Positions 1-32,384 are shown, counted from the first letter of the stretch. The stretch is DNA of 32,384 bases from Proteobacteria bacterium CG1_02_64_396 (GCA_001872725.1 MNWR01000025.1:1-32384), one strand, 5' to 3'. Translations and numbers: made by a program. Notes: generated by a model from the letters alone, not told the origin.

Positions 1-2
1 TG

Positions 3-251
3 GAACAACAGATTCTCATCAGCATGGACGGACGGGGCCGGGCGCTGGACAACGTCTTCATCGAACGTTTGTGGCGCACGGTGAAGTACGAAGAGATCTA
101 CCTGTACGACCATGCCGATGGGGTGGCGCTGCACCAGGGGCTCGACCGCTACTTCCGGTTTTACAACACCGAGCGCCCCCACAGTGCCCTCGGCGGCAAG
201 ACCCCAGAACAGGTCCATCAAACCCACGGCGGAACCACCCACCGCCACTAA
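3..251 (+). CDS. IS3-family transposase (OrfB), C-terminal part only
   Basis: This is the end of the DDE integrase core of an IS3-family transposase, entering from beyond the left edge of the window. The reading frame is open from base 3. The motif D-N-V-F-I-E-R-L-W-R followed by V-K-Y-E-E is the classic block holding the third acidic catalytic residue (the E of FIERLW). The ending with Y-N-x-x-R-P-H-S-A-L-G-G-K-T-P is the usual C-terminus of this family. A probable right inverted repeat of the element follows at about 278-302. The start is not visible, so I cannot tell whether the copy is intact or needs an upstream OrfA frameshift. Confidence 0.93.
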   Translation, partial: EQQILISMDGRGRALDNVFIERLWRTVKYEEIYLYDHADGVALHQGLDRYFRFYNTERPHSALGGKTPEQVHQTHGGTTHRH

Positions 252-277
252 CCGTTTACAAATTTTCGCCCCCAAAC

Positions 278-302
278 TGTCCAAGGAGTGGGGTCCACCC
301 CA
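278..302. repeat. Probable right terminal inverted repeat of the IS3-family element
   Basis: Just after the transposase stop, the sequence ending GGGGTCCACCCCA reads on the other strand as TGGGGTGGACCCC, a 5'-TG end typical of IS3-family elements. The left end is outside the window, so the exact boundary and target duplication cannot be confirmed. The base composition becomes visibly more AT-rich immediately after this point. Confidence 0.5.
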
Positions 303-316
303 AGTCATCAGGGAAG

Positions 317-2119
317 ATGCGACTAAAATACTCCCCAATAGCCGCGTCAAACACGCCGAATGAATTGATCAATCACAACTTTATTCTTGTGCAACATAAG
401 GACCAATTTTCAACAAACAATACCACAAATATATTAGCCCAACTACTCGAGTTGTATACCCTGAAGTTTGGAGAAGACACTCGCCCGTTCTGGCTCTATT
501 TGTCTGGGCAAGTATCCCCGCCTAATATTTCGTTGATTGCTGGATGGATGCAAGACAACGAACAATATTTTCTCGCGAGGGTTGGATTATATGATGTTGA
601 TACAACACTGATATTTTTACAGCTACTAAAATATATTAATAGCGGAAATCGGGTGGTAGTTGTTTCTCATTCAGAAGGAAATTTATACGCAAACCATGTC
701 TACAAAATGCTTATACAGCATAACTCGTCTTGGTCAAACAATATCGGACTAATTCCCGTCGCTACTCCAGCTTCTGTTGTAGAAGACAATAGTCCTTACG
801 TGACGTCATTGTCCGATATAATTATCATCAATGCTGCAATTGCTATTGGTAATGTGCTTACTCCAAACTCTTCGCCTGGAATCATTAGCCAAATCCTACA
901 GAAAGAAGTTGATCCGCTTGGGCATAGCTTCATAAACTATTACCTAAAAATCCCAGGCTTGTGGGACGCTATCAGTAATAATATTTCGGCTCGCATTAGC
1001 CAATTGGTCTACCCTAATTGCCAAGCCAATCCCTGGCGACGCGTCCTCCCCCACGATTGGAGCGACGTTTACAACTGGGTCAATGCGATACCATCAAACA
1101 CCGTTACTCGATCCATTCGCGACGATGTCAGTGAATGGCAATTCTACGCAAAACATTCAAGCGGTATCATTTCCATCAGCGTCGAAAGCTTCGACGGAAC
1201 CGTTTATGGCGCCTTAACGCCTATACTTCTGCCCGAACCTTTTGGCCAATTCGTACCTATCCCTAGAGGTGTTGGCGTGTTGAGCTGGAAACAAAATGTG
1301 ACTGGAACGTCATGTGACAACTATGCCAATTCTTCTGGTGAATGTTTTGCCGATTTTGTTGAGCTTGGCACTACCGATGTAACCCTCACTTCATTTGTAT
1401 GGAATCAATCGGTATCTAGCTTTGAAACCTCGACTCAGACGATCACACTACCTCCCTATTCCATTGAGATCATCACTGACCCATTCGCGCCATCACCGAG
1501 TCCTACAGCAATTATTTCTAGCGGTATTTATTATTCATCCGGCGCACGGGAACCTCTATCTATCCAATATGCTCCGTATCGAAGCTGGTCAATAATGACC
1601 GGATCAGCCGGACCAGGAGTCTCAAAAACCCAGGTCGCTCTTATCGATGTTTCGGCGGGAAATCTGACGGCCAAACATATCCAGGCAAGTGGAGACCCAT
1701 TCGGCACAAGTCAGGTAGTTGTTCCCATTGGTCCCTATACCTCCGCCCAAATGACAATGGCCCTTCAACACCCTGTCTTGCCGGGTTCAACACTCTTTTA
1801 TAGTTGGGTGAACTCCCTGCAACCATTCCCTCCCATTCAAAAATGGTTCCCCTATTTATTCGATCAAAGAATCGTCGGGGCGGAAGATATTCCAGTAGCA
1901 GGTTTGAAGTTTAAAACTGCCCCTGGGGCATTTGATACAAGCTACATGGCTGGTATGCTCAACCGTACGGCATTTTCACCCCCAGCGCGGGTGCCCGAAA
2001 AAGTAATCAACCAATTCGGCACCGTAACCACAATGTTCCCAGCGGTTTTGCCCTGGGTGATTGATTTGGATGTCACTGCAGAATCCAAGGCTTTCTTTGC
2101 ATGGAAAAGACCCAACTAA
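317..2119 (+). CDS. AT-rich alpha/beta-hydrolase-like protein, possibly truncated by the IS
   Basis: About 600 residues if read from the ATG at 317. The best clue is the segment V-V-V-V-S-H-S-E-G-N at about residue 125, which matches the nucleophile elbow (small-x-Ser-x-Gly) of alpha/beta hydrolases. I see no further family signature, and the long C-terminal part looks beta-rich and unassigned. The gene is clearly richer in A and T than everything to its right and uses A/T-ending codons, which suggests acquisition by transfer. The frame stays open upstream through the IS end, and the ATG at 317 lies only about 15 bp from that end with a weak ribosome site (GGGAAG). The true N-terminus may therefore have been cut off by the insertion. 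A terminator follows at 2148-2174. Confidence 0.6.
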   Translation: MRLKYSPIAASNTPNELINHNFILVQHKDQFSTNNTTNILAQLLELYTLKFGEDTRPFWLYLSGQVSPPNISLIAGWMQDNEQYFLARVGLYDVDTTLIFLQLLKYINSGNRVVVVSHSEGNLYANHVYKMLIQHNSSWSNNIGLIPVATPASVVEDNSPYVTSLSDIIIINAAIAIGNVLTPNSSPGIISQILQKEVDPLGHSFINYYLKIPGLWDAISNNISARISQLVYPNCQANPWRRVLPHDWSDVYNWVNAIPSNTVTRSIRDDVSEWQFYAKHSSGIISISVESFDGTVYGALTPILLPEPFGQFVPIPRGVGVLSWKQNVTGTSCDNYANSSGECFADFVELGTTDVTLTSFVWNQSVSSFETSTQTITLPPYSIEIITDPFAPSPSPTAIISSGIYYSSGAREPLSIQYAPYRSWSIMTGSAGPGVSKTQVALIDVSAGNLTAKHIQASGDPFGTSQVVVPIGPYTSAQMTMALQHPVLPGSTLFYSWVNSLQPFPPIQKWFPYLFDQRIVGAEDIPVAGLKFKTAPGAFDTSYMAGMLNRTAFSPPARVPEKVINQFGTVTTMFPAVLPWVIDLDVTAESKAFFAWKRPN

Positions 2120-2147
2120 ATACAGGCCATCGTCTGCAATGATGTCA

Positions 2148-2174
2148 ACGGCTCCCGCAAGGGGGCCGTTTTTT
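2148..2174 (+). terminator. Rho-independent terminator after the hydrolase-like gene
   Basis: AACGGCTCCC, a short GCAA-type loop and GGGGGCCGTT form a stem followed directly by a run of T, about 30 bases after the stop codon of the hydrolase-like gene. Confidence 0.8.
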
Positions 2175-2310
2175 CTTTGATGCTCAATCATAAACTGGCC
2201 CGCCGCCGCCAACCGGGTAGACCGCCAGTGCCACCTTCGCCTGAAATATCCCTGAATCCGTGCCCAAAAATATCCGCACCCCACCCAGTACCAGTGACGA
2301 CGAATTTTTT

Positions 2311-2346
2311 TTGCGAGCCGCCCAGTCCATCCTGGGCGGCTCGCAA
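2311..2346. other. Perfect 15-bp hairpin downstream of lspA
   Basis: TTGCGAGCCGCCCAG at 2311-2325 is repeated in inverted form at 2332-2346 around a 6-base loop. It lies just past the lspA stop on the minus strand. In the direction of lspA transcription the stem is followed by A rather than T residues, so it is not a textbook intrinsic terminator. It could stabilise the mRNA 3' end or work with Rho. The rest of 2175-2368 shows no gene I can support. Confidence 0.55.
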
Positions 2347-2368
2347 ACGCTGATTCGTCAGCGCCTCC

Positions 2369-2848
2369 TTAACTGCGGTCGTGGCGCAGGCTGCTGACGA
2401 TCAACCAGACCACCCCGCAGGTGATGAAAGAATCTGCCACGTTGAAGGCGGGCCAGTGGTGGCTGCCGAGGTAGACGTCGAGAAAGTCGACCACCTCACC
2501 AATGCGGATCCGATCCACCAGATTGCCAATGGCGCCCCCCACGATGCAGGCCACCGCGATCCGGTCGCCGAAACGGGGCAGGTTGTTGTGCGCCCACCAA
2601 ATGAGGCCAATCACGATGGCCACGGCCAAAGCGACCAAAAAAAGGATACGCATCGACTCGGGCAGGTTATTGAACATGCCGAAGGCGACCCCACGGTTGT
2701 GGGTGTGGACGATGTCGAAGAATCCGGGGATGACCGGGATCGACTCCCAGCGGGCGACCGAGGCGACGATCCACCCCTTGGTCAGCTGATCGAGGGTGGC
2801 CACCGCAGTGGCCACCCCCAGCAAAATCGCGGCGCGACGCCCGATCAC
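2369..2848 (-). CDS. lspA: Lipoprotein signal peptidase (signal peptidase II)
   Basis: An inner-membrane aspartyl protease that cleaves the signal peptide of prolipoproteins after lipid attachment. The protein is about 159 residues with four hydrophobic segments. Both conserved catalytic blocks are visible: G-N-L-V-D-R-I and F-N-V-A-D-S, each carrying one of the two catalytic aspartates. The N-terminal L-D-Q-L-T-K is also typical. I chose the GTG at 2848 because it forms a GTGA overlap with the ileS stop and has a G-rich ribosome site just before it. An ATG 36 bases upstream at 2884 would add 12 residues inside ileS. The order ribF-ileS-lspA is widely conserved in proteobacteria. Confidence 0.96.
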   Translation of the reverse strand: MIGRRAAILLGVATAVATLDQLTKGWIVASVARWESIPVIPGFFDIVHTHNRGVAFGMFNNLPESMRILFLVALAVAIVIGLIWWAHNNLPRFGDRIAVACIVGGAIGNLVDRIRIGEVVDFLDVYLGSHHWPAFNVADSFITCGVVWLIVSSLRHDRS

Positions 2849-5694
2849 TGCGCCCCCACGATTACGTCGCGGCAGCGGCCGCAAACCTGGCCGTCGAGCA
2901 CTTCATGACGCTCGGGGACGATGTGCCAGCAGCGGTCGCATTTCTCGCCCGCCAGGCGGCCCACCCAAATACGTGGCGAGCTTTTGATGTTTGATGTCGC
3001 TGTTCCTGATGAATCAATTTGCGCTCTGATGTGCGTCCATTGGCCTGGAAATCCTTGATCTTCTCGGTTTGGAAGATCATTCGAAAAGGTGACTTTTGAG
3101 ACGATTAGAATATCTGCGACCTCTTCCTCTAAGCCTGTCAAATCTAGTACGTCCTCGGTTCTAAACCTTACTTCGGCCTCAAGCGAGGCGCCGATTTTTC
3201 CGTCCCGGCGCAGGATTTCGAGCAGCGGCAACACCCCCTCGCGCAGCCCCATCAAACGGGTGTAACGGGCCACCTCACCCTCACTCGCCACCCAATCGGC
3301 GGCGGCGAAGGTCGCCAACTGCACACTCGACTCCCGCTTGCCCGGCAGGCACTCCCAGGCCTCGTCGGCGGTGAAGGGGGTCAAGGGGGCCAGCCAGCGG
3401 ATCAAGCGGTCGCCGATCAGGTAAAGCGCCGTCTGGGCGCTTTTGCGCAAGGCCCCGTCCCGCGCCTCGATGTAGAGGCGGTCCTTCAAGACGTCGAGAT
3501 AGAAGGCCGAGAGATCTTCGTTGCAGAAGCGGTGCAGTTCGCGGGCCGCCGCCTGAAAGTCATACCCCTCATAGGCGGCCAGCACTTTGGCCCCGGTCCG
3601 CCGCGCCCGGTCGAGCATGAAGCGCTCCAGCGGTAGCAGATCGTCCCAGGCGATGGTGTCGGTGGCCGGGTCGAAGCCGTCCAGACTCCCCAGCAAATAA
3701 CGCAGGGTGTTGCGCAGGCGGCGGTAGGTGTCGGCCTGGCGGTCGAGGATCTCGCCCCCGATGCGCACGTCGGAGCGGGTGTCCTCGCTGGCAACCCAAA
3801 GTCGCAGCACGTCGGCGCCGAATTTGCCGATCACCTCCTGCGGCGCCACGGTGTTGCCCAGGCTTTTGCTCATCTTGCGCCCCTGGGCATCGAGGACGAA
3901 GCCGTGGGTCAGAACCGCCTTGTAGGGGGCTTGGCCATTGGCGGCCACCGAGGCGAGCAGGCTCGATTGAAACCAGCCGCGATGCTGGTCGGAGCCCTCT
4001 AAATACAGATCGGCGGGCCAGGCCAGATCGTCCCGGGTTTTCAGGACCGCCGCTTGACTAACCCCCGAATCGAACCAGACGTCGAGGATGTCGGTTTCCT
4101 TGGTGAATTCGGTCGAGCCGCAGTGGGGGCAGGTTTCCCCTTCAGGCAAGAAGTCGCTCACCGGCCGCTCGAACCAGGCGTCGACCCCCTCCTGCTCGAC
4201 GAACTCGGCCACCCGTTCGGCGATGCGCCGGTCGAGCAGCGGGGCGCGGCAGTCGCCGCACTCCACGACCGTGATCGGGGCGCCCCAAGCCCGCTGGCGC
4301 GAGATGCACCAATCGGGACGTCCCGACACCATGTTGTGGATCCGCTCGCGTCCCCACGAGGGAATCCACTGGGTCAGGTCGATCTCGGCCAGGGCACGAG
4401 CGCGCAGCTCGTCGTGCTCCATCTGGATGAACCACTGCTCGGTGGCCCGGAAGAGGATCGGCCCTTTGCAACGCCAGCAGTGGGGGTAGCTGTGGTTGAG
4501 GGGGGAGTGGGCCAGCAGCCGCCCGCGCCCCTCCAATACTTCGAGGATCACCTTGTTGGCAGCTTTGGTGGTCATCCCCGCCACATGGGGGATCCCCTCG
4601 ACGAAGCGACCGTGGTCGTCCACCGGGTTTTCCACCGGCAGGTTGTAACGCTGCCCCGCCTCGAAATCCTCCTGGCCGTGGCCGGGGGCGGTGTGAACTG
4701 CGCCGGTTCCGGCTTCGAGGGTGACGTGGTCGCCCAAAATCACCGGCACCCAGCGCTCCAGGAAGGGGTGCTGCAACTTGGCCCCTTCAAGATCGCGCCC
4801 CTTGATCGGCTCGCCGACGAAGTGGGCGCTCAAACCGGTCGCCTCAAGGAACTGCGCTTGCAGCGCCTCGGCGACCACGAACTGCCCCTTGTCGGTATCG
4901 AGCGCCACGTAGTCAAAATCGGGATGCAGCGCCACCGCCTGGTTGGCCGGCAGGGTCCAGGGGGTGGTGGTCCAGATGACCAGCGCCGCCTCTTCAGGCA
5001 GGCGATGGCGACCCGCCTCGCCGTCGGCGAAGGGGAAGGCGACGAAGATGGCGGGGGAGGTGTGGTCGTGGTACTCGATCTCGGCCTCGGCCAGGGCGGT
5101 GACACACGAGGGACACCAGTGGATCGGCTTGGCGCCGCGCACCAGATGGCCCGATTCCATCAGTTTGCCCAGCTCGCGAACAATCGCCGCCTCGTAACCG
5201 AAGTTCATGGTCAGGTAGGGGTTGTCCCAGTCGCCCAAAATCCCCAGCCGCTTGAATTCCTCCCGCTGACTGTCGACCCACCCCTTGGCGTACTGCCGGC
5301 AGGCGGTGCGGAATTCGGCGGGGGGCACATCCTCTTTCTTGCGCCCCTTCTTGATGAATTGCTCCTCGACCTTGAGCTCGATGGGTAGGCCGTGGCAGTC
5401 CCAGCCCGGCACATAGGGGGCCCGCATGCCGCGCATCGACTTGGTGCGGACGATGAAATCCTTGAGCACCTTGTTCACCGCATGGCCGATGTGGATGTTG
5501 CCGTTGGCGTAGGGGGGGCCGTCGTGGAGGACGAAAAGCTCGGCGTCGGCGCGCTCGGCCAGAAGACGGCTGTAAAGGTTCTGGGATTCCCACTGAGCCA
5601 GCCGCTCCGGCTCCCGCTTGGGCAGATTGCCCCGCATCGGGAAGTCGGTTTTGGGGAGGCTGACGCTCTCTTTAAGGGTGGTTGGGGTGGTCAT
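2845..5694 (-). CDS. ileS: Isoleucyl-tRNA synthetase
   Basis: Charges tRNA-Ile with isoleucine in the cytoplasm. The protein is 949 residues, the usual size for the bacterial type. The class I signature is seen as N-I-H-I-G-H (residues 66-71), and the second ATP site as G-R-K-M-S-K-S-L-G-N near residue 606. A C-terminal zinc ribbon follows with the pairs C-D-R-C and C-G-R-C. The ATG at 5694 is chosen because GAGG stands five bases upstream. The frame is open further up, but that extension is only the translation of the inverted repeat at 5751-5822. It is co-transcribed with ribF upstream and lspA downstream. Confidence 0.98.
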   Translation of the reverse strand: MTTPTTLKESVSLPKTDFPMRGNLPKREPERLAQWESQNLYSRLLAERADAELFVLHDGPPYANGNIHIGHAVNKVLKDFIVRTKSMRGMRAPYVPGWDCHGLPIELKVEEQFIKKGRKKEDVPPAEFRTACRQYAKGWVDSQREEFKRLGILGDWDNPYLTMNFGYEAAIVRELGKLMESGHLVRGAKPIHWCPSCVTALAEAEIEYHDHTSPAIFVAFPFADGEAGRHRLPEEAALVIWTTTPWTLPANQAVALHPDFDYVALDTDKGQFVVAEALQAQFLEATGLSAHFVGEPIKGRDLEGAKLQHPFLERWVPVILGDHVTLEAGTGAVHTAPGHGQEDFEAGQRYNLPVENPVDDHGRFVEGIPHVAGMTTKAANKVILEVLEGRGRLLAHSPLNHSYPHCWRCKGPILFRATEQWFIQMEHDELRARALAEIDLTQWIPSWGRERIHNMVSGRPDWCISRQRAWGAPITVVECGDCRAPLLDRRIAERVAEFVEQEGVDAWFERPVSDFLPEGETCPHCGSTEFTKETDILDVWFDSGVSQAAVLKTRDDLAWPADLYLEGSDQHRGWFQSSLLASVAANGQAPYKAVLTHGFVLDAQGRKMSKSLGNTVAPQEVIGKFGADVLRLWVASEDTRSDVRIGGEILDRQADTYRRLRNTLRYLLGSLDGFDPATDTIAWDDLLPLERFMLDRARRTGAKVLAAYEGYDFQAAARELHRFCNEDLSAFYLDVLKDRLYIEARDGALRKSAQTALYLIGDRLIRWLAPLTPFTADEAWECLPGKRESSVQLATFAAADWVASEGEVARYTRLMGLREGVLPLLEILRRDGKIGASLEAEVRFRTEDVLDLTGLEEEVADILIVSKVTFSNDLPNREDQGFPGQWTHIRAQIDSSGTATSNIKSSPRIWVGRLAGEKCDRCWHIVPERHEVLDGQVCGRCRDVIVGAQ

Positions 5695-5713
5695 AAAAAC
5701 CTCGCTGCGGAGG

Positions 5714-5727
5714 CCGGCTATAGCCGG
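5714..5727. other. 14-nt perfect palindrome upstream of ileS
   Basis: CCGGCTATAGCCGG is fully self-complementary and lies about 10 bases before the ileS ribosome-binding site. It may be an operator or a leftover repeat; its role is unknown. Confidence 0.4.
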
Positions 5728-5750
5728 TTTATTAGTAAATTCGATGTCTG

Positions 5751-5822
5751 TGGTGGATGCGCTGCGCTTATCCACCCTACGTCGGAGCTGGGGTAGGGTG
5801 GATAAGCGCAGCGCATCCACCA
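5751..5822. repeat. Perfect 30-bp inverted repeat between ribF and ileS
   Basis: Bases 5751-5780 are repeated exactly in inverted orientation at 5793-5822 around a 12-base spacer. The arm contains GGTGGATGCGCTGCGCTTA and GTAGGGTGG elements that I recall as a common dispersed repeat in proteobacterial genomes. It would fold into a very stable hairpin in the ribF-ileS transcript. It lacks a T-tract, so I read it as a repeat insertion with possible attenuating effect rather than a normal terminator. Confidence 0.85.
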
Positions 5823-5830
5823 TCACCCCC

Positions 5831-6835
5831 TCAGGGAATGGAGTACTCCGGCTGGGCAGCAGGATGCCCGGCCAGAATGGCCCTCCCTTGTTCGATGTCG
5901 CTGCGTATCTGGGTCACCAGTTCCTCCACGCCGCCGAATTTCACCTCGCCGCGCAGCCGCTCGATCCAGGCGACGATCAAACGATGGCCGCGCAGGGGCA
6001 CACTCGGCTCTTCGAGCAGATGCACCTCGGCATGGCGCGCCTCGCCCCCAAACGTCGGGTTGGTGCCGATGTTCGCCACACCGTCACGCATGCCGTCGGG
6101 GGTCAGCACCCGCACCGCGTAGACCCCGTCGGGGGGGAGGATGGCGTTGTCGTGGGCCGAGAGGTTGGCGGTCGGAATCCCAATCGTCCGACCCCGTCCC
6201 GCCCCCGGTACCACACGGGCCAGGGTCCAGTGGGGGCGTCCCAACAGGGTGAAGACCTGGTGCAGATCGGCCTGCTCCAGCGCCAACCGCACTGCGGTGG
6301 AGGAGACCGTCTGCCCCGCGAGTTGGAACGGTTCGTGCTGCCGCGCCCAAAAGCCGAGTTGCTCCCCCGCCTCTTTCAGCGTCTGAAATCCCCCGGCCCG
6401 ACCCTTGCCGAAGGCGAAGTCATACCCAACCCGCACCCCCTGGGCATTCAAGCCGTCGGCCAGGGTCGCCTTCATGAAGGTGGCGGGATCGGTGGCGGCA
6501 AGCGCCTGGGTGAAACGCAGCACCACCAGCGCGTCGATGCCGCTGCGGGCGAGCAGCCACGCCTTGACCGGGAAGGGGGTCAGGCGGGGGACTTTGATCC
6601 CGCGCACCACCTCGCGGGGATGGGGTTCGAAGGTGACCGCCACGGCGGGAACCCCGGCGGCGCGGGCCTCGGCGACCGCATCGCTCAGGATCGCCTGATG
6701 CCCCCGATGGACCCCGTCGAAGTTGCCGATGGTGACGATCCCCCCCCGGTCCTCGGGGTGCAGGGCCGAAAGGCCGCGACGAATCTTTAAAGGGCTGCCG
6801 TCGGGACGTTCCGGGAAGAAGTGAACCAAGCTCAT
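5831..6835 (-). CDS. ribF: Bifunctional riboflavin kinase / FAD synthetase
   Basis: Phosphorylates riboflavin to FMN and then adenylates FMN to FAD. The N-terminal nucleotidyltransferase motif G-N-F-D-G-V-H-R-G-H is at about residues 37-46. The C-terminal flavokinase motif G-R-T-I-G-I-P-T-A-N is near residue 205, followed by P-D-G-V-Y-A-V. About 334 residues from the ATG at 6835. The start is uncertain, because no good ribosome site precedes it and an in-frame ATG (6862) and a TTG (6901) lie upstream. It is the first gene of the ribF-ileS-lspA operon. Confidence 0.96.
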   Translation of the reverse strand: MSLVHFFPERPDGSPLKIRRGLSALHPEDRGGIVTIGNFDGVHRGHQAILSDAVAEARAAGVPAVAVTFEPHPREVVRGIKVPRLTPFPVKAWLLARSGIDALVVLRFTQALAATDPATFMKATLADGLNAQGVRVGYDFAFGKGRAGGFQTLKEAGEQLGFWARQHEPFQLAGQTVSSTAVRLALEQADLHQVFTLLGRPHWTLARVVPGAGRGRTIGIPTANLSAHDNAILPPDGVYAVRVLTPDGMRDGVANIGTNPTFGGEARHAEVHLLEEPSVPLRGHRLIVAWIERLRGEVKFGGVEELVTQIRSDIEQGRAILAGHPAAQPEYSIP

Positions 6836-7046
6836 GGAATGGGGCGACTCGAAGGGCTGCATGCAGCGAAAAAGCGCTGAAAAATCAAAGGGGCGCAACA
6901 ATACTGACTGGGGCTTGCCCGGTCAAAAGCAACAGTCCGGTTTTTCAAGGGTTTATTGGACCGCCCCGGCCTGTTTTGGCGGTCGATTCAAGCCTAAGAA
7001 GTGATGATGCAAGTAGATATGCAAGTGACCGCTCGCACATGGCCTC

Positions 7047-7074
7047 TTGACCTCGAAAATTTTGATTTCATCAT
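7047..7074 (+). promoter_or_regulatory. Possible promoter for the TetR/PqqD-ATP-grasp cluster
   Basis: TTGACC, 16 bases, then CATCAT is a weak but plausible -35/-10 pair about 50 bases before the first gene of the cluster. The self-complementary AAAATTTT inside the spacer could be part of an operator for the TetR-type regulator encoded next. The rest of 6836-7122, between the divergent ribF and regulator genes, shows no gene. Confidence 0.3.
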
Positions 7075-7122
7075 GCCCCAACTTTGGTTCAGAGCCGTAC
7101 CTCAATCTGGAAGGAAACCACC

Positions 7123-7884
7123 ATGAGCACCTTGAGTCCCCGACAAACCGCCATCGTCTCAGCGGTCGCCGCCTTGGTAGGCGAGCATCCACTCGCGGCG
7201 CTGACCACTCAGGCCATCGCCACTGCCACCGAGTTGTCGGAGGGGGGACTGTTCCGCCACTTCCGCAGCAAGGGGGAGATCCTCATCGCCTACCTCGAAG
7301 GGGCTGCCGCCCGACTTGAAGCGATCCTTTCCCCCTTGGCCGACCAGCCCCCCGAGTTCGCCCTCGACCGTCTGGCCGCAGCCCTGCGCGACGCCCCCGA
7401 CCTGGGCAACCTGCTCCTCAACCACCAGGGGGTCGAGGGGGAGGTCGCCGCCGCTTGGCAGGCGATACAGGCGCTGCTGGAGCGCTTCCTCACCGATTTG
7501 GCCAAACGCAGCGACCTGCCCGCCGGGGTGCAGCCCAAAACCTATCTGGGTGAACTCAAAGAGAACCTGCGCCGGGCGGTGGTCGAGGACGAGGAGACTC
7601 ATCTGCCCTGGCAGCCGAGCAAAGGGCTCGACCTGCCCGAACTTGAGGTGCTCGGCCGCCTGGCCCTGAATCCCAGCGGCTTTGTCTTCGATCCGGTCAC
7701 CGGGGTCTCGCTGACCGCCAACGGCCCGGGGCTGGCGCTGCTGCGCCATTGGCAGGGGGAGCCCGAGCCGACTCTGGAGGGCTCGGTGGCGGTGTTGACC
7801 GAAGGGTTCGAGGTCGACCGCCGTACCGCCGAGCGGGACATCCTCGATTACGCCGCGCTGGTGCGCGAGGCGTTGCCCCGGTGA
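7123..7884 (+). CDS. TetR-type HTH domain fused to a PqqD-like domain
   Basis: 253 residues in two parts. Residues 1-60 look like a TetR-family DNA-binding domain: T-T-Q-A-I-A-T-A-T-E-L-S-E-G-G-L-F-R-H-F followed by S-K-G-E-I-L. The C-terminal 70 residues do not look like a TetR ligand domain. They resemble the PqqD family of peptide-binding proteins: G-F-V-F-D-P-V-T-G, then a G-P-G-L-A-L-L-R helix, and a final E-V-D-R-R-T-A-E-R-D-I segment. PqqD-like domains bind leader peptides for modifying enzymes. The ATG at 7123 has GGAAGGAA before it. An ATP-grasp enzyme and a PLP decarboxylase follow. I infer a regulator that also senses or presents a peptide-like partner. Confidence 0.75.
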   Translation: MSTLSPRQTAIVSAVAALVGEHPLAALTTQAIATATELSEGGLFRHFRSKGEILIAYLEGAAARLEAILSPLADQPPEFALDRLAAALRDAPDLGNLLLNHQGVEGEVAAAWQAIQALLERFLTDLAKRSDLPAGVQPKTYLGELKENLRRAVVEDEETHLPWQPSKGLDLPELEVLGRLALNPSGFVFDPVTGVSLTANGPGLALLRHWQGEPEPTLEGSVAVLTEGFEVDRRTAERDILDYAALVREALPR

Positions 7885-7960
7885 ACACCAAAAAGCAGGG
7901 CGAAAAGCGGGCTCACGCACAGCCGCCGTTGCTCTTGATCTTGTTTTGAAAGGACGACCC

Positions 7961-9037
7961 ATGCCCCGACACCCCCTAACCGTGGCGGTCACCGGTCTGA
8001 ACGCCACCGACAATCCGGCCCCCGGCGTCGCGGTGATCCGTGCGCTGCTGGCCGACCCCGAGTTCGACCTGACCATCATCGGGCTCGCCTACGATGCGCT
8101 GGATCCCGGCATCTACATGAACGATCTGTGCGACCGGGTTTATTTGATCCCCTTCCCCTCCAGCGGCGAAGAGGAGCTGCTGGGGCGGCTGGCGGCGATC
8201 CATGCCGAAAACCCCATCGATTTGCTTATCCCCACCCTCGACGCCGAGCTGCTCAGCTTTGTCCACCTCGAAGCGCAGCTCGCCGAGTTGGGGATCAAAA
8301 TGCTGGTTCCGACCGAGGAGACCCTGCGCTTGCGGGGCAAGGATCGGCTGCCCGAACTGGCCGCCAAGGCGGGGATTCCGGCGCCGCGCACCGAGCCGAT
8401 CGGCGATCCCGGCTTTTTTGCGAGTGCCGTCAAAGAGGGATGGCGCTACCCCCTGGTGGTGAAGGGCATCTTCTACGATGCCAAGGTGGTGCACACCGTC
8501 GAGGCGGGGATCGCCGCCTTTCACGCCATTGCCGCCCAGTGGGGGCTGCCGCTGCTGGTGCAGGAGTACGTGGCGGGGGAGGAGTACAACCTATCCGCCG
8601 TGGGGGATGGTGAGGGGCGCTTGCTCGGGCCGGTGATGATGAAAAAGACCTTCCTCACCGAGAAAGGCAAGGGGTGGGCCGGGGTGTCGATCCTCGACCC
8701 CGCCTTTTTGGTCGCCGCCGAAAAACTGGTCGCCGGGCTCAACTGGCGCGGCGGACTGGAGGTCGAGGTCAAGCGCCGTCCCGACGGATCGCTGCTTCTG
8801 CTGGAGATCAACCCCCGCTTCCCCGCCTGGATCTACCTCTCGGTCGGGGTGGGGCGCAACCTGCCCGCCCTGCTGGCGCGGCTGGCGCTCGACCTGCCGC
8901 TGCCCGATTTGACCCCCTACAAAGCCGGGACCATGTTCGTCCGTTTCAGCCAGGACATGATCGTCGATTTGGCCGACTTCGAAGCGGTGGCGGTGACCGG
9001 CCACCTGAACCATGACACCCAAGGAGGCGCCCCATGA
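7961..9037 (+). CDS. ATP-grasp ligase
   Basis: About 358 residues with the layout of carboxylate-amine ligases: a Rossmann-like first domain starting V-A-V-T-G, a central P-L-V-V-K-G ATP-binding segment, L-V-Q-E-Y-V-A-G-E-E-Y, and the metal-binding block L-L-E-I-N-P-R-F-P near residue 282. Such enzymes activate a carboxylate as acyl-phosphate and join it to an amine. The substrate cannot be read from the sequence. The ATG at 7961 follows AAAGGACG. The 3' end overlaps the decarboxylase by ATGA, so the two are translationally coupled and probably act in one pathway. Confidence 0.88.
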   Translation: MPRHPLTVAVTGLNATDNPAPGVAVIRALLADPEFDLTIIGLAYDALDPGIYMNDLCDRVYLIPFPSSGEEELLGRLAAIHAENPIDLLIPTLDAELLSFVHLEAQLAELGIKMLVPTEETLRLRGKDRLPELAAKAGIPAPRTEPIGDPGFFASAVKEGWRYPLVVKGIFYDAKVVHTVEAGIAAFHAIAAQWGLPLLVQEYVAGEEYNLSAVGDGEGRLLGPVMMKKTFLTEKGKGWAGVSILDPAFLVAAEKLVAGLNWRGGLEVEVKRRPDGSLLLLEINPRFPAWIYLSVGVGRNLPALLARLALDLPLPDLTPYKAGTMFVRFSQDMIVDLADFEAVAVTGHLNHDTQGGAP

Positions 9038-10422
9038 ACGCCACCACCACCACCCGTCGTCCCTACGAAAAACCGACCCTGGTCCGCCACGTCGGCGGCA
9101 TGCTCAACAAGTTCGGCCGCTCCGGGTTTGTCCCCCCCATCGAGGCGGTCGACGGGGTGCGAATTCGCGACCTGATCGCCCAGCACGGCTCGCCGCTCTT
9201 TGTCATCAGCGAGCAGAAGGTGCGCAGCAATGTGCGCCGTCTGCGCGACGCCTTCACCCGTCGTTACCCCAAGGTGCGCATCGGCTGGTCCTACAAAACC
9301 AACTATCTGGGGGCGGTGTGCGGGATCATGCACCAGGAGGGATCCTGGGCCGAGGTGGTCAGCGACTTCGAATACGAAAAGGCGCGCGATCTGGGGGTGC
9401 CGGGCGACAAGATCCTCTTCAACGGCCCCGGCAAAAACCGGGCGATCCTGGAGCGGGCGATCAAGGAGGGGGCCCACCTGCATGTCGATCACTTCGACGA
9501 ACTCTTCCTCATCGAGGAGCTGGCCCAGGAGCTCGATACCGAGGTCAACCTCACCATCCGCCTGAACATGGATACCCACCACGCCCCGGTTTGGGGGCGG
9601 TTCGGGTTCTCCATCGAGGCGGGGCAGGCCTTCGACGCGGCGCGGCGCATCGCCTCCTGCGACAAACTCCACTTGACCGGGCTGCACAGCCACGTCGGCA
9701 CCTTCATCCTCGACAAGGAGGCCTACGCCGAGGAGATCAAGTCGCTGGTCGCCTTCATGAACGAGGCCGAGGCGATTACCGGCGACACCATCGAGACCCT
9801 CGACATCGGCGGCGGCTTCGCCTCGAAGAACGCCCTACAGGGGACCTACCTGCCCCCCGAACAGGTGGTGCCCAGCTACGAGCAATACGCCGAAACCGTT
9901 TGCGGTGCCCTGATGGCGGCGACCCGGGGCCGCAAGGCGCTGCCGACCTTGGTGCTGGAAACCGGGCGGGCCCTGATCGATGACACCGAGATACTGGTGA
10001 CCTCGGTGGTGGCCAATAAGCGGCTGCCCAACGGACGGCGGGCCGTGGTGGTCGACGCCGGGGTGGGGGTGCTGTTCACCGCCTTTTGGTACAACCACGC
10101 CCTGCATCCGACCCGTACCTTGACCGGTCAGCCCGAGGAGTGCGCCGTCTTCGGCCCGCTGTGCATGAACATCGACGTGGTGCGCCAAACGGTGGTGCTG
10201 CCGCCGCTGCCGGTGGGCGAGCCTTTGGTGGTCACCCCGGTGGGGGCCTACAACAACACCCAGTGGATGCAGTTCATCCAGTACCGCCCCGCCGTCGTGA
10301 TGGTCCACCCCGAGCAAAAGGTCTCGGTGGTGCGCCGGGCCGAAAAGCTGCAAGACGTGATCGGCTGCGAGGCGGTGCCGGAGCATCTGGGGGCGAAGTT
10401 TCCCGAGGGGATGGGGCGGTGA
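9034..10422 (+). CDS. PLP-dependent decarboxylase, DAP-decarboxylase-like, with leader-like N-terminus
   Basis: 462 residues of the fold-type III family of diaminopimelate/ornithine decarboxylases. The PLP lysine is K88 in W-S-Y-K-T-N-Y. Other family blocks are H-S-H-V-G-T, the phosphate loop D-I-G-G-G-F, and E-T-G-R-A. It probably decarboxylates an amino acid or an amino-acid conjugate made by the neighbouring ligase. It is not a clear housekeeping lysA. Oddly, the first 28 residues contain R-P-Y-E-K-P-T-L-V-R-H-V-G-G, close to the Y-x-x-P-x-L leader motif recognised by PqqD-like domains in lasso-peptide systems, and a PqqD-like domain is encoded two genes upstream. The start is the ATG in the ATGA overlap, with AAGGAGG before it. 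Confidence 0.88.
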   Translation: MNATTTTRRPYEKPTLVRHVGGMLNKFGRSGFVPPIEAVDGVRIRDLIAQHGSPLFVISEQKVRSNVRRLRDAFTRRYPKVRIGWSYKTNYLGAVCGIMHQEGSWAEVVSDFEYEKARDLGVPGDKILFNGPGKNRAILERAIKEGAHLHVDHFDELFLIEELAQELDTEVNLTIRLNMDTHHAPVWGRFGFSIEAGQAFDAARRIASCDKLHLTGLHSHVGTFILDKEAYAEEIKSLVAFMNEAEAITGDTIETLDIGGGFASKNALQGTYLPPEQVVPSYEQYAETVCGALMAATRGRKALPTLVLETGRALIDDTEILVTSVVANKRLPNGRRAVVVDAGVGVLFTAFWYNHALHPTRTLTGQPEECAVFGPLCMNIDVVRQTVVLPPLPVGEPLVVTPVGAYNNTQWMQFIQYRPAVVMVHPEQKVSVVRRAEKLQDVIGCEAVPEHLGAKFPEGMGR

Positions 10423-10468
10423 GGAGGAAGACCCCCAAGGGTGCGGCTGGGGGGGGCAGGCGGCACAC

Positions 10469-10500
10469 CCCGGCACCCCCTCGCCGGGCCGGGTGCTGGG
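10469..10500. other. GC-rich hairpin in the gap before the urea-transporter fusion
   Basis: CCCGGCACCC at 10469-10478 pairs with GGGTGCTGGG at 10491-10500 with one G-T pair. No T-tract follows. It could slow or partly end transcription in the 150-base gap between the decarboxylase and the next gene. I see no gene in the gap. Confidence 0.3.
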
Positions 10501-10574
10501 TCCACCGATTCTCGGACAGAGTTCTGCTTCCATAGTCCCCATCGACCACTTCCGTCTTGCAGGGAGGCGACCCC

Positions 10575-12755
10575 ATGACCCACGACGACCTACCTAAAAA
10601 ACACTGGCTCGCCCCCCTCGACGAGCTGGCCCGGGCCTACGCCGCCATCGGGTTTCTTCCCTTTCCCAAGGCGGGGTGGCTGTTCGCCGCCGCCACCTTT
10701 GTCTTCCCCAACACGGCGCTGGCCGGACTCCTCGGGGGGGCGATGGGGCTGATGGTGGCGCGGCTGCTCGGCTTGGGAACAAGCCCTCAAGAGCGGGGCT
10801 GGATTGCCTTCAACGCCCTGCTTGTCGGTCTTTCGCTGGGCGCCTTCTATCGGCTGGATCTGCACCTGCTGCCGCTGCTGGCGGCGGGGAGCATCATGGC
10901 GGTGCTGCTGACCGAAACCTTGCATGTGGTGCTGGGGCGGCTGCTGGGATTGCCGGTGCTGTCGCTCCCCTTCGTGTTCACCACGCTGCCCCTCTATTTC
11001 GCCATCCAGGGGTTCGGCAACATCGGCTTTTACCCGGCGCTGCTGGTCCACCGCGATCCCCTCTTTCCACCGCTGATCGACAGCTTCTTCACCCACTTAG
11101 GGGCGGCCCTTTTTGCCCCCCATCCGGTGGCGGGGATGCTGATCTTCATCGGCTTGCTCATCGCCTCGCGTTGGCTGGCGCTGCTGGCGGTCAGCGGTTT
11201 TGCGGCAGGCGGCCTGTTTCAGGTGGTCATGACCGGTTTTCTGCCCTCGATGCCCGGCTCCTGGGTCGGCTTCAACGATATGTTCACCGCCATGGCGGTG
11301 GGGGGGGTCTTCGTGGTTCCGGGGCTGCGCGCCTGGATTCTGGCGGTCGCCGCCGCCATGGTGACCTCGCTGGTGGCGGCGAGCCTAACCTCGATTCTGG
11401 CCATTTCGGGTCTGCCGATCCTGGCCCTGCCTTTCAATCTGGTTACCTTGACCCTGCTGCTGACCCTGGCCCAGCGCCCCCATCCGGTGGCCCCTTACCT
11501 GATTCTGCACCGCCCCGATCTGCCCGAGGTCAGCCGCCGCCGGGCGAGTTTGGCCCAGGCGCGGCTGGGTGCCATCGAAAGCCTGCCATTGCGCCCCCCC
11601 TTCTTGGGGCAATGGAGCATCTACCAGGGGTTCGACGGCCCCCACACCCATCGCGGCCCCTGGCGCCATGCGCTCGACTTTATTGTGTTGGGGGACGACG
11701 GTAGGTCGTTCGAGGGGGAGGGGAGCAAGGTCGAGGATTACCACTGCTTCGGGCTGCCGGTGGTCGCCCCTGCGGCGGGGACGGTCACCCAGATTCGCGA
11801 CCACCTGCCCGACACCCAACCGGGCGATCTGGGGGCGCGCGACGCCTGGGGCAACGTGGTGGTGTTGCAGGTCTCCCCCTACCGCTATGTGGTGCTGGCC
11901 CATCTGATGCCCTATTCGATCAAGGTTAAGGTGGGTGATCGGGTCGAGCTGGGGCAAACCCTGGCCCGCTGCGGCGCCTCGGGCCGCGCCCCCCAGCCCC
12001 ACCTGCACATGCAGGTTCAGCAGACCCCGACCGTGGGGGATGCGACCCTCCCTTTCCACCTCACCGCCCTGATCGATGAAACCGGCCACTACCGGCTGCA
12101 TACCATTCCGGTTCAAGGGGGGAGCGTCACCCCGGTGGAGCCCTCCCCCGCCTTGGCGCCGCTCCTCCATCCCCCGGTCGGCACCCAGTGGCGTTTTGCC
12201 TGGGAAGACAATCAAGGGGGAGGTGGTGAGGAGGTGCTCACCCTGAGCGCAACCTTGCTCGGGGAGCTGCGACTCAGCAGCGGTGGCGGCGGTTCGGTGG
12301 GGATCAACCTGGCGCACGGGGTGACCACCCTGTTTGATCCGGTCGGGGTCGACACCCCGGTGCTGGCGATCCTGATGCAGGCCACGGGGATCACCCCCCA
12401 CGCCGACGAGACGGGGATGACCTGGGTGGACGCCCCGGACCCCTCGTGGCTCTTTTTGCCCACCCTGCGGCGGGGGCGGGAGATCCTCTTCGATTTGGGC
12501 TGGCCCGAGCCGGTCGGGGTTTCGTTAAGCCGTGAGGCGACCCGGGAGGGGTGGCGGCAAACCGCGGTGCTGCGTCTGAAACAGGCCGGTTTGCCCGACC
12601 TGGTTCAAGAGGCGAGCGCCACCTTTGTGCGGGGTCAGCTCGGCCCCGACACCCTGAGCGGCACCTTTCGCGGCCGCGCCATCACCGCCCAGCAAACCGG
12701 GCGGCAACAAATTGCCGATGTCGGCATTCCAGGAGGAGCGGATGAGCCCCAGTAA
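10575..12755 (+). CDS. Urea-transporter-like membrane domain fused to an M23 metallopeptidase
   Basis: 726 residues. The first 310 or so are hydrophobic, with about ten predicted membrane segments, and resemble the bacterial UT urea-channel family (P-L-Y-F-A-I-Q-G-F-G-N-I-G-F-Y-P and G-L-F-Q-V-V). From about residue 355 comes a soluble domain with the LytM/M23 zinc sites: H-A-L-D-F near residue 365 and H-L-H-M near residue 476, with V-V-A-P-A-A-G-T-V and W-G-N-V-V-V-L between them. M23 enzymes usually cut peptidoglycan cross-links. A further 200 residues of unknown, probably beta-rich sequence follow. The ATG at 10575 has GGGAGG before it. The fusion suggests uptake of a small amide coupled to work on a periplasmic peptide. 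The transported solute is not known. Confidence 0.8.
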   Translation: MTHDDLPKKHWLAPLDELARAYAAIGFLPFPKAGWLFAAATFVFPNTALAGLLGGAMGLMVARLLGLGTSPQERGWIAFNALLVGLSLGAFYRLDLHLLPLLAAGSIMAVLLTETLHVVLGRLLGLPVLSLPFVFTTLPLYFAIQGFGNIGFYPALLVHRDPLFPPLIDSFFTHLGAALFAPHPVAGMLIFIGLLIASRWLALLAVSGFAAGGLFQVVMTGFLPSMPGSWVGFNDMFTAMAVGGVFVVPGLRAWILAVAAAMVTSLVAASLTSILAISGLPILALPFNLVTLTLLLTLAQRPHPVAPYLILHRPDLPEVSRRRASLAQARLGAIESLPLRPPFLGQWSIYQGFDGPHTHRGPWRHALDFIVLGDDGRSFEGEGSKVEDYHCFGLPVVAPAAGTVTQIRDHLPDTQPGDLGARDAWGNVVVLQVSPYRYVVLAHLMPYSIKVKVGDRVELGQTLARCGASGRAPQPHLHMQVQQTPTVGDATLPFHLTALIDETGHYRLHTIPVQGGSVTPVEPSPALAPLLHPPVGTQWRFAWEDNQGGGGEEVLTLSATLLGELRLSSGGGGSVGINLAHGVTTLFDPVGVDTPVLAILMQATGITPHADETGMTWVDAPDPSWLFLPTLRRGREILFDLGWPEPVGVSLSREATREGWRQTAVLRLKQAGLPDLVQEASATFVRGQLGPDTLSGTFRGRAITAQQTGRQQIADVGIPGGADEPQ

Positions 12756-13605
12756 AACTCGGATCTTCGTCTTGGCGGCGCTCTGCCTGGGCGCCCCGGC
12801 GGCGGCGCCGGTAGCCCATGCGGGGATGGTTTGGACCCCCACCGTTAATCTCGACGGATACGCGCTGCTGTATACAGGATCCAACACCCGGCAAGGGGGG
12901 ATCGGTGCCAAGGCGAGCCTCGCTACCACCTATCTGGAGCGGTGGCGCCTGCGCGGTTCAGCCATTCTGGAGTCGGTCGGTTTCAAGGATGGCAGCGGTA
13001 TTCTTCAACACGGGTTTTCGCTTGGGGCTGGGGTGAATTTCTTCAGCGATAGCCCCGCCGGGGTGTGGGCTTTGGACGGCGATCTGTTCAAGATCGACAA
13101 CAACGACGCCACCGGACAAAGCGGCAACCTCTCGGTCGCCGCCCTGCGGTTGTCGTTCAGCGACCGGGGGGGGAGAGGGGCGGTGGGGATCGGAGCCGTC
13201 CGCTCCCACTACGGCGATCTGGGGATCGACGTCACCCAGGGCGACCTGGGGGGTCGGCTCTATTTCGACCACGGAACCTATCTTGCTTTGGGGTTGCGCA
13301 GCATCGCTCCCGGCGCCGCCTCACCCACCCTGGCCTACATGGGGGAGGTCGGTTGGACCACCGACTCGGGGACCCTATCGGCCTGGGGTCGGGGGGGGAC
13401 TCAGCAGTTCGCGGTCGACGCCGACCAAGGCTGGATCGTCAACTTGGCCGACCGGCAGCAAAAGGGGGGTGGCCTGCAATGGCGGGGCCATTTCGACCGC
13501 TGGAGCTCCTGGAAAATCGGCGCCTTTTGGGAACAACTCAGCCCCACCACCGGGGGGGTCTACAACAGTGTGGGGGGCAGCGCCTCCCTCTTTTATGCGT
13601 GGTAA
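12742..13605 (+). CDS. Secreted protein, probable outer-membrane beta-barrel
   Basis: 287 residues. A clear signal peptide ends near A-H-A-G (about residue 28). The rest is Gly/aromatic-rich with alternating polar and hydrophobic stretches, and the chain ends in F-Y-A-W, an aromatic last residue as expected for an outer-membrane barrel. I do not recognise a named family. The ATG at 12742 lies inside the 3' end of the urea-transporter fusion (14-base overlap) behind AGGAGGAG, so it belongs to the same operon. Confidence 0.7.
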   Translation: MSPSKTRIFVLAALCLGAPAAAPVAHAGMVWTPTVNLDGYALLYTGSNTRQGGIGAKASLATTYLERWRLRGSAILESVGFKDGSGILQHGFSLGAGVNFFSDSPAGVWALDGDLFKIDNNDATGQSGNLSVAALRLSFSDRGGRGAVGIGAVRSHYGDLGIDVTQGDLGGRLYFDHGTYLALGLRSIAPGAASPTLAYMGEVGWTTDSGTLSAWGRGGTQQFAVDADQGWIVNLADRQQKGGGLQWRGHFDRWSSWKIGAFWEQLSPTTGGVYNSVGGSASLFYAW

Positions 13606-13618
13606 GGAGAACAAAACG

Positions 13619-14263
13619 ATGAGGAATCCCATTCATGGCGGTCTACTGGCCTTGATGTTGATCGCCGGATTGAGCCTCGCCGGTGTTGCCCAGGCGCAGC
13701 CCAGCACCACGGTCGAAGACAAACTCGCGACCTCGTATCAGCTTGAGGTGCAGGGCAAATACCCCGAAGCACTGGCAGCGCTCAGCGACATCATTCCCAA
13801 CGGCACCGGGGTCGCCGAGTTTTTGGCGCTGCGCAGCGGTTGGCTGCTCTACCTGGCCGAGCGCTACGGCGATGCGTTGGAGGCCTACCAACGGGCCGCC
13901 ACCCTCAACCCCCGCTCGGTCGAGGCGCACCTGGGGGCGAGCCTGCCGTTGATGGCCCAATACCGCTGGCGCGAGGCGGCCCAGGAGTGCCGCAACGCCC
14001 TGAAAATCGCCCCCGGCAATCAGACTGCCGCAGTGCGTCTGGTGGTGCTGACCACCTACCTGGCCGATTGGAGTCAGATCGCCGAGACGGCCCGGCAGGT
14101 CCACGCCATGTACCCCACCGATCTGGATGCCCTGTATTGGCTGGCGCGGGGATTGTCGGAATCGGGTCAGCTCAACGAGGCTCGCCCCTATTGGCGGCAA
14201 TTGCAGGCGTTGGTCCCAGGTCACGCCGAGGCCAAGGCGTGGCTGGAGGTGCCTGTTTCATAG
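13619..14263 (+). CDS. Periplasmic tetratricopeptide-repeat protein
   Basis: 214 residues with a signal peptide (hydrophobic run ending A-Q-A-Q near residue 24) and about four to five TPR units (for example Y-G-D-A-L-E-A-Y-Q-R-A-A-T-L-N-P and W-R-E-A-A-Q-E-C-R-N-A-L-K-I-A-P). TPR proteins act as scaffolds. It starts 13 bases after the barrel gene behind AAGGAG, and is the last gene of the cluster begun at 7123. It may hold the periplasmic parts of that system together. Confidence 0.82.
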   Translation: MRNPIHGGLLALMLIAGLSLAGVAQAQPSTTVEDKLATSYQLEVQGKYPEALAALSDIIPNGTGVAEFLALRSGWLLYLAERYGDALEAYQRAATLNPRSVEAHLGASLPLMAQYRWREAAQECRNALKIAPGNQTAAVRLVVLTTYLADWSQIAETARQVHAMYPTDLDALYWLARGLSESGQLNEARPYWRQLQALVPGHAEAKAWLEVPVS

Positions 14264-14280
14264 GGGTCGTGTTGGGTTGG

Positions 14281-14682
14281 GGCGGTGTTGCCCCCTCATT
14301 CGCGGTCGGGGACCGCTCCTACAAAGGGGTGTTGGCGCCGCCATGGGGCTTGTGGGAGGCGACTTCTGTCGCCGAAGCGAAGCCGGGGCGGTGGGTTTGG
14401 CTCCAGGTTGAGGCGGCCTTGGTTTCGGCGTCCCCCCGGTTGGGGGCGGTGTTGCCCCCTCATTCGCGGTCGGGGACCGCTCCTACAAAGGGGTGTTGGC
14501 GCCGCCATGGCCTGTGGGAGGCGACCTCTGTCGCCGAAGCGAAGCTGGGGTGGTGGGTTTGGCTCCAGGTTGAGGCGGCCTTGGCTTCGGCGTCACCCCG
14601 GTTTGGGGGCGGTGTTGTCCCCTCACTCGCGGTCGGGGACCGCTCCTACAAAGAGGTGTTGGCGCCGAAGCGAAGCTGGGTA
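14281..14682. repeat. Tandem array of about 164-bp units made of REP-like palindromes
   Basis: Units begin at 14281, 14445 and 14608 (third partial). Each holds the palindrome GCGGTCGGGGACCGC followed by TCCTACAAA. The first two also carry GGCGACxTCTGTCGCC in GTGGGAGGCGAC...GTCGCCGAAGC. The motif GTAGGAGCGGTC/GTAGGAGGCGAC is like the REP family of gammaproteobacteria. The whole gap 14264-14807 has no supportable gene. Confidence 0.85.
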
Positions 14683-14807
14683 GACGCACCTAGCCCAAGG
14701 TTGGGGCAACCAACCCGATCCCGAGTTTTCCCTCACTTTAAGACCACTGTAAAACCCTTGGACGGATCCCTCGTTTCTCTCACCCCCACCCTCGTGCGAG
14801 GTGGCCC

Positions 14808-15593
14808 ATGAGCCTCGACACCGTATTGCTCGATCTCGATGGGGTGCTTTATGTCGGCGACACCCCCATCCCCGGCGCTGTCCAAGCCGTGCAAACCCTG
14901 CAAGAGCGGGGCTACCGGCTGGCCGGAGTGACCAACACCTCGACCCGCAGTCGGGCTCAGGTTCATGCCAAACTTGGCGCCCTGGGTTTTTCCCTTCCCC
15001 GCAGCCATCTCTTCACCCCCGCCGCCCTGGCGGTAGCCAACATCGGTGCCCGTAAGGCGGCCCTCTTCATTCATCCCCATTTGGCCGAGGATTTCCAAAC
15101 GGTCACCCGTGACGACGCCGATCCCGAGGTGGTGGTGATGGGCGATGTGGGGGGGCAGGGCTACTCAGGGGCGACCCTGCAACAGATCTTCACCCAGGTG
15201 ATGGGGGGGGCGCAGTTGATTGCCTTGCACAAAAACCGCTATTGGCTCACAGAGCAGGGGTTGCACATCGACCTGGGGGCGTTTGTTGCCGCCATCGAAT
15301 ACGCCACCGGGCGGCAGGCGGTGGTGTTGGGCAAACCGGCCACCCCCTTTTTTACCGAGGTTCTGGCCGCCCTGAACACCACCCCCGAACGGGCCTTGAT
15401 GGTGGGGGACGATCTTGAGGCCGATGTGGGGGGGGCGCAGGGGGCGGGGCTCAGGGGGGCGTTGGTGCAGACAGGCAAATTCCGCCCCGAGGTGTTGGCC
15501 CGCTCCCCCATTGTTCCCAGCGCGGTGTTGTCGAGTATTCGCGATCTCCCGGGGTGGTTGGAGCGGTTGAGCAGGGAAAAGGCGCCCGGTTGA
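14808..15593 (+). CDS. HAD-superfamily phosphatase, LHPP/NagD type
   Basis: 261 residues. HAD motif I is V-L-L-D-L-D-G-V-L-Y at the N-terminus, with V-T-N-T-S near residue 44 as motif II. Motif III/IV is seen as V-L-G-K-P-A-T and M-V-G-D-D-L-E-A-D-V. The cap domain lies between motifs II and III (subclass IIA). Relatives hydrolyse small phosphoesters or phospho-amino acids; the specific substrate is unclear. It stands alone between the REP array and a dispersed repeat, so it gives no operon clue. Confidence 0.9.
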   Translation: MSLDTVLLDLDGVLYVGDTPIPGAVQAVQTLQERGYRLAGVTNTSTRSRAQVHAKLGALGFSLPRSHLFTPAALAVANIGARKAALFIHPHLAEDFQTVTRDDADPEVVVMGDVGGQGYSGATLQQIFTQVMGGAQLIALHKNRYWLTEQGLHIDLGAFVAAIEYATGRQAVVLGKPATPFFTEVLAALNTTPERALMVGDDLEADVGGAQGAGLRGALVQTGKFRPEVLARSPIVPSAVLSSIRDLPGWLERLSREKAPG

Positions 15594-15631
15594 TCCCAAG
15601 GGGGTATCATCGCCCGCGGCGGCGCATTTCA

Positions 15632-15853
15632 GGGCATCCCTAAATACCGCCTTCTTGGCGGTATTTGGAGAAACGCTGATTCAAGGCCGCCTGCCTTGAA
15701 TCAGCACGCTCCGCCAGAACCAAAAGTAGGTGTTCTGAAGCGAGTGGTTTTTGCTTCGCTTTTAAAAGCAGTCATTTACGTTCCTGATTTTGGCAGCCCA
15801 TCCCTGGGTTGCTCGGAAGCACTGAATAAATCAGCGCTTCCTTAGGGATGCCC
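15632..15853. repeat. Dispersed structured repeat, copy 1 (MITE-like, 12-bp TIR)
   Basis: The ends GGGCATCCCTAA (15632-15643) and TTAGGGATGCCC (15842-15853) are perfect inverted repeats bounding 222 bp. Inside are three hairpins: AATACCGCC/GGCGGTATT, GCTGATTCAAGGC/GCCTTGAATCAGC and GGAAGCxCTGA/TCAGCGCTTCC. A long stretch matches copy 2 at 21983-22172 closely, including TTACGTTCCTGATTTTGGCA. No transposase is encoded. It fills most of the gap 15594-15941. Confidence 0.8.
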
Positions 15854-15890
15854 GTCCGAACCATTGGCAGGATCGGACGTCGAATTGTGC

Positions 15891-15910
15891 AGACGTTTTG
15901 AGACGTTTTG
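15891..15910 (+). promoter_or_regulatory. 10-bp tandem direct repeat before the DUF4114 gene
   Basis: AGACGTTTTG occurs twice in exact tandem 30 bases before the start codon. The spacing of one helical turn fits a protein-binding site, but no regulator can be named. Confidence 0.3.
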
Positions 15911-15941
15911 GCGTTGAAAATGACGCGGGAAGGGGGCTGTG

Positions 15942-16700
15942 ATGAGACGATTTTCTGCACTTCGAGCCGCTGGTTTGGGGCTGGTCGGCGCCTTGGCGGT
16001 GGCGGCGCCGAGCCATGCGGTGGCGGTGATTACCCCCGATCTGGTACCCCTGGTCGAAGAGGGGATCGCCGTGGCCGATCCGCTGGCCTTCGGATTCGAC
16101 GCAGCCAACATCACCCTGACCTACGACACCGTGGTTTCGGTGATTTTCGTCAGTGAGGGGGCCGGTTATCGCAGCACCTTCGGCTGGTACGACGCCTCGC
16201 TCGATCCCACCCTGCCCACCAATCGCAACGTTATTTGGAACAACGCCTCGATGGCGGGATCGGGGGGAAGCCTCAACACCGGCGATACCGTCACCTTGGG
16301 TAGCTTTGCGGCGGGCAGCGCCATCGGCTTTTTTCTGACCGCCGACGGCTTCAGCAACGCCAGCGCCCCCACCTACTACACCAACACCCCCTACAACCCC
16401 GACGGCGGGGTGATCCACACCGTGTCGAGTCTGCTCCCCATCGAGGGGTTGGTGGCGTTGGGTTTTGAGGATCTCTGGGGCGGCGGCGACCGGGATTACA
16501 ACGACGTGGTGGTCGCCATCGATCTGGGGCCGACCAACGTTGCCTCGTTGCCTGGCATCCCCGAAAACGACACCTGGATTTTGCTGTTGTCCGCCGGGCT
16601 CTTCATGGCCTTGACGCTGTGGTGGCGCGCTCGCCCGGCCCCTGCGGTGATTCTTCGTGCGGCGCCCCCAGTACCCCATGCAGATCGGGAAGGGTTGTGA
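15942..16700 (+). CDS. DUF4114 secreted protein with PEP-CTERM-like sorting tail
   Basis: 252 residues. A signal peptide ends near S-H-A. The middle contains G-F-E-D-L-W-G-G-G-D-R-D-Y-N-D-V-V, the hallmark of DUF4114 domains found in many PEP-CTERM proteins. Near the C-terminus is P-G-I-P-E-N-D-T-W, then a membrane span (I-L-L-L-S-A-G-L-F-M-A-L), then R-A-R, the three-part layout of an exosortase signal although the motif is PEN rather than PEP. About 25 extra residues follow the basic cluster, which is unusual. The exosortase gene follows on the other strand and overlaps its last 98 bases. It is the obvious substrate. Confidence 0.8.
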   Translation: MRRFSALRAAGLGLVGALAVAAPSHAVAVITPDLVPLVEEGIAVADPLAFGFDAANITLTYDTVVSVIFVSEGAGYRSTFGWYDASLDPTLPTNRNVIWNNASMAGSGGSLNTGDTVTLGSFAAGSAIGFFLTADGFSNASAPTYYTNTPYNPDGGVIHTVSSLLPIEGLVALGFEDLWGGGDRDYNDVVVAIDLGPTNVASLPGIPENDTWILLLSAGLFMALTLWWRARPAPAVILRAAPPVPHADREGL

Positions 16701-18243
16701 GCATCGCCTTAAGCCGCTCCCGCCCCTGGTCCAGCGCCGCCGCTGAGCGATCCTGGTAGGGCAGGGGGGTCGAGAGGTGAACCAGGACCACCGTTCCCCC
16801 CTGCCTCGCAAGCCCCCCCAAGATTTGCGCCCAGCGCATCGGCCAGTAGTCGGTCGCCCAGTGGTCGCCGATACGGTAGGCATACCAATCCAGGCGATTG
16901 AGTCGAGAACGCTGTTCCTCCTCGACGATCTCCATCACCTGGGCCGGTTGGCGCACTGCGTCTGCTGCCAACAGGCGGGGGGTTTGCTTCAGCATTCGCC
17001 AGCCCTGGGAGCGGTAGCAATAACGGGGATCGTCCACATCCCGCCCCTGCCCCCCCCAATGGACCATCAGCAGGGTGTCGACCAAGCCGGGGTTGGGGGG
17101 GGGCGACCAGGCGCGGCCCGCTTGAATCTCGGCCCCCTGCCCCAGGGTGCGCGTCATCTCCCCCACCGCATTGGCCAGCAGTGGCCCATCGACGCTCACC
17201 CACCCGGTCGGATTGGGCCAAACGGGCACCACCCCCCTGGGTTGGTGCGGACCAGGTACGAGGGCGGCATCGAGCAGGAGCAGCGCCAGGGCGATCAGCG
17301 GCAAGAGGGGGGAACGGGTGGTCAGTGGGGGGATGACGCGAGGGGTGGTGGGATGGAGCCGGAATCGGCGCCAGCGTCCGGCGGGCAGGCCCAGCCAAAG
17401 CAGCAAAACAGCCACTTCCAGCACGATCAACAGGGGGGCGCCGATCTGCTCGACCCAGACCATCGCCGCCTCAGGGTGGCCGAAGTGGCCCAGTACCACC
17501 GCCCCGATCAAACGCAGGGTGTTGCCGGTGAGAATCAGCACCAGCAACAGGGGGAGCACCCCCAGCCGGTGCCACCGGTCGCCCCAGCCGCTGCCCAGCA
17601 GCCATACCGCCACCGTCAACAACGCCGCCAGGGAACGTAGCCCCGAGCAGGTCTCCTCGACCACCAGACGGAATCGTCCTGAGTCGAGGATGATCCCCTC
17701 TTGCAAAACCGGCAGTCCCAAGGTGTCGAGCACCCAGCGAGCGGCGCTGGCCGACCATTCTTGCAGCGGCAGCGCCAGCGATTGCACCACCCCCCAGGGC
17801 CAGGGGATCGCCAGCAGGGTGAAGAGCAGGGGAAAGGCGACCGGGGCAAAGCGGGTCGGCCCCATCCCCCAGGCCAGCCAGCCGATGCAGCCGGTGGCCC
17901 AGCCCAGGGCGCTTAAGGTGTCGATGCGGGCCTGGGTGGCCAGAGACAGCAGCAGCACCCCGCCGACAAGCAGGGAATTGATGGTTAAAGTCCAAACTTC
18001 TCTTTGATGAGGAGAAAAATCGGGCGAGGATCGCCCCTGTTTTTGGCCGGGGGATCCGCGCAACCAACGCGCCGTCGCCACCCCCAGCCCCCACAGCACC
18101 ACCACGGGACCATGACTGAAGTAGGGGTCGTTATGCCACGCACGAACCAGCCAGGGGAGCACATCGAATCCCCGCCACAGGAGCAGGAGTCCCACCCCTA
18201 CGAAGAACGGGGCGGCGCCTCGGAGCGGATGGACTGGATGCAC
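16603..18243 (-). CDS. Exosortase fused to EpsI (DUF3485) domain
   Basis: 546 residues. The first 300 form a multi-span membrane protein with the exosortase catalytic set: Cys199 in V-E-E-T-C-S-G-L-R-S-L, Arg244 in G-N-T-L-R-L and His253 or His256 in G-H-F-G-H. Exosortases are sorting transpeptidases that cut PEP-CTERM tails. The last 200 residues match the exosortase-associated EpsI domain, including Y-C-Y-R-S-Q-G-W-R-M. Such fusions usually sit in exopolysaccharide loci. The start is taken as GTG 18243, as no internal ATG fits before the first span. The 5' end overlaps the divergent TPR gene by about 15 bases, and the 3' end overlaps the DUF4114 gene. Confidence 0.9.
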   Translation of the reverse strand: MHPVHPLRGAAPFFVGVGLLLLWRGFDVLPWLVRAWHNDPYFSHGPVVVLWGLGVATARWLRGSPGQKQGRSSPDFSPHQREVWTLTINSLLVGGVLLLSLATQARIDTLSALGWATGCIGWLAWGMGPTRFAPVAFPLLFTLLAIPWPWGVVQSLALPLQEWSASAARWVLDTLGLPVLQEGIILDSGRFRLVVEETCSGLRSLAALLTVAVWLLGSGWGDRWHRLGVLPLLLVLILTGNTLRLIGAVVLGHFGHPEAAMVWVEQIGAPLLIVLEVAVLLLWLGLPAGRWRRFRLHPTTPRVIPPLTTRSPLLPLIALALLLLDAALVPGPHQPRGVVPVWPNPTGWVSVDGPLLANAVGEMTRTLGQGAEIQAGRAWSPPPNPGLVDTLLMVHWGGQGRDVDDPRYCYRSQGWRMLKQTPRLLAADAVRQPAQVMEIVEEEQRSRLNRLDWYAYRIGDHWATDYWPMRWAQILGGLARQGGTVVLVHLSTPLPYQDRSAAALDQGRERLKAMLTTLPDLHGVLGAPHEESPQGPGERATTASRP

Positions 18244-20262
18244 GAGGATGAACCCTCACTGGGCGATAGGGTGATGGAGGCCGAAGAACGACGTCATCGG
18301 TATTGGGGACTGTTGCTGGTGCTGCTGCTCCTGGCCGGGGGGGGCGCGGCGGCACTGCTTCAGTTCTCGCCCGAACGGCGTTACGAACGGCTGATAACGT
18401 CGGCCTGGATGCAGGCTCAGGCCGGTTCGTGGCAAGAGGCCGAGGTCTCCATCCGCAAGGCGCTGGAACAACGCCCCGACGATAAACGCATGCTCAATCT
18501 ACTGCTCGATACCCTTCTGGCCCAGCGAAAGGTCGATGAGGCGGTGGCGCGACTCGATCAGGAGCTGCGCAGCCACCCCGACGTCGACAATCTGCATCGT
18601 TACCTCGAATTGGCACCGGGGCGGATCCCCTCGGTGCAGGTGGAGCAAACCGCCCGGATCATGCGGGGCAGCCTCACGGTAGGGCAGCGCTGGATGGCCG
18701 ATGTGCTGCTGGCCCGTGAAGCCTTTTTAGACAGCCACTGGAGCGAGGCGGAGCGGCTGCTGTTGCAGGCGATCGACGACAACCCCAAGGCGCGGCAACC
18801 CCGGGTCGACCTGGGACAGCTCTATCTGGCCACCAATCGGCCCGGCGACGCCATGGAGGTCTTCCACTCCCGCCTGAACATCGACCCCACCGATTGGGAG
18901 GCCTACCTGGGGATCGGGCTGGCCCAGCGCCAGCAGGGGCACACCGAAGAGGCGCTCAATGCGTTTGTCACCGCCGGATCCTCGGTCGGTCCGGGGGGGC
19001 AGGTCGCCCTGCTCAATGCCGCTTCGGCCTCGATGGATCTGCGCAATCTCATCGAGGCGCGCCGCTTTTTGCAAATCCTCGACGACCGCTACCCCGGCGA
19101 CCCCGAGGTGCGCCACCTCAAGTTCCGTCAGGCGTTGCTGGAGCATGACGAGGCGGAGTTCTTTCGGCAGATTGACGCGGTTCAAACCTGGACCCCCCAG
19201 ACCTTCATCGAGGTGGTCGATTGGTGCCTGATGCTGCAACACGCCTCCTGGGCGATGACCCTGATGGAGCGCTACGCCCCCCCCGGCCTGCCCGAACAAA
19301 CCCAGACCACCATCCATTTTAGGGCGTTGGTGGCGATGAACCGTTTCAAGCAGGCCCAAGCGCTGGCCCAAACCCAGTCGCCCCCGCTGCGCCGTTTCAT
19401 GGAGGGGGAGATCGCGGTAGCCCGAGGGCAGTGGGATCGGGCCGAGCAGATTTATGAAGGGCTTCTCGACGATCCGAGTATCCCCCCCGAGGTCTCGGGG
19501 TTGGCCGACCTGCGCCTGGATGGGGTGAGGTCGGTGCTGCATTTGAGCACCCGCCTCAACACCAGGGATCAAATGCAGATGCAGCTGGCCCAGGGCAAGG
19601 GGGCTACGGTGCTTCAGCAATTGGCCAAGGCGCAGGTCCACACCCCCCAGACCGACCTGATGGGGGTGCTGGCATTGCTGCAAATGGGGGATCGGGATCG
19701 CGCCCTCAAGGCGCTCGATGCCGTGCTCGAAAAAGCCCCCACCCTGGAGGACGCCCTGATTGTCTGGGGGGAGGAGGTCGGGGTGAACCATCCAACCCAG
19801 GGGATCGCCCGTCTACGCAAGGCGCTTAAACAGGGGGTCGACGGCCCCCGCATCCGCACCCTGCTGGGAAAGCTGTTTTACCGGGCGGAGGACCGGCGCG
19901 ACGCCGTGGAGGCGTGGCAAGAGGTACTCAAGCGCTGGCCGGAGCATCTGCCCGCTGCAATCTTGTTGGGGCAGGCGGCGATCCTCGACGACCGCTGGAG
20001 CGATTCGGTGCGTTGGTGGGAAATCGCCGTTTCGCTCGCCCCCGACAACGCCACCGCACTAAACAACCTTGCCTTTGCCTTGCTCAAGGCGGGGCAGCAG
20101 GGAGAACGGGCGCTACGTCTGGCCGAGCGGGCGACCATGATCGATCCCGAACGGGCCGCCTACCTCGACACCCTGGCCTCCGCCCTTGAGCGCAGCGGCC
20201 AGGGGGAACAAGCGGCGCAAGTGCGGACCCACATCACACAATTACGGATGAAAAAACCTTAA
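18229..20262 (+). CDS. Membrane-anchored TPR protein of the exosortase locus
   Basis: 677 residues from the ATG at 18229. A short acidic cytoplasmic head is followed by one membrane span (W-G-L-L-L-V-L-L-L-L-A-G-G-G, residues 26-40) and then many TPR units through to the end. Examples are A-R-Q-P-R-V-D-L-G-Q-L-Y-L-A and A-T-A-L-N-N-L-A-F-A-L-L-K-A-G. Large TPR proteins of this design often accompany exosortase and exopolysaccharide genes and help assembly at the membrane. The ATGs at 18238 and 18274 are alternative starts; the last would remove the overlap with the exosortase gene. Confidence 0.82.
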   Translation: MDWMHEDEPSLGDRVMEAEERRHRYWGLLLVLLLLAGGGAAALLQFSPERRYERLITSAWMQAQAGSWQEAEVSIRKALEQRPDDKRMLNLLLDTLLAQRKVDEAVARLDQELRSHPDVDNLHRYLELAPGRIPSVQVEQTARIMRGSLTVGQRWMADVLLAREAFLDSHWSEAERLLLQAIDDNPKARQPRVDLGQLYLATNRPGDAMEVFHSRLNIDPTDWEAYLGIGLAQRQQGHTEEALNAFVTAGSSVGPGGQVALLNAASASMDLRNLIEARRFLQILDDRYPGDPEVRHLKFRQALLEHDEAEFFRQIDAVQTWTPQTFIEVVDWCLMLQHASWAMTLMERYAPPGLPEQTQTTIHFRALVAMNRFKQAQALAQTQSPPLRRFMEGEIAVARGQWDRAEQIYEGLLDDPSIPPEVSGLADLRLDGVRSVLHLSTRLNTRDQMQMQLAQGKGATVLQQLAKAQVHTPQTDLMGVLALLQMGDRDRALKALDAVLEKAPTLEDALIVWGEEVGVNHPTQGIARLRKALKQGVDGPRIRTLLGKLFYRAEDRRDAVEAWQEVLKRWPEHLPAAILLGQAAILDDRWSDSVRWWEIAVSLAPDNATALNNLAFALLKAGQQGERALRLAERATMIDPERAAYLDTLASALERSGQGEQAAQVRTHITQLRMKKP

Positions 20263-20383
20263 GAATCCAAGCCTTGCCTTGTCTGCGCCTCCCCCGGCGT
20301 TCATTCTTTGCCGACCAGATTTTGCAATTTCACCGACCTTCGCCCTCTGGGCCTCGACCCATTGTTAGGATCAGGAGTCTTCT

Positions 20384-21226
20384 ATGAACGTGCGCGTTGT
20401 AGTCCTTGCCGGATTGGCTCTATCTGCCACCACCCTGCTCAGCGGCTGTGGTCACTCCCTCAACGAGGCGGAGTGGCAGCAGGTGCAGGCCGACCGCACC
20501 GCCCTGGCCCAATACCGCGAGGAGGCCAACAAGTGGGCAGCCGAACGTAAACGGCTGGTCGACGACCGCCAGGCGGCCCGGCAAGAGACCACCCGAATCG
20601 CAGAAGAGAAGAGCCGGGTGGAGTCCGACGCCCAGGCTTTGGCGATGCGGGTCCAGGATCTTGAAACCGCCCAGCAACAGGCACCGGTCTCTCAGGTGCA
20701 GACGATCTTGGAAGACGACGGCATGTTCTTGGCGGGGAGCGCCGACCTTTCCGCCAGCGGCATCAAACGGCTTAAAGAGATCGCCGCCGCCTTGAAACAA
20801 ACCCCCGAGGGGCAAGAGATCGTGGTGGTCGGCCACACCGACACCACCCCCCCCGGCAGCGCCATCAAGGATCAAATCCCCGACAACTGGGCCCTTTCTT
20901 CCGCACGGGCTGCGTCGGTGATTCGTTACCTGGTGTGGGGTCAGGGGATGGATCCCAACCGCTTTGTTTTGGTGGGCCGTTCCAGCACCTGGCCGGTGGC
21001 CGACAACGCCACCCCCGAGGGGCGTAAGGCTAATCAGCGGGTGGTCATTCAAGTGCGCCCGGTCGAGGGTCAACCGACCCTCCCAGTTGCCGCCCCCGTC
21101 GTTGACGGTGCGATGGAGAGTGATGAAACCGGCATGGAGGGGGGCGCCATCGTGCCGGTCGAAGGTGAAAGCAACAACGAAGACGGTGGCGACGAGATGA
21201 TGGAGTCGGTCGGAGGCGCCCAGTAA
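20384..21226 (+). CDS. OmpA-family lipoprotein with coiled coil
   Basis: 280 residues. The lipobox L-L-S-G-C places the lipidated cysteine near residue 22, so LspA should process it. A charged coiled coil (residues 25-100) precedes a peptidoglycan-binding OmpA-like domain with V-V-G-H-T-D-T and N-Q-R-V-V-I. The tail after residue 225 is acidic and low-complexity. It likely links the outer membrane to the cell wall. The ATG at 20384 follows AGGAGT. The next gene starts 2 bases after its stop. Confidence 0.9.
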   Translation: MNVRVVVLAGLALSATTLLSGCGHSLNEAEWQQVQADRTALAQYREEANKWAAERKRLVDDRQAARQETTRIAEEKSRVESDAQALAMRVQDLETAQQQAPVSQVQTILEDDGMFLAGSADLSASGIKRLKEIAAALKQTPEGQEIVVVGHTDTTPPGSAIKDQIPDNWALSSARAASVIRYLVWGQGMDPNRFVLVGRSSTWPVADNATPEGRKANQRVVIQVRPVEGQPTLPVAAPVVDGAMESDETGMEGGAIVPVEGESNNEDGGDEMMESVGGAQ

Positions 21227-21228
21227 CC

Positions 21229-21981
21229 ATGGCGGTGGTCCAGTCCGAAACCGCTCTGGTGGTACTGAGCGGCGAGGTTTCCCGCCGTTTGATCGGTCGC
21301 GCCGTTGCCGCTCTGCCCCAGGTTCAAGCGCGAAAACAAGCCGGACGGATGGTGGTGGTGGGGGGGAGCACCACCCGGCATGTGGCCGAGGCGCTGACCG
21401 GAGAGGATCCGGGTCTGGCCTCGTTCACGGTCGGCTGGATTCGCGATGGCGCCCTGGGCGAAAGCCCCACCCAAGGGCGCGGCCCTGGACCGCTTCTGTT
21501 CGACAACGGCGAGGTTTCAAGGGGTTGGCCCGGCCCGTTGCTGGAGCGGTTCGAGGCGGGCGATATCTACATCAAGGGGGGCAACGCCCTCGATCCCCAA
21601 GGCAACACCGCCGTGCTGATGGCCCACCCCTTTGGGGGGACCATCGGGGCGGCGCTGGCGATTTTGATGGCACGTGGCGGCGAGCTGATTGTTCCGATTT
21701 CGCTCGAAAAGCTGATCCCCTCGATCCCCGCCGCCTGCAGTCTGCTGGGTCAGGGCAAGGTCGACCGCACCATGGGCACCCCGGTCGGTTACATGCCGAT
21801 CATGGCGGGAAGCGCCACGGTGGTGACCGAAATCGAGGCCTTCGCCGCCCTCTTCGGGGTGAAGGCGACCCCGGTTGCCGCCGGGGGGCTCGACGACTGC
21901 GCCGGGGCGGTGGTGTTGCACCTGCAAGGGGTGCCCGAGTCGATCGAAGCGGCTTGGTCCGCAATTCATCAAAAAGCTTAA
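21229..21981 (+). CDS. Conserved-looking protein of unknown function
   Basis: 250 residues, cytoplasmic, no signal peptide or membrane span. It has an orderly alpha/beta pattern with glycine-rich turns: V-V-V-G-G-S-T-T-R, D-I-Y-I-K-G-G-N-A-L-D and H-P-F-G-G-T-I-G-A-A. These could form a nucleotide or sugar-phosphate site like that of ribose-5-phosphate isomerase or CoA-transferase folds, but I cannot assign a family. It starts 2 bases after the OmpA-like gene, so the two are probably co-transcribed. Confidence 0.75.
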   Translation: MAVVQSETALVVLSGEVSRRLIGRAVAALPQVQARKQAGRMVVVGGSTTRHVAEALTGEDPGLASFTVGWIRDGALGESPTQGRGPGPLLFDNGEVSRGWPGPLLERFEAGDIYIKGGNALDPQGNTAVLMAHPFGGTIGAALAILMARGGELIVPISLEKLIPSIPAACSLLGQGKVDRTMGTPVGYMPIMAGSATVVTEIEAFAALFGVKATPVAAGGLDDCAGAVVLHLQGVPESIEAAWSAIHQKA

Positions 21982-21982
21982 A

Positions 21983-22172
21983 TTTATAGGTTCCATAGGT
22001 CTTATACGCCCTATGGAAACGCCGATTCAAGGCATCCTGCCTTGAATCGGCACGCTTCGCAAAAAGCGTGGTTTTTGCTTCGCTTTCAAAATCAGTCACT
22101 TACGTTCCTGATTTTGGCAGCCCATCCCTGGGCTGCTCGGAAGCGCTGAATAAATCAGCGCTTCCCTATAAA
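21983..22172. repeat. Dispersed structured repeat, copy 2
   Basis: Most of the gap 21982-22190 is a second copy of the element at 15632-15853. The hairpin GCCGATTCAAGGC/GCCTTGAATCGGC differs from copy 1 by a paired change (T-A to C-G). The first hairpin is here TTCCATAGG/CCTATGGAA, different in sequence but equal in position. GGAAGCGCTGA/TCAGCGCTTCC is kept. Ends resemble TTTATAGG. Confidence 0.75.
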
Positions 22173-22190
22173 AACCACACGAGACTTCCC

Positions 22191-22502
22191 ATGTCCTGGA
22201 CCATCACCCGACACGCCGTACAAACGATTCTGCGCTGCGACCTCGACACCGGCCCCGCCTGCTCCGGCTGGTTGTATGGCGCGCCGGGCCACATCGAAAC
22301 CGCCTCGCCCCAGCCCCTTGAGGGGCGCCAGCCCCTGGGCACCTTCGCGGCCACCCCACCCTCTCAGGCGCCCGGCGACCGCGCCATCGCCCTGGCGGTG
22401 GCCCAAGCGGAAAAAGGGCGGCTTGACCTGGCCGCCTTCGTCGCCCACGACGGGGCCTGGCAAGAGACCATGCTCGAACTCCTTGAAACCCAACACGGCT
22501 GA
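22191..22502 (+). CDS. Small hypothetical protein
   Basis: 103 residues from the ATG at 22191, with no convincing ribosome site. The segment C-S-G-W-L-Y-G-A-P-G-H-I-E-T-A faintly recalls the start of JAB/MPN domains, but the metal-binding residues are absent. It is directly upstream of rpe (6-base gap), which suggests co-expression. Function unknown. Confidence 0.55.
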   Translation: MSWTITRHAVQTILRCDLDTGPACSGWLYGAPGHIETASPQPLEGRQPLGTFAATPPSQAPGDRAIALAVAQAEKGRLDLAAFVAHDGAWQETMLELLETQHG

Positions 22503-22508
22503 ATATCT

Positions 22509-23168
22509 ATGTCTCCAACCTTGATCGCCCCCTCCATTCTCTCCGCCGACTTCGCCCGCCTGGGCGAGGAGGTCGGCGCCATTGCCGCTGCCGGGGCCGA
22601 TTGGGTCCATGTCGACGTCATGGACCACCACTTCGTCCCCAACCTGACCATCGGCCCGTTGGTGGTGCAAGCGCTGCGCCCATGCACCGATCTGCCCCTC
22701 GATTGCCACCTGATGGTGCGCGATCCCGACGCCATGATCCCCGCCTTTGCCAAGGCGGGGGCCGACACCATCACCGTCCACGCCGAGGCGGTTGACCATC
22801 TCGACCGCACGGTGGCTTTGATTCATGAGCACGGCTGCAAGGCGGGGGTGTCGCTCAACCCCTCGACCCCATTGTCGGTGCTGGAGTGGATCCTGCCCAA
22901 GGTTGATCTGGTGCTCATCATGAGCGTCAACCCAGGCTTTGGCGGGCAGTCCTTCATCGACTACTGCCTGCCCAAGATCGAGCGGCTGCGGGCGATGATT
23001 GAGGCGACCGGCAAACCCATCGTGTTGCAGGTCGACGGTGGGGTGAAACCGAGCAACGTGCAGGCGGTGCTCGACGCAGGGGCCGACTGCATCGTCGCCG
23101 GATCGGCGGTTTTCGGCGCCACCAACTACGCCGAGGCCATCACGGCGCTACGCGGGGCCTCCCGGTGA
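22509..23168 (+). CDS. rpe: Ribulose-phosphate 3-epimerase
   Basis: Interconverts ribulose-5-phosphate and xylulose-5-phosphate in the pentose phosphate pathway and Calvin cycle. 219 residues, a full-length TIM barrel. It begins with [10 protein letters not shown]. The metal and catalytic blocks [24 protein letters not shown] and V-D-G-G-V are all present. The usual V-M-D-G-H-F is V-M-D-H-H-F here. It overlaps the next gene by GTGA. Confidence 0.97.
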
Positions 23169-23407
23169 GCGACTGGGTCGAACTGGTGCGGCTGGCCAGC
23201 CCCGCCGAGGCCCATATTTTGGCCGGACGGCTTCAGAGCGCCGGGATCGAGGTGCACATCGAGGGGGGCGGATTTTCGAGCCTGCTGCCGGGGCTCGACA
23301 GCGCCGGATTTGGCACCCGATTGCTGGTTCTTCAGGATCAACTTGAGTTGGCCCGCATCGTGGCCGAAGGAGATGAGGGATGTTCAGCGGATTGCTGCGG
23401 GGATTGA
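23165..23407 (+). CDS. DUF2007-type small protein
   Basis: 80 residues starting at the GTG in the GTGA overlap with rpe. The pattern [22 protein letters not shown] followed by two short strands and L-L-V-L matches the DUF2007 family (putative signal-transducing protein). A tail with C-C may bind metal. It overlaps the EI24 gene by 28 bases. Confidence 0.8.
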
Positions 23408-24096
23408 CGGTTCCTGCAATGGGGCTGCAAATGCTGCGGCGCACCCATTCCTGGGGGCTGGCAATGGTCCCTGCTGGGGTGGCGGCGGTGTTGCTGCTGC
23501 TCATGCTGGCGCTGGGGGGCTCCTGGATGTCGGGCTATCTGACCGAGATCAACGCCTCCGGCCAGGGGTTCTGGGATGCCACCCTGGACGGCCTGCGCTG
23601 GTTGGCGGGGGGGGTCGCCCTGCTGGTCGCCTCGGGCATCGTCGCCCTGCTCGGCGCCCAGGCGGTAGCGGGGACGATTCTTGAAACCATCGCCCACCGG
23701 GTGTTGAAGCTGCACAACATCGAGCCCCAATCCTCGAATCTCAATGCCCTCGATATTGCCCTGGATGCCGTGCGCGAACTGGGGCTCTTCCTGGTGGGAA
23801 TGCTGGTTATTCTGCTCATCGGGCTGATCCCCGGCCTGGGCTGGCTCGCCGCGCCGATCCTCGCCCCCCTGTGGTCGGCCTTTTTCTTGGGCCACACCCT
23901 GACCACCCCCGCCTTGGAGGGGCGGCTGCCCACCTTCAAGGAGCGTTGGGAATACGCTCTGACCCAGCCGTTGCTGGTGCTGGGCTGCGGTTTGGTCAGC
24001 GGGGTTTTGCTCGCCATTCCCCTGGTGAATTTGCTGGTTCTACCGGTAGCGGTGGCGGGCAGCGCCTGGGCGCTGAGCGACCGGCTGCCGGATTGA
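23380..24096 (+). CDS. EI24-domain (CysZ-like) membrane protein
   Basis: 238 residues with about four to six membrane spans. The ending with L-P-T-F-K-E-R-W-E-Y-A-L-T, then a hydrophobic hairpin with P-L-V-N-L-L-V-L-P-V-A-V-A-G, is typical of the EI24/CysZ family. CysZ itself imports sulfate, but distant EI24 members are not assigned. The start at 23380 has GGAG and GAGG upstream. It is followed 2 bases later by the nucleotidyltransferase gene. Confidence 0.82.
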   Translation: MFSGLLRGLTVPAMGLQMLRRTHSWGLAMVPAGVAAVLLLLMLALGGSWMSGYLTEINASGQGFWDATLDGLRWLAGGVALLVASGIVALLGAQAVAGTILETIAHRVLKLHNIEPQSSNLNALDIALDAVRELGLFLVGMLVILLIGLIPGLGWLAAPILAPLWSAFFLGHTLTTPALEGRLPTFKERWEYALTQPLLVLGCGLVSGVLLAIPLVNLLVLPVAVAGSAWALSDRLPD

Positions 24097-24098
24097 CC

Positions 24099-25007
24099 GT
24101 GCCCGGGGGCGCCCCCCTCCCCGATGCCGCGGCCTATCTGGCTTGGCTCCTCGGCGACACCGTTGAGCCCACCATTCACCCCACTGCCGAACTGCTGCAC
24201 ATCCACGGTTTGCTCAGTCTGCAACAGGCCCGCCTGACCGGCTCCCCCGCGTTTGAAGCCCATCTGGCCTCGATGCGTTTGGAGGGGGCGGCGTGGCAGC
24301 TTGGCGCCCTGCTGTTGGAGGGTGGCATCGACTTTCTGCCCCTCAAGGGGTGGGATGTTGCCTTTCGCCTCTACGACGATCCGGCGCTGCGCCCGATGAG
24401 CGATCTCGATCTGTGGGTCGGGGGGGAGGGGGATTTTGCTCGGGGGCTGACCCTGTTGCTCGACCGGGGCTACAGCCGGGTGAGCGACGGCGAATACGAC
24501 GTTTCGTTGGTCGATCCGACCGGGCAAGCCTTGATCGAACTGCACCACGGCCTCGATTCCCGCTACCGGGCGCGGCTGACGTGGGACGAGCTGTGGGGAC
24601 GAAGCCGCCCCTGGCTTTGGAACGGTCTGGCGCTGCGCCGCATGGATCCCACCGATCTGTGGTGCTATCTGGCGTTTCATTTCGGCAAACACGTGGGATT
24701 GCAGCGCCGCTTGATGTGGCTGCTCGATCTGCATCTGCTGCAACGGCAATCCCCGGTCGATCCGCACGCCGTTGTCGAGCGGGCCGGGCGCTGGCGCATC
24801 CAGCACGCACTGCGGGCCGCCGCGTGGGAACTCAAGCGGCTGGGACTCGACCACCCCCCTCTCGACCTTCCCTCCCTGCCCGCGCCGTTTCGCGGCGCCC
24901 CCTGGGATGTCGGGCTGTTCGGACGCTGGCGCCAGGTGGCCTATCATCTGTGGATCGCCGACCGGCTTTGGGATCGGCTGCGTTATGGCTGGGACCAAGC
25001 GACATGA
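24099..25007 (+). CDS. Nucleotidyltransferase-like protein (NTP_transf_5 type)
   Basis: 302 residues from GTG 24099. A TTG six bases earlier, overlapping the previous stop, is an alternative. The key motif is F-L-P-L-K-G-W-D-V-A-F-R-L-Y followed by L-R-P-M-S-D-L-D-L-W-V, where the two Asp of D-L-D would bind metal. This family occurs in lasso-peptide and HprK-related clusters. The adjacent ABC genes and the kinase operon at 30470 fit that context. It may transfer a nucleotide to a modified peptide or enzyme; this is inference. It overlaps the ABC ATPase by ATGA. Confidence 0.82.
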   Translation: MPGGAPLPDAAAYLAWLLGDTVEPTIHPTAELLHIHGLLSLQQARLTGSPAFEAHLASMRLEGAAWQLGALLLEGGIDFLPLKGWDVAFRLYDDPALRPMSDLDLWVGGEGDFARGLTLLLDRGYSRVSDGEYDVSLVDPTGQALIELHHGLDSRYRARLTWDELWGRSRPWLWNGLALRRMDPTDLWCYLAFHFGKHVGLQRRLMWLLDLHLLQRQSPVDPHAVVERAGRWRIQHALRAAAWELKRLGLDHPPLDLPSLPAPFRGAPWDVGLFGRWRQVAYHLWIADRLWDRLRYGWDQAT

Positions 25008-25654
25008 TCGAGCTGCACAACATCGTCAAAACCTTCCGCCCCTTCGCCCCCCCGAAGTCCTGGTTCCACGCCCCCCCCATCGACCGCCCCCTGCCGGTGT
25101 TGCAAGGGATCGATCTGCATGTGCGTCCCGGCGAGGTGGTAGGAATCCACGGCGCCAACGGCGGCGGCAAGTCGACCCTGCTGCGACTGATCGCTGGGCT
25201 CATCGAACCCGACGCCGGAACCCTGCGTCGTCCCGAATCGGTGTCATTACTGGATGCGGATCGCCTCCAACTGGAAGAGCGGCTGACCATCCGAGAAAAC
25301 CTGACCTATCTGGGCGCCCTACGCGGTCTGGGGCAGAGCGAATGCCATCAGCGTTTGAAAGAGCATGCCCGCTTGCTCAACATCGACTACCTCGACCGGC
25401 GGGTCAACGGCTGCTCCAGCGGCATGCGTCAGGGTGCCTACTGGCTGTTGGCGTTATTGCCTCAAAGCCCGGTGCTGTTGCTCGACGAACCCTTTATCTC
25501 GCTCGATGAAGCGCACATCGAGACAGCGATCACCCACCTACGCCACTGGGTTGACCAAGATGAACGGGGAGGGGTGGTGGTCAGCCATCAACGCAATTGT
25601 CTTGAGCGCTGTAGCGACCGAGTGTTGCATCTGAATCAGGGGCGATTGTCATGA
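25004..25654 (+). CDS. ABC transporter ATP-binding protein
   Basis: 216 residues. Walker A is G-A-N-G-G-G-K-S-T, the signature is C-S-S-G-M-R-Q (a relaxed form common in ABC-2 exporters), Walker B is V-L-L-L-D-E-P, the D-loop is S-L-D, and the H-loop is V-V-V-S-H-Q. All ATPase residues are present. It overlaps the permease gene by ATGA. With that permease it should form an exporter. The position next to the peptide-modification genes suggests the modified peptide as cargo. Confidence 0.93.
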   Translation: MIELHNIVKTFRPFAPPKSWFHAPPIDRPLPVLQGIDLHVRPGEVVGIHGANGGGKSTLLRLIAGLIEPDAGTLRRPESVSLLDADRLQLEERLTIRENLTYLGALRGLGQSECHQRLKEHARLLNIDYLDRRVNGCSSGMRQGAYWLLALLPQSPVLLLDEPFISLDEAHIETAITHLRHWVDQDERGGVVVSHQRNCLERCSDRVLHLNQGRLS

Positions 25655-26472
25655 ACAGGGCGGCTTGGCTGCTCTTAGGGGCAACCCTGCGCTTTCAATG
25701 GCAAGGCTGGAAAACCCACCGTCTGGGGATGGTGCAATCGCTGATCTGGGTGGCAGCCTCGGCCCTGATGTTTTTCGGGATCGATCGGCTCTTCGCGTTG
25801 CTCGGCGACGAGCGCCCCCTCGACATCGGCGCCTCGTATCTGGCCTATGTGCTCATTGGCATGGCGGTCAACGGGGTGGTCATGAATCTGATGTTCGGGC
25901 TGGGAAAGCAGATGGGACGCATTGAGTACGGTGGGCAGCTGGCCTGGATGTGGAGCGGAAGCACCCACCTGCCACTGCCGCTCGTCCTGTTGATCGGCGC
26001 CGTTCCCGGCCTTGGAACGCCGCTGCTCGAGATGGGGCTCTTTGCCCTGGTCGCCTGGGCATTGGGGATTGCACTACCCGAGGCCAATTGGCTTGCGGGG
26101 GCGGTGGTTCTCCTGGTTTCCATGCTCGCTTTTGTCGGCTTCGGCCTGATCACCGCCGCCTCTCAGCTCTGGTTGAAGAAGGGCAATCCCCTGGGATTTT
26201 TATTTGGAGGGGTGGCAACAATCCTCGCCGGATTGTATTTCCCGGTATCGGTCTTGCCTGAGATGCTGCACCCCATCGCCCTGGCCATACCCCTGACCTA
26301 TACCTTCGATGGACTACGCGATGCCTTGATCCATGGTGCGTCATGGGTCGACGTCTGGCCGGACTTGGCCATGCTGACCTTGTTCGGAGCAGGATTCTGG
26401 GTTGCTGGGCTTTGGGGTCTTCGCGCAGCCAAGCGGCGTGTTCTTGAAGAGGGTTCTTTGGGACTCGACTAA
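25651..26472 (+). CDS. ABC-2 type transporter permease
   Basis: 273 residues with about six membrane spans. The late segment G-L-Y-F-P-V-S-V-L-P-E-M-L-H-P-I-A is the typical ABC-2 exporter region before the last spans (usual pattern G-x-x-F-P-x-x-x-L-P). It is the last gene of the overlapping plus-strand run from rpe. A weak inverted repeat with CAAAGGG/CCCTTTG at about 26488-26514 may help end transcription before the convergent transglutaminase-like gene. Confidence 0.9.
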   Translation: MNRAAWLLLGATLRFQWQGWKTHRLGMVQSLIWVAASALMFFGIDRLFALLGDERPLDIGASYLAYVLIGMAVNGVVMNLMFGLGKQMGRIEYGGQLAWMWSGSTHLPLPLVLLIGAVPGLGTPLLEMGLFALVAWALGIALPEANWLAGAVVLLVSMLAFVGFGLITAASQLWLKKGNPLGFLFGGVATILAGLYFPVSVLPEMLHPIALAIPLTYTFDGLRDALIHGASWVDVWPDLAMLTLFGAGFWVAGLWGLRAAKRRVLEEGSLGLD

Positions 26473-26528
26473 ATCCTGCCCCGTGGCAAAGGGACAACGG
26501 CCAATCCCCCCCCTTTGTTATGCTTTTG

Positions 26529-27170
26529 TCACACAAGTAATGTACCGTTAGGGTGGAGAGGGAGTCGTTCATTGCGATCCTGAGGGATGTCGTGACGGTG
26601 CAGTACGATCAAACCTGATTCGGTCAAATAGTGTTCCAGAGACGCTGCGGTTTCGGACAATCCATCTGCGGCCCACCAGGTTTCCTCGTTCCACACCTCG
26701 ACCCAAGCATGGGCGGTATCCCCCTCAGGTTTTAGCCCAATGCACAACCGTGTCGACAGACCCAGCTCATAACCTCGGCGAGCCAACAGGACCGCCCGTC
26801 CCTTGCAGTCGAGTTGTGGCCACATGGCTGCCTCGGCCACCGTGAGCCAAGGTAATCCATCTCGATAGGGGCAGTGTCGATACAAAACGCGGGCGTATTC
26901 CGTCCAATCGTGCAAGGGAGCATTCGAGGGTGCCGCAGGTCGGGGCGCTGTTGTGATCGATTGGATCGCCAACTGCTGACGACCGGCCCGCCATGCCCAA
27001 CGCCACCCCTTGGTCCGCACGCAACGCAGGCGCACCCAACTATGGGCCAGAAACCCATAGCTTCCCAAGACCAAGCGGCGAAGCCACAACCTAGACCACG
27101 GAGATAGCGGATCAAGACGACGCCCTATCCAACGGCGCCGTCGGTATCGATACGCCCAAGAATTCGACAT
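26529..27170 (-). CDS. Transglutaminase-like protease, lasso-B2-like
   Basis: 213 residues. An arginine-rich N-terminus is followed by a transglutaminase-like core: catalytic Cys in L-D-C-K-G-R-A-V-L-L-A-R-R-G, His in T-A-H-A-W-V-E-V and a likely Asp in A-A-D-G-L. The A-R-R-G...A-H-A-W-V-E-V pattern resembles the B2 leader peptidase of lasso-peptide systems. In this locus it could remove the leader of the Cys-rich peptide. The ATG at 27170 shares the bases CATG with the start of the divergent gene at 27169. No better downstream start is seen. Confidence 0.75.
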   Translation of the reverse strand: MSNSWAYRYRRRRWIGRRLDPLSPWSRLWLRRLVLGSYGFLAHSWVRLRCVRTKGWRWAWRAGRQQLAIQSITTAPRPAAPSNAPLHDWTEYARVLYRHCPYRDGLPWLTVAEAAMWPQLDCKGRAVLLARRGYELGLSTRLCIGLKPEGDTAHAWVEVWNEETWWAADGLSETAASLEHYLTESGLIVLHRHDIPQDRNERLPLHPNGTLLV

Positions 27171-28848
27171 GACTTATTTCATCACCCTCATTGTTGCCGT
27201 CTGTAGCATTCTCTATGAGTTGATTCTGGCCCAAAGCCTATCGCTATTGATGGGCAACACGGTTTTGCGTTATTCGGTCACCATCGGCCTGTATCTGTTT
27301 TCGCTTGGCGCGGGGGCATTGCTTTGCGAGCGCTGGGGATGGTCAAAAGGCTCGGCACGCCCCCGTCTGATCCGTGTGGAGCTTCTGCTCGGGCTGGCGG
27401 GAGGTGCCTCTGTTCTACTCTTGGGGCTTTTCGCCGTCGCCGAACGGATCATTCATCTCTATCTGGGGTATCACTGGGGCGAACCCGGTTCTTTCTACCA
27501 AACCGTTTTTTTGATCCTTCTGCACCTGCCGATCATATTGATCGGTCTTCTCTCCGGTTGTGAAATCCCGCTTCTGGTGAACTTAAAAAGCGAAGAGGAC
27601 CCCCTCTCCAACCCCCTCAACAAGATTCTGGCCGTCGACTATTTCGGAGCGCTGCTCGGCTCCATCCTTTTCCCCATCTACCTTTTGCCACAATGGGGAC
27701 TTTACGCTACCGCCTTCGCCACCGCTTTTCTCAACGGCCTGGCTTGTCTGGCCTTGACCCTGACCTATCGGCCCATTCTCAAAAAAGCCACCTACGCCGG
27801 AGTCGCCCTTGTCATCCTTATGGGCGTAGGCATCCTGCAAAGCCAGTCCCTCCAACAAGCAACGCTGCGCTATTACTACTATTTTTTTTTGATCTATGAG
27901 CCCACCTTCGATCTGTGGCGCCCCCTGAAAATCGGGGATGACATCCAACGCATCCCCTCGCGTTTTCAAAGAGTCGAGCTGATCCCCTATGGCTCTCTCC
28001 TCCCACCCGACCTCCTTCAAGAGGACCTGGGCGCCAAATTTCGGGCTGAGCCCGACTTTCCTAGGTACTGGGTATTGCGGCTCAATCGTCGTGCGCAATG
28101 GAGCTCCAACCTAGAGGAGTACTACCACGAGCCCTTTGCCCATTTTCCCATTCAGGTACGGGGCTCTGTACCACGCAAGGTTCTGATTCTGGGTGGAGGC
28201 GACGGCTTGTTGGCCAGGGAATTATTGAAATACCCGCAGGTACACATCACTCAGGTGGAACTGGATCCCACTATGATTGAGACCGCGAAACACCATCCCA
28301 TCTTTCGAGCTATGAATCACGGCAGCTTTGACGATCCGCGGGTCACCATCGTGCAACAAGATGCTTTGATCTACCTGAGCCAAAACCAGGAATCCTTTGA
28401 TGCCATTTACGCCGATTTCCCAGTACCGGTCGATTACGACCTCTCCCGGCTGTACAGCGCCACCTTCCTTGAATTGGTCCGTCAGCACCTCAGCGACAAC
28501 GGTTTTGCCGTTATGGATGTCCCCTTCGAAACAGGCTCACGGGAGTGGTCCATCCTCATGGCCACGGCAAAAGCGGCCCAATGGCATGATTTACAGCCCT
28601 TCGGGGAGAAAAAAAGCGGGGAGAGTTTCATACTGGGTTGGAGCGACAACGGGGAGAGAACAAACAAAACGGCCATGTGGCATGACTGGAACATTCCACT
28701 CTATATGCTGAACGCCACATCCATGGCCCAGGCCGTCGATTATGGCGCGCGCATCAGCGCAGGGATTGATCCTCACGCACCGGCCAACACCCTCGACCGC
28801 CCTCGGCTTCCTCTGCTCGGCGAGCAAAAACTAGTCGCAATCTGGTAA
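27169..28848 (+). CDS. Membrane protein with spermidine-synthase-like domain
   Basis: 559 residues. About seven membrane spans fill the first 240 residues. Then comes a Rossmann methyltransferase-like fold with V-L-I-L-G-G-G-D-G (nucleoside binding), V-E-L-D-P and D-A-L-I-Y-L, as in spermidine synthases. The catalytic loop is D-F-P-V-P-V-D-Y-D-L-S-R-L-Y-S, where most relatives have D-x-P-D-P or D-S-S-D-P. The second Asp, the usual catalytic base, is Val here, so ordinary aminopropyl transfer is doubtful. It lies inside the candidate peptide locus and may modify a membrane-side product; this is inference. Confidence 0.85.
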   Translation: MTYFITLIVAVCSILYELILAQSLSLLMGNTVLRYSVTIGLYLFSLGAGALLCERWGWSKGSARPRLIRVELLLGLAGGASVLLLGLFAVAERIIHLYLGYHWGEPGSFYQTVFLILLHLPIILIGLLSGCEIPLLVNLKSEEDPLSNPLNKILAVDYFGALLGSILFPIYLLPQWGLYATAFATAFLNGLACLALTLTYRPILKKATYAGVALVILMGVGILQSQSLQQATLRYYYYFFLIYEPTFDLWRPLKIGDDIQRIPSRFQRVELIPYGSLLPPDLLQEDLGAKFRAEPDFPRYWVLRLNRRAQWSSNLEEYYHEPFAHFPIQVRGSVPRKVLILGGGDGLLARELLKYPQVHITQVELDPTMIETAKHHPIFRAMNHGSFDDPRVTIVQQDALIYLSQNQESFDAIYADFPVPVDYDLSRLYSATFLELVRQHLSDNGFAVMDVPFETGSREWSILMATAKAAQWHDLQPFGEKKSGESFILGWSDNGERTNKTAMWHDWNIPLYMLNATSMAQAVDYGARISAGIDPHAPANTLDRPRLPLLGEQKLVAIW

Positions 28849-28885
28849 ACCTGCTCTTCCTTTTAGGAAGCCCTGCGGCCGTCCA

Positions 28886-29074
28886 TCACGACATGCTGGC
28901 GGTTCGTCCCGGTTTGAGATTGCAGCCCGCCTTGCGCTTGCACCCATTCGGGGTCTGGCAGGAGGGCGAGATGTTTTTCTTGGTGCATTTTGAAGTCTGT
29001 TGCGCCCCAGCGGTATTGCAGTCGCTGATATCAACATGAATCAACCGGGGGGTGCTCCAAGTTGGACGGTTCAT
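28886..29074 (-). CDS. Candidate Cys-rich precursor peptide (62 aa)
   Basis: 62 residues. The ATG overlaps the stop of the radical SAM gene as ATGA. A perfect AAAGGAGG lies 9 bases upstream at 29084-29091. Five cysteines stand at residues 19, 30, 39, 45 and 51. The N-terminus has W6-S-T-P9-R-L11, like the Y-x-x-P-x-L leader motif bound by PqqD-type domains in lasso peptides. The C-terminus is A-S-M-S, ending in serine, the residue that HprK-like lasso kinases phosphorylate. The core is rich in Lys, Arg, Ser and Thr. I infer that it is the substrate of the radical SAM, PqqD and kinase genes of this operon. I do not recognise a known precursor family. Confidence 0.72.
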   Translation of the reverse strand: MNRPTWSTPRLIHVDISDCNTAGAQQTSKCTKKNISPSCQTPNGCKRKAGCNLKPGRTASMS

Positions 29075-30186
29075 AAATTAACGCCTCCTTTAACCGCACG
29101 AATAGGAATGGTCCGACGTTCGTGAAGGGGACCGATGGTCTTCCCATCGCCCTGCAAAAGCAATGGACAGCGCGGATCGGGAGCCCGCCAAGTACCAAAA
29201 ACCTTATGGGCATTGGCCCTACATCCCCCTTGACATTCCTCCAGCCAGAGGCAGTCGCGGCAAACCTGCGGCAACCACGCCTCGTCCCTAAAATGACCGT
29301 ACAACCCCGGCAAGCGACGATAGGCGCCGATCCATCCATGTTCGAGGACCCGATTGGCAATCCCGGCATGCCAGGTGGCGTTGCACGGGATCATTGAACC
29401 ATCGGGCAACAGGGTTACCACCACCTGATTGGCACTACCCAGCGAACACAGACCCGGCTTCCCCGACGATTGCAAGGTCAATGACATACTGGAAAACCTC
29501 AGTCGATCACTGTCCCCAAAGGCGTCCACCTCCGCCTCCAATCGCTGCAACACCTCCAGGTCGGGTTTCAGTTCTTCCCAATGAGCACCAACATTGGCCC
29601 GCCCCATCGCCCCCACCTCGGCAAGCGAGATGCGGTTCACCCCGAACTCAAGCAAGCGATCGATTAACGGCAACATCTCATGCTGATTGGCCCGGGTAAC
29701 CGTGACCTTGACCTGGGTACGCAACCCCGCCTGTTTCATCCAGCCCAAACCCCGGAGAATGAGATGATGAGCGTGTCGACCCATCAGTGCGTCATTCACC
29801 TCGGCTGTGGCGCCGTTGAGGCTAATCTGTCCCTCCTGCAATCCCGCCTCCACCAAACGGGCAACCCGATCCTCGGTGAGCAACATCCCATTGGTGGTGA
29901 GATAAACATAGACGCCTCCCTGAGCCAGCAGGGTGACAATCTCCTCAAGATGGGGAATCAACGTCGGCTCCCCCCCAGTCAAAGTCACTCGCATGACCTC
30001 CCCAGCGAGCATCTCCTGCGCCACACGCAGGTGCTCCTCCCGAGTCAACTCCTGCGTCATGACTTTTGGATGCGGTTCCGACTCGACCATGCAGAAGGAG
30101 CAAGCCAGATTGCAACGATTGGTCAGCATCCAGAAAGCATCGAGAGGACCTGGCCAGATCCGTTCGTGGGTTTCCTCTATCGACAC
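29071..30186 (-). CDS. Radical SAM / SPASM peptide-modifying enzyme
   Basis: 371 residues. The [4Fe-4S] SAM motif is C25-N-L-A-C29-S-F-C32, with the SAM-binding G-G-E-P soon after. The C-terminal SPASM region has C-S-L-G, P-C-N-A, C-R-D-C, E-E-C-Q-G-G-C and a last R-C-P, enough cysteines for two auxiliary clusters. SPASM enzymes modify ribosomal peptides, for example by making thioether or C-C links. The GTG start at 30186 follows GGGAGG and overlaps the PqqD gene by 10 bases. The 62-aa peptide follows directly, and its five Cys make thioether formation the first guess. Confidence 0.93.
   Translation of the reverse strand: MSIEETHERIWPGPLDAFWMLTNRCNLACSFCMVESEPHPKVMTQELTREEHLRVAQEMLAGEVMRVTLTGGEPTLIPHLEEIVTLLAQGGVYVYLTTNGMLLTEDRVARLVEAGLQEGQISLNGATAEVNDALMGRHAHHLILRGLGWMKQAGLRTQVKVTVTRANQHEMLPLIDRLLEFGVNRISLAEVGAMGRANVGAHWEELKPDLEVLQRLEAEVDAFGDSDRLRFSSMSLTLQSSGKPGLCSLGSANQVVVTLLPDGSMIPCNATWHAGIANRVLEHGWIGAYRRLPGLYGHFRDEAWLPQVCRDCLWLEECQGGCRANAHKVFGTWRAPDPRCPLLLQGDGKTIGPLHERRTIPIRAVKGGVNL
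29084..29091 (-). promoter_or_regulatory. Perfect Shine-Dalgarno for the 62-aa peptide
   Basis: AAAGGAGG on the minus strand, 9 bases before the ATG at 29074 and inside the last codons of the radical SAM gene. It is the strongest ribosome-binding site I noticed in the window and indicates high translation of the small gene. Confidence 0.85.
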
Positions 30187-30473
30187 GCTGCCGCCTCCCC
30201 GATATGCAACAGCGACTGCTCAACCAAATCGTCAATAAAGGTCTTAATCTCAGCGCGCATCTGGTCTGGGTCACCAGCGAAGGCCGCGCTCATGGCCTGC
30301 GCCAGATCGTCCATCGTGAAATCATCCCGTTCAGCGATCCAACGCCACATGGCCACGGCGGTCCCCTCAAGATAGAAAACCTCTCCCGAGTCGGCTTGAT
30401 AAAGCACCGTCTTGTCGTCGATCACGCGGGCGATCACCCAGCGCGGGCGATGAAACCGAGTCACAGCATTCAT
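30177..30473 (-). CDS. PqqD-family peptide chaperone
   Basis: 98 residues from the ATG at 30473, which overlaps the kinase stop as ATGA (a second ATG is 12 bases upstream). The pattern V-L-Y-Q-A-D-S-G-E-V-F-Y-L-E-G-T-A-V-A-M-W-R-W-I and a helix ending I-D-D-L-V-E-Q-S-L-L is the PqqD/RRE winged fold that binds leader peptides. In lasso systems the equivalent is B1. It sits between the kinase and the radical SAM gene and likely presents the Cys-rich peptide to both. Confidence 0.88.
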   Translation of the reverse strand: MNAVTRFHRPRWVIARVIDDKTVLYQADSGEVFYLEGTAVAMWRWIAERDDFTMDDLAQAMSAAFAGDPDQMRAEIKTFIDDLVEQSLLHIGEAAACR

Positions 30474-31405
30474 GAATCCATCCATTGGGTGAGCAACGCG
30501 GGTAAATCATCGAGATCCCGCTCTAAGTCGTATTCAATCCCTACGAGGGGTACTTGGTTCAGGATCCGCTCCAAAGTATCGAACAGTTGGCGATTGTACC
30601 GTTTGACCTCTTGAGCGATCTCGCTGGTGTTGGCTGGGTCGAGGTACTCTCGATGCATCTCTTCGATCAATCGCGTCCACAAATCCCACCGACCTACCGA
30701 CATGCACCGGGCCTTCTCAACGGATCGAGGTTGCAACAACACGATTCCCCCCAGCGGTAACGGGGTGGTTTCATAGTGAGAAGAGACATCCCAACGTTCC
30801 CCATGATCGTTGAAGAAGCCCTGGTAGGACTGGGTTTTCCCCTCCAACCCTAACCGCCGCATGCCCCAAACACTGGTTCGTAAAGCGCGCGGAAGAGGGA
30901 ATACCCGGCCATCGGCCATTAAAGCATCTTCATCGCTGAGATAACGCCCCCCGGCGCGCACCCAACGGGCGGTGATCGTGGTCTTACCAGCACCCGAGGG
31001 GCCGACCAACGCATAACCTTTGCCTTCATGGACCAAAACCGCGGCATGGAGATGCAAGACATGGTCATGGTGCTGTAGCAAGCGAAAGCGCAACAAAACC
31101 GCAGCATAAACAATGGTTGTCAACACCTTCTCATCGATGCTGTAAGGCCCCTCCAAAACGACATCGGCCACCCCTCGTATGGGGTCGACCTCGGGACGAA
31201 CCCGATCATAGGGACCAACCTCGCCTTCTCCACCACGACGTAAAGTCAGGTGCAACGCCGCAGCGGCGCGCTCGGCAACCGGACCATCACAAAAAAACGG
31301 CCCTGCTTCCCGCCGCAACGCGGACACCAACTCCGGCATGTCGGTACGAAATAAAATCGTTTCTCCGCCCCAGGTCAGAAGACAGTCGGACAGCGGGAGG
31401 GTCAT
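30470..31405 (-). CDS. HprK-related kinase
   Basis: 311 residues. The P-loop is V-G-P-S-G-A-G-K-T-T near residues 134-143, just after H-L-H-A-A-V-L-V-H, and an acidic block Y-L-S-D-E-D follows as in HPr kinases. It lacks a typical HprK N-terminal domain and is one of the HprK-related proteins found with PqqD genes and in phospho-lasso clusters, where the kinase acts on the C-terminal serine of the peptide. The candidate peptide here ends in serine. It is the first gene of the minus-strand operon, with the ATG at 31405. Confidence 0.87.
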   Translation of the reverse strand: MTLPLSDCLLTWGGETILFRTDMPELVSALRREAGPFFCDGPVAERAAAALHLTLRRGGEGEVGPYDRVRPEVDPIRGVADVVLEGPYSIDEKVLTTIVYAAVLLRFRLLQHHDHVLHLHAAVLVHEGKGYALVGPSGAGKTTITARWVRAGGRYLSDEDALMADGRVFPLPRALRTSVWGMRRLGLEGKTQSYQGFFNDHGERWDVSSHYETTPLPLGGIVLLQPRSVEKARCMSVGRWDLWTRLIEEMHREYLDPANTSEIAQEVKRYNRQLFDTLERILNQVPLVGIEYDLERDLDDLPALLTQWMDS

Positions 31406-31422
31406 ATCGATCGCATCCTGAT

Positions 31423-31452
31423 AGTTATAACGGCGACGGTCTCAAGTTATAA
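31423..31452 (-). promoter_or_regulatory. Two TTATAACT direct repeats upstream of the kinase operon
   Basis: On the minus strand TTATAACT occurs at 31452-31445 and 31430-31423, 22 bases (about two helical turns) apart. The nearer copy contains TATAAC, which could act as a -10 box giving a very short leader. No clear -35 is seen at the right distance. Possible promoter or operator of the peptide operon. Confidence 0.35.
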
Positions 31453-31552
31453 GGTTCATGGGACAAACACCCATCACTCCACCGACATGGTAACCATCGG
31501 GGCGCATCGAAACCATTCGCGCCAATCTGCTGCCCGGTCTTTTTGTATCGCT

Positions 31553-31701
31553 GGGGAAGCGCTGATTGATGAGCGCTTCCGAGCGGCTCAGGGATGGGCT
31601 GCACGTGGTGCGCTGTCGTAGGAGGCGACCCCGTCGCCGAAGCTTTTGGTTTTTGCGGAGCGTGCCGATTCAAGGCAGGGGGCCTTTATTCAGCGTTTCC
31701 C
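31553..31701. repeat. Dispersed structured repeat, copy 3 (inverted, degenerate)
   Basis: Reverse-oriented relative of the elements at 15632 and 21983. It keeps GGAAGCGCTGA/GCGCTTCC, the CAGGGATGGGCTGC block and GTGCCGATTCAAGGC. The middle is replaced by a REP-like palindrome GTAGGAGGCGACCCCGTCGCC (31618-31638) of the type seen at 14281-14682. Confidence 0.6.
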
Positions 31702-31869
31702 TAGGAGTCTGTCGGGCTTGAGCGTCCGTAGCGAGCCGAGTGGGGAATCGAGGCCAAATTTTCACGGTTTTGAGGATCATAGTGGTGGCTATGTGACGAA
31801 AAACCGGGGGAATTTGGACCGATTACCCGCCGGCGCAGTAGGACGATCTCAAGTCCGACAGACTCCTAG
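31701..31869. mobile_element. 169-bp MITE with 22-bp terminal inverted repeats
   Basis: CTAGGAGTCTGTCGGGCTTGAG at 31701-31722 is matched inversely at 31848-31869 with one mismatch. The interior is itself an imperfect palindrome (GGCCAAATTTTCACGGTTTT against AAAACCGGGGGAATTTGG). It encodes no transposase. The same end sequence, CTAGGAGTCTGTCGGACTT, stands at 32130, before an IS256-family transposase start, so that element is its likely helper. Confidence 0.8.
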
Positions 31870-32019
31870 AGGCAAAACACCGAAGGTCTGGCCCAAATAA
31901 GACGTGGTCACGGCCCCGATGGGAAGCTCTCAAAAAAGGGGTATCGGCGCCGTTTCAACCCGATAAGTGCTCGATAAATCAGTATAAATAATCCTGTTTT
32001 CCTCGATTCGAGCCCCCCC

Positions 32020-32133
32020 ATGACCGCCACCCGATACACCATCGAATTCCAGCCCCGCATCCCCGAGGGCTTTCCCGGCAGAGAGATCTGGCCTCCAGCA
32101 TCCAATCTGGCATCTTTTCATTTCAGGCGCTAG
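32020..32133 (+). pseudogene. Possible 5' remnant of an alpha-glucan phosphorylase-like gene
   Basis: A 37-codon frame whose first 18 residues (R-Y-T-I-E-F-Q-P-R-I-P-E) resemble the start of the DUF3417 domain of alpha-glucan phosphorylases. After that the similarity seems to continue in another frame (L-S-R-Q-R-D-L-A-S-S-I), which suggests a frameshift. It ends at the IS end at 32130. It could also be chance. The stretch 31870-32019 before it shows only a possible AT-rich promoter (TATAAATAAT) and no gene. Confidence 0.28.
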
Positions 32134-32148
32134 GAGTCTGTCGGACTT
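32130..32148. repeat. Left end of an IS256-family element
   Basis: CTAGGAGTCTGTCGGACTT matches both ends of the MITE at 31701-31869 and lies 130 bases before the transposase start, a fitting place for the left inverted repeat. The right end is outside the window. Confidence 0.6.
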
Positions 32149-32276
32149 TTCCCAAGGACATGAGACGATATGAGGTTAGTGCAACCTTCATTCTGTAATT
32201 TCTGCCTTCCCTGTTGGCCGGGGTCTTAGGTTCTTCTTTGATGCCGCTTTTCACTCACCCTTGAAGGAGAAACGTC

Positions 32277-32384
32277 ATGGCCGTACACGTAGACCCCAGC
32301 CACCCCTTGGAGGGGGCTTTTTCGGCGTTGTTGAATCAGGGCCTGGATGGCGCCGGAGAGGCGCTTCGAATTCTGATCAACGAG
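32277..32384 (+). CDS. IS256-family transposase, N-terminal part only
   Basis: The first 36 codons of a gene running off the right edge. The ATG at 32277 follows AAGGAGAA. The segment N-Q-G-L-D-G-A-G-E-A-L-R-I-L-I-N-E matches the usual N-terminus of IS256/mutator-type transposases (L-x-x-G-L-D-G-x-x-x-A-L-R-x-L-x-N-E-A). The catalytic region is not visible. Confidence 0.8.
   Translation, partial: MAVHVDPSHPLEGAFSALLNQGLDGAGEALRILINE

Follow-up and report, generated by a model that had tools for sequence, protein, structure and literature searches.

A candidate RiPP cluster joining lasso-type substrate handling to a radical SAM/SPASM enzyme

A four-gene operon on the minus strand of the 32,384-nucleotide stretch of DNA analysed here (the window) encodes, in this order, an HprK-like kinase, a PqqD-type RRE protein, a radical SAM/SPASM enzyme and a 62-amino-acid peptide. 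We read it, with a probability of roughly 0.6, as the centre of a RiPP cluster in which the substrate is handled as in paeninodin- and pseudomycoidin-like lasso pathways, while a different ring- or crosslink-forming enzyme, the radical SAM protein, acts on the core. The first-pass annotation of this DNA had already proposed a new RiPP operon, and this is still the best reading, as the same gene types together with Cys-containing precursors carrying a [Y/W]xxPx[hydrophobic] motif are present in other genomes. On the best reading of the comparisons below, the cluster belongs to no family tested and joins lasso-type handling to radical SAM chemistry.

The genes are tightly packed. The HprK-like kinase gene (30470..31405) shares an ATGA with the PqqD gene (30177..30473) if the start of the latter is placed at 30473 (its longest frame begins at 30485), the PqqD gene overlaps the GTG-started radical SAM gene (29071..30186, 371 aa) by 10 nt, and in the window sequence the ATGA at 29071-29074 contains both the stop of the radical SAM gene and the start of the peptide gene (28886..29074). 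Because of these two ATGA overlaps and the 10-nt overlap, the earlier description of four minus-strand genes overlapping by 4-10 nt is right, and the gene positions agree as well.

The peptide (MNRPTWSTPRLIHVDISDCNTAGAQQTSKCTKKNISPSCQTPNGCKRKAGCNLKPGRTASMS) is very probably translated, judging from the signals around and within its frame. As described in the first-pass annotation, the 62-codon frame is preceded by a perfect Shine-Dalgarno sequence, AAAGGAGG (29084..29091, minus strand), and coupled by ATGA to the radical SAM gene; we found that AAAGGAGG lies 9 nt 5' of the ATG and occurs only this once in the window on either strand. The synonymous codon preference of the frame (+0.077 per codon) falls among the values of 62-codon segments taken from real genes, and 0 of 156 off-frame pieces reached this score. 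The plain codon score, which includes the amino-acid make-up, is indecisive because the composition of the peptide is unusual. It could be argued that the small frame arose by chance or is a minor ORF and that the substrate of the enzymes is encoded elsewhere (compare the SynChlorMet and HPr-rel-A cassettes), since the peptide has no homologues and the enzymes give weak ScmC-, ScmD- and ScmE-like scores, but this is very unlikely in view of the unique and strong ribosome binding site, the ATGA coupling, a synonymous codon use like that of genes and an RRE motif with the spacing of lasso leaders. Among the NCBIfam and Pfam families the peptide matches none.

Re-reading of the peptide reproduced the Cys residues at 19, 30, 39, 45 and 51 and the W-x-x-P-x-L noted before, and the element that had been called leader-like equals the published RRE-binding leader motif (PMC13381572, PMC12710340). 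Its letters, W6-S-T-P9-R-L11 (29042-29059), fit [Y/W]xxPx[L/V/I/F/A], the documented motif bound by discrete RREs in the precursors of lasso peptides and of linear polyphosphorylated peptides (LPPs), and a Trp in the first position is usual among leaders of the paeninodin type (PMC13381572). The motif of lasso leaders extends from -17 to -12 (W-17, P-14, L-12) and is followed by Thr at -2 (PMC10368454). If Gly23 of the peptide is taken as +1, W6 is at -17, P9 at -14, L11 at -12 and Thr21 at -2, so that Thr21-Ala22-Gly23 falls exactly at the place of the lasso Thr(-2)/Gly1. When the peptide was shuffled at constant composition, [WY]xxPx[LIVFA] was found within the first 25 residues in 0.44% of cases, and the motif combined with a Thr ten residues past its last position in about 0.05%. 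The W/Y/LxxP/L/I recognition sequence is common to the FusE, McjB, PqqD and StsC groups of RREs and is not class-specific (PMC12710340), and for this reason the WxxPxL leader alone is not proof of a lasso origin. By analogy with lasso B2 peptidases we place the cleavage site at A22/G23, which gives a predicted leader of residues 1-22 (29009..29074, minus strand) with Thr21 as penultimate residue and probably including C19, and a predicted core of 40 amino acids (residues 23-62, 28889..29008, minus strand).

This core has Cys at core positions 8, 17, 23 and 29, contains no Asp, Glu or Tyr, carries 8 Lys/Arg (pI about 10) and ends in Ser; unmodified, it would have a mass of about 4169 Da. Lasso peptides have an Asp or Glu at core position 7-9, and here the core is free of acidic residues. 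A search of the six-frame translated window with two AsnS proteins revealed no Asn-synthetase-like lasso cyclase. A lasso ring is excluded because the cyclase is missing from the window and the predicted core has no acidic residue; a lasso product was therefore rejected. The same genome contains, elsewhere, a complete Y-type lasso-type cluster including an Asn-synthetase-like gene.

The 5 kb that follow the operon on its downstream side contain three further components that the first-pass annotation had left out: a B2-like cysteine protease, a PF14907 nucleotidyltransferase and an ABC exporter pair. The B2-like protein, a candidate leader peptidase of the transglutaminase fold, is encoded in a separate transcription unit (26529..27170, minus strand). 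It scores 28.4 bits against PF13471 (cut-off 26), whereas it stays below the cut-off of NF033537, the lasso-B2 family of NCBI (17.8 bits, cut-off 33). C122, G145, H154 and W156 are invariant among 24 aligned B2 proteins (23 and our own), and the predicted model is similar to LapG and to further cysteine proteases of the TGase-like kind. The nucleotidyltransferase, a putative tailoring enzyme of the PsmN/LppN type, is encoded on the plus strand (23871..25007; PF14907, 116 bits), and its true start probably lies downstream of 23871. The genes of the exporter ATPase (24986..25654, PF00005), which overlaps both of its neighbours, and of an ABC-2 type permease (25651..26472; PF12698, and PF01061 just under the cut-off), which overlaps the ATPase gene by 4 nt, are also on the plus strand. 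Between the two gene groups lies a plus-strand gene (27169..28848) for a membrane spermidine-synthase-like protein with a PRK03612-like C-terminal domain. Its top matches in other genomes span just residues ~303-527, a tie of this gene to RiPP loci was not seen in other genomes, and it is uncertain whether it belongs to the cluster. Beyond the cluster, genes of housekeeping type are found, such as a ribulose-phosphate 3-epimerase at 22509.

Paeninodin-like lasso peptides and LPPs are tailored by a set that consists of an HprK-like kinase, a nucleotidyltransferase and an RRE (PMC13381572). In pseudomycoidin the nucleotidyltransferase gene psmN adds a hexose at the phosphate of the C-terminal Ser, the acceptor of PadeK-type kinases (PMC9266682). 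The window shares with the phosphorylated lasso peptides (paeninodin, pseudomycoidin, BsfA) the [W/Y]xxPxL leader, Thr(-2), Gly1, a discrete RRE, an HprK-like kinase, a C-terminal Ser of the paeninodin type and a PF14907-type nucleotidyltransferase; its divergent B2-like protein is a candidate counterpart of their B2 protease. It differs from them in having no lasso cyclase, a core with four Cys and no Asp or Glu, a radical SAM/SPASM gene within the operon and an exporter of the ABC-2 rather than the MsbA type; BsfA itself has Ile(-2). Similarly, the LPP systems resemble the window in the RRE, the HprK-like kinase, the nucleotidyltransferase, the exporter and the absence of a cyclase (PMC13381572), but they lack a radical SAM enzyme and use a SipW-like SpI and a YxxPxVLxHQxIxFETxxS leader. 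The peptide does not have this leader motif, and a search of the window with the SpI of locus L203 gave no match. What points to lasso-type handling is that the leader occurs together with a B2-like protease, a kinase, a nucleotidyltransferase and Thr(-2).

The identities given earlier to the enzymes of the operon hold. The PqqD protein exceeds the cut-off of PF05402 (46.4 bits) and that of TIGR04353 (44.7 bits, cut-off 35), and its sequence identifies it as a discrete RRE; among solved chains the lasso RRE TbiB1 comes nearest, with a weak match (E 0.02). The kinase retains the P-loop GPSGAGKT, its residues H120, K141 and D158 are invariant across 8 aligned HprK-like peptide kinases, and its predicted model matches the PEPCK and HprK/P folds. 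Where lasso kinases carry Asp-Asp it has Asp-Glu, like the kinases associated with radical SAM enzymes, and in a tree it forms a long branch that groups firmly neither with these nor with the lasso-associated kinases. SynChlorMet and HPr-rel-A cassettes (NCBIfam) also combine an HprK-like protein with PqqD, and SynChlorMet includes a radical SAM enzyme as well, but the window proteins are far under the cut-offs for ScmC (21/125 bits), ScmD (37/100), ScmE (95/400) and the HPr-rel-A kinase TIGR04352 (44.2 bits, cut-off 200); only the PqqD protein passes, for TIGR04353.

The radical SAM protein is above the cut-off of PF04055, has CX3CX2C at residue 25 and matches the SPASM pattern exactly (CX15GX4C...CX2CX5CX3CX17C). 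Its top NCBIfam match is PqqE (TIGR02109) with 135.5 bits, followed here by MftC (TIGR03962) with 121 bits; as both cut-offs (381 and 265) are missed, it is a member of neither family. The nearest solved chain is also PqqE. Like PqqE/PqqD and MftC/MftB, its nearest characterised relatives, the enzyme has a discrete PqqD-type partner, whereas the precursor is unrelated to theirs. This relationship would be in line with a PqqE/MftC-type pathway to a redox cofactor or small molecule, in which a C-C link or a decarboxylation is followed by degradation of the peptide to the cofactor. We consider this very improbable, as the core has neither Tyr nor Glu, the family cut-offs are missed and no PqqB/C- or MftD/E/F-like genes are present among the typed neighbours.

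More weight has to be given to a conventional radical-SAM thioether RiPP, a sactipeptide or ranthipeptide of the StsA/StsB/StsC type, in which a discrete RRE and the radical SAM enzyme would link Cys to other residues, the kinase would be incidental or a tailoring enzyme, and the B2-like protease, the nucleotidyltransferase and the exporter would be unrelated neighbours. Streptosactin-type sactipeptides (StsA/B/C) and PapB ranthipeptides likewise pair a radical SAM/SPASM enzyme with a Cys peptide, the discrete RRE StsC falls into the same W/Y/LxxP/L/I recognition group (PMC12710340), the core is Cys-rich, the SPASM cysteines are canonical, and the neighbouring genes indeed lie in other transcription units. 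However, the enzyme is far under the cut-offs of StsB (72/625 bits) and PapB (64/340), the Thr(-2)-Ala-Gly spacing speaks against it, and kinase, PF14907 enzyme, B2-like protease and RRE constitute the lasso/LPP tailoring set, whose gathering by chance within 8 kb is hardly to be expected. We therefore regard this explanation as unlikely, if worth keeping in mind. Altogether, assignments to PQQ, mycofactocin, SynChlorMet, HPr-rel-A, StsB and PapB were rejected on family cut-offs.

The first-pass annotation had suggested searching genomes for the same four-gene order and aligning the peptides. We searched 60 relatives, the class, 399 genomes from the phylum and 198 surrounding a SynChlorMet-like genome, as well as plasmids and the collections genome_contigs and viral_contigs; the class of the host is represented among them by this one genome only. 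This kind of arrangement recurs, but the peptide itself has no direct homologue, and a close orthologue of either the peptide or the enzymes was not present in the about 660 genomes and three collections, where the closest match of the radical SAM enzyme is about 32% identical. Two families of the phylum have the combination of radical SAM, PqqD and HprK, at 18 loci altogether (L085-L093, L096, L174-L184), with a PF14907 gene alongside most of them. A precursor rich in Cys, with the motif YxPPx[IVM] (in full Y[A/V/T/I]PP[A/V/M][I/V/M], after an RR(K/R)LL stretch), lies directly upstream of the radical SAM gene in 16 of the 18; one of the other two ends at a contig end. In contrast to the window, these precursors come first and look Tat-like, there is no B2 protein, and the radical SAM enzymes, which are weakly similar to that of the window, have an N-terminal extension of about 95 aa.

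Among the B2 loci, none of the 40 in the phylum has a PqqE/SPASM-type radical SAM gene beside it and most carry an Asn-synthetase-like cyclase; at 2 of the 40 an unrelated long CxxxCxxC protein is encoded alongside. In the five B2 loci from the Bacillota side, L203 has a radical SAM enzyme with its own second PqqD: here PqqD, radical SAM, a Cys peptide with YxxPxL (MKKEYCKPELDVKAYAQFENVFTKCNKGNDGPQKCSFIPGW...) and an HprK-like gene follow each other between a lasso cluster and an LPP-like cluster. A further locus of this group, L206, has kinase, nucleotidyltransferase, RRE and B2, and its radical SAM proteins are of the MoaA and B12 types, with no others. The leader of its precursor, which matches the NCBI lasso leader domain, ends in YEKPELVEYADLKSLTAG, with Thr at L+10 followed by Ala-Gly, a spacing identical to that of the window peptide. 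A combination of B2, radical SAM, RRE and kinase with no cyclase occurs in this sample in the window alone. The order PqqD, radical SAM, peptide is common to L203 and the window, and its independent occurrence, together with the direct translational coupling of the peptide to the radical SAM gene, argues against a phosphorylated peptide whose Cys form disulfides or bind metal and which the radical SAM enzyme leaves unmodified. The four regularly spaced Cys and the strongly cationic core would suit such a peptide, but we regard it as improbable.

For the lasso-type cluster with a radical SAM enzyme, we infer the following reactions and their order. The 62-aa precursor would be the last protein translated from the operon, through translational coupling, and the PqqD/RRE protein would bind the W6xxP9xL11 leader. 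On this scaffold, the radical SAM/SPASM enzyme would modify the Cys-rich core, most likely by thioether or other crosslinks such as C-C bonds, and would in this way stand in for the ATP-dependent macrolactam synthetase of lasso pathways. The HprK-like kinase may then phosphorylate a Ser of the core, with the C-terminal Ser62 as the most likely site, and this phosphate may be elaborated by the PF14907 enzyme. Cleavage by the B2-like cysteine protease after T21-A22 would free the cationic four-Cys core from Gly23 on, and the ABC pair would export it as the putative final product.

Several points count against this reading. The main weakness is that the peptide itself has no homologues, and hence no conservation is seen for its Cys residues or for Thr-Ala-Gly. 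The B2-like gene, the nucleotidyltransferase and the ABC pair lie outside the operon and the B2 protein is divergent; the kinase is on a long branch, with Asp-Glu instead of the Asp-Asp of lasso kinases; the systems of the two families have no B2, and their precursors resemble Tat substrates; and the radical SAM enzyme resembles PqqE and MftC. To our knowledge, neither of these two enzymes makes thioethers. Core Cys8 occupies the usual place of the lasso acceptor Asp8, and a bolder, very doubtful version would be a new RiPP class in which the radical SAM enzyme replaced the lasso cyclase in what is otherwise a lasso-type pathway and joins Cys8 to Gly1 or another residue near the N-terminus, resulting in a thioether- or carbon-linked ring of lasso size on a phosphorylated and possibly glycosylated peptide.

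The cluster plausibly combines known components of natural-product pathways in a new way, as a compact set of six to eight genes in which a single RRE would serve a radical SAM enzyme as well as a protease of the lasso type. As a Y-type lasso cluster is encoded separately in this genome, it also provides a natural case for the discrimination of W and Y leaders reported for Bacillota. Furthermore, the 18 loci with Cys-rich YxPPx[IVM] precursors seem to represent another family that has yet to be described. The arrangement suggests that the lasso module of leader, RRE, B2 protease and kinase is exchangeable between ATP-dependent macrolactam and radical SAM ring chemistries, and if so, RiPP mining should be widened to Y/WxxPxL leaders with Thr(-2) at loci where the cyclase is absent.

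Downstream of the operon with the HprK-like kinase, PqqD, the radical SAM/SPASM protein and the Cys peptide, positions 27169-28848 encode a membrane-fused spermidine-synthase-like protein. Proteins of the spermidine synthase type usually carry a DxPDP-type motif, which is replaced by DFPVP here; this protein may not be an ordinary aminopropyltransferase. Upstream of the operon lies a MITE-like element (31701-31869, also 32130-32144), in which 22-nt terminal inverted repeats flank 125 nt. Its 15-mer CCGACAGACTCCTAG occurs 90 times genome-wide versus 0 times for the reversed control, and the copies are often paired in opposite orientation, 154 nt apart, and close to contig ends.

The same genome also harbors a separate lasso-type cluster on another contig (L084, G000:C93:1-17000, about 4983-16217). 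Besides an Asn-synthetase-like cyclase, this cluster encodes PqqD, an MsbA-type exporter, a sulfotransferase and two HprK-like kinases, and a B2-like protein (resembling the lasso leader peptidase) is placed behind a repeat-rich frame. The precursor (...AYTPPSIVDLEALEETEAKTTVAPIESGTAVGPS; 9464-9673, minus strand) has a Y-type leader and a C-terminal Ser. At L206 (1827-6565), a locus from the compared genomes, a kinase, a nucleotidyltransferase, PqqD and B2 accompany a lasso-leader peptide with a short tail past T-A-G, and no Asn-synthetase-like cyclase was found in the 13 kb read. One Bacillota-side genome (L203, 1775-13122) contains three consecutive RiPP systems, namely a paeninodin-type lasso, a PqqD-radical SAM-Cys-peptide-HprK-like set and an LPP-like (linear polyphosphorylated peptide) set with the SipW-like signal peptidase SpI; three PqqD genes and three differing [Y/W]xxP leaders stand side by side.

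In two families of the window's phylum, Cys-rich precursors with RR(K/R)LL...YxPPx[IVM] (L085, L087-L090, L092, L093, L174-L178, L180-L182 and L184) adjoin radical SAM-PqqD-HprK genes, mostly together with a PF14907 nucleotidyltransferase. Their N-terminus is Tat-signal-like while holding the RRE-type YxxP motif, and these precursors and their enzymes apparently constitute an undescribed family.
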